Shown here piece after piece: positions 1 through 64,000 of a stretch of 64,000 bases of DNA (the first letter of the stretch is position 1; each line of letters begins with the position of its first letter). The stretch comes from Echinicola soli (GTDB lineage Bacteria > Bacteroidota > Bacteroidia > Cytophagales > Cyclobacteriaceae). The stretch lies in contig NZ_CP041253.1 in the NCBI RefSeq assembly GCF_006575665.1, positions 2,951,001 through 3,015,000 on the forward strand. The letters are read 5' to 3'. The notes below the pieces were generated by a model. It was given only the letters and a program-made list of their open reading frames with translations, did no database searches and was not told where the DNA came from. Made by a program: the position numbers and the translations under genes.

Positions 1-465
1 CGCTACTTCATAATCTGCCAGCGTAGTTTGCATTCTTACTTCAGAGATCACCTCATTATCAATGAGGGGCTGTAAGCGATCGATCTCTGTTTGGGCCTTA
101 CGGAGTTTGGCTTTTTCCAATTCTACGTTGGCTTGAGCATTTTTGAGGTTTTCCATGTAGGGTTGGTTGTTGATTTTGAAAAGGGACTGACCTTTCTCTA
201 CAAAATCCCCTTCATCCACATAGATTTGTTCCAGAATACCATCCACCTGGGGGCGGATTTCGACATTTTCAACTCCTTCAATGGATCCAAGATACTGATA
301 GGACCGTGCAGCCTTTTCTTCTTTTAGGCTGATTACAGGAAGGGGCAAACCCTCATCTACCTTTTTTTCTTCCTTGCACCCAAAAAATATAATACCTGCC
401 ATTAAAATCAATGGCAAAGGAAAATACTTGAAGTGAGTTTCTTTTAATAACATATTTTTAGACAT
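1..465 (-). CDS. RND efflux periplasmic adaptor (HlyD/AcrA family), N-terminal part
   Basis: This is the first 155 codons of a membrane-fusion protein; the gene runs off the left edge. The start at 465 (MSKNM) is followed by a hydrophobic segment ending in a lipobox-like IIFFGC, so it is probably a lipoprotein anchored at the periplasmic membrane face. The conserved biotinyl-lipoyl-like stretch follows (YLGSIEGVENVEIRPQVDG, then FVEKGQSLFKINNQPY), and after it a helical, charged hairpin (ANVELEKAKLRKAQTEIDRL), as in AcrA/MexA adaptors. Such adaptors link an inner-membrane RND pump to an outer-membrane channel. The pump gene would be expected further left, outside the window. The substrate cannot be told. 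Confidence 0.9.
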   Translation of the reverse strand, partial: MSKNMLLKETHFKYFPLPLILMAGIIFFGCKEEKKVDEGLPLPVISLKEEKAARSYQYLGSIEGVENVEIRPQVDGILEQIYVDEGDFVEKGQSLFKINNQPYMENLKNAQANVELEKAKLRKAQTEIDRLQPLIDNEVISEVRMQTTLADYEVA

Positions 466-1259
466 ATTTTTTCGTGCTTATCTTCTTGTTTGATTTTTTA
501 CATTGTTTTATTGTAATAATCGTACCATTAGGTTTTTGTTTGGTGTTTGGTTATAATTATTTGTTTTTCAATCGTTTACGTATGGATATTGTGGTTTGGG
601 GCTGTGGAGGAAAAGTTGGTGGTTTGTGGAATTTATCCCCACATTTTTGATTGAAAAGCCTTATACCAAGGATTCTTAATTAATGTTAAAAAGGTTGCTG
701 GGTCTTTAAATTTTGTGACAAATTTAAGGTTAAATTCCAATTGGATATTCAAATTTAAACAATTTTTATGTGTATTCACAATTTTGCACGTAACCCAATA
801 TGGTAAGGGTCATGTTATTTTGTTCAGGTGTAAAATTGCTTTCAAAAGTCCTTCATGAATACTTAGCATTTCTAATTGATGAAAAAGTAGGCAAAAAATC
901 TAGGCTATAGAGCCTTCTTCAAATTGAGTGAATTTGGTGTTCTGATTACAATTTCGTTTGGCTCAATTTGATTCTGTGCCAGTTGCCGTGGGCTAAAAAT
1001 GAGTGGATCTCGCTTGTCCACTGCGCGAGCTAACTCATTTTTTTACGCCCCCATCAACTGTCCCAATCCCGGTGGACCGGAACCAAAGGCCGAATAATGG
1101 ATTACCGATGAATATTTCGTTTCTCTGAGGCTACATGCAAAGTTGCGGATAGTCATAATAATTTTTGTGATACTTCTAAAGTCAGGAGAATTGGATTTTG
1201 ATTTCAGTAATTAATAATGCAATTTTCAGCCACGAAAGCTTTAAACCTTCAGTGCCCAA
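466..1259. other. Intergenic region, 794 bp, no gene seen
   Basis: AT-rich spacer between the minus-strand adaptor gene and the plus-strand decarboxylase, so it should carry divergent promoters. I found no convincing coding frame. The one structured element is the hairpin at 995-1042. The segment near 1045-1090 is GC-richer than its surroundings and looks like part of a dispersed intergenic repeat. Confidence 0.6.
995..1042. other. Long inverted repeat / hairpin with T-run
   Basis: The arms AAAAATGAGT (995-1004) and ACTCATTTTT (1033-1042) are complementary, and an inner pair CTCGC/GCGAG extends the stem. A T-run continues to 1044 on the plus strand and an A-run precedes on the left, so it could terminate transcription in either direction. 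No gene ends nearby on either strand, which makes an ordinary gene terminator unlikely. It may end a small untranslated RNA or be a mobile hairpin repeat. Confidence 0.55.
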
Positions 1260-2648
1260 ATGAACAAATACATTGATTTAATCCAACAAACTTTTGACTT
1301 CCCCACCAAGGAATTCAAGGTAGAAGATGATAAACTGTTTTTTAATGGTGTAAACCTGATGGAGATCATCGAAGAGTACGGTACACCACTAAAACTTACG
1401 TATCTTCCAAAAATCAGTGAAAGCATCCAGAATGCAAAGACGTATTTTAACAATGCGATGCAAGCGCATGACTATCATGGTAATTATACCTATTGTTACT
1501 GCACCAAGTCATCCCATTTTAGTTTTGTGCTGGATGAGGCGCTTAAGAATGATATTCATATAGAAACTTCCTCTACATTCGATATCCCTTTGGTAAGAAG
1601 TCTCTATGAAAAGGGTAAAATCACCAAGGATACTCATATCGTCTGCAATGGATTTAAGCGAGATTTATACAAGCAATATATTTCGGAATTGCTGAATGAT
1701 GGTTTCCAAAATTGTATCCCCGTATTGGACAACTTGACAGAAATCGATTACTACCTGGAACATGTCAAGGTTCCCTTTAAGGTAGGTATTAGGATTGCTG
1801 CTGATGAAGAGCCCAAGTTCGGCTTTTATACTTCACGGCTAGGGGTGAGGTACAAGGATATTATTGATTTGTATGAAAAGAAAATCAAGGATAATCCCAA
1901 TGTAAGTCTTAAAATGCTACATTTCTTTATCAATTCAGGAATCAGGGATACGGCGTATTACTGGTCAGAGTTGACACGGTTTATCCAAAAATATGTGGAC
2001 TTGAAGGCGGTATGTCCTGAGCTGGACACCATGGACATCGGTGGAGGATGGCCGATTAAGACCAATGTCTTTTTCGATTATGATTACCAATACATGGCTG
2101 ATCAGATCGTAAAGAATATCAAATGGATGTGCGCTAAAAATAATACGGTGGAACCAAATATATTTACTGAATTTGGGAGCTATACCGTGGGTGAGAGCGG
2201 CGCAGTTTTATATTCCATTTTGGAAGAAAAACTCCAAAATGATAAGGAATTATGGTATATGATCGATGGTTCCTTTATCACCCAATTGCCCGACAGCTGG
2301 GGACTAAACCAAAAGTACATCATGCTGGCCGTGAACAATTGGAAAGAAGAATATCATAATATCAACTTGGGAGGGTTGACCTGTGACAGTATGGACTATT
2401 ACAATTCCGAAGCCCATCAATACAATATTTACCTTCCCAAAAAGACCGACAAAAAACCGCAATACATTGGTTTTTTTCATACCGGTGCCTATCAGGAATC
2501 ACTGGGCGGCTATGGGGGGATTCAGCACTGTCTGATTCCAGCTCCAAAGCACGTCCTGATTGACAGAAATACAGATGGTACGATAAAGCATAAATTATTT
2601 GCCGAGGAACAAAACAGCGATAGCATGCTGAAGACCTTGGGGTATTGA
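1260..2648 (+). CDS. speA: PLP-dependent decarboxylase, arginine decarboxylase type
   Basis: A 462-residue fold-III (alanine racemase/DapDC-like) PLP enzyme, the short form annotated as arginine decarboxylase in many Bacteroidota. It would convert arginine to agmatine for polyamine synthesis. The probable Schiff-base lysine is K83 in YCTKSSHF. A phosphate-binding glycine run, DIGGGWP, lies in the middle, and FTEFGSYTVGESGA resembles the C-terminal barrel domain of the family. There is no signal peptide, so it is cytosolic. It stands alone, with no agmatine deiminase or spermidine synthase beside it, so substrate assignment rests on family likeness only. Diaminopimelate or ornithine decarboxylase activity is possible but less likely. 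Confidence 0.8.
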   Translation: MNKYIDLIQQTFDFPTKEFKVEDDKLFFNGVNLMEIIEEYGTPLKLTYLPKISESIQNAKTYFNNAMQAHDYHGNYTYCYCTKSSHFSFVLDEALKNDIHIETSSTFDIPLVRSLYEKGKITKDTHIVCNGFKRDLYKQYISELLNDGFQNCIPVLDNLTEIDYYLEHVKVPFKVGIRIAADEEPKFGFYTSRLGVRYKDIIDLYEKKIKDNPNVSLKMLHFFINSGIRDTAYYWSELTRFIQKYVDLKAVCPELDTMDIGGGWPIKTNVFFDYDYQYMADQIVKNIKWMCAKNNTVEPNIFTEFGSYTVGESGAVLYSILEEKLQNDKELWYMIDGSFITQLPDSWGLNQKYIMLAVNNWKEEYHNINLGGLTCDSMDYYNSEAHQYNIYLPKKTDKKPQYIGFFHTGAYQESLGGYGGIQHCLIPAPKHVLIDRNTDGTIKHKLFAEEQNSDSMLKTLGY

Positions 2649-3052
2649 GGTGGAAGAGGGAAGTAGCTAGTGTCAAGTAGCTATATGCGAGAATATAATA
2701 TCATTCATCAATGATTAAGATAAGAAGGAGAGAAGCGAAAAGACAAAGTATCAAGTAATGAGATAAGAGTATTGAGCCTCGATGGGGAGGTTAGTGGGGT
2801 AGATTGGAGCAGAAACAAGCACCACAGGAAGAATTCGTCATGCCAGGACACGGCTCTCATCATAACCAATAATGAAGAATACCTGAGAGGAATTTAAAAG
2901 GAATTAGTTAAAACTTCCGTCCGGGAAAAGATCAGTTATTACAACGTTTAACCCGGTTTTAATTTTGATCATGATGGATTGCTCGGTTCGGAAGTGGTTT
3001 CCCTTGTTTTATCGAGGGATAATTAGGATGGATTCGCACGGGATCAATTCAA
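2649..3052. other. Intergenic region with low-complexity dispersed repeat
   Basis: 404 bp between convergent genes. It holds degenerate, purine-rich text built from units such as AGTAGCTAGTGTCAAGTAGC and AAAGTATCAAGTAATGAG (about 2660-2775). Very similar units recur between trpB and trpA (54965-55015) and after trpA (55876-55910). No coding frame or clear terminator was seen. Confidence 0.5.
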
Positions 3053-4168
3053 TCAGTTGGCTTTCAGACCTTTTAAATGGTCCAGTTTTTCTCCCTTTAA
3101 ATTGAAGTAAATACGCATGCAATCCGCTGTCATACAGCTATGGACAGGAAGGATTCCTAAGACATATCCAATTTCCACCTTCGAAAGCAGCTCGTCTGTA
3201 GCCTTTATAACTCCATGCTCTTGGCTGATGCTTTTAAGGAAGGATGTTTTAGTTGGGATGGTCCAACCATGCTCGTTCAATAACACTATTTCACCATAGT
3301 TTTTAGTACCGTCAGGATTGATCAGAACGTCTTTGGCCAGGTGAACACCACCACTGTGAACCAGTATTTCGTGCTTTTCCTTCTTAATGTCCACTACTGG
3401 AGCTGCCAGTGCAATGGCGATGTCAGATTTGTCACAACTTCCAATATTGGCCTGCGTGAGATCATAAAACACAAAATTACCAGGGCCTATTTCGTCGATT
3501 CCTGTAAAGTCATTTTCTATCGAACAACTAGGCGTGTCTCCGCTTCTGGTGACGAGCATGGGGAATTCATCACAATATTTGTCTTTCAGCATTCTCAAGG
3601 CAGCTTTGGTCTGCCCATGAATTTGATGGATTCCCATTTGATCCGCATGATAGGTGTGTCCTGCATGGATATAAAACCCTTTGAACTCAAGTTTGTCGGA
3701 CCGATTAGCAATCCGCATGATATCTTCGATCTTTCCAAAATCACTTACTTCCACACCGGCCCTGCCATAGCCCGCGTCTATTTCAATAAAAAATCCCACA
3801 GAATTGGTTAGTTGACTGGCGAGTATCTGCGCTACGGGGGCATTGACCAGCTGTACAGAAATGGAATGATCCTTTGCCAGCGTATTCAGTAGGTCGGTCT
3901 CCAATGGGTTAAAGGGAAAAGCAATGTGTATATTTTCCCAATACTGTTTAGCAAAATATGCTGCCATCTGAATGGAAGAAACGCTGATCTCATCAATGCC
4001 AAATTCCTTGTACCAATTTCCTATTTCAAGTGATTGGTGTGTTTTGAAATGGGGAATAAGGGATAATTGATGTTCCTTGGCCTTTTTCGCCATACGGGCA
4101 ATATTTGCTTTACAAATAGCTTCATTGACCAATAGGGTGGGTGAATTAATGGAGGTCTGGAGGGACAT
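3053..4168 (-). CDS. D-threonine aldolase / D-serine dehydratase-like PLP enzyme
   Basis: A 371-residue fold-III PLP enzyme with an alanine racemase-type N-terminal barrel. The Schiff-base lysine is visible as K42 in IPHFKTHQ. The C-terminal metal-binding pair of this family is visible as H343 and C345 in VHSCMTAD. Members cleave D-threonine to glycine and acetaldehyde, or dehydrate D-serine; the sequence alone does not decide which. There is no signal peptide, so it is cytosolic. It lies 4 bp downstream of the alpha/beta hydrolase on the same strand, so the two are almost certainly co-transcribed, although no shared pathway is evident. Confidence 0.85.
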   Translation of the reverse strand: MSLQTSINSPTLLVNEAICKANIARMAKKAKEHQLSLIPHFKTHQSLEIGNWYKEFGIDEISVSSIQMAAYFAKQYWENIHIAFPFNPLETDLLNTLAKDHSISVQLVNAPVAQILASQLTNSVGFFIEIDAGYGRAGVEVSDFGKIEDIMRIANRSDKLEFKGFYIHAGHTYHADQMGIHQIHGQTKAALRMLKDKYCDEFPMLVTRSGDTPSCSIENDFTGIDEIGPGNFVFYDLTQANIGSCDKSDIAIALAAPVVDIKKEKHEILVHSGGVHLAKDVLINPDGTKNYGEIVLLNEHGWTIPTKTSFLKSISQEHGVIKATDELLSKVEIGYVLGILPVHSCMTADCMRIYFNLKGEKLDHLKGLKAN

Positions 4169-4172
4169 GAGG

Positions 4173-5222
4173 TCAGCTAGGTTTTTCGGTGATGGCTACT
4201 TCTGTTTTTTCTGGAACAGGGACATTTACGACGTTTTCAAGAAAATCGATACTCGACTGCAGTACACCTTCCCAGTCTCCAGAAGTGATGCTGGATCCGA
4301 TAACATGGTTTCCCGATTCAGGAAAGGCCACTTTTTCTTTTTGGGATTTAGGAGTACTGATCTGTTGGTACATTTCTATCATGGCCGGGACTGATACGAC
4401 ATGATCTTGGAGCTCTTTGTCTTTATAATAATATCCAAGAAACAGTGGTTGGTTGATTTTCTTGAATGTATCTTCATTCATTTTACTATATACCAATTTG
4501 GCCAAGCTTACATAGGCATTAATATGTACTTGTTCAGACCAATATTTAGCTTTTTCACCTTCTCTTGGATTGAGGATTACCCGTTCATCATTGGTGCCAA
4601 ATTGCTCAAATATCCATCCTGTCCAAGGGCTGAAAAAACCCTCCAACTGATTGCCATTGTCCCGGATACAAGGTGAATAGAGCACTGTGGCGGCGATGTC
4701 TTCCCGCTCAGAAGCCAATAGCACCGTCAATGCCCCTCCCATGGATGTGCCCACTACGATGACCCTGTCACCAAGCTGTTTTCCGATCATAAAGGCTTCA
4801 CGGGCTCCATCAGCCAGCTTTTCGGCAGTGAGGTACTCAAATGCATTTGATCGATCAATGCCATGCTCGGGGAGTCTGGTGAGGTAGAGATTGGCACCAA
4901 AATGGGCCGCTAATTTCCTGTGTACAGGATCTCCTTCCATCTGACTGGCCCCAAATCCATGAATGTAAACTATGGAAAAGGGTGTTTTGGTTTTGGTGCT
5001 GTCTGCCCAAACGATTCGTGCCTCATTGTTCGGCTTCAGGCCTTTTACAGTGTCTTCTTTTTGTTGGATATAAGCTTCCAGTTTTTTCAAGTCTGTAGGG
5101 ATTGTAGGGTATGTTCCTTTCAAATCACTGTATGTTTCTTTTGGCCCCATCATATAAACAATAGCCAAAACTATGGAAATAGAGATTAATATAGGTAAAA
5201 GTTTCTTAAACATAGCTGGCAT
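4173..5222 (-). CDS. Membrane-anchored alpha/beta hydrolase
   Basis: A 349-residue serine hydrolase. An N-terminal hydrophobic stretch of about 20 residues (LLPILISISIVLAIVYMM) should anchor it with the catalytic domain outside the cytoplasm. The nucleophile elbow is GTSMGGAL, the oxyanion region is YIHGFGAS, and a late ESGNHVIGS supplies the likely catalytic His. The family includes monoacylglycerol lipase-like esterases; the substrate is unknown. An alternative start at 5213 (MFKKL) is equally plausible. It is probably the first gene of a two-gene operon with the downstream D-threonine aldolase-like gene. Confidence 0.8.
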   Translation of the reverse strand: MPAMFKKLLPILISISIVLAIVYMMGPKETYSDLKGTYPTIPTDLKKLEAYIQQKEDTVKGLKPNNEARIVWADSTKTKTPFSIVYIHGFGASQMEGDPVHRKLAAHFGANLYLTRLPEHGIDRSNAFEYLTAEKLADGAREAFMIGKQLGDRVIVVGTSMGGALTVLLASEREDIAATVLYSPCIRDNGNQLEGFFSPWTGWIFEQFGTNDERVILNPREGEKAKYWSEQVHINAYVSLAKLVYSKMNEDTFKKINQPLFLGYYYKDKELQDHVVSVPAMIEMYQQISTPKSQKEKVAFPESGNHVIGSSITSGDWEGVLQSSIDFLENVVNVPVPEKTEVAITEKPS

Positions 5223-5656
5223 GATGGTTTGGATAGTTAAAGCTAAACTGTTTTGTAAAATTATCCTATCGTTGTGGCAGATATGATACGGAAATCAGCA
5301 GCCATTCAACTATCTTTCAGGAATCCATGAATTTTTTGTGATTGGGGATTCTTGTGTAGGCGAATATTTATTTATGGTTTCAGAGGTGTTAACCTCAGTT
5401 CGATTATAAAACCGTCACTGCGGGCCTGTCTGGAGCCAAGCAGGCTTGTCTGGAGCCAAGCAGGGCTTAGAGGAAGATTTGAAGGGAGGAAGCCGCGGCA
5501 GCTCGCACACCCTTTTCCAATGCACGCCCCCCTAAAATGCGTTCGCAATGAACGTTTTTGATGCTGATTATGAGTTGAACTCAGGTTATTATTATTATTG
5601 TAATATATCGGGATTATAAGAACCAGGCATATTTTTTGTTGAATTTTGAAACTATT
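5223..5656. other. Intergenic region between divergent genes, contains a short tandem repeat
   Basis: 434 bp. At 5427-5464 an 18-bp unit, TGTCTGGAGCCAAGCAGG, occurs twice with a 20-bp period. A related sequence (TGTCTGGTGCCAAACAGG) occurs at 58367-58384, so this is a dispersed repeat family. The GC-rich tail up to 5550 looks like part of the same element. The open frame across it has no signature and I do not believe it codes. Confidence 0.5.
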
Positions 5657-6196
5657 ATGAAAAAAACATTACTACTATTAGTGATTGCCGGGCTTTTTAC
5701 TTCAGTTAAAGCCCAAGAGTATAGTTCTCCAACACGTTCTGTCTATGCTGAACTGGGTGGGGCTGGTCTAGTTTATTCCTTTAATTATGACTTCAGGTTT
5801 GACAACAACAGGTTGGATTCATGGGGCATTAGAGTCGGAGCGGGGGGGTATGCTTTTGATGATAAATCATTGCTAACAATTCCTGTTCAGATCAATAGGC
5901 TATTTGGAAGGAACAATCATTATTTCGAAATTGGTGCTGGAGCCACTTTTGTCAATTTCAGAAAAACCGGTTATGATTATGACAACAACGGTAATAGCGT
6001 TGAAACGGAAAGCAAGGAATGGCATTTTATTTTGGACGTGGGAGAAACTCCATCAGTCATGGGCACGCTTAATTTTGGCTATAGAAGGATTCCTGATGAG
6101 CCTGGCGTGACCTGGCGGGCCAATCTTACTCCTGTTTTTAATGGTGACGGTTTTTGGCCACTGTTTGCAGGTATTGGCATTGGTTATGCATTTTGA
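5657..6196 (+). CDS. Small outer-membrane beta-barrel-like protein, unknown function
   Basis: A 179-residue protein starting at 5657 (MKKTLLLLV); an in-frame ATG at 5636 would add seven residues before the signal peptide and is less likely. The signal peptide is cleaved around VKAQEY. The rest is rich in alternating aromatic/polar segments (YAELGGAGLVYSFNYDFRF, FEIGAGATFV) and ends in GIGYAF, an aromatic C-terminal residue typical of outer-membrane beta-barrels. The next gene is a paralogue, so this is a tandem duplication. Function is not recognisable. Confidence 0.75.
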   Translation: MKKTLLLLVIAGLFTSVKAQEYSSPTRSVYAELGGAGLVYSFNYDFRFDNNRLDSWGIRVGAGGYAFDDKSLLTIPVQINRLFGRNNHYFEIGAGATFVNFRKTGYDYDNNGNSVETESKEWHFILDVGETPSVMGTLNFGYRRIPDEPGVTWRANLTPVFNGDGFWPLFAGIGIGYAF

Positions 6197-6228
6197 GTAA
6201 ATTTAGGATATACTAACCCAAAATAACG

Positions 6229-6723
6229 ATGAAAAAGATACTGATTGTTGCCGTAGGATTATTGTTGGCAGTCCATGTTTCGGCGCAGGAACGGAAGTCG
6301 CCGAGAGCAGAGAATGTATTCGCGGAATTTGGTGGTCCCGGATTATTTACCTTCAATTACGATACCCGCTTTAAAGGAGAAAGCACCGGACTGGGAGCGA
6401 GAGCGGGGATCGGCTATATTGCTATTGATAATTATAATTTACTGACCATACCAATTGGACTGAATTACCTGATGGGAAACGAGGACGATGGCAAGTACTT
6501 CGAAGTAGGCATCAATGCTACATTTACCTCTGCGGAAGATAATTTGTTTGAGGATGATGACCCGGAAGCCGATGGAAGTATGGTGCTGGGATCCTTGGTG
6601 TTTGGCTATCGAAAGCAGCCAAATGATGGTGGTTTTACCTTTAGAGCGGGACTGTCTCCTTATTTTAGCTCCAATTACTTTTATCCCTTTGTGCCATACC
6701 TCTCTTTTGGATACGCTTTTTAG
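6229..6723 (+). CDS. Small outer-membrane beta-barrel-like protein, paralogue of upstream gene
   Basis: A 164-residue protein with signal peptide (cleavage near VSAQER). It follows the upstream gene by 32 bp and shares its layout: VFAEFGGPGLFTFNYDTRF near the mature N-terminus, NLLTIPIGLNYL in the middle, FRAGLSPYF and a terminal SFGYAF. It is about 15 residues shorter, and an acidic loop (EDDDPEADG) replaces the longer loop of the neighbour. The two form an operon of duplicated barrel proteins. Function unknown. Confidence 0.75.
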   Translation: MKKILIVAVGLLLAVHVSAQERKSPRAENVFAEFGGPGLFTFNYDTRFKGESTGLGARAGIGYIAIDNYNLLTIPIGLNYLMGNEDDGKYFEVGINATFTSAEDNLFEDDDPEADGSMVLGSLVFGYRKQPNDGGFTFRAGLSPYFSSNYFYPFVPYLSFGYAF

Positions 6724-6826
6724 GGAGATTGGATATTGTAGGATTTGAAGATTCGAAAATGATTTTGAAGTGGAACCGACTCTTTATAAAAATCACTTTT
6801 GTAACTTCCACGTTAAAATGAACAAT

Positions 6827-7273
6827 ATGAAAAAGACGATTTTACTACTTAGCTTAACTTTATTGGCATCGATTGCTTTTGGACAAAATTCAACAAATTA
6901 ATTGACAGGGAAATTTTCCGAAAAATAAGAAACAAATACTGATGAAGCGTTTGATTATATTTTCGGAACAAATAAATGGATGGGAGATAATAAAGACGGT
7001 ACTGAAAAAGTAAAGTTTCAATTAAGGGAATATGCGAATCTAATGGGTGGATATATTGGATTTGAAAAGCTGTATGAAAAGTCTGTTGGTGATAGCCTAA
7101 AGGTTTCCGTATACTTGGTCAAATATGATAGGCAACCATTAAGATTTATCTTCAAGTATTATAAGGGAAGAGATAAATGGATGCTTTTTAATCTTAAATT
7201 TGATGAAAACATTGATGATGAACTTGAGGAGATTATGAAATATGAGTATCTAGTTGGAAATGAAATTCAATAG
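6827..7273 (+). pseudogene. Small secreted protein broken by two in-frame stop codons
   Basis: A signal peptide is encoded from 6827 (MKKTILLLSL through AFGQNSTN) and then hits TAA at 6899. The same frame continues for eight codons (LTGKFSEK), hits a second TAA at 6926, and then runs open to 7273 through 115 codons (ETNTDEAFDYIFGTNKW at its start, KYEYLVGNEIQ at its end). All three pieces are in one frame, so no frameshift is needed: two nonsense mutations alone separate the secretion signal from the mature domain. An internal ATG at 6980 could start a 97-residue cytoplasmic remnant, but this is unlikely to be functional. The protein family is not recognised. Confidence 0.7.
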
Positions 7274-7331
7274 TTGGCAATTTTGATGAGTCTTTTTAAT
7301 GCTAGTTGCTAATCCTGATGTTCTATAAACT

Positions 7332-7369
7332 AAATCAGCCCAGTACATCCCCGTTTACTGGGCTGATTT
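7332..7369. terminator. Rho-independent terminator-like hairpin
   Basis: The perfect inverted repeat AAATCAGCCCAGTA / TACTGGGCTGATTT encloses a short loop. It lies between the plus-strand pseudogene and the minus-strand proC gene, and A/T runs on both flanks would let it end transcription from both sides. The rest of 7274-7585 contains nothing else recognisable. Confidence 0.75.
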
Positions 7370-7585
7370 GATATAATGCTTCACTGTTTTGTGCTCACTT
7401 TGGACCAAGCAATGTTTCTGGGAGATGAGTGATTTCTAGGTGGCTATGGTAAGCATATTTCTCTTTAATTTAGCAATAGGAATGCGTGCTCCAGTATAAA
7501 AAAATCAGCGCAAATCTTATTAATCTGCGCCATCTGCGTGCTATCGGAACCAACCCTAATCTCCCCAACTTTTCCGCTTGCCCCC

Positions 7586-8383
7586 TCACTTTTCTATTTT
7601 TTCATAGGAAGCCAAGACTCCTTTGACCATGGCGGCACTGAAGCCGTGGTGTTCCATTTCATTTAGGCCTACGATGGTGCAGCCTTTTGGAGTGGTGACT
7701 TTGTCGATGGCAGCTTCTGGGTGGATGCCTTTTTTGATGATGAGTTCAGCGGCGCCTTTGACGGTTTGGTTGACAATGGCATTGGCGGTTTTGGCATCGA
7801 AGCCGATCTGGATTCCTCCCTGTGTCATGGCGCGCATAAAACGCAGCACATAGGCAATTCCGCAAGCTCCCAAAACAGTAGCCGCCTCCATCAGATGTTC
7901 TTCGATGACAATGGAAATACCAATGCTGTTAAAGAGTTCCTTGATGGCATGTTCTGTTTTTGGACTGCCGTTTTTGCCACAGATGCAGGTGATGGACTCT
8001 TGAATGTCAGCTGCGATATTGGGCATGGCGCGGTAAATGGCCATCTCTGCCGGCAGGTGTTGGTACATTTCTTCTAAGGTCACTCCAGTGGCCAGGGATA
8101 TGATGGTTTGTTTGTCTTTGGCCATGACTGGAGCAATTTCTTTTAGAATAAGCGGGACATTATAAGGCTTTACCCCAAGGATGACAAAATCAGCACCTTC
8201 GACAGCCAATTTATTGTCCGATGATACGGTTACACCTAGCGGTGTAAGGTAAAAAAGATTGTCCGGGTTTCTTTTGGTTACCGTAAGGTTTTTGGCATCG
8301 AAACCCTTAGTAGCCATTAAGCCATTGACAATGGAAAGCCCAAGGTTTCCACATCCGATAATGGCTATTTTGAGATTTTTCAT
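7586..8383 (-). CDS. proC: Pyrroline-5-carboxylate reductase
   Basis: A 265-residue NAD(P)H-dependent reductase for the last step of proline synthesis. The Rossmann motif IIGCGNLG is at the N-terminus, and AMPNIAADI plus GACGIAYVLRFMRAM match the family's active-site and dimerisation regions. The open frame extends upstream to 8524, but those 47 residues are unlike the family, so the start is placed at 8383 (MKNLKIAIIG). It stands alone; valS lies upstream on the same strand at a distance of about 260 bp. Confidence 0.93.
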   Translation of the reverse strand: MKNLKIAIIGCGNLGLSIVNGLMATKGFDAKNLTVTKRNPDNLFYLTPLGVTVSSDNKLAVEGADFVILGVKPYNVPLILKEIAPVMAKDKQTIISLATGVTLEEMYQHLPAEMAIYRAMPNIAADIQESITCICGKNGSPKTEHAIKELFNSIGISIVIEEHLMEAATVLGACGIAYVLRFMRAMTQGGIQIGFDAKTANAIVNQTVKGAAELIIKKGIHPEAAIDKVTTPKGCTIVGLNEMEHHGFSAAMVKGVLASYEKIEK

Positions 8384-8644
8384 TTTGTTAATTCCTGATT
8401 CTGTAAATGTTACTTTTGCGCTTGTAAAAATAAACGAATCATTTGAATGATTTTTAGTTGTTGTTAAAAAAATATTTACAGAGGGGATCGCAGATTGGGC
8501 CTGGCAACGTAATAAAAGTAACATGCCCCTTTCCTCCCTGATCGGAGTTGAAGGGTGGCAAGGGGCAAGGATATGTTTAGAAATCAGCTAGTGTCGAAGG
8601 ATGATATTTCGGTAAATTGCTCAAGTAAATGATCATTGTCCGAA

Positions 8645-11278
8645 TTAAACCAATTTGGACAAGCTTTCCTCCAACGCTTTGATTTTGGCTTCGGCGTCAG
8701 CTTGCTTTTTCTTTTCATTTTCGACTACTTGGGCAGGCGCATTGTTGACAAAGCGTTCATTGCTTAATTTCTTTGTGACCGAATTGAGGAAGCCTTTGGT
8801 GTATTCAAGTTCCTTCTGGATGTTATCCTTTTCTGCTTCCACATCGATCTGCTCGCTCAAAGGGATAAAGAATTCATCCGATTTTACCACAAAACTCAGG
8901 GCACCTTCCACTTTTCCGGCAAAATCCACTTTGTTTAGGTTGGCCAGTTTTTTAAGAATGGCCTCAAAGGATGTGTACAATTCCTGGTTTTGCGTGTTAA
9001 TGGTGAGGTCAAAGGTTTCTTTTGGAGAAATGCCTTTGGAAGCTCGGATGTTCCTCACTTGGGAAACCACTTCAAATACCTGAGCGGCATCATTGATCAG
9101 TTGTCCATCATAAGGGGATTTGGTAGGCCAAGAAGATACGATCAGCGCGTCTTTGACCTCCCTGCCTTTTACCTGGTGCCAAAGCTCTTCGGTGATAAAT
9201 GGCATAAATGGATGTAATACCTTCATGATGGCCTCAAAGTAGCCCAAGGTCTTTTCGTATGTCTCCAGATCAATTGGCTTTTGGTATGCTGGTTTGACCA
9301 TTTCGAGATACCATGAGCAGAAATCATCCCATACCAGCTTATAGGTGCTCATCAGCGCATCAGAGATTCTGAACTTGCTGAAGTGGTCTTCGATTTCCTC
9401 CAGTGCTTGGTCAAATCGGCTTTCAAACCATTTGATGGCCGTATGGTTATGGTGCTCCAAAATATTGGAATCCACTTCCCAACCTTTGATCAAACGGTAG
9501 GCGTTCCAGATTTTATTGGCAAAATTTCTGCCCTGCTCAACGAGTTTTTCGTCGAAAGGCAGGTCGTTTCCTGCAGGGGAACTGAAGAGCATGCCTGTAC
9601 GTACGCCATCGGCACCGTAATTTTTGATCAGTTCTAGCGGGTCAGGGGAATTGCCCAGTGATTTGGACATTTTTCTGCCCTGCTTGTCCCTTACGATACC
9701 GGTGAGGTAGACATTTCGGAATGGCTTTTCACCCATGTATTCGTATCCTGCGATGATCATCCTGGCCACCCAGAAAAACAGGATCTCTGGGGCAGTTACC
9801 AAGTCATTCGTAGGATAATAGTATTTAAGTTCCTCGTTCTTTTCACCCGTGGTAAATACATCTGTATCAAAGACAGAAATCGGCCACAGCCAAGAGGAAA
9901 ACCATGTATCCAGAACGTCTTCGTCTTGGGTGAGATCACTTAAGCCATAGTTTTGGTTGTATTTCTCGTTGGCGATTTCTAGTGCTTCTTCAGCGGTTTT
10001 GGCCACGACATATTCACCGTTGGGAAGGTAGAAGGCAGGGATTTGATGGCCCCACCAGAGTTGGCGGGAGATACACCAGTCCCGCACATTGTCCATCCAG
10101 CTGCGGTACATGTTTTTGAATTTTGGCGGATAGAGCTGAATGATATCGTCCATCACGGCCTTTAATGCCGGTTTGGTAATATCTTCCATTTTTAGGAACC
10201 ACTGTAGCGATAACTTCGGCTCGATCACTGCATCAGTTCGCTCCGAATGGCCTACATTGGAAGTGTACTCTTCTTCCTTTTGTAGTTGGTCGGCCTCTTT
10301 AAGGAGCTTTGCGATTTTCTTTCTGGCTACGAAACGGTCTTCTCCTACGAGGATTTGAGCTTTTTCATTCAGGGTACCATCATCATTGATGATATCGATT
10401 ACTTCCAGCTTATGCCGCAGGCCAATTTCATAATCGTTCACATCGTGGGCAGGTGTCACTTTCAGGCACCCTGTACCAAACTCCATGTCCACGTAATCAT
10501 CCTCTACGATTGGAATGGCGCGATTGATCAGCGGAATAAGGGCCTTTTTGCCTTTGAGGTGGGTAAATCGCTCATCGTTTGGATTGATACAGATCGCTAC
10601 ATCGGCCATGATGGTTTCCGGGCGCGTGGTGGCAATGGTCAGGTGCTCGTCTTCACTGCCTTCGATTTTATAGTTGATATAGTACAGCTTGGACTGGACT
10701 TCCTTAAAAATCACCTCATCATCGGACAGGGCTGTTTTGCCTTGTGGATCCCAATTGACCATGCGGATGCCCCGATAGATTTTTCCTTTATTGTGAAGGT
10801 CCACAAAAACACTGGTCACTGCATCGCTAAGCCCTGCATCCATGGTGAATTTGGTGCGGTCCCAGTCACAGGAGGCCCCCAGTTTCTTCAGTTGCTCCAG
10901 GATGATGCCTCCGTATTTTTCTTTCCATTCCCAGGCATGGGTGAGGAAGTCTTCCCTTGAAATGGACTTTTTGTCTATGCCTTTTTCCTTCAACAGTGCC
11001 ACGACTTTTGCTTCAGTGGCAATGGAAGCGTGGTCAGTACCAGGTACCCAGCAGGCATTTTTTCCTTCCATACGTGCTTTTCTCACCAAGACATCCTGAA
11101 TGGTATTGTTCAGCATGTGTCCCATGTGCAGTACTCCGGTCACATTGGGAGGGGGAATGACAATGGAATAGGGCTCTTTGTTATAATCTACTGTCGAACT
11201 GAATAACTTGTTCTCCATCCAGAATTCATACCATTTGGATTCGGCTTCTGCTGGATTATATTTTGTTGAAAGGGACAT
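8645..11278 (-). CDS. valS: Valyl-tRNA synthetase
   Basis: A class I aminoacyl-tRNA synthetase of 877 residues, normal for bacterial ValRS. The HIGH signature appears as GVLHMGHML near residue 55 and the KMSKS loop as [10 protein letters not shown] near residue 536. The CP1 editing domain lies between ([12 protein letters not shown]). The anticodon-binding domain follows, and the C-terminal coiled-coil tRNA arm (about residues 810-877) is rich in K/E/Q. The ATG at 11278 is preferred to an upstream TTG at 11284. Essential cytosolic housekeeping enzyme. Confidence 0.97.
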
Positions 11279-11598
11279 AGTCAATTTTAATATTGTCGCA
11301 ATAAGAATCTATCTCAGAGCGCAAAAATAATAGAAATATCTCTGATGACCTTAAAATCTGGATAATTAAGCGATTTCCTGATGCCAGGTGGGGCAGGACT
11401 TTTGCACAATATGCCAACATTGGGCAAATCTTTCTGGAGCCAATCGCTCCATAAGTTTTTTTATACGGGGATAATTCTAATTTTGTAAGAACCAGCAAGT
11501 GTTCTGAAGAAGACAAACCAAGTAAAACCCTCTCTACACCAAAGCGGAATGATTGACTTGGTCTGAAAGGTTCCTCTAAATCGTACCAAAATCACTTA
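11279..11598. other. Divergent intergenic region, valS / fumarylacetoacetase
   Basis: 320 bp. On the minus strand a TATTTTTG (-7-like) box lies at 11322-11329, suitable for valS, and on the plus strand TAATTTTG lies at 11478-11485, suitable for the fumarylacetoacetase gene; neither has a clear TTTG partner at the usual distance. No T-box or tRNA-like leader was seen before valS. Confidence 0.35.
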
Positions 11599-12882
11599 AT
11601 GCATATGAAAGAGCAGAAAGTAAAACCATTGGAAAGCTGGGTGCAAATCCCCAAAAATTCGGATTTTACTATTTATAATTTGCCCTTTGGCGTTTTTAAA
11701 AGCAAAAGACTTTCTCCCAGGATAGGGATGGCCATTGGGGACAAGATTGTAGATATGCACATCCTTCATCGAGAAGGGTTCTTTTCCGCCATTCATTTAC
11801 CTGATGATGTGTTTTTGCAGGATAGTCTAAATGGCTTTATTGAATTGGGAAAACCCATTACCCGAAAAGTTCGTGAGACGGTTCAGAAATTATTGTTGGA
11901 TGAAAATTCGGCGCTGAAAGACCATCGTGCCCGGGGGAAAGTAATGGTCAATCGCAAGGAAGCGGTCATGCTAATGCCTGTGAAAGTGGGGGATTATACG
12001 GATTTTTATAGTAGTAAGGAACATGCCACCAATGTGGGAACCATGTTTCGTGGTCCAGAAAATGCCCTGATGCCCAATTGGAAACATCTACCTGTAGGTT
12101 ACCATGGCAGGGCTTCTTCTATCATTCCTTCTGGCGTGCCGATCCATCGACCAAAAGGACAGTTTAAAGCGCCAGATGCAGATAGTCCTTCCTTTGGTCC
12201 TAGCGAGCGGTTGGATTTTGAGCTGGAAATGGCCTTTATTACAGGAAGGAACACCAAAATGGGGGAGCGCATCAAGACAGAGGAGGCCGAAGATTGTATC
12301 TTTGGTTTTGTGCTTTTTAATGATTGGTCAGCCAGGGACATTCAAGCGTGGGAATATGTGCCTTTGGGGCCGTTTTTGGGCAAAAGTTTTGCGTCCAGCG
12401 TCTCTCCTTGGGTGGTGACCATCGAAGCACTAGAGCCTTTCAGGACAAGTTCTCCGAAACCTGAAGAGCAGTTATTGCCTTATCTCCAGTGCGAACAGAA
12501 TCACAGTTTTGATATCAACTTGGAAGTTTATATACAGCCAAAAGAAGAAAAAGAAACCCAGGTCTGCCGATCCAATTACAAATACCTTTACTGGAATGTC
12601 GCCCAACAACTGGCCCATCAGACGGTGAATGGCTGTAATATCAATATAGGTGATATGTATGCATCTGGGACGATCTCTGGCCCCACAGAAGACAGCTTTG
12701 GATCGATGTTGGAATTGGCCTGGAAGGGAACAAAGCCGTTGAGGTTGGAAAGTGGAGCGGAGCGTTTATTTATCGAAGATGGAGATACCGTGAAGATGAG
12801 AGGCTATGCCGAAAAAGATGGGATTCGAGTGGGGTTTGGTGAGGTGAGTACTGAGGTTCTGCCCAGTAATGGTAAAAATTAG
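11599..12882 (+). CDS. fahA: Fumarylacetoacetase
   Basis: A 427-residue enzyme, the usual length for bacterial and animal fumarylacetoacetase, which splits fumarylacetoacetate to fumarate and acetoacetate at the end of tyrosine catabolism. The catalytic core is clear: DFYSSKEHATNVGTMFRG, then LPVGYHGRASSI, then FNDWSARDIQAWEYVPLGPF and GDMYASGTISGP. An SH3-like N-terminal domain precedes it. A second ATG at 11605 is possible. No other tyrosine degradation gene is adjacent. Confidence 0.95.
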   Translation: MHMKEQKVKPLESWVQIPKNSDFTIYNLPFGVFKSKRLSPRIGMAIGDKIVDMHILHREGFFSAIHLPDDVFLQDSLNGFIELGKPITRKVRETVQKLLLDENSALKDHRARGKVMVNRKEAVMLMPVKVGDYTDFYSSKEHATNVGTMFRGPENALMPNWKHLPVGYHGRASSIIPSGVPIHRPKGQFKAPDADSPSFGPSERLDFELEMAFITGRNTKMGERIKTEEAEDCIFGFVLFNDWSARDIQAWEYVPLGPFLGKSFASSVSPWVVTIEALEPFRTSSPKPEEQLLPYLQCEQNHSFDINLEVYIQPKEEKETQVCRSNYKYLYWNVAQQLAHQTVNGCNINIGDMYASGTISGPTEDSFGSMLELAWKGTKPLRLESGAERLFIEDGDTVKMRGYAEKDGIRVGFGEVSTEVLPSNGKN

Positions 12883-13462
12883 AGCGTAATTTCAAAGGGA
12901 ATTCTCTGGTTGCCGAGGTGGTTTTACTTCTATTTCTTTGGTACTATGGATTTGTAGTGGGTAAGTTGAGGGAACCGGGCTATCGGGATCGAAGTAATAC
13001 GTGGACGGATGAATTTGGTACTCATGCTCCTGATGCAGTCGATAATCATGCATTCATTCCTTGCCCATGTTCAGTACCTACGGGATTGTGAGGATACTGC
13101 TTTCTATTACCAAGCTAATGCTCTTAGCGGAGCACCATTATTGACCCTAGGGAAATCCCTTTTAAAAAAAATGTTGTATAAATTACAAATTCTAATTCGT
13201 TGTCATTCCGACGAAAGGCATTGTTAGGATGGCGTAGCTAGTGGAATATGCAGTCGCTCATCTAAAAGCGATTTCCCTGGGACGGCATGGAAGAAACTGA
13301 GTTTTTTTCTTTCGGAAGGTGGTGCTGTATCCATCGATGAAATGGGAATGGTAAGTGGTCATGAAGACTCCTTTTAAAAGTAAATTTAAAAAAGGCAATC
13401 CGAATGTTCGGACTGCCTTTTAAAGATACAAACTGATAATTCTTCAAGTGGGTTTTACCCTG
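12883..13462. other. Intergenic region with dispersed repeats
   Basis: 580 bp between convergent genes. GTCATTCCGACGAAAGGCA near 13200 belongs to a common type of bacterial intergenic repeat, and TAAAAGCGATTTCCCTG at 13263-13279 recurs at 57273-57289 and, inverted, at 57211-57226. The terminator at 13391-13421 closes the region. The short open frame 13009-13227 is not convincing as a gene. Confidence 0.5.
13391..13421 (-). terminator. Rho-independent terminator downstream of the phosphatase gene
   Basis: AAAGGCAATCCGAA pairs with TTCGGACTGCCTTT, with a run of A/T on both sides. It lies 42 bp beyond the stop of the minus-strand phosphatase gene and probably ends the receptor-phosphatase transcript; it could also serve the convergent fumarylacetoacetase gene. 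Confidence 0.8.
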
Positions 13463-14281
13463 CTATTTTTTACTCAGGTATTTTTTTCTAAGCTGTTTTT
13501 TCTCCTTTTCTCCAATACCTATTTCTTCTTCCAACATAGTATCCACATCACCATATTTCTCACGGATACCATCCCAGGCAGCTTCCAGATAAGGCGCTTT
13601 GACGCCCATCATGTATGCTGCCCGATCTTTTGGGATGCCGTACATTTCCAGTTTGGAATTATCGATTTTACCCACAGCTTCATTGGAGCGGAGGTAATCG
13701 GCCATGATGGTGTCCCAGTCTGCTCCCAAGACGTGTAAGATCAGTGAGGAGGCAAATCCCGTACGGTCCTTGCCGGCACTGCAATGGAAGAGCACGACCT
13801 CGTCCTTTTTCAGTAGATGATCGAATAGGGGCTTAAAGTCTGTGATATTGTCCACAAATCCTTTATTGGCGGTGATCATCAAAGAGTCTACTTGGTCAGT
13901 AGAAAAGGTAGGTCCCGTCAATACCTTCATAAACTGCTGCATGGATTTGGGATCGATATTGCCAATGGGGCTGTTGATCCACTCTGCTCCTAATGAGGAA
14001 GGGATATCGTCTGGTTCACGCTTGATCTCATAGTCAGACCTAAAGTCAATGACTGTGGTGATGCCGGTTTCGGCCAGTTTTTCTTTGTCCTCTTGAGGCA
14101 GACTGGTGAAGCTACCCGACCGATATATCAGGTGATCCTTGAGGATTTTTCCGTCTTTGGTTTCTATGCCTCCCAGTTCGCGGAAGTTAGGACTGGCCTC
14201 CAATCCCAGGTTTTGTTGGGCATGGGCCGAGACGGAAGCCAATAGGGCTGTGGTTGCAATGATCGCTTTAATTGATTTCAT
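13463..14281 (-). CDS. Secreted tyrosine/serine protein phosphatase (Y_phosphatase3 type)
   Basis: A 272-residue protein with a signal peptide (cleavage near SAHAQQN), so it acts in the periplasm or on the surface. The PTP signature CX5R is HCSAGKDRTG, with C167 as nucleophile and R173; the FRELGG motif near residue 33 and VIDFRSDYE near 77-85 are typical of bacterial dual-specificity phosphatases of the LipA/PtpB group. The open frame extends upstream to 14395, but 14281 is chosen because the signal peptide starts there. The gene lies 10 bp downstream of a TonB-dependent receptor and is surely co-transcribed with it, which suggests the pair takes up a phosphorylated compound such as an inositol phosphate or phospholipid headgroup. 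That substrate idea is inference. Confidence 0.85.
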   Translation of the reverse strand: MKSIKAIIATTALLASVSAHAQQNLGLEASPNFRELGGIETKDGKILKDHLIYRSGSFTSLPQEDKEKLAETGITTVIDFRSDYEIKREPDDIPSSLGAEWINSPIGNIDPKSMQQFMKVLTGPTFSTDQVDSLMITANKGFVDNITDFKPLFDHLLKKDEVVLFHCSAGKDRTGFASSLILHVLGADWDTIMADYLRSNEAVGKIDNSKLEMYGIPKDRAAYMMGVKAPYLEAAWDGIREKYGDVDTMLEEEIGIGEKEKKQLRKKYLSKK

Positions 14282-14291
14282 ATTAATTGGT

Positions 14292-17150
14292 TTAGAAGAT
14301 GATAAATCTGATTCCTGCTTGTCCATTGGTAGCATACCATTCACTAGAGGTGATACGGTCCCTGTTATCACCGAGGTACTGGACATAGGGCTCATTGGTC
14401 AAGTTCCTGATTTCTGCAAAAGCCTTGATCTTATCTGTGATGGAATAGGCAGCTGAGAAATCTACGGTGAAGTTATTGTCCACATGGACATAAAAGTCAG
14501 GACCAAGGTTTTGGTTGATGGTTTCCACAGATGCTCCTCGGAAGTTTCCTGCCAGTCGTAGCATCAGACCGCTTTTTTCGTAGAACAGGGAAGTATTGAA
14601 CAGATTGCTGGATTGGGTAGGTAGCGTGGTGATGTCGGTGGATATTACCGATCCTTCATCATCTAGCCTCGGTACTTCCAGTTCGGAATGTATCCTGCTG
14701 TAATTGACATCCACTCCAAATCCGCTCCAAATACCGGGTAATGTGCTGAATCTTTTGGTAATGCCCATTTCGAAGCCTACCAAATATGCACTTTCAAGGT
14801 TCTTGGGCTGGGAAACGAGGTAGTTGGTGCCGTCGATGGTTTCGGCCGATAGGTCGGTAAAGATGAAGTCATCAATGTCCTTGTAGAATATCCCGGCGGT
14901 GATCATCCCAATGTCTTCCAGGAACCATTCGCCCATCAGGTCAAAATTATTGGAAAAAGTGGGGAGTAATGCTGTATTTCCTCTGGATATACGTGGAATT
15001 CCAGTTGAGGTATCAACGCTCTCAGAAGGACTTAGGCTACCAAAATTTGCTCTACTAAATGTCCTGGTGAATGCAGCACGGAGATTGACTTGCTCCCTTG
15101 GGCTGTATTTTACATGGAACATTGGAAGGAATGCGTTGTAGTCGTTGTCCCTGGAGACTGGGGTTACTTCATCCGTTTCATCATCGTATGCAAAGCTGTT
15201 CATGGTAAGTTTGGTAAACTCATTTCTAAAACCACCGATTACCTGAATTTGGTCTGTGATCTTATAAGTACCCATGATATAGCCGGCATATACGTCTTCT
15301 GTACCGTCGTATTTGGTGGTGGCATTGGAAGCAGGAGAGTAGTTATTGATGTCATTTTCTTCCATAAATTTCGGAGAGAATATCTCGAAGGTCTGATCCT
15401 GAGGCATGGGCTGGATGGCCAAGGCATCAAACTGTCCATCCTGCTCTTGGAAGAAGGTGCCGGGAGCAGGGAAGTCCATTCGCTGAAATTCGCTCAATGC
15501 ACGCAACGGTGCAGCACCTGGAATTCCCAATAGGGCATTTGGCAGGAATACTAGAGGAGTCTGCTGAGCTTCGTTTTTCTTAAACCTGAATTTCCCACCC
15601 GCTTTTAGGGTAAATACTGGATTTACGTCCCAAGTGAAGTTCATCTGGCCCACATTATCCCTGTCACGCTGATCGATCTGGTAAATGATCAGTTGCTGCA
15701 GTGTGAGCTTATTAGGGTCCAAGAAGTCATTTTCATTGGTCAGCTCAGGGTCAAAGTTTAGCGGAGTGATCCCTTTGCCGTCCGGCGCGTCAAAGATGTT
15801 GTAAACATGTCCGTCTGAAGAGCGACCGCCAAAATCACCTTCCAAGTTTTGGTGAAATTGGGCTATGGGCAATCCTTTAAGCTCACTGGGCATGCTTGGA
15901 GGGGTATCCAGGTTATAATAGCTGTCGTATGAAGATAATTTCCAGTCCATTTTGAAGTTGGTGGCCAAATGGTGAATGCCTCCAAATTCATAGCCTTTCA
16001 GATAAGTCCGGTATTCAGACTCTCTATTGCTGTAGCGGTAGCGGTTTTCTTCAAATTCATAATACGTCTCATACACAGGACGAATGTCATCAAATTGATC
16101 TTGGACGATTCGGCCAAATAGTTTGTGGTCCGTGCTGAATTCATATTCCAAGGCTGCATTGAGAGCAGTGGTGCGGCGGGTACCAAAATACCTTTTGGCG
16201 TTCATCGTGTTGATACTGTAACGCTCAGCAGGAACGGCACTGTTAAGGTTGTAATCCAATACAATTTCGTCAGAGGAGAAATTCCTGTTCCAGATGGAAG
16301 CGGCAAGGATGATCCCGAACTTGTCCTTAAAGAAGCGGTTGCCATAGACGATGGACGCATTATAACTCCCGTTTTGGGATTTTTGGTTGTATCCACCCGC
16401 TGCGCTGACATTAAGCGTCCTGTCCTGGGGGGCCGAGCGCGTCACGAAGTTAATGGATCCGCCGATGGCGTCTCCTTCCATATCAGGAGTGATGGCCTTG
16501 GAAAGCTGTATGTACTGGATCATTTCGGCGGGAATGGCATCCAAAAGGGCATTTCTGTTCCCTCCAAAATTAGAGCTTGGCAGCCTAGTGCCATTATAAA
16601 GAGTGGAAGACCACGAATATGGCGTGCCACGGACACTGACTTGGTTGGCTTCGCCATGGTAGCGGTTTACACTTGCAGCAGGCAACCGCTGTACAGCCTC
16701 AGCCGCATTTCTGTCCGGTAATTTGCCAATGGCATCAGCGGCAATGACGTCCATGATCGCCAATGAATTCTTTTTGATGGAGATGGCCTTTAGCTGGGAA
16801 GGTACCATGGTCCCTTGGATTACGTATTCTTCCAGGTCGCCAGATGCCTCAGATAGTCTGATGTCTCCTATGGAGTTGGTACCAGCTTTTAGCTCGATTT
16901 CTTGGGTGACGGTTTCAAAACCCAAATAGCTGACCCGTAAGGTCGCTTTACCTGTGGGAAGGTTGGAAATTTCGAATTTCCCGCTAAGGTCTGTCGGAGC
17001 TCCTTGACTGGTTTCCATTACCAGTACATTTACTCCAGGAAGGTAGCCCGTCTGATCGGACACACTTCCTGACAAAGATGCCTGACTTTGGGCCATGGTA
17101 TGGGTGGCCCAGATCAGTAAGGTTAAGAATAATGGTAAGTGTCTTTTCAT
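14292..17150 (-). CDS. TonB-dependent outer-membrane receptor
   Basis: A 952-residue receptor. After the signal peptide (cleavage near THTMAQSQ) come a carboxypeptidase-like beta-sandwich (ASLSGSVSDQ to GDIRLSEA, about residues 24-110), a plug domain (DAIGKLPDRNAAEAVQRLP, NQVSVRGT) and a barrel ending in GIRFIIF. The plug sequence resembles the TonB-Xanth-Caul subgroup rather than SusC: it lacks the SusC-type PLYVVDG signature, and no SusD partner is adjacent. It forms a two-gene unit with the downstream secreted phosphatase. The AraC-type regulator 475 bp upstream may control it. Confidence 0.9.
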   Translation of the reverse strand: MKRHLPLFLTLLIWATHTMAQSQASLSGSVSDQTGYLPGVNVLVMETSQGAPTDLSGKFEISNLPTGKATLRVSYLGFETVTQEIELKAGTNSIGDIRLSEASGDLEEYVIQGTMVPSQLKAISIKKNSLAIMDVIAADAIGKLPDRNAAEAVQRLPAASVNRYHGEANQVSVRGTPYSWSSTLYNGTRLPSSNFGGNRNALLDAIPAEMIQYIQLSKAITPDMEGDAIGGSINFVTRSAPQDRTLNVSAAGGYNQKSQNGSYNASIVYGNRFFKDKFGIILAASIWNRNFSSDEIVLDYNLNSAVPAERYSINTMNAKRYFGTRRTTALNAALEYEFSTDHKLFGRIVQDQFDDIRPVYETYYEFEENRYRYSNRESEYRTYLKGYEFGGIHHLATNFKMDWKLSSYDSYYNLDTPPSMPSELKGLPIAQFHQNLEGDFGGRSSDGHVYNIFDAPDGKGITPLNFDPELTNENDFLDPNKLTLQQLIIYQIDQRDRDNVGQMNFTWDVNPVFTLKAGGKFRFKKNEAQQTPLVFLPNALLGIPGAAPLRALSEFQRMDFPAPGTFFQEQDGQFDALAIQPMPQDQTFEIFSPKFMEENDINNYSPASNATTKYDGTEDVYAGYIMGTYKITDQIQVIGGFRNEFTKLTMNSFAYDDETDEVTPVSRDNDYNAFLPMFHVKYSPREQVNLRAAFTRTFSRANFGSLSPSESVDTSTGIPRISRGNTALLPTFSNNFDLMGEWFLEDIGMITAGIFYKDIDDFIFTDLSAETIDGTNYLVSQPKNLESAYLVGFEMGITKRFSTLPGIWSGFGVDVNYSRIHSELEVPRLDDEGSVISTDITTLPTQSSNLFNTSLFYEKSGLMLRLAGNFRGASVETINQNLGPDFYVHVDNNFTVDFSAAYSITDKIKAFAEIRNLTNEPYVQYLGDNRDRITSSEWYATNGQAGIRFIIF

Positions 17151-17624
17151 GTGCTTGAGTAATTTTTCAACAAACCTATTGTTTGTAGCTATTGAAGTCG
17201 TCCGTATAAATTTATCCGAACTTTTCCCATGAATATTATACTATAAATAGCTTTATTTCAGTTTGTTAACAGGTGTTAATAAATGGTTATGAAAAGGTGA
17301 ATGGTAGTTAATTTTAGGATTTAAGGGTGTTTTGTTCACAATATTGAAGTGGATTTTAATAGATGGGTGAGGTGTTTTTCTAATGAGCCCAAGGCATCCT
17401 GTTCCCTCATGCTGGAATCAATGCTCAATAGGGAAAAAGAGACTGCTTTTCCGTCAAGACAGAACAGAAAGAGTAGCTATTTTGGTGCTGACTTATCATG
17501 GGATTGCCTGGACGATAATTTCGCAGATATGGTGTTAACGGCAATAATTAGGAGTTTACCTTATTTCCTTCGATGGCCGAGGAATAGGGCTTGGGCGAGT
17601 GCCTGAAAAATGCTCAGGTAAAGT
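17151..17624. other. Intergenic region upstream of the TonB receptor
   Basis: 474 bp between the AraC-type regulator gene and the receptor on the same strand. It is AT-rich near the receptor and presumably holds its promoter. The 85-codon open frame at 17349-17606 has no family likeness and no clear ribosome site, so I do not call it a gene. Confidence 0.4.
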
Positions 17625-18713
17625 TTATGCGTTGATTTTCAGGGACTTTTTGTAGTCGCTGGGACTGCATCCCGTGGCTTCTTTGAAGTATTTGTAAAAA
17701 GTGGACTTTGATTTAAAACCACTTTCATAGCCGACTACGGTAAGGTTGTCTTCATTGGGCTGTTGGAGGAGGTTTTTGGATTCTTCGATCCGTGCAGAAT
17801 TGACGAATTGGTAGAAGTTTTGGCCTAAGTGGATATTGAGTGCCTGGGTGATTTTGAGCTTGGAAGTACCCAGTTCATTGGCCAGTTGATCCAGATTGAA
17901 ATCAGGATTGAGGAATGACTTTTTACGTTGAAATACCAAGTTGATTTGATTCAGTATGTTGGCCAGTTCTTCCTCGGAAATCCTGGAGTTTCTGTACTTT
18001 TCCTGGGGCTGTATGGAGATTTTCGGAATCGCATATTCACTTGGTTTGGCAGGAAGCAACATCCTTGTGCGAATATGGATGATGCTATAGAAAAGTCCCA
18101 ACATTAGGAAATAATAGACATAGCGGGTGGTGACAGGAAACTGAATGTCCCATATCAGCATCGTCCAGCCAAATAGCACCAAAAATGATAGTAAGAGGTT
18201 ACAGGAGGCAATGAGCCTGGCAATGGTGGCCTTTTGCTTGTAAATGGAACCTGTAGCGGGAGTGTGATGGAGCAGATAAAGTGAATAGATGCTATATGCA
18301 GAAAAGGAAAGAAATACAGCGATGATCACACCTTGATGATAAAGCTCCATGATCAGTTTAGGAGTGTTTTGGGCCATTAGAAGGATGATCATTATAATAT
18401 TAAGCCCAAAGCCAACAAAAAAAGGGGAAGAATGGGCGATGATTTGAGCAGAAGGAATCGATCTGTTTCGGATAGATTGTACATAAAAATATAGCAACGG
18501 GCCGTACAATAAGGAAAAGCAGCCATGCAACTTGTCAAAAACCTCCATATTATCGACTAGCCAATAGATAAGGGCTTTGTACGTAACATGTACTGCTATA
18601 AGCCCAAAGAGAAGGCTAAGGTAGAGGTCTTCTCCCTTGTAACGTTTGTTCAGGTAAATCAGTAACCCGCTGGTTAAGGCCTGTAATATGACTACAGTCA
18701 ACATGATCCCCAT
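17625..18713 (-). CDS. Membrane-anchored AraC-family transcriptional regulator
   Basis: A 362-residue protein. The first about 220 residues are strongly hydrophobic with about seven predicted membrane helices (for example TVVILQALTSGLLIYL and FYSIIHIRTRMLL at the end). The last about 110 residues are an AraC-type double helix-turn-helix: LDQLANELGTSKLKITQALN, then FYQFVNSARIEESKNLLQ and VGYESGFKSKSTFYKYFKEATG. Such architecture is common in Bacteroidota and implies a sensor that binds DNA from the membrane. It lies upstream of the TonB receptor and phosphatase pair, which are its most likely targets; this is inferred from position. Confidence 0.88.
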   Translation of the reverse strand: MGIMLTVVILQALTSGLLIYLNKRYKGEDLYLSLLFGLIAVHVTYKALIYWLVDNMEVFDKLHGCFSLLYGPLLYFYVQSIRNRSIPSAQIIAHSSPFFVGFGLNIIMIILLMAQNTPKLIMELYHQGVIIAVFLSFSAYSIYSLYLLHHTPATGSIYKQKATIARLIASCNLLLSFLVLFGWTMLIWDIQFPVTTRYVYYFLMLGLFYSIIHIRTRMLLPAKPSEYAIPKISIQPQEKYRNSRISEEELANILNQINLVFQRKKSFLNPDFNLDQLANELGTSKLKITQALNIHLGQNFYQFVNSARIEESKNLLQQPNEDNLTVVGYESGFKSKSTFYKYFKEATGCSPSDYKKSLKINA

Positions 18714-19078
18714 AATATTTTGCAGTTAAAATGATAAAAAGGTGCGCTCCATTCTCCCTATGAATTTTATTCCTTGCCATAGGCAATACAGCCGGAATTC
18801 CTTGCTAACGCTCAAAAGTACCTTTTTAAGGTTAATTGGATGTTAATGGCATGTTATGTTTGGTGACAGCCGGGCCTATGGCAAATAACTCAGATAATGA
18901 ATGGGATGGTGATGTTGACGGGATTGACCAGTTGAATAGTCGTTTTTATACCTGGTGAATTGTCATGAATTTGCGGAAATTTAAACTTATGAAATTTGTG
19001 CGGCCAACAACAACATGAAAGAGTTGGCCGTTATAAAATCACTGAAAATTCAAGCAATTATAAAAAACAGTCAAATCC
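18714..19078. other. Divergent intergenic region, nothing recognised
   Basis: 365 bp between the AraC-type regulator and the DUF4287 gene. A TAAACTTATG-containing stretch near 18980 might include a promoter for the plus-strand gene. No repeat, RNA or coding frame is convincing. Confidence 0.35.
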
Positions 19079-19297
19079 ATGTCATTTCAAGCGTATCTCG
19101 ATAATGTCCAGGCCAAAACGGGCAAATCTCCGGAGGATTTTAAAGGCCTGGCCGAAGAGAAAAAATTCATCGAAGGCGACACCATCAAAACAGGTGTAAA
19201 AGCCACCCAAATCACCGATTGGCTAAAAAGTGAATTTGGGCTGGGGCATGGTCACGCCATGGCCATCTATGCTTTTTTGAAGGGGAAGAAGGAGTAG
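19079..19297 (+). CDS. DUF4287 domain protein
   Basis: A 72-residue protein made entirely of a DUF4287-like domain: FQAYLDNVQAKTGKSPEDF at the N-terminus and WLKSEFGLGHGHAMAIYAF near the C-terminus. These proteins are small, cytosolic and of unknown function; longer relatives are found fused to or near DUF5655 or YdhG-like domains. The HGHAMAIY part is the most conserved region of the family. It is followed at 205 bp by a YdeI-like gene, another uncharacterised protein that often lies in the same type of neighbourhood. Confidence 0.8.
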   Translation: MSFQAYLDNVQAKTGKSPEDFKGLAEEKKFIEGDTIKTGVKATQITDWLKSEFGLGHGHAMAIYAFLKGKKE

Positions 19298-19501
19298 TGT
19301 TTGAAGAAAAGCCTTCGCTCTTATGAAAGGGTTTTGCAGCCTATTATGTTCCCGGTTTTTTTAATGGGATAGAACATCCCGTTTACAGAATCAATTCTTT
19401 TTTTTAAAGACAGGGCGATAGTGGATTTAGTTAAGATGGATGATGCTGACATAGGGTTGTCATTCTTGGGCAGTAAATTAGCGGAAAATGGAACGTGAAT
19501 T

Positions 19502-20083
19502 ATGAAGGAAGCATCTATCGCAACATTTTGCCCCAGTGGCCGCAAGGATTGGCGTCAATGGCTAGAGGACAATCACCAAATACAGGACGCTGTTTGGCTT
19601 GTTCAATACAAGAAGGTGAGTAAAAAGGCTTCTCTTTCATGGGAAGAGGCGGTGGAGGAAGCCCTGTGTTTTGGCTGGATAGACGGAAAAAGAAAATCCA
19701 TCAGTAATGAAAGTTACCGGCAGTTTTTTTGCAAAAGGAAAGCTACCAGCACTTGGTCCCGAATCAACAAGGAAAAAGTCAAGCAGTTAATGGATCAGGG
19801 ACGTATGCGGAAGGCCGGGGTAGAGGCTATCGAAACGGCCAAGCGAAATGGAGCATGGAGCATGTTAGATGAAGTAGAAGCATTGGTCATTCCCGAAGAT
19901 CTTCAAGTTGCCTTTTCACACTATCCAGGATCGAAAGTGACTTTTTCAGAATGGAGTAAATCCACCAAAAAAATGGCATTGCATTGGATTGTCATGGCCA
20001 AACGACCAGAGACCCGTCAGAGACGCATTGACAAGGTCGTGGCCATGGCGAATAGGAAAGAGCGGCCAAAGGTCTTTAAATAA
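19502..20083 (+). CDS. YdeI/OmpD-associated family protein
   Basis: A 193-residue cytosolic protein. The family is recognised from WRQWLEDNH, WLVQYKK, SWEEAVEEALCFGWIDGK and FCKRKATSTWSRINKEKV, and from the C-terminal ALHWIVMAKRPETRQRRIDK repeat-like helix. Database names link the family to bacteriocin protection and outer-membrane protein regulation, but the biochemical role is not established. Length is normal for the family. Confidence 0.85.
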   Translation: MKEASIATFCPSGRKDWRQWLEDNHQIQDAVWLVQYKKVSKKASLSWEEAVEEALCFGWIDGKRKSISNESYRQFFCKRKATSTWSRINKEKVKQLMDQGRMRKAGVEAIETAKRNGAWSMLDEVEALVIPEDLQVAFSHYPGSKVTFSEWSKSTKKMALHWIVMAKRPETRQRRIDKVVAMANRKERPKVFK

Positions 20084-20381
20084 TAATTGGTATAGATTAT
20101 CCATACTGGTAAAATGCTTCAGATCCTTTTAACCATCGTTTACAGCGGATGGCTAAAATCTTTTACCTGAATGTCAAAGAACATAATTTTCGGGTTTTGT
20201 ACTTCCCTTTTGCTCCCCTATGTACCATTCCTTTCAAGCGATTTGGAGAAGCGGCAGAGTCCTTTCTTGCTTAGCCTTCAGTCTCTTATGTCCACGGAAC
20301 TGAACTGACTGTGGATACGGGTTTTTTGGTGATCAGGCAATTGGGCTGAGCAATAAGTGATGGTTAAAAAATAGACAAGCC

Positions 20382-20418
20382 AAAAAAAGCCCCTAGAGCA
20401 AAACAGCGCTCTGGGGGC
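20382..20418 (-). terminator. Rho-independent terminator-like hairpin
   Basis: GCCCCTAGAGC pairs with GCTCTGGGGGC (one G-T pair) and an A7 run precedes it on the plus strand, giving a U-run on the minus strand. It lies about 260 bp beyond the last gene of the minus-strand polysaccharide locus and could end that transcript. Confidence 0.65.
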
Positions 20419-20566
20419 ATAGGTTTAATAGGCGGTTTTAATGCAATATGGAATTAAGGGATTGCAAATCCCCAATACTTTTGGTTAGGCAGCGTAAATG
20501 CCGAATAGCGAAAATTTACTTTGTCATAACCTGAAAAAACTTGTCACACGTAATTCAGAGATATGA

Positions 20567-20635
20567 CGAGGGCCGTGCCCTGGCATTTCGAAAAGTAAAC
20601 TCAAAGCTAATCGTACCGGGGCACAGCCCTCGGTA
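20567..20635. repeat. Imperfect inverted repeat with 32-bp spacer
   Basis: ACGAGGGCCGTGCCCTGG (20567-20584) is the near-complement of CCGGGGCACAGCCCTCGGT (20617-20635). There is no T-run after it. It sits directly downstream of the glycosidase gene, so it may stabilise the 3' end of that mRNA or be a REP-like element. Confidence 0.5.
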
Positions 20636-20676
20636 CAACTGCCTCAAATCTCATGTCTGAAATCTTATTCCTCACC

Positions 20677-22266
20677 TTAGGGATTGCTCGTAAAGTCCAG
20701 TTTTTTAAGCCCTTCCTGGATTTCTGGAGCGCCCATAAAGAGTTCCCATCCGAGTCCAGAACGGTGGTTTTCGATCATTGCCACGATAGGGCCTTGATCG
20801 ATGGCCAGGTATCTTTTTGGATAATAACCAGCTTCAGGGCTTAATGCATCATAGAAACCATAGCGACCAAATACTTTTTCCCCATAGTTGAAATAGAGGT
20901 TTTTTAGCACCTTGAGGGATTCCTGTGGTGTATACGGCATGGATGAAAGCGCGGCAGTGGGAGTGATCACGCCCAGGTCGTGTCCTGGTCGGTGGCCAGC
21001 ATAGCCATTGACCGAATAGCTGGCCGTCAAGCCCCAGAGGTCTTCGCCATAGCCTTTGAAGCCATCCTTGTTTTCGATGCACCAGGCACGGTTGATCAGT
21101 GTATGGTTTTTGTTTTCCTGCCAGTAGTTGGCATAGCGGTCTTCCAGGCCTTTTGGATTGAGGCCATGGTAAGAATAGTGTGCCCAGAAGAGCGGTCCGC
21201 CCATTTTTTCGGCGCCATTGTGTTTTAGTTTCAGTTTATGCCCGTAGGCCTCTACATCCGTATTGATATCGCCACTTCGAGCCCAGCCTTTATGGTAAAC
21301 ACTTGCCGGAACGGTGTGTGTGGGAGAGGCGGCAGCGAGAATATAGGTGATCAGGCATTCGTTGTAGCCTTCGAGAGGGAAGTTCATGTCCCAGCCGTAG
21401 TTGGGAGACCAGTGCCAATAAAGCGCGTCCTGGCCACCTTGGGTGTACCAATCCCATTCCATCTCCCTCCATAATTGGTCGATTTTTTGGGCAATGGCTT
21501 TTTCCTTTTCCGAGCCGTTTTTATAATATTCCCTTACCGCTAGCAGTCCTTGCATCAAAAAGGCAGACTCCACCAAATCTCCGCCATCGTCCTTCTTGCT
21601 GAATGCTTTGACTTTGCCTGTTTCGCCATGTAGCCAGTGGGGCCATACGCCATGAAAGCGATCCGCCTGCTCTAGGAAATCGACCATTTTTTCAAATCGG
21701 GCAGCTCCTTCTTCACGCGTGATCCACCCACGGTCGATGCCTGCCAGTAAACCATATATACCAAAGCCCGTTCCCCCGGTAGTGACTACATTTTGGTCGT
21801 TTTGAGGGTAGTCGCCATCCAAGTGTATCCTTTCCCTGGCCATGCCTGAATGAGGCTCTGCCCCCTCCCAAAAATACCTGAAGGTATAATACTGTACCAT
21901 ATTGATCAGCTGTTCATCGGTCAAGTCTTTGGTCAGGACTTTAGTGCTGCCAATTTCATTGTTCTCACCAGTTGGGTCAATAGTAGTTATACGGTAGTTT
22001 AGTTCTAGGTTATTGCCCAGGTCATTGACAAAATCCATGTACATGGTGTCTTTTACCGTGGCCCTTTTGCTAAAATCATTATTTGCAGAGCTTACCCAGA
22101 CTTCATATTCATTTACCCCTTCTTGAGAAGGCCAGGTAAGTTCCACATGGCGAGGGTATCCAGTTGCTTTGACAGGACTTTTAGTAGTCGTTTTCTCCTG
22201 CGTACATCCCCAAAAGGCCAAGATGGCCAATAGGAGAGGTATAGGGTTTTTGAAGAGAATATTCAT
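20677..22266 (-). CDS. Glycoamylase-domain lipoprotein, GH144-like endo-beta-glucanase
   Basis: A 529-residue lipoprotein (lipobox AFWGC at about residue 21). After a short fibronectin-like N-terminal region (HVELTWPSQEGVNEYEVW) comes the (alpha/alpha)6-type glycoamylase domain (PF10091): YYTFRYFWEGAEP, VTTGGTGFGIYGLLAG, FHGVWPHWLHGETGK, WHWSPNYGWDMNFPLEGYNE and LAIDQGPIVAMIENHRSGL. Characterised members of this family in Bacteroidota are GH144 endo-beta-1,2-glucanases, so internal cleavage of a beta-glucan is the best guess. It is the last gene of the locus, 12 bp after the esterase. A paralogue with extra Ig-like domains lies at 27205-29172. Confidence 0.85.
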   Translation of the reverse strand: MNILFKNPIPLLLAILAFWGCTQEKTTTKSPVKATGYPRHVELTWPSQEGVNEYEVWVSSANNDFSKRATVKDTMYMDFVNDLGNNLELNYRITTIDPTGENNEIGSTKVLTKDLTDEQLINMVQYYTFRYFWEGAEPHSGMARERIHLDGDYPQNDQNVVTTGGTGFGIYGLLAGIDRGWITREEGAARFEKMVDFLEQADRFHGVWPHWLHGETGKVKAFSKKDDGGDLVESAFLMQGLLAVREYYKNGSEKEKAIAQKIDQLWREMEWDWYTQGGQDALYWHWSPNYGWDMNFPLEGYNECLITYILAAASPTHTVPASVYHKGWARSGDINTDVEAYGHKLKLKHNGAEKMGGPLFWAHYSYHGLNPKGLEDRYANYWQENKNHTLINRAWCIENKDGFKGYGEDLWGLTASYSVNGYAGHRPGHDLGVITPTAALSSMPYTPQESLKVLKNLYFNYGEKVFGRYGFYDALSPEAGYYPKRYLAIDQGPIVAMIENHRSGLGWELFMGAPEIQEGLKKLDFTSNP

Positions 22267-22278
22267 GATGATTTGCAG

Positions 22279-23085
22279 TTATTTGTGTTTTGAAAATAGC
22301 CAGGGCAATAAATCCGGCTCGGCAAAAGTCGGATCCCAGGCATTGTGATTGGCTTCAGGGTAAAAGCTGTACTTTACGTCAGCCCCTTCTTCTTTGAGTA
22401 TCTTGTAAACACGCTGAGAGAGGACTGGGGGGACGATATCATCCTTGCCCCCATGCGTGATCCACAAGGAAGTGTGGTGTGCATATTTTTTGGCAAGCGA
22501 AAGATTGCCGCCGCCACAAATGGCGATGGCAGCAGCATACTTCTTTGGCCATCGTCCCAGCGTCTCGAACGTGCCAAATCCACCCATGGACAGTCCCATG
22601 ACGTAAAGGCGTTTTTTATCTATCCGTTCTTTTTTGATCAGCTTTTTGGTCAGTTCGTTGACCAGATCAAGCTGTTCAGAGGGGTTCTCCACAGATTGGC
22701 TAAAATCGGGGTTACCTTTGCCAAAAAGTTCCTTGCGGATGCTGATGTCAATCCAGTATTTGTCCTCTGGACACTGCGGAAAAACTATAATTGCCGGAAA
22801 TTGCGCTCTGTTTTCAGGAGACAGGAAGAGATCAGCACCATGGGAGAGCTGCTTTTCATTGTCACTTCCCCGTTCACCGGCACCATGGAGAAAAAGCACC
22901 ATGGGGTACTTTTTGCCGTTTCCGTAGTTTTCAGGATAAAGAATACGGTAAAGGAGAGAGTCCCCTTTATGGTTGACAAATACCCGCTTTTCAAATGGGG
23001 ATTTATCCTGCGCCATCAGCTTGTGCGTACCAATGAAAAGCATTGGCAGGAGAAGCAGGATGAGATAGTTTTTGTGATTTTTCAT
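22279..23085 (-). CDS. Secreted carboxylesterase / dienelactone hydrolase-like protein
   Basis: A 268-residue alpha/beta hydrolase with a signal peptide (cleavage near HKLMAQDK). LFLHGAGERGSDN is the oxyanion region, GLSMGGFGTFE the nucleophile elbow, HGGKDDIVPP the acid and EANHNAWDP the catalytic His. Similar proteins occur in glycan loci as esterases that may remove acyl groups from the polymer. It is 12 bp upstream of the GH144-like gene and 100 bp downstream of the sulfatase, so it probably belongs to the same transcript. The true substrate is not known. Confidence 0.82.
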   Translation of the reverse strand: MKNHKNYLILLLLPMLFIGTHKLMAQDKSPFEKRVFVNHKGDSLLYRILYPENYGNGKKYPMVLFLHGAGERGSDNEKQLSHGADLFLSPENRAQFPAIIVFPQCPEDKYWIDISIRKELFGKGNPDFSQSVENPSEQLDLVNELTKKLIKKERIDKKRLYVMGLSMGGFGTFETLGRWPKKYAAAIAICGGGNLSLAKKYAHHTSLWITHGGKDDIVPPVLSQRVYKILKEEGADVKYSFYPEANHNAWDPTFAEPDLLPWLFSKHK

Positions 23086-23185
23086 TTTCGGTTTTCACCC
23101 CCTAGCCCAATACATGCTTGCGGTGAGTTTAAAGGTTTTTAGAGAAATTTTACAATTTTCCAATTCTTACAATTTCAAAATTCCA

Positions 23186-24685
23186 TTAATACGTCTGTTG
23201 GAATCGGTGGTCGAGCTTGGGATGACGGATGGGCTTTAATGGGATTTGGGTCCCGTCAGTGTTTTCCAGCCAGTCCCAGACTTCGTTTCTAAGTTGCTTA
23301 CTCAAATCCCTGTATTCGGGATCTCTGATCAGGTTGTTCATCTCGTAAGGGTCTTTTTGGATGTCGTAGAGTTCGTTTATATCCCAGACACCTTGGTTAA
23401 AGATGTACTTGTACTGATCTGTCCTCACGGCAAATACCGTAGGTGTGGAAGGGTAGGCCATTTCCCAATAATATTCATAAAACACTTTCTCGCGCCAGTC
23501 CACCTCCTTTTGCTCCAGAAGTGGAACGAAGGATTTTCCTTGCATCTGCTCGGGAGCGCCGCTCATTCCGGCCACTTCCAGTAAAGTGGGAGCGATGTCA
23601 ATGTTCATGACCATTTTGTCAATGGTGATTCCCGGCTTTACCATCTCGGGGTATTTCACCAACAAGGGCACTTTCATGGATTCCTCATAAGCATGTCGTT
23701 TATCGATCAGGCCATGCTCTCCAAAGGAAAAACCATTGTCACCCATATAAACCACAATGGTGTTTTTCTCCAGTCCTTCTTCTTCGAGCCAGTCCATCAC
23801 CCGGCCGATACTTTCGTCCAAGGCCATGAGGGTTTCCAGGTAGCTTTTATAGAAAACATTAAAGGGGAGTTGGCCATGGTACATGTAATCTACTCCATGC
23901 CAGCTGTAACGTTGTTTCCTTACCCAGTCCGGAATGTCTTTGTAGTTTACCTTGGTTTCTGGTGCGCGAATGATATCTCCGTAAAATTCACTGCTGTCCG
24001 TAGCCGTCAGGTACATGGAAGGAGGTGTTATAATAGGCAAAGTATCGTACATACCTTCGTGCCTTTTGGCAGGTTGGAATTCGGAGTGAACGGCCTTGTG
24101 GGATAGATAAAGCATAAAAGGCTCTTCATCCCCAAGGCTGTTTAGCCAATTCAGTGCCTCATTGGTCAGCAGATCAGACGTATAGCTGCCTTCTGGTTGT
24201 GGCACACGTTCGCCGTTGATGTTGAAAACGGGATTATAATAGGTGCCCTGACCGCGAAAGCTTACCCATTGGTCAAAACCTGGCTGTGGCATATCATCGG
24301 TGTTTCCCATGTGCCACTTACCAAAAAAGCCTGTTTTATAGCCCATCTCCTGTAAATACTGCGGGAAAAAGGTCAAATCATCCGGTAACGGAGCCTGATT
24401 GTCCACGATCGTGTGGGTATGGGCGTACTGTCCGGTAAGGATAGATGCCCGGCTTGGAGAACAAAGGGAAGTACTCACAAACGCGTTGTTCATGTGGGCT
24501 CCTTCAGCGGCTATTCGGTCCATGTTGGGGGTTTTTAGCCCAGGCACTGCCCCGGTAAACCCCATGAAATCATATCGGTGATCATCCGAAAGGATAAAGA
24601 CAATATTGGGTTTTTCTGACTGGCCAAATGCCTGAATGCAGGACAGCAAGACAGAAGCCAATAAAAATAAACTTCGTTTAAGCAT
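23186..24685 (-). CDS. Secreted S1-family sulfatase
   Basis: A 499-residue arylsulfatase-type enzyme with a signal peptide (cleavage near AFGQSEK). The modification motif CxPSR is STSLCSPSRASILTG, with C75 expected to be oxidised to formylglycine. The metal ligands appear in IVFILSDDHRYD and VYMGDNGFSFGEHG, and GKWHMGN completes the active site. No dedicated maturase gene is in the window. The presence of a sulfatase in the locus suggests the substrate polymer, or a side chain, is sulfated; this sits awkwardly with a plain beta-1,2-glucan and is worth testing. Confidence 0.92.
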   Translation of the reverse strand: MLKRSLFLLASVLLSCIQAFGQSEKPNIVFILSDDHRYDFMGFTGAVPGLKTPNMDRIAAEGAHMNNAFVSTSLCSPSRASILTGQYAHTHTIVDNQAPLPDDLTFFPQYLQEMGYKTGFFGKWHMGNTDDMPQPGFDQWVSFRGQGTYYNPVFNINGERVPQPEGSYTSDLLTNEALNWLNSLGDEEPFMLYLSHKAVHSEFQPAKRHEGMYDTLPIITPPSMYLTATDSSEFYGDIIRAPETKVNYKDIPDWVRKQRYSWHGVDYMYHGQLPFNVFYKSYLETLMALDESIGRVMDWLEEEGLEKNTIVVYMGDNGFSFGEHGLIDKRHAYEESMKVPLLVKYPEMVKPGITIDKMVMNIDIAPTLLEVAGMSGAPEQMQGKSFVPLLEQKEVDWREKVFYEYYWEMAYPSTPTVFAVRTDQYKYIFNQGVWDINELYDIQKDPYEMNNLIRDPEYRDLSKQLRNEVWDWLENTDGTQIPLKPIRHPKLDHRFQQTY

Positions 24686-24825
24686 AATTAATGAGGTTAT
24701 AGGTCTTCTTGAGCTAAAATGAGGAATGATTCAGCTTATCACTAATCGATTGTACAGTCCTTCAATTCTGTCATTTAACGATCCATTAATCTTCCAATCT
24801 TACAATTTTAAGTTCACTAAACTTT

Positions 24826-27126
24826 TCAATCTTCCCAATTGACCTTTTGTGTACTTACTTCACTGGAATTGGTGCCAATCATAATTTCAAATTCCCCGGG
24901 CTCGAATACAAAGTCCAAGCTGTGGTTATAGAATTTGAGATCTTCTTGGCTCAGTTCGAATGAGACTTCTTTGGTCTCTCCCGCTTTAAGAAATATCTTC
25001 TGGAAACCTTTGAGCTCCTTAACAGGTCGGGTCATGCTGCCCACCAGGTCCCTTACATACAGCTGCACCACTTCTTTGCCGTCGTATTTTCCGGTATTGC
25101 TCAGGGAAATGCTGGCTGTGAGGGTTTGGTCGCCATTTAGCTGATCTGTGCTTAGTTTTAAGTTTCCATATTCAAATTCCGTATAGCTCAGTCCATAGCC
25201 AAATGGAAATAGTGGCTCATTGGATACATCCAGGTAGTTGGAGCGGAATTTTTGGAACCATTGGCCTTCTGGTAGTGGACGTCCGGTGTTTTTGTGGTTA
25301 TAATAAATAGGGATTTGTCCCGTATTTTGAGGAAAGGTCATGGTCAGTTTGCCCGAAGGGTTTACTTTCCCGAACAACACATCGGCGATGGCATCTCCCG
25401 CTTCACTGCCACCAAACCACACATTAAGGATGGAAGGGATGTTATCCGCCTCCCAGTTGATGGCCAACGGACGACCGGTAAACAGCACCATCACGATGGG
25501 TTTCCCTGTTTTGGCCAATGCCTTCAACAGGCGACGTTGGTTGGCTGGCAATTCGATGGTGCTTCGGCTGGATGATTCGCCGCTCATTTCTGCGGATTCA
25601 CCCATGGCCGCAACGATGACATCAGCTCCTTTTGCCGCTTCTACTGCTTCCTTGATCAATTCCTCCTCAGACCTGTTGTCCCGGTATGTAGGTTTGCCAA
25701 AAACGCTCACCCTGGACTCCAATAGGGAATCGGCCACGACGTTGGCACCACGGGCCTCGATGATTTTTACTTTGTTTCCGACCGCATTTTGGATGCCCTG
25801 CTTGAGGGAAATGGATTCTTTGAACCTACCGGCCACACTCCATGTTCCGGTCATATTTTCGGCATTGTCTGCCATTGGCCCGATAAGGGCTATTGTTCCC
25901 GTTTTTTCCAAGGGCAATACCCGTCCCTCGTTTTTCATCAGAACAAAAGATTGGGCAGCTATTTCCCGGGAAATCTGCCTGTTTTCAGTATTGAATATTT
26001 CTGTTTCGGACCTTTCGATGTCACAATAGCGATAAGGATCTTCAAATAGCCCGAGTTTAAACTTGGCCACCAAAATTCTCCGGCAAGCTTCGTTAATTTG
26101 TGCTTCGGTAATAGAGCCTTCTTCAAGGGAAGATTTTAAGGTGGTCAGGAAGCCTTCACCCACCATGTCCATGTCCACACCTGCCTTTAGTGCTTTGGCG
26201 GAAACCGTCTTGAGGTCTCCGATTCCATGTGCGGTCATTTCATTGATGGCGGTATAATCGGTCACCACGAAGCCATCAAATCCCCATTCATCACGTAGCA
26301 AATCAGTCATCAGCCATTTGTTGGCACTGGCCGGGATGCCTTCCACTTCATTGAAAGCCGTCATCACCGTGCCCACACCTGCATCTACAGCGGCTTTGTA
26401 GGGAGGGAAGTACTCATTGTACATACGCTGACGACTCATGTCTACGGTATTATAATCCCTGCCTGCTTCCGGTGCTCCGTAGAGTGCAAAGTGTTTGACA
26501 CAGGCCATGAGCGTGTTATTCAAACTCAGGTCATTACCTTGGTAGCCTTTTACCATGGCTTTGGCTATCTGTGCACCAAGGTAAGGGTCTTCGCCACTTC
26601 CTTCAGATACACGGCCCCAGCGAGGCTCGCGCGAAATGTCTGTCATTGGGGAAAAGGTCCAGTTGATCCCATCGGCACTGGCTTCTTTGGCGGCGAGCTG
26701 AGCGGATTTTTTGATCAGGTCCATGTCCCATGTGCATGATAGGCCAAGGGGAATGGGGAAAATGGTTTCGTAGCCATGGATCACGTCCATGCCAAATAGA
26801 AGCGGGATGCCCAAGCGGCTTTCTTCCACGGCTACCTGCTGCACGTCCCGGATCTTTTGGACGGTTTTGATGTTGAAAAGACCGCCCACTTTTCCAGCTT
26901 TTATCTTCTCGGCAATATTGGAACTTGAGGCTTGGCCAGTAGTGAAATCACCAGCGGCAGGTAAGTTCAGCTGACCGATTTTTTCTTCCAAAGTCATCAG
27001 TGCCAGAACAGAATCTGCCTTTTGGATATAAGGATCTTGGGCATTTGGTTCAGGGGTTTTGCCCGAGGGTTTAAAGGCCATTATGAAGCATCCAATGGCC
27101 AGTATGATGAGGATATATTTTTTCAT
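24826..27126 (-). CDS. bglX: GH3 beta-glucosidase (BglX type)
   Basis: A 766-residue glycoside hydrolase family 3 enzyme. The start at 27126 (MKKYILIIL) gives a good export signal; the open frame extends nine codons further. The N-terminal barrel carries FGMDVIHGYETIFPIPLG, KHFALYGAPEAGRDYN and the nucleophile region DGFVVTDYTAINEM. The second domain contains MGESAEMSGESSSR and GSEAGDAIADVLFG, and the C-terminus is a fibronectin III-like domain (KEVVQLYVRDLVGSMTRPVKELKGF within the last 120 residues). It would release glucose from oligosaccharides made by the GH144-like enzymes in the periplasm. Confidence 0.95.
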   Translation of the reverse strand: MKKYILIILAIGCFIMAFKPSGKTPEPNAQDPYIQKADSVLALMTLEEKIGQLNLPAAGDFTTGQASSSNIAEKIKAGKVGGLFNIKTVQKIRDVQQVAVEESRLGIPLLFGMDVIHGYETIFPIPLGLSCTWDMDLIKKSAQLAAKEASADGINWTFSPMTDISREPRWGRVSEGSGEDPYLGAQIAKAMVKGYQGNDLSLNNTLMACVKHFALYGAPEAGRDYNTVDMSRQRMYNEYFPPYKAAVDAGVGTVMTAFNEVEGIPASANKWLMTDLLRDEWGFDGFVVTDYTAINEMTAHGIGDLKTVSAKALKAGVDMDMVGEGFLTTLKSSLEEGSITEAQINEACRRILVAKFKLGLFEDPYRYCDIERSETEIFNTENRQISREIAAQSFVLMKNEGRVLPLEKTGTIALIGPMADNAENMTGTWSVAGRFKESISLKQGIQNAVGNKVKIIEARGANVVADSLLESRVSVFGKPTYRDNRSEEELIKEAVEAAKGADVIVAAMGESAEMSGESSSRSTIELPANQRRLLKALAKTGKPIVMVLFTGRPLAINWEADNIPSILNVWFGGSEAGDAIADVLFGKVNPSGKLTMTFPQNTGQIPIYYNHKNTGRPLPEGQWFQKFRSNYLDVSNEPLFPFGYGLSYTEFEYGNLKLSTDQLNGDQTLTASISLSNTGKYDGKEVVQLYVRDLVGSMTRPVKELKGFQKIFLKAGETKEVSFELSQEDLKFYNHSLDFVFEPGEFEIMIGTNSSEVSTQKVNWED

Positions 27127-27204
27127 AGTGGTGTTTTTTTGTATTCTTCTCAATTCACTAATTGTTGGTCGTTTTGTTTAATTGCTATTCATATAACAGT
27201 TTGG

Positions 27205-29172
27205 TCAATAACTGAACCCCAGCCGATCCAAACCGCCCTTTACCTGTTGGTCTTCCATAAATAAATCCCAAAGCAATCCCGTTCGGTGATTTTCGATCAT
27301 TAGGATGATTGGGCCTTGGTCGATGGCCAGGTAAGTATCTGCGTACCAGTTTTCAGTAATGTTAAAAGCATCATAAAACCCATATTGTCCCCATGTTTTA
27401 TCCCCCAGTTTATAGTAGAAAAACCGAAGGGCATTCATGGATGCATCAGGGGTGTAGGGGAAAGAGGATAGGGCAGCCGTAGGTGTGATGACGCCCAGGT
27501 CATTGGTGGGAGAATGGGCACTGTAGCCGTTGTGGCTGTCGCTGGCAGTGAGTCCCCATACTTCGTCTGAATAGCCTATGAAGCCTTTTGGATTTTGAAG
27601 GCAATAAGCTTGGTTAATCAGGCTATGCGCTTGGTTTTGTTCCCAATAGTTGGCGAATTGATCGGAAAGGTTTCTCGGATCCAATCCCAAGAAAGAATAG
27701 TGCGCAAAGAACAAAGGCCCACCATATTCATTGCCCAAAGGAAGTTGTTGTTGGAAATAGCTGTTGCCATTTTGGATCTCGCCATTCCTTGCCCATCCAG
27801 CTTCGTAGACATCTTTATCGATGGGGTAAGTGGGAGAAGCAGCGGCCAGGACATAAACAATGAGGCTTTCATTGTATCCTCGGATGGGAAGGTTCATTTC
27901 CCAGTTATAATTTGGGGACCAATGCCAATAAAGGACATGGCTCCCATCTCTGGTGTACCAGTCCCATTCGACGGATTCCCAAAGTTGGGTGATTTTATTG
28001 ATCAGCTCATTTTCGGTCGGGTTTTGATGGTTCAGAAAGGACCTCACGGTCAATAGTCCCTGGATCATAAAGGCTGTTTCTACCAAGTCCCCACCGTTGT
28101 CTTTAGTGCTGAAAGGAATGGTCTTGCCGGTCTCGCCATTTAGCCAGTGTGGCCAGGCACCATGAAAGCGGTCGGCAGCTGCCAGAAAGTCTACGATCTT
28201 GGCCCATCTGGCAAGGGCCTCTTGTCGGGTAATAAAGCCCCTCTCCACTCCAACAATCAAGGCCATCACGCCAAATCCCGAACCGCCAGTGGTCACCGTA
28301 TTGCCGGAAGTGTTCCGCTCCCTGGCCAGGCCGCTGGTAGGGTGTGCAAAGTCCCAAAAATATCGAAATGTCTGCTCTTGGACCTTAGTGAGCAAGGCTT
28401 CGTCGGATAGCATAGGAAATTTGGGCGTTTCATCAATTTCGGTATAAAATTCATTCCTCGTTCCACCAAAACGTTCCCCATTGATCCCTTGTAATTTGTC
28501 CGAAATCCTAAAGGCATAGGATGTCAGATGGGAGAGGGGAGCGGTAGTACTGACCGTGACGGTTTGGTCATTGTCGCTCCATTCATATTGCAAGGGGGGT
28601 GCGGCAGGGCCAGTCAAGGTAACCGCTTCTTGCAAAGTAGTTCTGTTCACGGGATGGTTAAAGGACAAAACCACCTGGAAATTTACTGGCACTTGTTGGA
28701 TCTTGCCAGTTCTGGTGGTGTCGCTTGACGAAAGGATGGCTTTGCTTAGCTCCAAGTTTCCCCTTAAGGTTTCGAACCTAAAGTCTGCGCCTGAAAAGGT
28801 AGTGCCATTGGTAGCAGTAAGGGCATTGCTGATTTCAAGATGGTAGGCAGTACTTGTTTCAAGTGTTCCGACCATGGTGATGGTAAGTGTTTTATTGCCG
28901 GAAAGTAGATTGGTTGAAAAATTCACTGGTGTATTGTCTTGGCTAAGCGAAATGGCCGAAGCAATGGATGCCTCGCTGACAGGGTGGGAAAAAGATAGGC
29001 TTATGGATCGGTCAATAGCGACATTTTCAGTAATGTCATCAGGGTCAAGGGAGGTGTCTCCAATATAGGCACCGGTAAGTTCCATTGACATCACCGTCTC
29101 GTCATCCTTTTTACAGGAAACCATGCATAGAAAAAATAAGAGAATAAGGAATGATCTCATCATTTTGGGCAT
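27205..29172 (-). CDS. GH144-like glycoamylase-domain lipoprotein with two Ig-like domains
   Basis: A 655-residue lipoprotein (lipobox CMVSCKK) starting at 29172. Two Big_5-type Ig-like domains come first: IDRSISLSFSHPVSEASI, then VNFQVVLSFNHPVNRTTL, each ending in a YxFEIS/YAFRIS-like strand. They are followed by the glycoamylase domain: TFRYFWDFAHPTSGL, TTGGSGFGVMALIVG, FHGAWPHWLNGETGK, WHWSPNYNWEMNLPIRGYNE and LAIDQGPIILMIENHRTGL. The catalytic half is clearly paralogous to the gene at 20677-22266; the Ig-like domains probably extend it from the cell surface. It is likely the surface endo-enzyme and the other copy the companion. Confidence 0.87.
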   Translation of the reverse strand: MPKMMRSFLILLFFLCMVSCKKDDETVMSMELTGAYIGDTSLDPDDITENVAIDRSISLSFSHPVSEASIASAISLSQDNTPVNFSTNLLSGNKTLTITMVGTLETSTAYHLEISNALTATNGTTFSGADFRFETLRGNLELSKAILSSSDTTRTGKIQQVPVNFQVVLSFNHPVNRTTLQEAVTLTGPAAPPLQYEWSDNDQTVTVSTTAPLSHLTSYAFRISDKLQGINGERFGGTRNEFYTEIDETPKFPMLSDEALLTKVQEQTFRYFWDFAHPTSGLARERNTSGNTVTTGGSGFGVMALIVGVERGFITRQEALARWAKIVDFLAAADRFHGAWPHWLNGETGKTIPFSTKDNGGDLVETAFMIQGLLTVRSFLNHQNPTENELINKITQLWESVEWDWYTRDGSHVLYWHWSPNYNWEMNLPIRGYNESLIVYVLAAASPTYPIDKDVYEAGWARNGEIQNGNSYFQQQLPLGNEYGGPLFFAHYSFLGLDPRNLSDQFANYWEQNQAHSLINQAYCLQNPKGFIGYSDEVWGLTASDSHNGYSAHSPTNDLGVITPTAALSSFPYTPDASMNALRFFYYKLGDKTWGQYGFYDAFNITENWYADTYLAIDQGPIILMIENHRTGLLWDLFMEDQQVKGGLDRLGFSY

Positions 29173-29316
29173 TATTGGGAAATGGGAAATAATTTTGATG
29201 GCTTTGGTATGACTATTTACGTTGTCAAAAGCCATTTATAGTGGGGTTAGTTTGTGTGAAAATCAACGGAGAATGAAGGAGAGTTTCACTGTGGAAACCC
29301 TCCTGTATATAAAATA

Positions 29317-30408
29317 TTACGGCTGTTCGTTGTCCAAAATCGTCTGTACTTCAGTCTGCGACAGGGCTTTATTGAAGATACGCAGTTCATCAATATAGCT
29401 GTTGTCAGACAAGTGTCCCCATCCTGAGAAGCGCGGTGCTCCGGAACCTATGGACATGATGTCACATCCTTCCCAAGAAATACCAGGGAAGGTGCCTTGG
29501 CTTACAGGTTCACCGTTAATGTAGACAGCACATTCCGTAGCAGCAATGGAGATCGCTATATGTACCCATTCTCCGTTACCGGGATTAATGTCGGCAGCAG
29601 TACCTCCATCAAACCAGTTTTCACCGTTTCCATTGCCCACATTCAGCTTGATACGCTGGTTGGTTCCTGCTGCTTCCCTGAAGAGCCTGAAGCCGGCAGT
29701 GCGGTTGTTTTGTGAATCTGGGTTTGCCTCGTCTGGTGGTCCCATGACCAAGATACCTGCACGGTCGGGATCCGCGTCCACCTTGTACCATAGAGATGCA
29801 CTGAATTCATCATTGGTCAAATCTGTCGTAGGAAAGGTCAAATAGGAGTCAGTCGCACCCGCATAAGCATTGGCACCTGAGGCACTCTCACCTGCAAAGC
29901 CAGGATCTCCCACTGCAGTGGCTTCACTTACACTGACCAATTCCAAATATTGGTCATCAAATGGCATATAGAAAATCTCGCCTTCATACAGCGGTACATA
30001 ATTTTCAGGTTTTACAAACTCCACCGTGCTGCTGGTGGTTTTTCCTGAAATGTCATTGGCTGTAACGGTCAGGGTGTGGGTGCCATTGGTGATGTTGTCA
30101 TAGGGGAGCTTTACAGCGGTTTTTCTGTAATCCTTAAAATCCGAATAGCTTCCGATGCCTTCGCCGTCCAGGGTCACGATGATGTCCTGGATTTCAATAT
30201 CATCCACTACGTTAAAATCGATATTGATGGACATCACCTCATCGGGTACCCATGTCAAAGGTTCCTCTTTGGGAAAATTGATAGTTACTTCAGGAGGTGT
30301 CTTATCCACTCCCGCAGGAGCAGGTTGGATATCATCTATATAACCGTCTTTACAGGCAATGCACGTTGCCAGCAGACCTACTATAAATAGTTTAGAAGTT
30401 AATTTCAT
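29317..30408 (-). CDS. LamG-type glycan-binding lipoprotein
   Basis: A 363-residue lipoprotein (lipobox ATCIACKD). An Ig-like stretch (PEVTINFPKEEP to TLTVTANDISGKTTSSTVEF, about residues 40-130) precedes a concanavalin A-like LamG domain (FSASLWYKVDADPDRAGI, WVHIAISIAATECAVYINGE, SYIDELRIFNKALS). Its place right after susD is that of a SusE/SusF-like surface glycan-binding protein. It has no catalytic signature. It presumably holds the polysaccharide for the surface glucanase. Confidence 0.82.
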   Translation of the reverse strand: MKLTSKLFIVGLLATCIACKDGYIDDIQPAPAGVDKTPPEVTINFPKEEPLTWVPDEVMSINIDFNVVDDIEIQDIIVTLDGEGIGSYSDFKDYRKTAVKLPYDNITNGTHTLTVTANDISGKTTSSTVEFVKPENYVPLYEGEIFYMPFDDQYLELVSVSEATAVGDPGFAGESASGANAYAGATDSYLTFPTTDLTNDEFSASLWYKVDADPDRAGILVMGPPDEANPDSQNNRTAGFRLFREAAGTNQRIKLNVGNGNGENWFDGGTAADINPGNGEWVHIAISIAATECAVYINGEPVSQGTFPGISWEGCDIMSIGSGAPRFSGWGHLSDNSYIDELRIFNKALSQTEVQTILDNEQP

Positions 30409-30430
30409 ATCTTTTGGGTTTTATCGATTC

Positions 30431-31972
30431 TTATTGATTGCTAGCTTCTTTTAGCTGGGGAAGGATATCCTGTTGATCAAGTGGGTAAGGCAGGAACCTG
30501 TCGCCTTCTTGGAAGGTTCTTCCGCCGTAGTTGAGTTCGCTTGTACGGTCATGCCTTACCAAGTCGAAGAAACGAACACCCCACTCCATGCCAAATTCGG
30601 CAAATTTCTCATCCAGTACCTCATCCAAGGTGACCCCGCTCAGCATTCCAAGGTTTGCCCTGGACCGCACCGCATTTACCGCTTCATCTGCTGACATGGC
30701 ACTGCTGGAAGCACCACTCACCAATGCTTCTGCATGTACCAAAAGGATTTCGGCGTATCGGATGGCAATCATATTTTTGTTTTCACCATAATTAAATCTC
30801 CCTGGTGTCAGCTGGGTAGTGGGTAGATAGTGCTTGCCGCTTAGGAATTTGTACCGAGGGGCGTTGCCAAAAGTATCGCCATCAGGGGTGATATTGGTGA
30901 CCCAATTGGGTAAATTTGCATAGTCAGGATCCGACTCAATGTCACTGATACCGTCTGGGGTGAAAAGGACAGTAGTCGTTAAACGCTTACGGTCATTTCG
31001 GTCAAGCATGAACTTGACGTATTTTTCGGTAGGTTCCCAGAAGCCCCATCCGCCACTTGACCCGGGTACGGCGGGCTGCCAGCCTATCGCTTGAGGACCG
31101 TATACCTGCCATGGGAATCTGTCGGATGTACCACTCTCAGCACCATAATCTGAGTATTGAAATTCCAGGATGTTCTCATTATTTAGTTTTCCAGGAATTT
31201 TAAACAGCTGGTAGTAATCCGTTTCCAACATAAATTCCCCGCTTTCAATGATCGCCCCGGTAGCGTCAGCGGCCCCTTGATAATTTTCCATTTCCAAGTT
31301 GGCCAAGGCTTTAATGGCCAAGGCTGTGTAGCGGGTCACACCACCCCTGATATCCGAACGTTGGTTGGGATGAACATTTGGGAGACTTGGCATGGCCTGA
31401 TCCATCAGGTCGGAAATGTATTGCATCACCCCATTATAAGGCGTGAGTTCCACATCATAAAGAGCGTTAGGGTCTGAACTTTCGGGAATCAGGATATTGT
31501 TCCAAAGCCTGGCCAGTTGAAGCAAGTTATAGCCTTTCATGACTTGGATCTCGGCGATATATTGACTGGCTTTTGAAGCACTTGCCCCCGCTTCCTGGTA
31601 TTTTTGGATCTCTTCGATAGCACCATTCCAGTAGATAATATCGGAGTACATGTTTAGCCAAGTGGAATTATAGATCCAGAAGCTTCTGTCATAATCGTAG
31701 GTGTCTGTTTTAAACAAGGGCTCCTGGTCACCCGCCGGGTTGGCATCATCGCCGCGTACTGAGATAAGCGGAAAGGTTTCCCACTGAAATCCATAAAGCT
31801 CAGCATATGCGCCATTTAGCAAAAGAACCATGTTTTGGGATTGGGAATAATCAGTTCCTTCTGCCAGAATTTGGTTTTCCAGCGGAGCATCCAGGTATTC
31901 GCTACAGGAAAAGGTGGTCATCAAGGTTAAAGCCGTGACCAATGTGATCAGTTTATATTGAAATTTTTTCAT
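30431..31972 (-). CDS. susD: SusD/RagB-family surface lipoprotein
   Basis: A 513-residue glycan-binding lipoprotein; the start at 31972 (MKKFQYKLI) precedes a lipobox TTFSCSEYLD. TPR-rich helices carry the typical features: NGAYAELYGFQWETF, IAEIQVMKGYNLLQLARLWNN, ITRYTALAIKALANLEM-like helix pairs and the C-terminal AVNAVRSRANL, EFGMEWGVRFFDLVRH and YPLDQQDILPQ. It lies 22 bp downstream of susC and forms with it the import complex of the locus. Confidence 0.95.
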   Translation of the reverse strand: MKKFQYKLITLVTALTLMTTFSCSEYLDAPLENQILAEGTDYSQSQNMVLLLNGAYAELYGFQWETFPLISVRGDDANPAGDQEPLFKTDTYDYDRSFWIYNSTWLNMYSDIIYWNGAIEEIQKYQEAGASASKASQYIAEIQVMKGYNLLQLARLWNNILIPESSDPNALYDVELTPYNGVMQYISDLMDQAMPSLPNVHPNQRSDIRGGVTRYTALAIKALANLEMENYQGAADATGAIIESGEFMLETDYYQLFKIPGKLNNENILEFQYSDYGAESGTSDRFPWQVYGPQAIGWQPAVPGSSGGWGFWEPTEKYVKFMLDRNDRKRLTTTVLFTPDGISDIESDPDYANLPNWVTNITPDGDTFGNAPRYKFLSGKHYLPTTQLTPGRFNYGENKNMIAIRYAEILLVHAEALVSGASSSAMSADEAVNAVRSRANLGMLSGVTLDEVLDEKFAEFGMEWGVRFFDLVRHDRTSELNYGGRTFQEGDRFLPYPLDQQDILPQLKEASNQ

Positions 31973-31994
31973 GACTGTTCTTAGGTTATTGGTT

Positions 31995-34900
31995 TTAGAA
32001 CTTGACATTTAATCCCACGGTATATACAGCAGGGATAGGGTAGGTCTGTCGGTCAATGCCGTTGTCCACCTCTGGGTTAAAACCATTGTAGTTGAAAATG
32101 GTCAATGGCCGTTCTGCTGTCAGGGTGATGCGCGTTTCCGGCATGATTACTCCCATCACTTCCTTGTTCAGCAAGGAGTAGGACATGCGTACGTTTTGGA
32201 CCCTGAAAAAAGAACCGTCTTCCACAAAGTAATCACTGAAATTCTGGTTCCATCCTTTTCGCAGGCCGGCAGCAGAAGGGTACTTATTGGAAGTACCTTC
32301 TCCTCTCCAGAGATTGGTGGCCAAGTCCGCATCGATGTTAGTGTCATTAGTGAAAATCATTTCACCCCTTTTTCTGTTCAGGATACTATGGCCAGATTGT
32401 CCTTGGATAAGGACCGAAAAGTCAAGGTTCTTATACCTGAAGCCAAGGTTGCCACCGTAAGTGAGTTCTGGTAGATAAGAGCCAAGAACCACTCTGTCGA
32501 GATCATCGATGACCCCATCACCATTTTGGTCCTTAAACATAAAGTCACCAGGCACTAGGTCATTTTCGGCCAAAAACTGTTCTGAATAGCCACTATTGGA
32601 GATGTCTGATTCGTTCTGGAAAACCCCAGCTACCTCATAGCCATAAAATGCCTGGTAAGGCTGGCCTACGATGGATCGTTGGCGGAATTCAGCCTGGCCG
32701 GAGTTAAGGTACTCAGGACCGCCAAGTCCTTTGACGGTGTTTTGCAGGGTGGCAAAGTTACCGCCGATGTAATACGAGAAATCCTCGGAAACTTTGTTTT
32801 CCCAGTTTAAGGAGACCTCCAAGCCTTTGTTTTGGATCTCTCCAACACTTCTCCGCACGGAACCTCTAAACAAGGGCTGCAATACGGTTACTGCTAGACT
32901 TTGGGTGTTTCTAATATAGTAATCTGCTTCCAGCGATAGCCTATTTTGGAAGAATTTAGCCGTCACTCCAAAGTTAGTTTCTTCTGTGGTCTCTATCTTA
33001 TCGATCAGGTCATAGGTGGGATCCAATCTAAAACCAGGAACACGTACATCATTGAAAGCATTGTTGGTTCCTTGTAGAGTAGGTTGTCCCACAGATGGGT
33101 TGATTCCGTCGTTCCCAAGCTGGCCCCAAGAAGCCCTGAATTTAAGGAAGTCGATGCCTTTTACATCAAAAAAATCTTCCTCTGTAGCTACCCAGCCGGC
33201 ACCAAGGGTGAAGAAGTCCTCACTGTCCACCTGGAATTTATTGTAATTGTCCTGACGATAGGTGGCGTAAAGCAAGTATTTTTCCTTATAGTTATAAGCT
33301 AATCTACCAAAGAAAGAAAGGTAAAATATGCGACTACCGCCATCTGAGACCGTATTGATATCATTGGCTTGGCCATTGTTCAGGTACCATAGTTCCTCAT
33401 TGTTAAAGGTAGGATTGGGATCCAAGTCGTTTCGGTTTCCACTGAGGACTTCGTAGGTTTCACTTCTGAAAGATTGCCCTAGTGTAGCGGTAATACCATG
33501 GTCACCGAAAAAGTCCTTATAAGTAAGGTAGTTATCTATGATCTGGTCAAAGTAGGTTTGGTTTGATCTGGAAAGACTTGAAAGTGGATCCAGTACCCCG
33601 TCATTGTAGGCGAAGTTGACATTTCGGGCATTGACCATATTGAGCTTATAACTATAAGCAGATCGGAAAGTTAGTTTATCGGGAATGAAAGTCAGCTCCG
33701 CATGGAGATTGCCATTGATTTTATTGACCTTGTTCCTGTTGTCATTATATAGCAGCGGATAGAAAGGGTTTTGTCTTCCCCTGTAGCCGAGTCGTTGTGC
33801 ATTGGACAGTGGGACTGGAGATGCACCAAATTCCTCATCATATTTGGGCAGAATAGGTACGGCAAAATAGGCGTTGAACCAAGCTGCGTCAGAGCCTACG
33901 TACTGTTTGGCGGTACTGAAGGTGAAGTTACCACCCACGGTAATCCACTCTTTTACCTTGGAGTCGATGTTGGCGCGGATGTTTACCCGCTCGTATTCAT
34001 TTCTGGTTTCATTGAGCAACCCATCCTGGCTAAAATAGCTGCCACCGATGGAGTATCTGGTTTTGGCACTACCGCCTGAGAAGGTCAAGGTGTGGTTTTG
34101 GATGGGGGCAGGGCTCATGATCTCATTATACCAATCGGTGTTGACCGCAGGAATGCCGGGGTCTATCCGGCTCCTTCCATAGGCCTGCATGGCATTGTCT
34201 ACAAACTCCATGTCAGGAACTGAGCCTGTTTCATTGACGTACTGTACAAATTGCTGGCTGTTGGCCATCTTGAGTACATTTTGAGGATTTTGTACCCCGT
34301 AATATCCGTCATAGACGATTTCCGCTTCCTGCTCGTATTCACCGGATTTGGTTTCGATCAGTACGACCCCATTGGAGGCCCTGGCACCATAAATGGCAGA
34401 TGCTGAAGCATCTTTAAGTACTGAGAGGGTTTTGATGTCATTGGAGTTGAGGAAGTCGATGTTGTCAAAGAACATTCCATCCACTACATATAATGGTGCT
34501 CCTCCTCCTTCAAAGGAGCCGATACCTCTCACCCTTACCGTAGGGGAAGCACCAGGCGCGCCCTTGCTGACGATCTGTACGCCGGCTACTTTTCCTTGTA
34601 GTGATTGCATGGCGTTAGAACTTGGGGTTTTGACCAGGTCTTCGGTTTTAAGTGTGGTGATGGCCGAGGTCATTTCCTTCTCTTTCTGTGCACCATAACC
34701 GATGACAACAACTTCATCGAGACCCGTCAATTCTTCTTGGAGCGTAATGTCCAGTTGGGATCTCCCGTTCAGGGCGATGGTTTGGGGCTCGAATCCGATA
34801 AAAGAAAATTTCAATGTGGCATCGGGAGAGCTGAGGGTAATCGAATACTTGCCATCCAAGTCAGTAATGGTCCCATTGCTGGTGCCTTGTTCCAGGATGT

Positions 34901-35078
34901 TTACTCCAGGGATGGGTTCACCACCTTGGTCGAGGACTGTTCCCGTAACACTGGCATCTTGCGCGGTGCCTAGCTTGATCATCGCAAAAAATACCATGAT
35001 CAATATCATGAAAATTTTCCCTGAGTAGGATACGTTGGGTTTCCATGATTCCTTACTTATGCGTAAAAGCTCAATCAT
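31995..35078 (-). CDS. susC: SusC/RagA-family TonB-linked outer-membrane transporter
   Basis: A 1027-residue transporter, first gene of the polysaccharide locus. The start at 35078 is chosen from three possibilities because MIELLRISKE leads into the signal segment (cleavage near LGTAQDAS). The carboxypeptidase-like domain is VTGTVLDQGGEPIPGVNI onwards, the TonB-box region is LDEVVVIGYGAQ, and the plug shows LQGKVAGVQIVSKGAPG, PLYVVDGMFFDN and SAIYGARASNGVVLIETKSG. The barrel ends in YTVGLNVKF. With the SusD partner it should import oligosaccharides cut at the surface. Confidence 0.96.
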   Translation of the reverse strand: MIELLRISKESWKPNVSYSGKIFMILIMVFFAMIKLGTAQDASVTGTVLDQGGEPIPGVNILEQGTSNGTITDLDGKYSITLSSPDATLKFSFIGFEPQTIALNGRSQLDITLQEELTGLDEVVVIGYGAQKEKEMTSAITTLKTEDLVKTPSSNAMQSLQGKVAGVQIVSKGAPGASPTVRVRGIGSFEGGGAPLYVVDGMFFDNIDFLNSNDIKTLSVLKDASASAIYGARASNGVVLIETKSGEYEQEAEIVYDGYYGVQNPQNVLKMANSQQFVQYVNETGSVPDMEFVDNAMQAYGRSRIDPGIPAVNTDWYNEIMSPAPIQNHTLTFSGGSAKTRYSIGGSYFSQDGLLNETRNEYERVNIRANIDSKVKEWITVGGNFTFSTAKQYVGSDAAWFNAYFAVPILPKYDEEFGASPVPLSNAQRLGYRGRQNPFYPLLYNDNRNKVNKINGNLHAELTFIPDKLTFRSAYSYKLNMVNARNVNFAYNDGVLDPLSSLSRSNQTYFDQIIDNYLTYKDFFGDHGITATLGQSFRSETYEVLSGNRNDLDPNPTFNNEELWYLNNGQANDINTVSDGGSRIFYLSFFGRLAYNYKEKYLLYATYRQDNYNKFQVDSEDFFTLGAGWVATEEDFFDVKGIDFLKFRASWGQLGNDGINPSVGQPTLQGTNNAFNDVRVPGFRLDPTYDLIDKIETTEETNFGVTAKFFQNRLSLEADYYIRNTQSLAVTVLQPLFRGSVRRSVGEIQNKGLEVSLNWENKVSEDFSYYIGGNFATLQNTVKGLGGPEYLNSGQAEFRQRSIVGQPYQAFYGYEVAGVFQNESDISNSGYSEQFLAENDLVPGDFMFKDQNGDGVIDDLDRVVLGSYLPELTYGGNLGFRYKNLDFSVLIQGQSGHSILNRKRGEMIFTNDTNIDADLATNLWRGEGTSNKYPSAAGLRKGWNQNFSDYFVEDGSFFRVQNVRMSYSLLNKEVMGVIMPETRITLTAERPLTIFNYNGFNPEVDNGIDRQTYPIPAVYTVGLNVKF

Positions 35079-35995
35079 AAGTGTTAAGATTTTGGGTTTT
35101 AGAATAGGTGAACTCAAACGTTTGCATTTTGCATCGTTTGATTTAGAAAAGGTATAAGAAAGAAAAATGGTAACGCTAAAAAATGTTAAAATCTTGGTGT
35201 TTTGGACGGTGTTGGAAGTGGGGATTTAGTTCTGAAATTCATGGATAAATAACAATAAAATAGCTTTAATTGAGCGAATTAGGTGGATTTTGAGTTATCG
35301 TATCTCGTTAAAATACTATAGTGTATAAGTTTAGCATTAATAATCTCTATTTTTTTGCGAATTGATAGTGAAATGCATTTCAGGGACAGAACAAACTTAG
35401 TTAATATGCAAGATTTTTATTTACCAAATAATCCTAATGTCCACAGATAGATTCAACACCCCGTTACTATCTGCCGTAAATGGATCCAGATGAGATTAGT
35501 CATGGGGATGAGGATGTGGGATGGAATCCATGGCTTATTCCTGAATGGTTTGAAATGATGGAGTAAACCAGTTTTGAAGTAGATTTAAAATATAAAAATT
35601 TTTACCAATTACATGTTAAAAATAAATATTACACTAAATTACTATCTTGTTTTAATTCATTTTTAAATAATATAAGTGATTTTAACCATAATAAATTTTG
35701 ATAATTAAATAAAATCAGTATTATATTTTATATTATGAGTATTATGATTTATTTTTGTTCCATCCTGTATCATTCTCGCGTAGAGCAAAGCAAGCATTAA
35801 TAAGGTTTTGTTTTATCAAAGTCAATTATTAACCAATATGAAATCAATAACTGTAAATTGATTGAGTTACCGTTACATGAGTTCGGTGGTTAAGAAGCTT
35901 TTCTATAAAGTTTTCAAAAATGAGATTCACATCAATTACGCGCTACAGGAGAGATAGTGGAGTGGATATTATTACTAAACCCAAATATATCTAAT
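35079..35995. other. Divergent regulatory region between two susC genes
   Basis: 917 bp, very AT-rich in 35575-35760, between the minus-strand polysaccharide locus and the plus-strand second susC. It must contain the promoters for both. The palindrome near 35115 is listed separately. No coding frame or RNA gene was recognised. Confidence 0.6.
35115..35140. promoter_or_regulatory. Candidate operator, CG-centred palindrome upstream of susC
   Basis: CAAACGTTTG at 35115-35124 is a perfect 10-bp palindrome with a central CG, the form of site bound by LacI-family repressors. A second half-site CGTTTG follows at 35135-35140, and TTGCA/TGCA repeats fill the space. It lies 37 bp before the susC start. 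No LacI-type gene is in the window, so the binding protein is unknown. Confidence 0.4.
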
Positions 35996-38900
35996 ATGAG
36001 AACAATGATTACTGGTTTTTTAACGCTAATACTGGCGTTAATCGTGCAATTTACCTTTGCACAAGAAAAGATTGTAACGGGCACTGTGATAAATGAGGAT
36101 GGTGTCCCCTTGCCGGGAGTTAGCGTGGTAATAAAGGAAACCTATGATGGTGTTACTACGGATATTGACGGTAATTACTCTATCAAAGTAAATAAGGGGA
36201 TGTCCTAGTCTTTTCATTTATTGGCAAAAAGACCGAAGAACGGATTGTAGGTGAGTCCACTAAGATTGATGTCACTTTAGGAGCCGATGCCAAAGAACTC
36301 GGAGAAGTGGTGATCACCGCCTCAGGTTTGGAAGCCAACAAAAGTAGTCTGGGGTATGCGGTGCAGAATGTGGATACTCAGGAAATTCTGGATTCCAAAG
36401 AGCCTAACCTGGTCAATGCTCTGAATGCTAAAGTAGCTGGGGTTCAGGTGACCTCTTCCGCCGGAACGCCCGGAGCTTCCTCTAGCATCAGAATCCGGGG
36501 GAGTGTCTCTGTCAACAAAAGCAACCAACCTCTGTTTGTAGTAGACGGAATTCCTATTGATAATTCCACCGGTGGCGGCGGGAATACCGCGGGTGGTGTT
36601 ACAGAATCCAACAGGGCCATAGATTTGAACCCAAACGACATTGCTTCCCTGACAGTACTAAAAGGTGCTGCTGCTACCGCACTCTATGGGGTAAGGGCTG
36701 CCAATGGGGCAATAGTGATTACAACTAAAAAGGGTAAGGCCGGAAAACCGGTTGTAAAAATTTCTACAACTTATGCAGTGGATAAAGTCAACAAACTACC
36801 CAAAAGACAGAATATCTATGCTCAAGGTGCATTTAAAGATGGTGTGGCCACCTATCGCGGACCAGAAACCGCGGAAGGAGATTCTTGGGGGCCAATGATT
36901 TCAGAGTTGGAATTTGATGGGGATGATGGTTATTTCTTTGATAAAGGAGGGAAACTTGTCCCTAAGGGTACTGGAAACGGTGTGCCCGCCAGAGCATACG
37001 ATCCCTATAGTTTCTTTGAGAATGGTAGAACGATAAATTTAAATGCTTCTGTTTCCGGCGGAAATGAGACAACTCGTTACTATTTCTCAGGGGGAAGATT
37101 GGATCAAAAAGGGGTAATACCCAATGCCTCTTTTCAAAGAACATCCTTCAGGAGCAACCTTGAAGTAGATATTTCTGAAAAATTGTCTGCTACCATGTCT
37201 GCGAGTTTCTCTAATTCCGGAGGATTTAGGGTGCAGCAAGGATCAAATATCAATGGCATTATGCTGGGCTTGCTGAGAAATACACCCACGTTCGATATTG
37301 GTAATGGACTGTCGGGACAGTCTGCTGCAAATGAGGAATCTACCTATGTCAATCCAGATGGATCGCAGCGATCTTATCGGTGGGGAGTATATGACAGCCC
37401 CTATTGGACGGTTAATAAAAACCCGACAGAGGATAATGTCAACAGAGTCATCGGAATAGCGGGATTGAAATATGAAATAAACAAAAGTCTATACTTATCC
37501 TATAAGCTAGGAATCGATCATTATTCCGAGGCAGTCATTAGTGCTTTGGATATTAACCTCGGCGGTTTTGGTAACAACGTAGGATCAGTTACGCAGCGAT
37601 TTGCCGGAAACTCGGATGTCACTTCCGATTTGGTTTTTGGGTTCAATCATGAGTTGGTCGATGGACTTACCATGACGGGATTGGTCGGATATAATTTGTT
37701 TAATTCGCACTATACCCAACAGGAAACTTTCGGGAATACATTAGCTGCGCCGAATTTTTATCATATCAGTAATGCGGCAGATCTTACGGCAGATGAGGAT
37801 ATTTCTCGTAAGCGTATCCATGGTCTGTACAGTACACTGGATTTTTCTTACAATGATTGGGCTTTCCTGAATCTTACCGGTAGAAATGACTGGTCTTCGG
37901 CATTGCCAAGTGATAATAATACCTACCAGTCTTATTCGGTAAGTACAGGGATTGTATTATCGGAAGCTATTGATATCCGCGATTCATTTTTGGATTATTT
38001 GAAGCTTAGGGCGTCCTACGGGGTAATAGGGAACGATGCCCCTATTTATTCCACCGCCAATATTTATTCCCAGGCAGAATCAGATGGTGATGGGTTTATT
38101 TCATCCGTTGAATATCCCTCTTACGGAACAAATGCCTTTGAAAGAGGAACATTGCTGGCCAATCCACAATTGACTCCGGAAAGGGCGACTACCTATGAGG
38201 TAGGAGGAGAAGTTCGCCTCTTTAATGGAAGATTTGGCCTGGATGTGACTTATTTCAATACTCAGTCAGAAGATGTCATAATCGAAGTTCAAACCTCAGC
38301 CACTACAGGATATCTTGAATCAGTATTGAATTCTGGGGAAATTCTCAATAAGGGCTGGGAAATAATCGGTAGTTTCACACCGGTTGAAAGTTATGATTTT
38401 CGCTGGGATATAGAGGGTAATTTTACCAGTATGGAGAACACTGTCGAGCAGTTGGCAGAAGGATTGGATAGGGTGTTTCTGGCTGGGTTTACCTCTACTT
38501 CTGCTTCGTTGGTCACCGGTATGCCATACAGTACCATATGGGGAGATGGTTTCCAAAGGGCAGATGACGGCAGAATGATCATAGGAAGTGATGGGTGGCC
38601 GCTTGCCGATCCGGAGAAAAAAGCCCTTGGCGACCCAAATCCGGATTTTACGCTTGGCTTGAGAAATTCATTTGAGTACAAGGGGATTCGCCTTTCCGCA
38701 TTATTGGACTTCAGAAAAGGAGGGGACGTTTGGTGCGGAACCTGTGGGATTATGGATTATTTCGGTACTTCGCAGCTTTCTGCGGATGAAAGGAACGATA
38801 AGATCGTTTTTGACGGAGTGATCAATACCGGCACCAGTGATAATCCTGTTTACGTGGAAAATGACATTTCCGTACCGATAGCACAAAGTCCAACTGCATC

Positions 38901-39210
38901 TGAAGGTGAGTTTTATCGAAGAAGATATGGATTTGGCGGAATAACAGAAATGAACATTTGGGATGGCTCTTGGATGCGGTTAAGGGAACTTACCCTTTCC
39001 TATACATTGCCCGATAACCTTTTAGACGGGATTGGGCTGCTGGAAGGTGCGGGATTATCCGTTACCGGAAGAAACCTTTGGCTGAAGACGGACTATCCCG
39101 GAATTGACCCGGAGACTAATTTAACAGGTAATTCCAATGGATATGGCCTGGATTATTTCAATTCTCCGAACACCAAGAGTGTTTCCATGACGCTTAATCT
39201 TACGTTTTAA
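35996..39210 (+). pseudogene. SusC-family TonB-linked transporter with one-base frameshift
   Basis: The start at 35996 (MRTMITGFL) has a signal peptide (near FTFAQEKI) and a carboxypeptidase-like domain (VTGTVINEDGVPLPGVSVV). The frame ends at TAG 36206-36208 just after KVNKGMS. Restoring one base in the GGGG run at 36196-36199 gives KGDVLVFSFIGKK and continues without interruption to 39210: LGEVVITASGLEANKS, LNAKVAGVQVTSSAGTPG, QPLFVVDGIPIDNS, ALYGVRAANGAIVITTKKG and a C-terminal SVSMTLNLTF. The corrected protein would have 1071 residues, normal for SusC. It could be a true mutation, a sequencing error in a G-run, or a -1 slip, since GGG can re-pair one base back. The rest of the frame shows no further damage. 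Confidence 0.88.
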
Positions 39211-40592
39211 TGAAAAATTTATTTGAAATGAAGAAATTATATAATACATACATATCTCTCTTCTTAGTTGTTCTCTTTTCATGTGAAAACACCCCTTTTG
39301 ATGAGCTGAACAATGATCCAACAGCATTGACAGAAGTAGACTTAAACCTCATGTTACCGGAGGTGCTGAGCTCTTCTATGTTCAATGAAGGTGGCGGTGG
39401 TCCAAGGGCAATTGGTATTATCATGCAGCAATTTATAGGGCTGGATGCGCAACAGATTGATTACACTCAGTATATACTTGGAACAGATCTCTTGAATAAT
39501 TATTGGAGAGGTGGCTTGTATGCCGGAGTGCTAAGAAGTTGTGATGTGATGATCAAGCAAGCCCAGCAAGAAGATGCTCCCTTCTATGAAGCCGTTGGGA
39601 AAGTGGTCATGGCCAATCAATATGGAATCAGTACCTCCTATTTTGGAAGTATGCCATTTACAGAAGCTCTTCAGGGTGCTGAAGTATTTCAGCCTAAATA
39701 CGATACGCAAGAAGCAGTCTATATGGGGGTCATTCAAATGCTTGACGAAGCTATAACAATTCTTTCAGGAGAACCGATCGGGTATGCAGGCGGGGATTTG
39801 ATTTATGATGGTAATGTCAAAAGATGGTTAAAGACTGCCAAAGCACTGAAAGCAAGATTCTTGATGCATCAGACTAAAAGGAATTCGTCAAATTATTCGG
39901 CGGCCCTGACTGAATTGGGCGGCGCATATACTTCCATAGAGGAGCAGTCGGATTTCCAGTTTGAAACCGCCCAGATTTCAAATTATTCGCTGGCAAAATT
40001 TGGTATAGAGAGACCTAGTACATTAGGGATAGACAGTAGATTTGCTGAAATGATGAAAGGAGATCCGAGACGGCCATTCTACATGTTCCAGGATGGTGAT
40101 GGAGTATGGCAATACTTTGGTAGTGATGCCAATTTGCCGTATTCCAAGAGTGATGCCAAAATACCGATGATTTCTTTTGCAGAGGTTAAATTTATGGAAG
40201 CAGAGGCATTATTAGAAACAGGTGCTGATCCGGCTATGGCCTTAAAAGAGGCTATTGTGGCTAGTTTCGACCAATGTGGTGCCGACGGAGGTGAAGCGTA
40301 TGCGGATGCGGTAATTACAGAAGGCATAGACAAAGAGACAATCATAGTCGAAGCCTATAAGGCGTATTATGGAACGGCTTTTCATGAAACTTGGGTGAAC
40401 TACAGGAGAACAGGTTTCCCAGTTCTGGAAGCTAACCCTAATGGATCCAATGGATTTAATCCTTCAGGTGTGGTGCCGAAGAGGTTTTTATATCCCGATA
40501 GTGAGTTTCAAACCAACATGGAAAATGTTACGGCAGCACAGAAGGCTCAAGACGGAGCTTTGTTGGATGTAGCGCTTTGGGCGTTTGAGTAA
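39210..40592 (+). CDS. SusD-like (SusD_2 type) outer-membrane lipoprotein
   Basis: A 460-residue lipoprotein of the SusD/RagB superfamily, second subgroup. The start codon overlaps the stop of the transporter in TAATG, so the pair is translationally coupled. A lipobox VVLFSCEN follows the second ATG at 39228. Features are FDELNNDPTALTEVDLN, YWRGGLYAGVLRSCDVM, ANQYGISTSYFGSMPFTEAL and WLKTAKALKARFLM. No enzyme genes follow, and a strong terminator lies 76 bp downstream, so this susCD pair has no linked degradative genes and its substrate (glycan, peptide or other) is unknown. Confidence 0.92.
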   Translation: MKNLFEMKKLYNTYISLFLVVLFSCENTPFDELNNDPTALTEVDLNLMLPEVLSSSMFNEGGGGPRAIGIIMQQFIGLDAQQIDYTQYILGTDLLNNYWRGGLYAGVLRSCDVMIKQAQQEDAPFYEAVGKVVMANQYGISTSYFGSMPFTEALQGAEVFQPKYDTQEAVYMGVIQMLDEAITILSGEPIGYAGGDLIYDGNVKRWLKTAKALKARFLMHQTKRNSSNYSAALTELGGAYTSIEEQSDFQFETAQISNYSLAKFGIERPSTLGIDSRFAEMMKGDPRRPFYMFQDGDGVWQYFGSDANLPYSKSDAKIPMISFAEVKFMEAEALLETGADPAMALKEAIVASFDQCGADGGEAYADAVITEGIDKETIIVEAYKAYYGTAFHETWVNYRRTGFPVLEANPNGSNGFNPSGVVPKRFLYPDSEFQTNMENVTAAQKAQDGALLDVALWAFE

Positions 40593-40667
40593 ACTTATTT
40601 TTGTTTTACACCTTATATTATGAATAAGGAATTACGGTAAAGCACATATGCGGTTGATTTAATTTTG

Positions 40668-40703
40668 AAAAGAACAGGTAGTGTCTATCTGTTCTTTTTT
40701 TTT
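40668..40703 (+). terminator. Rho-independent terminator after the second susD
   Basis: AAAAGAACAG (40668-40677) pairs with CTGTTCTTTT (40689-40698) and nine or more T follow. It ends the susC-susD transcript and may also act on the convergent 7TMR-DISM gene. Confidence 0.9.
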
Positions 40704-40826
40704 ACAATAATTGAATGGTATAAGTCTAACCACTTCAACCAACAGGAGGGTTTGTTTGACTATACAATAATTAATCAGGCAGTTAGACCATTCGACACAG
40801 TCCTGCTCAGTACTTTATGCTACTTT

Positions 40827-42722
40827 CTATTTTTTTCCGTTCACTTTTTCCTCCACTATGATCAGGATATCATCCCAATGTGGATTTTTGATATTATGGG
40901 CTTCGATATTTTGGCGGGTTTTTTTGCGGAAATTCCAAACAGTATTTTTACGGAGCTCCAGCAATTCAGCCAGTTCCTCCAATGTCCGTTTTTCCGTGTT
41001 TGCTATCAGCTCGTAAGCAATAAAAAATGCTTTTTCGAGCGGGAACTTGACGCCGTGGAAAATGGTGCCAGCAGTGACCGAGTCGATATGACCGCATTTC
41101 GAGCACCTTCTGGTAAAGAGTTTGGGGCCTTTGGAGCTTTTGCTGTTTCCACAATGCCTGCACTCATAGCCTTTGCCCCATTTGAATTCTTCCAGATAGC
41201 GAAGACAGGCAGATTGGTCAGGAAAGATGCGCTGAAATTCCTCGAAGGAAAGGAGTTTATTGCTCAGTCTGGCTTGGAAGGATTCCTTGATACTGCTTTT
41301 GAGTTTCCAGTTGTCTCTGTCCAGAAGTGAGTTGATGCGCTTAATCTCTTCGTCTTTTTCTGTCAGCTGCTGATTGTAGTCTTCCAGTAGCTTGTTTTTA
41401 TGCGCTAGTTCTTTAGTTCTTTCGCTTACTTTAACTTCCAGTTCCCTGTTGACTTTTTCCTTAAGGGCAAAATTATCTTCCATTTGCCTTATGGTTCTTC
41501 GCATCGCTCGGTCTCTATTGTCTTTTAGGATTTGGATGCGGTCGCCGAGTGCAAAGGTCAGCAATAGCATTTCCACCAAAAAGGCAAGATGAAGGCTATA
41601 GTAGACCAGTGTCATGTGTGGTATGATGGCGGCATTGACCAGTACTTTGACCACCACGCCGACAAATAGCACGCCATAGGCGATTACGAAGAATCGGGCC
41701 ACTTTATATCCCCTCGTCCAGATGTATACGCTGGCAAAGAAGATGAAGAAGAAGGGAATAATGTCATAATACCTGATCTCAAATAGCTTTGGATCCCAGA
41801 GCAGGGCAATAAGGAAAATAATGGATTTGATCGCCAAGATGATGATCAGGACTTTGTGAATCAGGGGAGATCGAAACCGTGTATTCAGAAACTTGATCGA
41901 GAACAATATGGCCCATAACACAATGGAGAAGCTAAAGACACCATTGGCAATTTGGTTCCATTTTGGGAAATTGGGCCATAGGTACTGGAACGCGATACCG
42001 TCTACACTAAGGGCATAGATCCCCACACTGATCAGGTAGAAGGTATAGTAGAGGTATTTGGTTTCTCTGATCACCGTATAGACGAGAAGATTGTAGAGAC
42101 CAATGATCAGGATCATGCCATAGAAGACTCCATAGGCAAAATACTCGTTTAATGCATAAAAGATAAAGCGATTGATCGAGCGGATGGCAATTCGTATGTC
42201 CGCTTTTTGGTGGGATTGGATTTTGACATAATAGTTGCTGATCCCATCACTGTTGTTGTTTATGAGCAATTCAAAGTTTTTATGCCTGAAATTCCTGGAA
42301 CCGAAGGGTATAGCGTCTCCCATAATGATTTCATCATATTCCCCCTCGCTATTGGGAGCATATACTTCCACCACATCAATGGTCTGATCGTAGAATTCCA
42401 TCAACCACTTTTTGGTGCTATTTGGGGTTTTGTCTATAGAAAGTTTTACCCAATAGGTATTGTCAATGTTAAATTTATTCTTGTTGAAAGATGGTCGGAT
42501 TTTGAAGTTATCTTGAAAATCAGGTTGGACAATATCTCCAAATTCCAAGGTGTTGGTAGTGTCTTCGAAGAATTCCAGCTGGGCAATGGAAAAAATACGT
42601 TCGTCCAGGCTATCGTCTATTTTAAGCGTAGAGCTACCGGAAATTCGCTGTGCGTGGGCGATGTGAATGCCTACCATTGCCGTGAAGATCAGTAGGGACA
42701 GCGTTAAAATGGTGTGCTTCAT
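40827..42722 (-). CDS. 7TMR-DISM receptor fused to IS1595-like transposase zinc ribbon and HTH
   Basis: A 631-residue membrane protein. A signal peptide (near AHAQRISG) is followed by an extracytoplasmic 7TMR-DISMED2 beta-domain (about residues 35-175; DNTYWVKLSIDKT, YYVKIQSHQKADIRIA), then seven membrane helices (about 185-395; YGVFYGMILIIGLYNLLVY, LVYYSLHLAFLVEMLLLTFA) and a long coiled coil (about 400-470). The usual output in this family is a histidine kinase, cyclase or HTH. Here the last 145 residues read like the N-terminal DNA-binding part of an IS1595/ISXO2 transposase: FPDQSACLRYLEEFKWGKGY, two CxxC pairs (C521/C524, C540/C543), SVTAGTIFHGVKFPLEKAFF and a helix-turn-helix (LEELAELLELRKNTVWNFRK). 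The transposase nuclease domain is absent. The whole frame is intact, with no sign of a recent insertion, so this looks like a settled fusion giving a membrane-bound DNA-binding regulator. Its targets are unknown. Confidence 0.85.
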   Translation of the reverse strand: MKHTILTLSLLIFTAMVGIHIAHAQRISGSSTLKIDDSLDERIFSIAQLEFFEDTTNTLEFGDIVQPDFQDNFKIRPSFNKNKFNIDNTYWVKLSIDKTPNSTKKWLMEFYDQTIDVVEVYAPNSEGEYDEIIMGDAIPFGSRNFRHKNFELLINNNSDGISNYYVKIQSHQKADIRIAIRSINRFIFYALNEYFAYGVFYGMILIIGLYNLLVYTVIRETKYLYYTFYLISVGIYALSVDGIAFQYLWPNFPKWNQIANGVFSFSIVLWAILFSIKFLNTRFRSPLIHKVLIIILAIKSIIFLIALLWDPKLFEIRYYDIIPFFFIFFASVYIWTRGYKVARFFVIAYGVLFVGVVVKVLVNAAIIPHMTLVYYSLHLAFLVEMLLLTFALGDRIQILKDNRDRAMRRTIRQMEDNFALKEKVNRELEVKVSERTKELAHKNKLLEDYNQQLTEKDEEIKRINSLLDRDNWKLKSSIKESFQARLSNKLLSFEEFQRIFPDQSACLRYLEEFKWGKGYECRHCGNSKSSKGPKLFTRRCSKCGHIDSVTAGTIFHGVKFPLEKAFFIAYELIANTEKRTLEELAELLELRKNTVWNFRKKTRQNIEAHNIKNPHWDDILIIVEEKVNGKK

Positions 42723-42862
42723 TAGGGTTGCGTTAGTTGTTTTTTTTCAGGCGATCTTTCCTTAAATTATACTGTGATAACGATTACATCTTCCCAAAGT
42801 TAAACAATTCCACTTATTGACTGGAGGTTTGGTGAAGAAGGATCACCTTTGATCGTGCAATT

Positions 42863-43759
42863 ATGATAAGAACAATAGATCCCCAAAAAGTTTCAGTAGG
42901 AGCATTTCATAGCTATATGTTAGGCGCAATAGCCCCCCGGCCAATTGCCTTTGTGAGCACCATGGACAGTGCCGGCCAGGTCAACCTGAGCCCGTTCAGT
43001 TTTTTTAATGCCTTTGGCTCCAATCCTCCTTTGGTGGTCTTTTCCCCGTCCAGAAGGGTCAGGGACAATACAACCAAGCATACGCTGGAAAACGTCAGGG
43101 AAGTCCCCGAAGTAGTTATTAATATCGTCAATTATAAGATGGTACAGCAGATGTCCTTGGCCAGCACGGAATACGAGAAGGGAATCAATGAATTTGTGAA
43201 AGTAGGACTGACAGAGACGAAATCCGTAAACGTAAAGCCGCCCAGGGTAAAAGAGGCCCCAGTTGCATTTGAATGTAAAGTACTCGAAGTCGTGCCGATT
43301 GGGCAAGAAGCTGGAGCCGCCAACTTGGTGATTTGTGAGATCCTTTTGGCACATATTGATGAGTCGGTATTGGATGAGAATGATCAGATCACGCCTGGTA
43401 AACTGGATGCGGTCGCCAGAATGGGAGGGGACTGGTATTGCAGGGCAAATGGGGAGGCACTTTTTAAAGTCAAAAAACCACTCAAGACAAAAGGGCTTGG
43501 GGTCGACCAGCTTCCGGAAAAAGTTCGGCTCAGTGTGGTGTTGACAGGGAATGACCTGGGAAAACTGGGGAATGTGGAAAGCTTCCCTGATGAAGTAGCC
43601 ATCTATGATTACGCCCGACGACCAGAGATCGAAGAAATGTTGGTCAGGTTTCAAAATGACAAAGAGAGCTTGATCTTTCATCTCCATGAGTATGCTAAGG
43701 AACTGCTGGAAGAGGATAAGGTTGAAGAAGCTTGGTTGGTTTTGTTGCAGGTAGAGTAG
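42863..43759 (+). CDS. Flavin reductase-like FMN-binding protein
   Basis: A 298-residue cytosolic protein of the flavin reductase/FMN-binding split-barrel family. GAIAPRPIAFVSTMDSAGQ, LSPFSFFNAFGSNPPLVVFSP and DNTTKHTLENVREVPEVVINIV match the FMN-binding core; EAPVAFECKVLEVVPIG follows. The C-terminal about 90 residues extend beyond the core domain and are helical and acidic. The family includes reductases that supply FMNH2 to monooxygenases, but no partner is adjacent. Start at 42863 fits the family N-terminus. Confidence 0.87.
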   Translation: MIRTIDPQKVSVGAFHSYMLGAIAPRPIAFVSTMDSAGQVNLSPFSFFNAFGSNPPLVVFSPSRRVRDNTTKHTLENVREVPEVVINIVNYKMVQQMSLASTEYEKGINEFVKVGLTETKSVNVKPPRVKEAPVAFECKVLEVVPIGQEAGAANLVICEILLAHIDESVLDENDQITPGKLDAVARMGGDWYCRANGEALFKVKKPLKTKGLGVDQLPEKVRLSVVLTGNDLGKLGNVESFPDEVAIYDYARRPEIEEMLVRFQNDKESLIFHLHEYAKELLEEDKVEEAWLVLLQVE

Positions 43760-43796
43760 TTTAGTGCGCAAGTGTATAAATTGGTTTTTTATGTGT

Positions 43797-43847
43797 TTTG
43801 TTTTTGTTGAACTAATATTTTTATATTTGTGTACCTTATATGGTACA
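43797..43847 (+). promoter_or_regulatory. Promoter and palindromic operator of the antitoxin gene
   Basis: TTTG (43797-43800) and TATATTTG (43822-43829) form a Bacteroidota-type promoter with 21-nt spacing. Directly after it TGTACC-TTATAT-GGTACA (43830-43847) is an inverted repeat with six-base arms, close to the TGTACA core known from YefM-YoeB operators. It lies at the expected transcription start, 16 bp before the antitoxin ATG, and is well placed for autorepression. Confidence 0.65.
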
Positions 43848-43863
43848 TGATAAATAAAGCAAT

Positions 43864-44115
43864 ATGTTAGTGATCAGTTCAAGAGAGTTTAGAGACAATC
43901 AGAAAAAATACCTGGATATGGTGGATAATAACCAACATATCATAATCCAGCGAGGAAAAGACAAAGCGTATGTGCTTTCTCCAGTGAGCGAGTCAGATGA
44001 GTATTTTATGGATCCCAAGGTTAAGGAACATGTTTTAAAGGGAATTGCCCAGCATAAAGCGGGAAAAACAACAAAGGTTGACCCTCAGGACTTTGACAAG
44101 CTTCTTGGGCTATGA
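43864..44115 (+). CDS. Phd/YefM-family antitoxin
   Basis: An 83-residue antitoxin. The N-terminal dimerising and DNA-binding fold is visible as VISSREFRDNQKKYLDMV and IIIQRGKDKAYVLSPV. The C-terminal tail (about residues 50-83, MDPKVKEHVLKGIAQHKAG onward) would wrap the toxin and block it. Its last codons overlap the toxin start in ATGA, the usual translational coupling. The gene is intact, while the toxin downstream is not. Confidence 0.88.
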   Translation: MLVISSREFRDNQKKYLDMVDNNQHIIIQRGKDKAYVLSPVSESDEYFMDPKVKEHVLKGIAQHKAGKTTKVDPQDFDKLLGL

Positions 44116-44387
44116 TTTACGAAATAGCCTTCACTGATGAAGCGTTAGAAGATATATCAAAGCTCAAAAAAGCAGGGAATTTAGCAGTGATTAAAAAATA
44201 AGACGTTTACTTGATGAGTTGAAAATCCATCCTTAATGATGGTACTGGAAAGCCAGAAAGGCTCAAGCACGATTATCATGGCTATTGGTCACGTAGAATT
44301 AACAGGGAGCACCACTTGGTATATGCGATTGAAGAAGGTAGAGTAGTGGTTACCATTGTTTCAGCATATGGGTATTATGAAAGGTGA
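44112..44387 (+). pseudogene. YoeB/RelE-family toxin, frameshifted
   Basis: The frame begins MIYEIAFTDEALEDISKLKK and meets TAA at 44199 after IKK. Adding one A to the A-run there restores IRRLLDELKIHP in the next frame; near 44231-44240 one extra base returns to the original frame, which then reads GTGKPERLKHDYHGYWSRRI, NREHHLVYAIEEG and a C-terminal AYGYYER. So one deletion and one insertion of a base disrupt a family-typical 90-residue mRNA interferase. As read, only the first 29 residues would be made, so the toxin should be dead. Confidence 0.82.
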
Positions 44388-44433
44388 CGAATAATCTCTT
44401 GAGCTTTTTTGCTTTTATCCTATAGAAAGAACT

Positions 44434-45132
44434 TCATTTTATAATTTCTGTAGTCTTGGAATCCAGTAATTTTCCTTTTTCACATTTAAGAATTCTGTAG
44501 GGGTATTTGTTGAGCAAATCATGGTTATGAGTGGCCATAAGTACTGCCGTTCCCTGTTTGTTGATTTCTTGAAAGAGCTTAAAGATACCATCGGCCACTT
44601 CTGGGTCGAGATTTCCGGTAGGTTCATCAGCCAGGAGGATGGAAGGGTGATTGAGCAGGGCACGGGCAATGACTACACGCTGCTGTTCGCCACCGGAAAG
44701 CTGATGGGGCATTTTGGTCGCTGCACCACCTAGTCCGACCCGCATGAGCACCTCTACCATTCTGGTTTTCATCTTGGATTTGTCCTTCCAACCAGTGGCA
44801 CGCATGACGAAATAAAGGTTTTCGGCAACCGTCCTATCTGTAAAGAGTTGAAAGTCCTGAAACACGATTCCAAGTTTTCTCCGGAGGAAGGGGACTTCTT
44901 TGGTTTTGATCTTCTGAAGGTCATATCCAACGATTTTACCATAGCCCATTTTCAGGGGCAGATCGGCATAAAGCGTTTTTAGCAAGGAACTTTTGCCGCT
45001 GCCAGTTCTTCCGATTAGAAAAACAAATTCATCTTTATCAATATCAAAGGAAACATCTTGTAAGATAGCAGTAATGCCTTGGAAGATGCAGGCCTTATCA
45101 AGGCGGACAACAGGTTCACTGGAAAATACCAT
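44434..45132 (-). CDS. ftsE: Cell-division ABC-type ATP-binding protein FtsE
   Basis: A 232-residue ABC ATPase. Walker A is GRTGSGKSSL, the Q-loop region is LGIVFQDFQLF, the signature is LSGGEQQRV and Walker B is SILLADEPTGNLDPE, with the H-switch in MATHNHDLL. The short coupling region and family likeness indicate FtsE, which with FtsX controls peptidoglycan hydrolases at the division site. ftsX is not adjacent. A lolD or general lipoprotein exporter ATPase would look similar, but FtsE is favoured. It follows a small conserved gene by 5 bp. Confidence 0.85.
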   Translation of the reverse strand: MVFSSEPVVRLDKACIFQGITAILQDVSFDIDKDEFVFLIGRTGSGKSSLLKTLYADLPLKMGYGKIVGYDLQKIKTKEVPFLRRKLGIVFQDFQLFTDRTVAENLYFVMRATGWKDKSKMKTRMVEVLMRVGLGGAATKMPHQLSGGEQQRVVIARALLNHPSILLADEPTGNLDPEVADGIFKLFQEINKQGTAVLMATHNHDLLNKYPYRILKCEKGKLLDSKTTEIIK

Positions 45133-45137
45133 ATTTT

Positions 45138-45341
45138 TTACAGTTCTAGCTTTTGTAATTTACCAAAGGGGAGTTCTCGGATCAAACTTTCCATTTCTTC
45201 TTCTTTCCCTTCCAAACCAAATTTTTCCAGGTTTTTGAGTGGGCGATCAGCTCTAAAATAAGCTACAAGCACAAAGTTTTCATCCCTGATTTGAATGTAA
45301 TCGGGTATTTTGGCTTTGCCCTTGACCTTGATGATATACAT
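45138..45341 (-). CDS. Small conserved protein upstream of ftsE
   Basis: A 67-residue basic/acidic protein (MYIIKVKGKAKIPDYIQIRD at its start), ending 5 bp before ftsE on the same strand, so the two are co-transcribed. No signal peptide or membrane segment is seen. I recall similar small proteins next to ftsE in other Bacteroidota, but do not know a function. Confidence 0.7.
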   Translation of the reverse strand: MYIIKVKGKAKIPDYIQIRDENFVLVAYFRADRPLKNLEKFGLEGKEEEMESLIRELPFGKLQKLEL

Positions 45342-45587
45342 AAGAATAATTGGCTGTGTTTAGAAGACGAAATTTAAATGATAACGCTATGAGATAAAAA
45401 TATTATGCTAATTTAAAATGAGAAATCATAAATTATTGAAGGATGGAATTTGGAACTAAGCAATATTTCTGGCGGAGAAAGGTATCCGTTCATGTGATAT
45501 GTCGCCACGAAGTCGCCAAGACATGAAGTGTTTTGTAGGAGTATTCCAAATTTCATGGAAAACAAACAGTCTTGGGCCTTAGAGCTT

Positions 45588-46190
45588 TGTGGCTTACACG
45601 CATCTTATTCGTTACCAAGCTAGCCCATCTAACGGCGGGGCAGACCCACTGACATTGATATACCACTTAATAAGAAAAGACCCAAACCTCTATGCCGCCC
45701 GTGCTTTAACAAGTGGCCTGCTTTTTTTGCCACGAAGGCTCGAAGTCACAAAGTGAATTGGTTGGGAAGTGTCGTGCAGTCTGCACCTTTGTTTCCCCAA
45801 AAAAAATAGTGCCTTGGTGACTTTGTGGTTTACCGTATCTTATTCGTTACCAAGCTAGCCCATCTAACGGCGGGGCAGACCCACTGACATTGATATACCA
45901 CTTAATAAGAAAAGACCCAAACCTCTATGCCGCCCGTGCTTTAACAAGTGGCCTGCTTTTTTTGCCACGAAGGCTCGAAGTCACAAAGTGGATTGGTTGG
46001 GAAGTGTCGTGCAGTCTGCACCTTTGTTTCCCGAAAAAATAGTGCCTTGGTGACTTTGTGGCTTACACGCATCTTATTCGTTACCAAGCTAGCCCATCTA
46101 ACGGCGGGGCAGACCAATTGGCATTGATATACCACTTAATAAGAAAAGAACCGACCCTTTATGCCACCCGTGCTTTAACAAGTGTTGAGT
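45588..46190. repeat. Tandem array of a 234-235-bp unit, two and a half copies
   Basis: Three starts of the same unit are at about 45588, 45825 and 46057. Each has CATCTTATTCGTTACCAAGC-like text, TAGCCCATCTAACGGCGGGG, TTAATAAGAAAAGA and CCCGTGCTTTAACAAGTG. Copies 1 and 2 are nearly identical; copy 3 has diverged (GGCATTGATATACC, GAACCGACCC) and stops after AACAAGTG. Inside each unit GGCGGGGCA faces TGCCGCCC, and GCCACGAAGGCTCGAAG faces CTTGGTGACTTTGTGG, so each unit folds into two hairpins. Confidence 0.85.
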
Positions 46191-46458
46191 TAAAAACTCA
46201 CTGCTTGCGGTTCCGCTGCACAGCTGCTGGAACAATAGGGTATACCGTAGCGGTGCTACGCTCACACCTCCAAACCAACTGATTTTCATGAAGCTCTTTC
46301 CGATATTCCTCGAAGGATTTCGGGACAGGCTACTACAATTTCATAAAGCGGGTTGTGCGGTGCCTGTGTTCCTCTACCTATTGCTACAGTATAAAATAAA
46401 ATGATCATTTACGAACATCAGCGAATATCTGCCCAATCTGCAATATCTGCTTGCTATC

Positions 46459-46505
46459 AAAAAAAAAACCACCACCCCGAGCATCATTCGATGACAGGAT
46501 GGTGG
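46459..46505 (-). terminator. Rho-independent terminator of the transaldolase gene
   Basis: On the minus strand CCACCATCC pairs with GGGTGGTGG around a loop and is followed by a run of at least eight U. It begins 24 bp past the stop codon. Confidence 0.85.
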
Positions 46506-46528
46506 AAAAATATAAAGCTTTCCTCAGT

Positions 46529-47188
46529 TTATTTTCCTGCTGCCTTAGCGTGGTCTGCCAAGAATTTAGCAAGCCCTGAGTCTGTAAGTGGATGGTTTAG
46601 TAAACCAGTGATCACTTTCAGTGGACAAGTGATCACGTCCGCACCGATTTCGGCACATTTGATCAGGTGCATAGTGTGTCTCAAGGAAGCAGCCAATACC
46701 TGGGTATCGTAGCCGTAGTTTTGATAGATATGGACGATCTGCTCTATCAGGTCTAGTCCATCAAAAGAAATGTCATCTAGACGGCCGATAAACGGAGAAA
46801 GGTAGGTAGCGCCTGCTTTTGCTGCCAAGATTGCCTGACCTGCAGAAAACACCAAGGTACAGTTGGTTCTGATGCCTTCACCGCTGAAGTACTTGATAGC
46901 TTTCACACCATCTTTGATCATGGGAACCTTTACGACAATCTTGTCGTCTATTTTGGCAAGTTCTTTACCTTCTTTGACCATGCCGTCAAAATCGGTAGAA
47001 ATAACTTCTGCACTTACCTTGTCATCTACGATGTCACAAATGGCTTTGTAGTGAGCTCTTACGTTATCGTCTCCTGTGATGCCTTCTTTGGCCATCAGGG
47101 AGGGGTTAGTGGTTACACCATCCAGTACACCTAGGTCATAGGCTTCTTTGATTTCATCGAGATTGGCGGTGTCAATAAAGAATTTCAT
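46529..47188 (-). CDS. fsa: Transaldolase / fructose-6-phosphate aldolase (FSA/TalC type)
   Basis: A 219-residue short transaldolase. The start at 47188 ([20 protein letters not shown]) matches the family exactly; the frame continues upstream to 47281 without likeness. Key features are [12 protein letters not shown], the Schiff-base lysine in [30 protein letters not shown] and SPFIGRLDD. In this family members act as transaldolase in the pentose phosphate pathway or as fructose-6-phosphate aldolase. An Arg/Gln check in the active site, which I did not complete, would separate them. Cytosolic. Confidence 0.93.
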
Positions 47189-47440
47189 TTGTAAAACGGT
47201 TTTTTGGTTTTGATGAATATGGTTGGTCATTGCCTGTGTTGACCGACAATGACAATTAATACAATCCGCAAATTTTACCAAATATTATAGTAAAATGCTA
47301 AAAGAACACTCATTGCTTTCCTTTTGAAAGCGATATTTTACCTGATTAATCCCTTTAGAGTGGTAAAGTTAGGTGTTTATTTTGAAAGATGGTTAAAAAT
47401 AATAAATGTATTTTTTACATTTATAAAAAAAGGCAAAAAA

Positions 47441-47524
47441 GAAGCGGCATCGCACCGCTACAACCGCCTACCCTTGCTTCCTTCCGGACCTGGGGGATTT
47501 GGCAGGAGCTGGTCGTGCCGCTTG
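47441..47524 (-). ncRNA. ffs: Signal recognition particle RNA, small bacterial (4.5S) type
   Basis: Read on the minus strand, the conserved apical loop CAGGTCCGGAAGGAAGCA is present (plus-strand 47474-47491) inside a long imperfect hairpin whose ends AAGCGGCA and TGCCGCTT pair. A run of T follows the 3' end (CTTCTTTTTTG). About 84 nt is short but normal for this type. It binds Ffh for co-translational membrane targeting. Confidence 0.95.
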
Positions 47525-47528
47525 AGTA

Positions 47529-47559
47529 CAAAGGTACGTCAAAAACTTTCCCGTACAAA
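47529..47559 (-). promoter_or_regulatory. Promoter of the SRP RNA gene
   Basis: On the minus strand TTTG (47556-47559) and TACCTTTG (47529-47536) are separated by 19 nt, matching the Bacteroidota consensus TTTG/TAnnTTTG. The predicted start, five to six bases downstream, coincides with the 5' end of the RNA at 47524. Confidence 0.75.
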
Positions 47560-47667
47560 ACTCCAGGCCAAAATAAATCGTCTCCTTTATTAAAGTATTC
47601 AAAATCAACTGAAAAATCTTTGGCAATATTATTGCGGATGTATCGTTAATTAAAAATTTTAAGTATT

Positions 47668-47976
47668 ATGAAAAAATTGTTGTTTATTCTGCCCATTTTA
47701 TCGATTACACTTTTCGTAGTCAGCTGTTCTTCGATGAAGGGAGCTCCTAATTACAAAGTAGGCATGGAAGAAAGTGATTTTCTAAAAGTCCACCCAGATG
47801 CAGTGATCAGCAACTTGGAGGGAGAGCAAAAGACCTATCGTGTGGTCAGGGATGAACGGTTTTATCTTTTAGCGACATTTGAGGATGAGCGATTGGTAAA
47901 ACTGGAGGAAAAAGAATTACCACCATACTGGAACAAGAAAACTGCTCCTGATGCAAGTGAAGATCAAAAGCAGTAA
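47668..47976 (+). CDS. Small predicted lipoprotein
   Basis: A 102-residue protein with a lipobox (FVVSCSSMKG at about residue 20). The mature part is short and polar (YKVGMEESDFLKVHPDA, EQKTYRVVRDERFYLLATF, ELPPYWNKK) and resembles no family I know, though the YKVGMEESDFL segment recalls the SmpA/BamE-like fold in which a substrate-binding beta-sheet follows two helices. Convergent with the next gene, 10 bp away. Confidence 0.7.
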   Translation: MKKLLFILPILSITLFVVSCSSMKGAPNYKVGMEESDFLKVHPDAVISNLEGEQKTYRVVRDERFYLLATFEDERLVKLEEKELPPYWNKKTAPDASEDQKQ

Positions 47977-47986
47977 GTGGAAAGAT

Positions 47987-48214
47987 TTAGGCCAAGCCCT
48001 TTAGGTACATATTAAATTCCAAGGGGCTGCAAGACTCAAATTCGTCCACTTCAAGATCATCATAGATTTCGTCATCGAATTCCATGATGGTCTTTTCTAT
48101 TTTACCGGAAGGGTGTATGATGAGTTCGATTCCTGTAAAGTCAGCAGGGTTAACCTTGACGAGGACTTTATAATCTTCAAATGTCCTTTTGAAATATTTA
48201 GGGAGATTATCCAT
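47987..48214 (-). CDS. Small conserved hypothetical protein
   Basis: A 75-residue acidic protein (MDNLPKYFKRTFEDYKVLVK at the start; DDEIYDDLEVDEFESCSPLEF late). No signal peptide or membrane helix. The composition and codon use fit a real gene, and the coding end nearly meets the convergent lipoprotein gene. Function unknown; similar short proteins appear in other Bacteroidota. Confidence 0.65.
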   Translation of the reverse strand: MDNLPKYFKRTFEDYKVLVKVNPADFTGIELIIHPSGKIEKTIMEFDDEIYDDLEVDEFESCSPLEFNMYLKGLA

Positions 48215-48392
48215 AAAGAGGGAGATTGTAAGTTAATTAGGACAAAGGTAATGGATTTTTCGAAGTGGAGAAGTGTGATGGAGTAGCAATGAAGGGTAAA
48301 TAGCACCATATGAATACGGTGAAAATCGCATGTTATTCCTAACGGTCAAACGGGGAGACGAATATTTTTGTGAAATTTTGTAGTAAATGTTT

Positions 48393-48421
48393 TTTGCAAA
48401 TAGAATCCATTTTTATATTTG
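48393..48421 (+). promoter_or_regulatory. Promoter of the trp operon leader
   Basis: TTTG (48393-48396) and TATATTTG (48414-48421) are separated by 17 nt, matching the Bacteroidota promoter consensus. The leader peptide ATG follows 16 bp after the -7 box, so the RNA would start just before the leader's ribosome site. Confidence 0.7.
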
Positions 48422-48436
48422 CCTGAAGATAAAAAA

Positions 48437-48502
48437 ATGAAACAATTCAATACTCAATATTGGTGGTGGCAAATGGAACTTCTGACTGGGAAGAACAGCT
48501 GA
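48437..48502 (+). CDS. trpL: trp operon leader peptide
   Basis: A 21-residue open frame with three consecutive Trp codons (QYWWWQM, TGG at 48461, 48464 and 48467) just upstream of a terminator and trpE. It follows an A-rich ribosome-binding region. When charged tRNA-Trp is short, the ribosome should stall on these codons and prevent the terminator from forming. Three adjacent Trp codons in so short an open frame before a trp operon are very unlikely by chance. Confidence 0.88.
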   Translation: MKQFNTQYWWWQMELLTGKNS

Positions 48503-48577
48503 CCATTGCCTATATGTAAAAGAGTAAAAAATATTACCTTATAAGGCTTGCTGGAATTCCCCGGTAAGCCTTTTTTT
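48503..48577 (+). terminator. trp attenuator: alternative stem and terminator
   Basis: AGGCTTGCTGG pairs with CCGGTAAGCCT (terminator about 48543-48577, with two G-U pairs) and is followed by seven T. GGCAAATGG over the Trp codons (48468-48476) can pair with CCATTGCC (48503-48510). That same CCA and GCCT can instead pair with TGG and AGGC of the terminator's left arm, giving a weaker antiterminator. The order is leader peptide, pause stem, antiterminator, terminator, as in enterobacterial trp. Confidence 0.75.
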
Positions 48578-48598
48578 ATTTTATTCGATAGTTTAACC

Positions 48599-50008
48599 AT
48601 GGACACACTACAAAGATTTAAGATCAACACACGGTACAAGAAACGACTGGCGGACACCATTACCCCAGTGAGTATTTACCTACAAGTGAGGGACAAGTTT
48701 AAAAACCCTATCCTACTGGAGAGTTCTGATTATCATGGCCAGGACAATAGCTATTCGTACATATGTTTCAATCCTATGGCTACTTTTTCTTTTGATGGAA
48801 AGACCATAAGGGAGACTTTTCCAGAGGAAGGGAAAAACCAATATGACTTGAAAAAAGGGGATAAATTGGTGGATAAACTGAAAGCCTTTTCATCCAGGTT
48901 TGAAGAGGAATCCAATGATTTCAAATTTATCACCAACGGTCTTTTTGGTTATATGCAGTTTGATACGGTGGGGAGTTTTGAGGACATCACACTGGAAAAT
49001 ACCAAGGAGTCTGCTGTGCCGCAGGCTTTTTATGCAGTCTATAAGAATGTCATTGTGGTCGATCACTTTAAGAATGAACTCCATATTTTTGATTATCATA
49101 TTAATGGCGAAGATGACCGGATAACAGAAATCGAAACCCTTCTGAACAACCGCAACATCCCGACCTATTCGTTTAAGTTGGACGGAGAGGAGACTTCCAA
49201 TTATACCGACAACCAGTTCTTGGATATCCTTCGTCAGGGCCGAGAACATTGTTTTAAGGGGGATGTCTTCCAGATAGTGCTTTCAAGGTGCTACACCACA
49301 GGTTTTAAGGGAGATGAGTTTAATGTTTATCGTGCATTAAGGTCCGTTAATCCTTCTCCGTACTTGTTTTATTTTGATTACGGCTCTTATAAGGTTTTTG
49401 GAAGTTCTCCTGAAGCACAGATTGTCGTGAAGGGCAGAAAGGCTACGATTTATCCTATTGCAGGGACGTTTAAACGAACAGGGAATGACCTGGCGGACGC
49501 CGAATTGGCCACCAAACTTTACGATGATCCAAAAGAAAATTCGGAGCATGTGATGCTGGTGGACCTGGCCAGGAACGACCTGAGCAGGTCATCAGAAAAA
49601 GTAGAAGTAGAGGTGTTTAAAGAAATCCAATATTACTCCCATGTCATCCACTTGGTGTCAAAAGTAACGGGCATGCTGCCTGAGACGGCTAATCCCCTTC
49701 AACTAGTAGCGGATACTTTCCCGGCGGGGACGCTTTCAGGCGCTCCCAAATATAGGGCAATGGAGATCATCGACAAGCTTGAAAACACCAGCCGTAAATT
49801 CTATGGAGGTGCCATTGGCTTTTTGGGATTCAATGGAGACTTTAACCATGCTATCCTGATCAGGTCATTCGTATCCGAAAACAACAAGCTTCGTTTCCAA
49901 GCTGGAGCCGGGGTAGTGGCCAAATCTTCCATCGAAAGCGAACTTCAAGAAGTCACCAACAAACTCCAAGCCCTCCGCGTCGCCCTCAAAGCCGCCGAAG
50001 AAGTTTAA
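48599..50008 (+). CDS. trpE: Anthranilate synthase component I
   Basis: A 469-residue enzyme that makes anthranilate from chorismate with the glutaminase TrpG. The start at 48599 (MDTLQRF) lies right after the attenuator; an in-frame ATG at 48548 is inside the terminator and is rejected. The LLES segment near residue 40 is the known Trp feedback site motif. The chorismate-binding core shows GDVFQIVLSRCY, SSPEAQIVVKG, PIAGTFKRTGND, MLVDLARNDLSR and GTLSGAPKYRAMEII. It is first in the trp operon and so is doubly controlled: by attenuation and by feedback. Confidence 0.96.
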   Translation: MDTLQRFKINTRYKKRLADTITPVSIYLQVRDKFKNPILLESSDYHGQDNSYSYICFNPMATFSFDGKTIRETFPEEGKNQYDLKKGDKLVDKLKAFSSRFEEESNDFKFITNGLFGYMQFDTVGSFEDITLENTKESAVPQAFYAVYKNVIVVDHFKNELHIFDYHINGEDDRITEIETLLNNRNIPTYSFKLDGEETSNYTDNQFLDILRQGREHCFKGDVFQIVLSRCYTTGFKGDEFNVYRALRSVNPSPYLFYFDYGSYKVFGSSPEAQIVVKGRKATIYPIAGTFKRTGNDLADAELATKLYDDPKENSEHVMLVDLARNDLSRSSEKVEVEVFKEIQYYSHVIHLVSKVTGMLPETANPLQLVADTFPAGTLSGAPKYRAMEIIDKLENTSRKFYGGAIGFLGFNGDFNHAILIRSFVSENNKLRFQAGAGVVAKSSIESELQEVTNKLQALRVALKAAEEV

Positions 50009-50038
50009 GGATTAAAAAAAATTAAGAATTGGAAAATT

Positions 50039-50362
50039 ATGGCAAAGAATGACTGCTTTGAGGAATTGGATGTTCGGAAGTATGCTGCTGAAATTGGAAT
50101 AGAAGTCTATGATTTAGTTGATAAATTACCATTATCTAAGGACTTTAAATCAAGAGACCAATTAAGTGGGGCTGCAATTTCAATATCAAACAATATTGCA
50201 GAAGGCTTTGAGTACAATGACAACAAGAATTTTATCCGATTTCTAGAATACGCAAAAGGTTCTGCAGGGGAGTTAAGAAGCCAAGCATTTGTTTTGTCCA
50301 AAGCCGGTAGAATAAAAGAAGATGACTATTGGGATTTAAAAGAAAGCCTTTTAAATATTTAG
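50039..50362 (+). CDS. Four-helix-bundle protein (23S rRNA IVS type), truncated by a stop
   Basis: A 107-residue protein of the S23/IVS four-helix family: FEELDVRKYAAEIGIEVYDL, FKSRDQLSGAAISISNNIAEGF and FIRFLEYAKGSAGELRSQ are its conserved helices. The frame stops at TAG 50360-50362 after LLNI, but the same frame continues for 18 more codons (KEIKGFINYLRAFEKKIK) to TGA at 50417-50419, the normal C-terminal helix; the gene is thus cut by one nonsense mutation. These genes are best known from intervening sequences in rRNA operons; here it sits between trpE and trpG with no rRNA near. Function unknown; it may be a passenger. Confidence 0.85.
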   Translation: MAKNDCFEELDVRKYAAEIGIEVYDLVDKLPLSKDFKSRDQLSGAAISISNNIAEGFEYNDNKNFIRFLEYAKGSAGELRSQAFVLSKAGRIKEDDYWDLKESLLNI

Positions 50363-50492
50363 AAGGAAATTAAAGGGTTTATTAATTACTTAAGGGCATT
50401 TGAAAAAAAAATAAAATGAGATGAGGAAAATGGATGTTGGAAATAAATAATTTTTCAATTTTTAAATTTTTCAATCTTTCAATCAAGATACC

Positions 50493-51062
50493 ATGAAAAT
50501 ACTAGTACTCGATAATTACGATTCATTTACATATAACCTGGTGTATATCATCCGTGAGCTGGGGTATGGAGCAGCGATGGACGTCTTCCGGAATGATAAA
50601 ATCAGTGTGGAAGATGTGGCAGCTTACGATAAGATATTGCTGTCACCGGGACCAGGGGTTCCTGCCGATGCGGGCATCATGCCGGAGCTGTTGAAGAAGT
50701 ATGCCGCTAAGAAAGATATTCTTGGCGTTTGTCTGGGGCATCAGGCTATAGGGGAGGCTTTTGGAAGTGGGCTAAATAACCTAACGGAAGTGGTGCACGG
50801 TGTTGCTTCTGAGGTGAAGGTATTACAGAAAGACCTGCTTTTTGATGGTGTGCCCGATAGCTTTAAAATCGGAAGGTACCACAGCTGGGTGATCGATGAG
50901 TCTACGCTGTCAGAAGACTTGGAAATTACGGCCAAAACTCCAGATGGACAGATCATGGCCGTAAGGCACAAGGAGTATAAAGTGAGAGGGCTGCAGTTTC
51001 ATCCAGAAAGCGTGCTGACGGAGCACGGAAAGCAGATTGTCCAAAACTGGATAAATAGCTGA
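50493..51062 (+). CDS. trpG: Anthranilate synthase glutaminase component
   Basis: A 189-residue class I glutamine amidotransferase. LVLDNYDSFTYNLVYI and LLSPGPGVPADAG begin it, the nucleophile Cys is in GVCLGHQAIGEAFG and the His/Glu pair in LQFHPESVLTEHG. It supplies ammonia to TrpE; a shared PabA role in folate synthesis is possible. The spacer from the IVS-type gene is AT-rich and contains a CAATCTTTCAATC-type repeat (about 50455-50487) just before the start. Confidence 0.95.
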   Translation: MKILVLDNYDSFTYNLVYIIRELGYGAAMDVFRNDKISVEDVAAYDKILLSPGPGVPADAGIMPELLKKYAAKKDILGVCLGHQAIGEAFGSGLNNLTEVVHGVASEVKVLQKDLLFDGVPDSFKIGRYHSWVIDESTLSEDLEITAKTPDGQIMAVRHKEYKVRGLQFHPESVLTEHGKQIVQNWINS

Positions 51063-51206
51063 TCTTTGGCAGTTAATCAGTAAATTACACGGAAATAAGC
51101 AACCATCATCTAAAGCCAGTGCTTTGGAGTAATAATAAGTTTGATCATGAAATCGAGCATGACCATAACGTCTCATAGAGGGATGATTATCAACTTGCGG
51201 GATTCT

Positions 51207-51245
51207 CCCGAATTAAGCCTGAGGCAGACAGGTTCGGGACAGGCT
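51207..51245. repeat. Hairpin repeat with interlocking stems between trpG and trpD
   Basis: CCCGAA (51207-51212) can pair with TTCGGG (51233-51238), and AGCCTG (51216-51221) with CAGGCT (51240-51245); the two pairings cross and would make a pseudoknot or exclude each other. The TTCGGGACAGGCT half recurs near 46320-46333 (TTTCGGGACAGGCT). It lies inside the 213-bp trpG-trpD gap, the longest in the operon apart from the leader. Confidence 0.55.
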
Positions 51246-51275
51246 ATTTGACCATTGAAAATGAACTAAAAGCAG

Positions 51276-52292
51276 ATGAAAGAGATTCTAAATCACCTAA
51301 TTGAACATAGGACACTAGGCAAGGCAGAGGCGAAGGAAACGTTGAAAAAAATAACCTCAGGCGAGTATAACCAAAGCCAAATGGCGGCTTTTATGACCGT
51401 CTACATGATGAGGAGCATCACGGTGGAGGAATTGGAAGGATTCCGTGAAGCAATGCTCGAACAGTGTATCCCTGTAGAAATTGCAGAGTATGACGCCATG
51501 GACCTGTGCGGTACCGGCGGAGATGGGAAGGATACTTTTAATATTTCCACCCTTTCCTCCTTTGTGGTAGCCGGTGCGGGACAAAACGTAGCCAAACATG
51601 GTAATAACGGGGTTTCTTCCATTTGCGGATCCTCTAACTTATTGGCGCATTTTGGTTATGAATTCACCAATGACATCGATGTGATCCGGAAAAACCTTGA
51701 TGAAGCGGGGATTTGCTTTCTACATGCGCCGCTTTTTCATCCGGCGATGAAGAATGTCGGTCCTATCCGAAAAGAATTAGGCGTGAAAACTTTCTTTAAC
51801 ATGCTTGGGCCGATGGTAAATCCCAGCTTTCCAAAGAAACAATTGGTCGGGGTGTTTAGCTTGGAACTGGCGAGGCTCTATGGCTATTTGTATCAAAATA
51901 GCCGTGTAGACTTCAGTATTTTACACTCGTTGGATGGATATGATGAGGTTTCGCTTACCGGGGATTTTAAAATGGTCTCCAATGGCGGCGAGCGACTGAT
52001 CTCTCCAGAGTCTATCGGCTTGCCCAAAGTAAATCCTTCGGCAATTGAAGGAGGCAAAACGATCGAGGAATCTGCTAAAATCTTCCAAAATATCCTCAAA
52101 GGGGAAGGAACGCAAGCCCAGCGGGCAGTGATCCTGGCCAATGCCGCAGCGGCACTGGTTACTGCTGATCAATCAATGGACTTTGAAGAAGGTATTGCCA
52201 AGGCGACGGCTTCTCTGGACAGTGGCAAGGCCCTTCAAACGTTCAAAAATTTGGTCAACCCAAAAACATCTGTTTCACTAGCAAAACCATAA
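51276..52292 (+). CDS. trpD: Anthranilate phosphoribosyltransferase
   Basis: A 338-residue enzyme that joins anthranilate to PRPP. The glycine-rich motifs are visible: DLCGTGGDGKDTFNIST, KHGNNGVSSICGSSNLLAHF and RKELGVKTFFNMLGPMVNP. The N-terminal helical domain (ILNHLIEHRTLGKAEA) and full length fit the family. It is not fused to TrpG, unlike in enteric bacteria. Confidence 0.96.
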   Translation: MKEILNHLIEHRTLGKAEAKETLKKITSGEYNQSQMAAFMTVYMMRSITVEELEGFREAMLEQCIPVEIAEYDAMDLCGTGGDGKDTFNISTLSSFVVAGAGQNVAKHGNNGVSSICGSSNLLAHFGYEFTNDIDVIRKNLDEAGICFLHAPLFHPAMKNVGPIRKELGVKTFFNMLGPMVNPSFPKKQLVGVFSLELARLYGYLYQNSRVDFSILHSLDGYDEVSLTGDFKMVSNGGERLISPESIGLPKVNPSAIEGGKTIEESAKIFQNILKGEGTQAQRAVILANAAAALVTADQSMDFEEGIAKATASLDSGKALQTFKNLVNPKTSVSLAKP

Positions 52293-52295
52293 TCC

Positions 52296-53114
52296 ATGAA
52301 TATACTTGACAAAATCATTGCCCATAAAAAGGAAGAAGTAACTGAACGCAAAGGCTTGGTGCCCACAAAAATGTTGGAGCGAAGCATTTTCTTTGAAAGT
52401 AAGGTGGTGTCCATGAAGAAATATGTGACTGATCCCGAGAAAACCGGTATTATCGCGGAATTCAAGAGAAAGTCCCCTTCCAAAGGCGCTATCAACAGTG
52501 CAGCAAAAGTGGAAAAAACCAGCATCGGATATATGCAAGCAGGGGCTTCGGCATTGTCCGTTCTGACAGACAAGGAGTTCTTTGGTGGTTCCAATGAAGA
52601 CTTGACCACTGCTAGACGGTTCAATTTCTGCCCTATTCTGAGAAAGGATTTTATCATCGACGAATACCAAATCGTGGAAGCCAAATCAATAGGGGCAGAT
52701 TGCATCCTGTTGATTGCTGCGGCACTGGAACCAAAGCGGTTAGAGGAACTGGCTGCCTTTGCGCACAAGCTGGGACTGGAAGTACTGATGGAAGTGCACG
52801 ACCAAGAGGAACTGGACCGGTCACTGAACGATCAGCTGGATTTGGTGGGGGTCAATAACAGAAGCTTAAAGACTTTTGAAGTATCGTTGGATACCTCTTA
52901 TGGTTTGGTAGGTAAAATTCCTGATAAATTCGTGAAAATTTCTGAAAGTGGGATTTCTGATCCCCAGACCTTGGTAGACTTGAAGAAAGGGGGATTTGAT
53001 GGGTTCTTGATAGGGGAGAACTTTATGAAATCCATCAGGCCACATCAGGCAGCCTATAACTTTATGAACAAATACAGGGAGTTAAGCCCAGATTTCAAAA
53101 CGGAAACAGTTTGA
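52296..53114 (+). CDS. trpC: Indole-3-glycerol-phosphate synthase
   Basis: A 272-residue TIM-barrel enzyme that closes the indole ring. IIAEFKRKSPSKGAI holds the catalytic lysine, ALSVLTDKEFFGGSNEDL and RKDFIIDEYQIVEAKSIGAD follow, and LVGVNNRSLKTFEV and SESGISDPQTL close the barrel. It starts 3 bp after trpD and its stop lies next to the trpF start; it is a separate protein, not fused to TrpF. Confidence 0.96.
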   Translation: MNILDKIIAHKKEEVTERKGLVPTKMLERSIFFESKVVSMKKYVTDPEKTGIIAEFKRKSPSKGAINSAAKVEKTSIGYMQAGASALSVLTDKEFFGGSNEDLTTARRFNFCPILRKDFIIDEYQIVEAKSIGADCILLIAAALEPKRLEELAAFAHKLGLEVLMEVHDQEELDRSLNDQLDLVGVNNRSLKTFEVSLDTSYGLVGKIPDKFVKISESGISDPQTLVDLKKGGFDGFLIGENFMKSIRPHQAAYNFMNKYRELSPDFKTETV

Positions 53115-53116
53115 CC

Positions 53117-53743
53117 ATGTTAGTGAAAGTATGTGGTATGCGCGATGTAGAAAACATCAGGGAGCTGGACGAAAAGGTTCAGCCAGACCTGATGGGGATG
53201 ATTTTTTATCCAAAATCTTCTCGGTATGTCGCTGATGCTTCCACTATTCCATCCACCAAAGCCGCCAAAGTGGGCGTGTTCGTGAATGTGCCGATGGCAG
53301 AGATAGTAACGAAAGCCAATGATTTTGGCCTGGCCTATATCCAGCTTCATGGTGATGAGGATGTGGCTTTTGTGGCGGACCTGAAGAAGCAGATTACTGC
53401 TGATATCATAAAGGTTTTCAGGGTTACAGGGGAGGTAGACTGGACGTATTTAAAAGGCTTTGAGCCGCACGTAACATATTTTCTGTTTGATACGGAAACG
53501 AAGGGATATGGAGGATCAGGAAAACGGTTCGATTGGGAGCTTTTGGAAAAATATCCGTTGGAAAGACCATTTTTGTTAAGTGGGGGGATTCAAGAGGAAA
53601 ATGTGGAGGAAATCAAGCATCTACAGCAAAAGCAGCCTAAGCTGGCAGGTGTGGATATCAATTCTAAATTTGAGCTTCATGCAGCCTTTAAAGATGTGGA
53701 GAAAGTCATCCGTTTTGTAAAGGCGTTACAAGAAAAAATATAA
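53117..53743 (+). CDS. trpF: Phosphoribosylanthranilate isomerase
   Basis: A 208-residue TIM-barrel enzyme for the Amadori step. VKVCGMRDVENIREL carries the catalytic Cys, GMIFYPKSSRYV follows, and FDTETKGYGGSGKRFDWELL contains the catalytic Asp region. The ATG at 53117 is preferred to an upstream TTG overlapping the trpC stop. It nearly abuts trpC (2 bp), so the two are tightly coupled. Confidence 0.93.
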   Translation: MLVKVCGMRDVENIRELDEKVQPDLMGMIFYPKSSRYVADASTIPSTKAAKVGVFVNVPMAEIVTKANDFGLAYIQLHGDEDVAFVADLKKQITADIIKVFRVTGEVDWTYLKGFEPHVTYFLFDTETKGYGGSGKRFDWELLEKYPLERPFLLSGGIQEENVEEIKHLQQKQPKLAGVDINSKFELHAAFKDVEKVIRFVKALQEKI

Positions 53744-53785
53744 GCATTTAAATGTACCCTGCTTCAGGGAGTATTTGATAAAACT

Positions 53786-54964
53786 ATGGTTAAAGTAGAT
53801 GAAAAAGGGTTCTATGGGAAATTTGGGGGAGCTTACATCCCCGAAATGCTCTATCCCAATGTGGAAGAACTTAGGACCAATTATGAGAAAATTACCGAAT
53901 CGGACGAATTCAAAGATGAATTTCATGCGCTTTTAAAAGACTATGTAGGGCGTCCTACACCTTTGTACTATGCCAAGCGGCTGTCTGAGAAATATGGTGC
54001 AAAAATCTATCTCAAGCGGGAAGATCTCTGTCATACAGGAGCCCATAAGGTGAACAATACCATTGGCCAGATCATTTTGGCCAAGAAGCTGGGGAAGAAA
54101 CGTATTATCGCCGAAACCGGAGCTGGCCAACATGGGGTGGCTACGGCGACCGTTTGTGCCCTGATGGGGATGGATTGTACGGTCTTTATGGGAGCCATCG
54201 ACATGGAGCGCCAAAAGCCCAATGTAGAGCGGATGCGGATTTTGGGAGCGAAAGTGGTGCCCGCCACTTCCGGCAGCCAGACGTTAAAAGACGCAACCAA
54301 TGAAGCCCTCAGACAGTGGATCAATAATCCTGTGGACACCCATTACATTATTGGTTCGGTGGTAGGACCACATCCATATCCGGAAATGGTAGCGCGGTTC
54401 CAATCGGTGATCAGCGAAGAGATCAAATATCAGTTGAAAGAAAAAGAAGGCAAAGAAGACCCTGACTTGGTGATTGCCTGTGTAGGTGGTGGCAGTAATG
54501 CAGCTGGGGCTTTTTACCATTATTATAATACTCCTTCAGTTAGGTTAATTGCAGTCGAAGCAGCTGGACTAGGTGTAACCTCGGGAAAGTCCGCAGCGAC
54601 TACTGCGTTGGGTACACCGGGAGTTTTACATGGCAGTAAGACACTCTTGATGCAGACCGAAGACGGACAGGTGGTCGAGCCGCATTCCATTTCTGCTGGG
54701 TTGGATTATCCAGGTATAGGCCCAGTCCATGCCCATTTGTTCGATTCGAAAAGAGGCGAATTCTTTGCCGTGGAGGATGAGGATGCGATGAAAGCAGGAA
54801 TAGAGCTGAGCAGGTTGGAAGGAATCATTCCGGCGATTGAATCTGCCCATGCACTTTCGGCACTGAAGCAAGTGAAGTTTGGGGCAAGTGATGTGATTGT
54901 GATCAATCTGTCCGGAAGAGGTGACAAGGATTTGGATACATACATCAAGTGGGGAGGGTACTGA
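53786..54964 (+). CDS. trpB: Tryptophan synthase beta chain
   Basis: A 392-residue PLP enzyme. [14 protein letters not shown] starts it; the Schiff-base lysine is in [13 protein letters not shown], with [19 protein letters not shown] and [17 protein letters not shown] for PLP phosphate binding, and [14 protein letters not shown] at the C-terminus. It condenses indole with serine as a complex with TrpA. Confidence 0.97.
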
Positions 54965-55089
54965 GTATAGCATATCAAGTAGCTAGTATCAAGAGCAAAG
55001 AGCAAAGAAAAAAGAGGATTGGCAGGAGAAGTTGGAGAAGTTGTGTTACCAATCTTCCGATTTTACAATTTCCAATCTTTCAATCAACT
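54965..55089. repeat. Dispersed low-complexity repeats in the trpB-trpA gap
   Basis: Two kinds of text fill the gap. AGTAGCTAGTATCAAGAGC and AAAGAGCAAAG (54976-55012) match the family seen at 2660-2775. ACAATTTCCAATCTTTCAATC (about 55065-55085) matches the type seen before trpG and near 24780. Such a gap is unusual, since trpB and trpA normally overlap. Confidence 0.5.
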
Positions 55090-55866
55090 ATGAACCGAAT
55101 AGATCAATTATTTCAAGATAAGAAGGAAAACATCCTTTCCATATATTTTACAGCAGGTTTTCCCAAGTTGGAAGATACGCTCGCCATTATGGAAGCTATC
55201 GAAGAGGCGGGTGCTGATATCATCGAAGTGGGGATGCCTTATTCAGATCCTGTAGCCGATGGCCCTACCATTCAAGAAAGCAATAAAGTTGCCCTTGATA
55301 ATGGCATGAACATGAAAAAGATGTTTCTACAGCTGGAGCAAATGAGGGAAACGGTGACGATTCCAGTGGTACTGATGGGGTACCTTAATCCTATTTTGCA
55401 ATATGGTATAGAGGCATTTTGTAAGAAATGCAAGGAGGTGGGCGTGGATGGGCTTATTGTGCCAGACCTGCCTATTCAGCAATATCAGGATGATTATAAA
55501 GCATTGTTTGACGAATATGATCTTCGCAATACCTTTCTTATCTCTCCGCAGACCACTGAAGAGCGCATCCGTGAAATAGACCTACAGTCCGACGGGTTTA
55601 TCTACATGGTGTCTTCCCACAGCATCACAGGGGCAAAATCAGGTATTTCTGATGAGCAAGAGGCGTATTTTGAAAGGGTCAAAAACATGAAACTGGAAAA
55701 TCCACGATTGATAGGTTTTGGGATTTCAGACCATGCCACATTCTCCAAGGCTTCGGCCTACAGCAATGGTGCTATTATCGGCAGTGCTTTCATCAAAGTG
55801 ATCAGGGATGCCAAAGACCTAAAAGCAGATATTAAAACATACATTCACGGAGTAAAGCAGGGATAG
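55090..55866 (+). CDS. trpA: Tryptophan synthase alpha chain
   Basis: A 258-residue TIM-barrel enzyme that splits indole-3-glycerol phosphate. The frame is open further upstream, but the family start is at 55090 (MNRIDQLFQDK). IYFTAGFPKLEDTL and EVGMPYSDPVADGPTIQ hold the catalytic Glu and Asp, and VSSHSITGAKSGI the phosphate-binding region. It ends the biosynthetic trp set, followed by the DAHP synthase after 155 bp. Confidence 0.95.
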   Translation: MNRIDQLFQDKKENILSIYFTAGFPKLEDTLAIMEAIEEAGADIIEVGMPYSDPVADGPTIQESNKVALDNGMNMKKMFLQLEQMRETVTIPVVLMGYLNPILQYGIEAFCKKCKEVGVDGLIVPDLPIQQYQDDYKALFDEYDLRNTFLISPQTTEERIREIDLQSDGFIYMVSSHSITGAKSGISDEQEAYFERVKNMKLENPRLIGFGISDHATFSKASAYSNGAIIGSAFIKVIRDAKDLKADIKTYIHGVKQG

Positions 55867-56021
55867 TATTGGGGGAGGATAAAGAGCCAAGAATGAAGTA
55901 CCAAGTCACAAGCTCTTACCATCAAAAATTAATGGCTTAAAAGCAAAACAACGAGCCTGAAACCTTCAAACTTTACACGATTTAAACCTATTGACCTCCA
56001 AACTTTCTAAACAAATAAGAA

Positions 56022-57041
56022 ATGATCATACAAGTAAAAAAGGACATCACCGAAGCACAAAAGGAGCGCCTGATCAAAGATATTAATCGAGTGGGGTATA
56101 AGATTACTGAAGTGTCCACTCAAAAGGGAACGTATCTGGTGGGAATCGGCAGTACGGAATTTGATATTCGTAAATTTGGACATCATGAGGGTATCCAGGA
56201 TATCCATATCGTATCCGATGCATATAAATTGGTCTCTAAAAAGTGGAAAGTAAACCCAACTTCCATCGATTTGGGAGATGGTGTATATATCAAGGAAGGT
56301 GATATGGCCGTGATGGCAGGTCCATGCTCGATCGAGAGTGAGGAGCAAATTGTAAAAGTGATCGATCACCTGAAGGCCAATGATATCAAAATCATGCGTG
56401 GAGGAGTATATAAGCCTCGAAGTAGCCCTTATGCATTCCGTGGATTGGGAATAGAGGGATTGAAGCTTTGGCATGAATTGGCCAGCAAAGCCGGGATCAA
56501 GATCATCACAGAGGTGATGCAGGTTTCGCAGATCGAAGAGATGATGGATTATGTGGATGTATTCCAGGTAGGTGCCAGAAATACCCAGAATTTTAATTTG
56601 CTGGATGAACTGGGCAAAGTAGATAAGCCGGTAATGATCAAGCGAGGGATTTCCGGTACGATCGAAGAATTGCTGCAGTCAGCGGAATATGTGTTTTCGG
56701 GAGGAAATGAGAAGCTGATCCTGTGCGAGCGAGGTATCAGGACGTATGAAAAAGCAACCAGGAATACCCTGGACCTGAACGCTGTGCCGGTGCTGAAGGA
56801 CAAGTCCCATCTTCCCGTGGTGGTGGATCCATCTCATGGTATCGGTATCCGGAAATTTGTCCACCAAATGGCCTTGGCTGGGGTGATGGCCGGAGCAGAC
56901 GGGATCATCTATGAAGCCCATGAAATCCCGGAAAAGGCCTATTCAGATGGTCAGCAGACGCTGGATTTTGCCCAAAGTGCCCAATTGGCCAGCCAGATCA
57001 GGCAGACGTTTGCGATGAGGAAGACGTTTGATTTGTTGTAA
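56022..57041 (+). CDS. aroF: DAHP synthase, type I-beta, with N-terminal ferredoxin-like domain
   Basis: A 339-residue 3-deoxy-7-phosphoheptulonate synthase, the first enzyme of the shikimate pathway. Residues 1-70 (IIQVKKDITEAQKERLIKDI onward) form the ferredoxin-like regulatory domain, and the barrel contains MAGPCSIESEEQ, GGVYKPRSSPYAFRGLG, VFQVGARNTQNF, IKRGISGTIEE and VVVDPSHGIGIRKFVHQM with the metal ligands. It lies after trpA on the same strand, so Trp starvation may also raise flux into the common pathway. Feedback specificity cannot be told from the sequence. Confidence 0.94.
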   Translation: MIIQVKKDITEAQKERLIKDINRVGYKITEVSTQKGTYLVGIGSTEFDIRKFGHHEGIQDIHIVSDAYKLVSKKWKVNPTSIDLGDGVYIKEGDMAVMAGPCSIESEEQIVKVIDHLKANDIKIMRGGVYKPRSSPYAFRGLGIEGLKLWHELASKAGIKIITEVMQVSQIEEMMDYVDVFQVGARNTQNFNLLDELGKVDKPVMIKRGISGTIEELLQSAEYVFSGGNEKLILCERGIRTYEKATRNTLDLNAVPVLKDKSHLPVVVDPSHGIGIRKFVHQMALAGVMAGADGIIYEAHEIPEKAYSDGQQTLDFAQSAQLASQIRQTFAMRKTFDLL

Positions 57042-57306
57042 ACCTCCATATAAACCGTCATACCGCGAGCGGAACGATAGTGGAGCGAAGCCATCTGTTG
57101 GATAAACCCGATATTGTCACGTCGCATGCTACTCACAATGACTTAGGAAAAACCGCTATTGTAAATGCCGCAACGACGGAGTAAAACAATTTAGTGTAAT
57201 TATGAGACCAAGGAAATCGCTTTTAGCCAATGGTGTTATTGAATTCAGGCTGACATCACTTCACTGATAGTTTAAAAGCGATTTCCCTGATTATGAGACA
57301 AGGAAT
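57042..57306. repeat. Intergenic inverted and direct repeats
   Basis: AGGAAATCGCTTTTAG (57211-57226) is inverted as TAAAAGCGATTTCCCT (57273-57288), and each copy is flanked by TATGAGAC(C)AAGGAA. The same 15-mer core occurs at 13264-13278. A GC-richer stretch, CGCGAGCGGAACGATAGTGG (57064-57083), is of the type often found as an intergenic repeat. No coding frame is likely here. Confidence 0.6.
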
Positions 57307-57337
57307 TTTGATTAGAGAAAGTAACTCTTTATCTTTG
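57307..57337 (+). promoter_or_regulatory. Promoter for the phenylalanine hydroxylase leader
   Basis: TTTG (57307-57310) and TATCTTTG (57330-57337) are 19 nt apart, matching the Bacteroidota promoter consensus. The leader peptide starts at 57347. Confidence 0.75.
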
Positions 57338-57346
57338 TGAATCAAG

Positions 57347-57409
57347 ATGAAAAACCTATCCGTAAAATATTACAGCTATTACTACCATTTTCTCCCCAAA
57401 AAGGATTAG
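57347..57409 (+). CDS. Tyr-rich leader peptide of the phenylalanine hydroxylase gene
   Basis: A 20-residue open frame, MKNLSVKYYSYYYHFLPKKD, with five Tyr codons in six positions (Y8, Y9, Y11-Y13) and a Phe. It starts ten bases after the -7 box. Its stop codon lies inside GGATTAGG, which is the alternative partner of the terminator arm. The Tyr-rich stretch before a gene that makes tyrosine is the mark of an attenuator that senses tRNA-Tyr charging. Confidence 0.85.
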   Translation: MKNLSVKYYSYYYHFLPKKD

Positions 57410-57479
57410 GTGTAATGCTGTGAGCTTTACTGTGAAAATTATACAAAGGCCTAATCCTACTCGGGATTAGGCCTTTTTT
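57402..57479 (+). terminator. Tyrosine-sensing attenuator: antiterminator and terminator
   Basis: The terminator is perfect: AGGCCTAATCC (57447-57457) pairs with GGATTAGGCCT (57464-57474), followed by T6. GGATTAGG at 57403-57410, overlapping the end of the leader frame, is identical to the right arm of the terminator, so it can pair with CCTAATCC of the left arm instead. A ribosome stalled on the Tyr codons leaves it free to do so; a ribosome that reaches the stop codon covers it and the terminator forms. The mechanism can be read directly from the sequence. Confidence 0.88.
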
Positions 57480-57536
57480 ATTTTAACCCATTTTCAGAAT
57501 ATACGTAAATTTAAGTAGAACTAACCCAAATATAAG

Positions 57537-58328
57537 ATGGCAGGTAAACCAGCGGACTGGGTCTTCAAAGACCCTCGACTAAAAGAAATGCACCAGGATT
57601 ATGATGCTTACACTGAAGAGGATTTTGCGGTATGGAAAACCCTCTACGAGAGGCAAATTGTCAACCTTCCCAAAGCCGCTTCGCAAGCCTATTTGGACGG
57701 TATCAAGGAGATCAACTTCAGTGCTGACCGAATTGCCAATTTTGCTGAAGTAAACCGGGTTTTGAGCAAGTCTACAGGATGGGGAGTGCAGGTAGTGCCG
57801 GGATTGATTGACGATGATTTGTTCTTTGGTTTGTTGAAAAACAAGCGGTTTCCATCCTCCACATGGCTGCGAAAAATGGAGCAGTTGGATTATTTGGAAG
57901 AGCCGGACATGTTTCATGATGCTTTTGCACATATGCCTTTGCTCACCAACCAACCATACGTGGATTTTTTGCAGGACCTAAGTGGGATAGCGCTCAAGTA
58001 TATTGATGATAAATGGGCGATTCATTTGTTGTCCAGGATCTATTGGTTTACCATTGAGTTCGGATTGATCCGGGAAAATGGTGAATTGCGGATTTATGGT
58101 GCGGGGATTTTGAGCTCCGCTGGTGAGACCAAGTTTAGCCTTTCTGATGATCCTGACCATATTGATTATGATGTCAGAAGGATCATGCAGACGCCCTACT
58201 GGAAGGATAAGTTTCAGGATAAGTATTTTGTGATAGATAGCTATGAGCAGCTTTATAATTCCATCCCTGAGATCGAGAAAGTCTTGGGAGAAGAGCTGAT
58301 CGCCAGTGAAGGGCTCGAGAAAGAATAA
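57537..58328 (+). CDS. phhA: Phenylalanine 4-hydroxylase
   Basis: A 263-residue pterin-dependent aromatic amino acid hydroxylase of the short bacterial type, converting Phe to Tyr. The iron ligands are H127 and H132 in DMFHDAFAHMPLL and E174 in FTIEFGLI. The pterin/substrate region includes GWGVQVVPGLI and SSTWLRKME. In many bacteria this enzyme starts Phe degradation; here the Tyr-rich attenuator argues that it serves Tyr supply. No pterin dehydratase gene is adjacent. Confidence 0.94.
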   Translation: MAGKPADWVFKDPRLKEMHQDYDAYTEEDFAVWKTLYERQIVNLPKAASQAYLDGIKEINFSADRIANFAEVNRVLSKSTGWGVQVVPGLIDDDLFFGLLKNKRFPSSTWLRKMEQLDYLEEPDMFHDAFAHMPLLTNQPYVDFLQDLSGIALKYIDDKWAIHLLSRIYWFTIEFGLIRENGELRIYGAGILSSAGETKFSLSDDPDHIDYDVRRIMQTPYWKDKFQDKYFVIDSYEQLYNSIPEIEKVLGEELIASEGLEKE

Positions 58329-58360
58329 TAAGCTGAGATCGATTTAAAAAATAGTCAATG

Positions 58361-58410
58361 CGAGTCTGTCTGGTGCCAAACAGGCCTGCCTTTGGCGGTG
58401 GACAGGCTCG
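58361..58410. repeat. Hairpin-forming dispersed repeat
   Basis: CGAGTCTGTC (58361-58370) pairs with GACAGGCTCG (58401-58410) with one mismatch, and an inner CAGGCCTG palindrome lies between. TGTCTGGTGCCAAACAGG is related to the doubled unit at 5427-5464. It lies just past phhA and could act as a 3' stabiliser. Confidence 0.55.
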
Positions 58411-58545
58411 TAATGACGTCATAACCTTTTTTTATCGAATTGCATTAATCGAACTGAGGTTAATAAGAATGTGGCGAGAAGTTTTGAAGATCAATCTTTC
58501 TGCCAAATAGATCGGATAATACCTTCAAAAATAGGATATAATGTT

Positions 58546-58658
58546 TATTTTTGAGCTGCGAAAATACAAGCGATTCTATGCTTGTACAGTCAGATCAAAA
58601 AGTTCACAAACCTAAGCAATAGACCTCAAATTTTCCTTTTGGGACATTGAGGTCTATT
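58546..58658 (+). promoter_or_regulatory. Promoter and structured 5' leader of the his operon
   Basis: A -7-like box TATTTTTG lies at 58546-58553, without a good TTTG partner. The predicted leader folds into two hairpins: TACAAGC/GCTTGTA (58565-58586) and the perfect 12-bp AATAGACCTCAA/TTGAGGTCTATT (58618-58658), which ends 25 bp before hisH. The second lacks a strong U-run. No His-rich leader peptide is present, so this is not a classical his attenuator. Confidence 0.45.
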
Positions 58659-58683
58659 TAGCTTTAAAGTAGCAGTATAGTAA

Positions 58684-59268
58684 ATGGATGTAGCCATTAT
58701 AAAATATAACTCGGGGAATGTATTGTCGGTGCTTTATGCCCTTGAGCGTCTCGGAATCAATGCCAATCTTACCGATAACGTGGAGGAGATCCAAAAAGCC
58801 GATAAGGTGATTTTCCCCGGACAGGGGGAAGCTAGTTCGGCCATGAGGTATCTCCGTGAGCGAAACCTTGACCAGCTGATCAAAGCGCTAAAGCAGCCTT
58901 TTTTTGGGATTTGCTTGGGGCAGCAGCTGTTGTGTGAATATTCTGAAGAAAATGATACCGAATGCCTGGGGATATTTCCTGTGAAAGTAAAGAAATTTCC
59001 GCAGCAGGATAAAGTGCCCCATGTGGGCTGGAATAACCTTCGGGAGACGAAGGGGCCATTACTGGAAGGGATCAATGAGCACGATTATGTTTATTACGTT
59101 CACAGTTATTTTGCTGAAATCCACCCTGAATTTACCATTGGAAAAACCCATTATATAGAAGACTTTAGTGCGTTATTGCATAAGGATAACTTCTATGCGA
59201 TGCAAGCTCACCCTGAAAAGTCCAGTCATTCAGGCCAAAAAATATTAACCAACTTCTTGAATTTATAG
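58684..59268 (+). CDS. hisH: Imidazole glycerol phosphate synthase, glutaminase subunit
   Basis: A 194-residue class I glutamine amidotransferase. [16 protein letters not shown] begins it, the catalytic Cys is in [13 protein letters not shown], and the His/Glu pair is in [18 protein letters not shown] and YYVHSYFAE are typical of HisH. It gives ammonia to HisF and is the first of four his genes in a row. Confidence 0.95.
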
Positions 59269-59270
59269 TC

Positions 59271-59990
59271 ATGGAAATAATTCCAGCAATAGATATTATC
59301 GGGGGCAAATGTGTCCGTTTGACCCAAGGAGATTATGGACAGAAAAAGGAATATGCTGATAATCCACTAGAGGTAGCCAAAAAGTTTGAGCAAGCCGGCA
59401 TCAAACGGCTTCATTTGGTGGATCTGGATGGGGCCAAAGCCAAGACGATCGTGAACAAGGCCGTACTTGAAAATATCACGTCCAATACTTCCCTAAAGGT
59501 GGACTTTGGAGGAGGCGTTCAATCAGATGAGACGATTCAAATGGCTTTTGATGCGGGAGCCAGTCAGGTGACAGGCGGGAGTATTGCCGTAAAGAACCCG
59601 GCATTGTTTGAAAGTTGGCTAGTGAAACATGGATCCGAGAAGATCATTCTCGGAGCAGATGCCAAAAACAGAAAAATCGCCATCAGTGGCTGGGAAGAGA
59701 CTACCGAATCGGATGTGGTAGACTTCATCAAAGCCTATCATGCAAAAGGAGCACGTTATGTGATCTGTACTGATGTGGCCAAAGACGGTTTGCTCCAGGG
59801 GCCTTCGGTGGAATTATATAAGGAAATTCTCCAAGAGATACCAGGGGTCCAATTGATTGCCAGTGGTGGTGTTGCGGAGGTGAAGGACTTGGAAGAACTG
59901 GAGAAAATCGGTGTGTATGGAGTCATTGTAGGCAAAGCTTTCTACGAAGGGCGAATTAGCCTTGAACAACTGGCTTCCTTTGCCTTGTAG
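59271..59990 (+). CDS. hisA: ProFAR isomerase
   Basis: A 239-residue TIM-barrel enzyme. [20 protein letters not shown], the barrel phosphate site GVQSDETI and [14 protein letters not shown], and [14 protein letters not shown] with the catalytic Asp match HisA. It starts 2 bp after hisH. Confidence 0.95.
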
Positions 59991-60122
59991 CCTAAAGAAA
60001 TGGTATGCAGATGATGCGGGCGAAATGGAATAACACAAATTTCAAGTAGCCATATTCGACATTGTCTGTTTTATCAGCGGTCTAATACCAATTGCTCAAA
60101 AACCGAGAAACTGATTAATCAA

Positions 60123-60878
60123 ATGTTGACAAAAAGAATAATACCTTGCCTGGATATCAAAGAAGGGCGCACGGTAAAGGGAGTGAATTTTGTGGATTTG
60201 CGCGATGCAGGTGATCCAGTGGAGTTGGCCAAGGTCTATTCCGACGAGGGGGCTGATGAGTTGGTGTTTTTGGATATCACTGCCACGGTGGATAAGCGAA
60301 AAACCCTGGCCGAATTGGTGACACGAGTAGCCAAAGCCATCAATATCCCCTTTACCGTAGGTGGAGGGATATCCACGGTAGAGGATGTCAAGGTGCTCCT
60401 AAATGCCGGTGCTGATAAAATCAGCATCAACTCAGCTGCTGTAAAAAGACCAGAAGTCATTGGTGAAATGGCCGCGGAGTTTGGGAGCCAATGCATCGTA
60501 GTGGCCATTGATACCCGAAACGTGGATGGAGTGGATCTCGTACACACACATGGAGGAAGAAAACCTACCACTATCCAAACCCAAGCTTGGGCCAAAGAAG
60601 TGGCAGACAGGGGCGCAGGGGAGATACTCTTGACCAGTATGGATCATGATGGTACCAAAGCGGGATTTGCTGATGGGCTGACCAGCCAGATTTCTGCAGC
60701 GCTGACCATTCCGGTAATTGCTTCAGGTGGAGCAGGTTCCATGCTGCATTTTAAGGATGTCTTTACAGGAGGAAAGGCCGATGCGGCCTTGGCGGCCAGT
60801 ATTTTCCACTTTAAGGAAATAGGTATTCCTGAACTGAAGCACTATTTGGCTGAAAAAGGTGTCAATATGAGGATGTGA
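60123..60878 (+). CDS. hisF: Imidazole glycerol phosphate synthase, cyclase subunit
   Basis: A 251-residue TIM barrel. [35 protein letters not shown] and [17 protein letters not shown] with the catalytic residues identify HisF. It makes AICAR and imidazole glycerol phosphate. A 132-bp gap separates it from hisA; the operon appears otherwise continuous. Confidence 0.96.
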
Positions 60879-61027
60879 TTTAGGGAGCGGGGGAAAAGAA
60901 CGCTGGTGACGCGGATAAAGAGGGTGTTCTCTGATATTAGTTGTGTCAATCCAGTTTGTTCGGTCCATTTTTGTGCCATGGAATGGGGCCTGTTTCTGAA
61001 AAATGTAATTTAAGTACAATCAAGCAA

Positions 61028-61633
61028 ATGGAAGAATTAAAGATAGATTTTGAAAAAGTAAATGGTTTGGTACCAGCCATCATCCAAGATGCGGATACCA
61101 ATAAAGTGTTGATGCTGGGGTATATGAATGAGGAAGCACTTAAGAAAACCCAAGAAAGTGGAAAAGTGACCTTCTTCAGCAGGACCAAGCAGCGTCTATG
61201 GACTAAAGGGGAGACTTCCGGTAACTTTATGCATGTCCAATCCATCAAAGTTGATTGTGACAATGATACGTTGTTGGTAAAGGCCAATCCTATCGGGCCA
61301 GTGTGCCATACCGGGGCAGATACTTGTTTTGATGAAGAAAACACCTCCCAAACCGGATTTATCGATCATTTACGCGGGATCATTAAAGACCGTAAAAACA
61401 ATCCTTCTGACACATCTTATACGGCCTCACTTTTTGCCAAAGGTATCAATAAAGTAGCCCAGAAAGTAGGCGAAGAAGCGGTGGAGATTGTCATTGAAGC
61501 TAAGGATGATAACAAAGATCTCTTTATGGGCGAAGCAGCGGATTTGCTTTTTCACTATTTAGTACTGCTTGAAGCCAAAGGCTATGAGCTGGATGAGGTA
61601 ATGGATGTCCTTATCAAGAGACACAAATCCTGA
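61028..61633 (+). CDS. hisIE: Bifunctional phosphoribosyl-AMP cyclohydrolase / phosphoribosyl-ATP pyrophosphatase
   Basis: A 201-residue fusion. The HisI half (about residues 1-105) shows MLGYMNEEALKKT, RTKQRLWTKGETSGN and the Zn/Mg cysteines in VDCDND and GPVCHTGADTCF. The HisE half (about 110-201) shows SYTASLFAKGINKVAQKVG and EEAVEIVIEAKDD with LFHYLVLLEAKG. The frame is open upstream to 60941, but the family start is 61028. It performs steps two and three of the pathway. Confidence 0.95.
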   Translation: MEELKIDFEKVNGLVPAIIQDADTNKVLMLGYMNEEALKKTQESGKVTFFSRTKQRLWTKGETSGNFMHVQSIKVDCDNDTLLVKANPIGPVCHTGADTCFDEENTSQTGFIDHLRGIIKDRKNNPSDTSYTASLFAKGINKVAQKVGEEAVEIVIEAKDDNKDLFMGEAADLLFHYLVLLEAKGYELDEVMDVLIKRHKS

Positions 61634-61994
61634 TATTGTTTTAAAAAATTGGTTTTTAGAATAGCCACGGATGCACTAATACTACTTTTGTTGGTGGATT
61701 CGTGGTTATTATTTAAAATGGAACTTTGACATATTTTATGCTCATCTAGGCGTTACCCATTTTGGGTGATCTATGATTTTTGATGCTTATTAGTAATGTG
61801 CGTATATGTGCGTATATAAATACTTTTTTTTATTGATATTCGGCTTAATATTGCGTGGTGAACCGATTAAATATGGTTTATTCGGTTAATATTTTATTTG
61901 ATTCTTGTTTCACCAACAGTTTTTATAAGATTAGTTTTCTTTTTAGTTGGAAAAATTGAATAGGCGCTAAGCTGAACCATTTAAACTACTACTC
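61634..61994. other. Intergenic region before the right-edge receptor
   Basis: 361 bp. GTGCGTATAT is repeated at 61799-61818 (TGTGCGTATATGTGCGTATA). A TACTTTTG box near 61684-61691 resembles a promoter -7 element but is far from the next gene. No strong terminator after hisIE was found. Confidence 0.4.
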
Positions 61995-64000
61995 ATGAAA
62001 TCAGTTTTTTCTGTTTTTATACTATTCTTTATTGTAGCGGCAGGTTTTTGCCAACAAGTGACCATTAGTGGGACAGTACAGGAAGAAGGGTCTAAGGAAA
62101 GTCTTATAGGGGTCAATATTTTTGACAAAGTAACCGAAAAAGGCACTGTTTCAAACAGATTTGGCTATTTCAGCTATACGACTGAATCCGACAGTGTGGA
62201 CTTGTATATTAGTTATGTAGGTTTTAAGACGCAAAGGATACAGTTAACTTCTATTCAAGATACCGTCCTCAATGTGGCACTGATTGCAGATGGGGAGTTG
62301 GCAGAGGTGGTGGTCTCAGCACAGGATATGGACAGGATACAGGAAGTCAATCGTATGAGCACCATAGATGTCCCCATTCATCATATAAAAGAATTGCCGG
62401 CCTTGCTCGGTGAAGTAGATGTGATCAAAGTACTCCAGCTCCTTCCTGGAGTCCAGTCGGGGACAGAGGGAGCAAGTGGGCTATATGTCCGTGGCGGTGG
62501 CCCAGACCAAAATCTGATTTTATTGGATGGAGTGCCCATATATAATGCGTCTCATTTGTTCGGTTTCTTTTCCGTGTTTAATGCGGATGCGCTAAATAAT
62601 GTAGAACTCATAAAAGGGGGCTTTCCTTCTCGTTTTGGAGGACGATTATCATCAGTGGTGGACGTTACGATGAGGGAGGGTAATATGGAAAAGATCAAGG
62701 GAGAAGGTTCGATCGGTATTATTTCATCAAAAGTCACCGTAGATGGTCCTATTCAGAAGGGCAAGACTTCATTTTTGGTCTCAGCAAGACGAACATACTT
62801 GGATCTTTTGGCGAGGCCTCTGATCAAAGCCTTTTCGGGGGGAGATGAGAATTCCGGCTATTATTTTTATGATCTGAATGGTAAGGTCAATCACAAAATT
62901 GATGATAGGAATAGGTTATATTTCAGTGTATATAAAGGTGATGACAAAGCTTACAACAAGTATTCCAGTTATTATGTAAACAACAATATCCGCACGGATT
63001 ATGATGATGCTTATGGCATTAGGTGGGGAAATTTTATTTCAGCATTGCGATGGAATAATGTGATTAATAATAAGCTGTTCAGCAATTATACTTTTACATA
63101 CAGCAAGTACCACTTTGATTTGTTCAGTGATTATTATGAAAAGGTCGATGATGGTGTCAATACCAGCGTTACTGAATATACCGAAAGGTATTTTTCGGGG
63201 ATACGGGATTGGGCCGGGAAAGTTGATTTTGATTATGTGCCAAACCCTGATCATTATATCCGTTTTGGAGCAAATGTCATTTCACATAAGTTTTCTCCAG
63301 GGGTATATGTCACAAAAGGTTCAGGTATCTCAGATATGAAGGAAGGCTCGGAGGAACTCAATTCCACAGAATATGCTATTTATATTGAAGATGACATTGC
63401 TGTCACTGATAAGTTGAAGGCTAATTTGGGGGCGCACTATTCAGGTTTTATGACAGAAGGCAAGCATTTTCAATCCTTACAACCAAGAATTGCTGCCAGG
63501 TATCTTGTCAATGGAAGTACCTCCATCAAAGCCAGCTATGTGAAAATGGCACAGTATATCCATCTATTGACCAATGCTGGTTTGGGATTGCCCACCGATT
63601 TATGGGTTCCTGCCACCGCTGCCATCGGCCCCCAGAAAGCTACCCAGGTAGGCCTGGGCATTGCAAGAAGCTATAGAGGTTTTGAGATTAGTTTAGAAGG
63701 ATATTACAAGACAATGGATGGCTTGATTGAATACAGAGATGGAGCCACCTACTTAAATGTAGACGAGAACTGGGAGAATAAGGTCGCCGTGGGAGAAGGA
63801 AGAAGTTATGGACTGGAGCTCCTTATCCAGAAAAAAATCGGAAAAATATCAGGATGGTTAGGCTATACACTTTCCAAAACAGATAGACAATTCGAAGAAA
63901 TAAACTTCGGCAAGTGGTATCCATATAAATATGATAGAAGGCATGATATCAGCTTGGCGCTTACGCATGAATGGAAGGATAACAAGGATTTTTCTTTGGC
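61995..64000 (+). CDS. TonB-dependent receptor, N-terminal part
   Basis: The first 668 codons of an outer-membrane receptor that runs off the right edge. After the signal peptide (near GFCQQVT) come a carboxypeptidase-like domain (TISGTVQEEGSKESLIGV, LYISYVGFKT) and the plug (LPALLGEVDVIKVLQLLPGV, SGLYVRGGGPDQNLILLDGV, NNVELIKGGFPSRFGGRLSS), then barrel strands. The RGGGPDQN and GGFPSRFGGR signatures place it in a non-SusC TonB-receptor group of Bacteroidota. No SusD partner precedes it; whether one follows is not known. Confidence 0.92.
   Translation, partial: MKSVFSVFILFFIVAAGFCQQVTISGTVQEEGSKESLIGVNIFDKVTEKGTVSNRFGYFSYTTESDSVDLYISYVGFKTQRIQLTSIQDTVLNVALIADGELAEVVVSAQDMDRIQEVNRMSTIDVPIHHIKELPALLGEVDVIKVLQLLPGVQSGTEGASGLYVRGGGPDQNLILLDGVPIYNASHLFGFFSVFNADALNNVELIKGGFPSRFGGRLSSVVDVTMREGNMEKIKGEGSIGIISSKVTVDGPIQKGKTSFLVSARRTYLDLLARPLIKAFSGGDENSGYYFYDLNGKVNHKIDDRNRLYFSVYKGDDKAYNKYSSYYVNNNIRTDYDDAYGIRWGNFISALRWNNVINNKLFSNYTFTYSKYHFDLFSDYYEKVDDGVNTSVTEYTERYFSGIRDWAGKVDFDYVPNPDHYIRFGANVISHKFSPGVYVTKGSGISDMKEGSEELNSTEYAIYIEDDIAVTDKLKANLGAHYSGFMTEGKHFQSLQPRIAARYLVNGSTSIKASYVKMAQYIHLLTNAGLGLPTDLWVPATAAIGPQKATQVGLGIARSYRGFEISLEGYYKTMDGLIEYRDGATYLNVDENWENKVAVGEGRSYGLELLIQKKIGKISGWLGYTLSKTDRQFEEINFGKWYPYKYDRRHDISLALTHEWKDNKDFSL

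Follow-up and report, generated by a model that had tools for sequence, protein, structure and literature searches.

How does a membrane receptor come to carry the DNA-binding module of a transposase, and what does such a protein control? The question is raised by one gene (40827–42722, minus strand) in the window, by which we mean the whole 64,000-nucleotide stretch of Echinicola soli DNA analyzed here. The original prediction read its product as a 7TMR-DISM sensor with an IS1595-like output domain, and as a one-component, membrane-bound regulator. We examined the protein, its relatives, and the genes and promoters around them.

Domain organization of the regulator

The gene starts with ATG and encodes 631 residues without an internal stop; the frame is intact, as had been claimed. 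An N-terminal helix is followed by the domains 7TMR-DISMED2 and 7TM, a long helix, a zinc ribbon and a helix-turn-helix (HTH), all read from the minus strand. The N-terminal two thirds had been called a 7TMR-DISM receptor with a sensing domain, and Pfam matched both parts: the periplasmic sensor domain 7TMR-DISMED2 (PF07696; residues 48–180, 42183–42581; E 7.9e-29) and the membrane domain 7TMR-DISM_7TM (PF07695; residues 193–395, 41538–42146; E 7.7e-45). The long helix, likely a coiled coil judging from the AlphaFold2 model and the alignment, covers residues 396–488 (41259–41537).

The C-terminal part, here called the head, opens with an IS1595-type zinc ribbon (residues 501–545; 41088–41222) that contains C521, C524, C540 and C543; these cysteines and the SVTAGTIFHGVKFPL text agree with the original prediction. 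In the profile search chosen beforehand for this part, the ribbon scored 32 bits against Zn_ribbon_IS1595 (PF12760; E 1.2e-7), above the Pfam cut-off of 25.4. The IS1595-transposase-like HTH region (residues 562–608; 40899–41039) was placed by an NCBIfam match, the structure model and the alignment with transposases. The NCBIfam model for IS1595 transposases matched residues 558–608 at 22.7 bits, below its cut-off of 75, and covered positions 2–53 only of its 215. Pfam found no ISXO2-like DDE nuclease domain (PF12762) in the 631-residue protein, and just 23 residues follow the helix at 592–608 of the model, in agreement with the claim that the nuclease part is missing. Searches with Pfam and NCBIfam for kinase, receiver and AraC domains gave no match, and a sigma70-ECF model reached 13.5 bits only (cut-off 42.9).

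The AlphaFold2 model of the regulator (mean pLDDT 82.7, built on 37 sequences) has an ectodomain rich in beta structure, then membrane helices and, in the head, a part resembling a zinc ribbon together with three helices. A single helix spans residues 376–488 and is weak at 470–485 (pLDDT <50). In a Foldseek search, the periplasmic model matched the RetS periplasmic domain (3jyb_A; E 3.3e-4, TMt 0.68). The core of a head-only model was predicted with high confidence; this model matched no solved structure at E 0.001, and a profile search of the head returned ribosomal zinc ribbons and MarR proteins weakly (best E 0.065). The first observation, a receptor and a transposase-type head in one frame, is thus confirmed.

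Origin of the head

Like IS1595/ISXO2 transposases, the head combines a zinc ribbon with an HTH. An intact IS1595-type transposase from a related genome, 311 aa long and with an ISXO2-like DDE domain in addition, shares 46% identity with the head over 120 residues. Unlike these transposases, the regulator has neither the DDE nuclease nor flanking inverted repeats, is fused to a receptor, and keeps a steady gene order. Because the nuclease is gone, the regulator is not a transposase. Of the four inverted-repeat pairs (at least 12 nt) within 40560–42900, none brackets the gene. The DDE domain itself was found in L005, L006, L221 and L222, and the genome of the window has IS1595-type transposase genes too, two with full-length frames and two that are short or broken.

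In a maximum-likelihood tree of 85 heads, rooted at the midpoint, 64 regulator rows (every fourth row plus all those labelled xylan, GH30 or other PUL) and 21 transposase-type rows (fragments included) were split at one branch (98/88). Nearest to the regulator heads were the L088 fragment, L086 with L103, and then L221 with L222, all transposase-type. Since the regulator heads form one side of a single branch next to transposase-type rows, a single capture is favored: as far as the tree indicates, the regulator family would go back to one event, in which a 7TMR-DISM receptor acquired an IS1595-type DNA-binding domain C-terminally. The idea that a transposase DNA-binding domain was taken over as the output of a receptor accordingly stands, on the homology of the module, the single clade of regulator heads and the invariant zinc ligands (see below).

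Two further observations concern the transposase-type rows. L221 and L222 represent an IS1595-type element whose terminal repeats are 11 bp long (TTGAATAAGGC); its transposase is intact and closely related to the captured head. Genome G353 (L086, L103, L253–L260) has nine IS1595-type matches, the compared copies being 67–83% identical in DNA; in two aligned copies, residues other than D stand at the first and second catalytic aspartate positions, and the zinc ribbon is retained. The G353 copies are possibly another domestication, as soluble DNA-binding proteins.

Distribution and conservation of the fusion

At least one match at E ≤0.001, transposases included, was present in 118 of the 196 genomes of the bacterial family, and among the matches listed there the best places lay mostly in frames of ~600–700 aa. 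A scan of the phylum gave a match at 1e-15 in 26 of 395 genomes; five of these matches (L082–L085, L087) are fused frames beyond the family. The named loci, the top 80 among 546 candidates that were confirmed, therefore belong mostly to one clade of the regulator tree (clade I); all 80, from many genera, are fusions. The genome of the window holds a second receptor–head fusion, L002 (635 aa, head 39% identical). Absence of the fusion from related genomes had been named in advance as a sign of an artefact, and the fusion is common among them. All four zinc cysteines are kept in 144 of 144 distinct regulator members, drawn from 159 regulator rows with loci L076–L105 left out. Judged by its sequences, the fusion is an old family, larger than first noted.

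Association with polysaccharide utilization loci

Genomes with the same fusion were listed with their neighboring genes, as the original prediction had proposed, and the association with polysaccharide utilization loci (PULs) is steady. Genes in the named loci were labelled by phmmer comparison with proteins of the window and of clade II, on script-picked, uncurated ORFs. By these labels, a codirectional susC lies at most four genes downstream of the regulator in 73 of the 80 loci, and in 69 it comes first among the downstream genes of 150 aa or more; L116, L132, L136 and L150 are without susC within four genes. A GH144-type (beta-1,2-glucanase) gene occurs within the locus in 68/80 and codirectionally within seven genes in 64/80. 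The regulator is thus encoded together with susCD and glycoside hydrolases, usually in the order regulator, SusC, SusD, LamG or other protein, GH144-type, and GH144-type or GH3.

Paralogues outside clade I have other neighbors. Those of clade II adjoin GH10, GH43, GH115, GH3, GH97 and esterase genes, which points to a xylan PUL; those of clade III adjoin susCD and GH30 genes, and further paralogues adjoin GH5, GH2, GH16 and GH3 genes. On a regulator tree of 144 (FastTree, several long branches), PUL type changes four times among the 121 rows that have one of four types, the 23 rows without a clear type standing outside this count. With all seven labels, there are 22 changes vs a shuffled mean of 57.5. 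Judging from these neighborhoods, the members of the fusion family are most likely regulators of PULs.

In three loci (L069, L070, L150) the regulator orthologue adjoins a GH3 gene and a 7TMR-DISM protein, which in L070 is a histidine kinase. The fetched regions are without susC, and the best operator pair (see below) in L150 scores just 9.8. These regulators have perhaps changed their role.

The window locus

The PUL found downstream of the regulator in relatives is located here beyond an apparently inserted susCD pair, at 20677–35117, with all its genes on the minus strand. It begins with SusC (31995–35117), whose listed TTG start may precede the real one, and SusD (30431–32008). Next come a LamG-domain protein (29317–30408), perhaps a surface glycan-binding protein, a GH144-type endo-beta-1,2-glucanase (27205–29235; PF10091) and a GH3 glycosidase (24826–27153). 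The same gene run includes a sulfatase (23186–24685), an alpha/beta hydrolase (22279–23085; Peptidase_S9, Abhydrolase_2 and esterase matches) and a second GH144-type enzyme (20677–22266; PF10091). The top structure hit of the window GH144-type enzyme was 4gl3, named a putative glucoamylase. Because the enzyme matches the solved endo-beta-1,2-glucanase 5gzh (E 2.4e-159), a GH144 enzyme, the substrate of this PUL is most likely beta-1,2-glucan.

The susCD pair that parts the regulator from the PUL (35957–40592, plus strand) stands outside the system. The regulator is indeed tail to tail with a susCD pair, as first described (pair at 36307–40592, plus strand). The pair is missing at this place in all five same-genus regions fetched; it looks like an insertion and is probably not the target of the regulator. 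The N-terminal part of the inserted SusC lies in a separate ORF (35957–36208) from the remainder (36307–39210), so the inserted SusC may be broken.

Near the start of the PUL susC we also observed a CG-centered palindrome, TGCAAACGTTTG (35115–35126), which looks like a LacI-type box. It occurs before susC in 5 of 77 promoters vs 1 of 333 controls and is not family-wide; it is perhaps a second layer of control.

A tandem 18-bp element upstream of susC

The candidate operator before susC is an 18-bp element in tandem. EM motif searches in the regulator–susC intervals yielded likelihoods far above those of shuffled sets in subclades A and B of clade I. The final consensus was TGaTATTaAAGCGTGAat in subclade A, from 21 promoters that did not include those of Echinicola, and TGTTTTTtaagcGtaAAA in subclade B, from 49 promoters. 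The consensus is TTTtaTTTAAgCGcAATa in clade II (10 promoters) and TGcGcaTGAAgCGTATCA in clade III (9 promoters). The promoters of L193, L194, L197, L198, L201–L205, L214, L215 and L218 stood outside the element search. With the threshold set at the 95th percentile of 153 control intergenics taken from the same loci, PWM A scored above threshold in 6 of the 7 held-out Echinicola promoters and in 30 of the 49 subclade B promoters, and PWM B in 13 of 28 subclade A promoters. Searches run independently in the three paralogue clades arrived at one register with an AAGCG core; in all six comparisons among PWMs I-A, I-B, II and III the best alignment had offset 0 on the plus strand. When EM was run 40 times on random control sets, such a core arose once. 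Because the promoters of relatives share ancestry, the conserved blocks may partly be inherited.

Two other ideas were set aside. A TAGTAT inverted repeat was superseded by the tandem element, of which the TAGTAT repeat is one copy. A likeness of the operator to the IS1595-type terminal repeats of L221 and L222 looked promising by eye; when 7 ends were compared with 5 PWMs, the lowest p was 0.035, for one end and one PWM.

The copies form direct repeats at a narrow spacing, 64 bp in 20 of 28 subclade A promoters, with 63 or 65 bp in another three, and 64–66 bp in 40 of 49 subclade B promoters; spacing was read in the promoters that trained the PWMs (Echinicola apart) and was not itself fitted. 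Pairs scoring >20 occurred at spacing 63–66 in 59 of the 80 named loci and in 0 to 4 of 80 in each of six other spacing bins. Twenty-one of the 80 loci have no pair >20, and in six a pair is absent. Among 27 loci without a clade I regulator, no pair exceeded 20 and the highest score was 14.7. Of the 74 loci with a pair, 66 have their best one in the interval that separates the regulator from susC or from the first PUL gene. The eight exceptions are L119, L136 and L150, then L151, L173 and L181, where a small predicted ORF intervenes, and L167 and L169, at a contig end. Where regulator and PUL are divergent, as in L175 and L075, the pair (17.6 and 12.3) is on the strand of the PUL, the L075 score lying inside the null range.

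In the window, the proximal copy (35237–35254, minus strand) has a PWM score of 12.9, and the distal copy (35301–35318, minus strand), 64 bp away, is weak at 5.8. The pair scores 23.7 vs 12.5 for the runner-up, the best in 64 kb, and it has stayed with the PUL although the inserted susCD now separates it from the regulator. The top single element-like copy of the window (16.6, at 60650) lies inside a 251-aa ORF and outside the best pairs; it is probably due to chance.

All nine clade III promoters have, as read by eye, a further copy with CGTATCA at its end, 78–81 bp upstream; the whole PWM gives a weak peak of spacing at 79 bp (z 2.8 vs z 2.6 at 53 bp). In clade II, a second copy is clear at 68 bp in 2/10 promoters, and the best whole-PWM spacing is 44 bp (z 3.0). 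As far as the promoter sequences indicate, the pairing of the operator copies is firm in clade I and likely in clade III.

Proposed mechanism and alternative readings

The domain order, the homology to transposases, the conservation, the link with PULs and the tandem element before the PUL, all established from sequence, fit a one-component, membrane-bound regulator. We think it very probable that the protein is a membrane-held transcription regulator of this kind and that its captured IS1595-type head activates the susC-led PUL via the tandem 18-bp element. For the ligand, the dimer, DNA binding and activation, we infer the following course of events. Oligosaccharides from beta-1,2-glucan, imported by SusCD, would bind the periplasmic sensor domain, and the signal would travel through the seven membrane helices and then the long helix until it reaches the zinc ribbon and HTH. 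Still anchored in the membrane, the regulator, as a dimer or a larger assembly, would grip both direct repeats, spaced about six helix turns, on one face of the DNA, and would so turn on the susC-led operon.

That the receptor instead controls the PUL as a repressor, released when the glycan is present, is unlikely. This reading gains some room from candidate sites known by their sequence only, and from a promoter whose position is not fixed, since the element TAnnTTTG was found 30–60 bp after the start of the proximal copy in 0 of 66 cases. (The conserved columns, counted from the proximal copy, are +62 to +64, +89 and +100 to +105.) The proximal copies, however, lie mostly 110–190 bp before the predicted susC start, a usual place for activator sites. 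SusR, whose predicted geometry is alike, is an activator (PMC3878776).

We consider it quite improbable that the tandem element belongs to some other regulator encoded elsewhere (SusR-like or ECF, for instance) and that the receptor acts on something else. In favor of this reading, SusR-like proteins are predicted to use tandem repeats of similarly long spacing (PMC3878776). Against this, pairs >20 accompany the clade I regulator (59 of 80 loci with it vs 0 of 27 without), the sequence of the element shifts with the paralogue clade while the register is kept, and the pair in the window is the best in 64 kb.

A ligand-triggered protease that frees the head to act as a soluble regulator seems very improbable: residues 470–485, weak in the model, could provide a flexible or cleavable joint, but this stretch is well conserved within clade I (LDxDNWKLKxxIKE). 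Finally, despite the IS1595-type transposase genes and fragments in the same genome, the idea that the fusion reflects a misassembly, or a transposon that recently entered a receptor gene, can be dismissed: the 80/80 fused loci and the paralogous fusion L002 refute it.

Comparison with known regulators

The membrane-held activator proposed here shares features with several systems. It has the same sensor and membrane domains as 7TMR-DISM receptors whose outputs are enzymatic, histidine kinases for example (the type in L070); it differs from them in that its output is a DNA-binding head, with no kinase or receiver match. ToxR/CadC-type regulators likewise unite a DNA-binding domain and a sensor in one membrane protein, but theirs is an N-terminal winged helix with a single membrane pass, whereas here the head is C-terminal and there are seven helices.

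Hybrid arrangements of the HTCS type tie periplasmic glycan sensing to PUL control, according to PMC10766802 and PMC3878776, the latter giving an average of 21 bp for HTCS repeats. The fusion family would resemble HTCS in linking periplasmic glycan sensing to PUL control; the window regulator is unlike them in that no histidine kinase, receiver or AraC domain matched.

A further comparison is with the SusR-like regulators (BT3705 and relatives). In PMC3878776, these are described as membrane proteins with a periplasmic sensor and a cytoplasmic C-terminal HTH unlike that of other regulators, often adjoining susCD, and their predicted operators are direct repeats with centers 67 or 77 bp apart. 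The regulator studied here likewise combines a membrane sensor with an HTH, and its candidate tandem sites are spaced 64–66 bp (78–81 bp by eye in clade III), a geometry similar to the one predicted for SusR; the fusion family thus seems to serve the function that SusR serves. In two dextran PULs, both proteins at the SusR position (L243:16399–18069, L245:1524–3182) match TPR and DUF6377 (PF19904) and have neither 7TMR-DISM nor zinc ribbon, unlike the window regulator, in which a Pfam search for DUF6377 with TPR gave no match. By that test, which used these two proteins in place of the B. thetaiotaomicron SusR sequence, the window regulator is not SusR, and membership of SusR in the same family is not supported. 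The occurrence of DUF6377, a so far unnamed domain, at the SusR position of dextran PULs suggests a function for it.

Implications

In the literature searched, no PUL regulator with this build of receptor and transposase head was described. A membrane-held, one-component PUL regulator is itself a known kind, made here in a new way. The family is likely a class of PUL regulators beside the SusR-like, HTCS and ECF ones, founded in Bacteroidota by a single capture of the head by a seven-helix receptor, with one receptor clade per glycan (beta-1,2-glucan, xylan, GH30 targets and others) and a SusR-like geometry of paired sites. From the sequences, this geometry appears to be about six helix turns, and seven and a half in one clade, and that of the unrelated SusR is predicted to be alike. 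The paired sites may echo the manner in which a transposase grips both ends of its transposon simultaneously. These comparisons raise the question why SusR and the fusion family, membrane-held regulators with no apparent relationship, would both use sites six to seven helix turns apart.

If our reading is correct, a regulator, its target genes and a candidate operator would be in hand for the use of beta-1,2-glucan in Cytophagales, and a regulator with its likely targets for the use of xylan. The DNA-binding domain of a transposase would then have become the output of a seven-helix receptor, kept across many genera as a dedicated switch for polysaccharide use.
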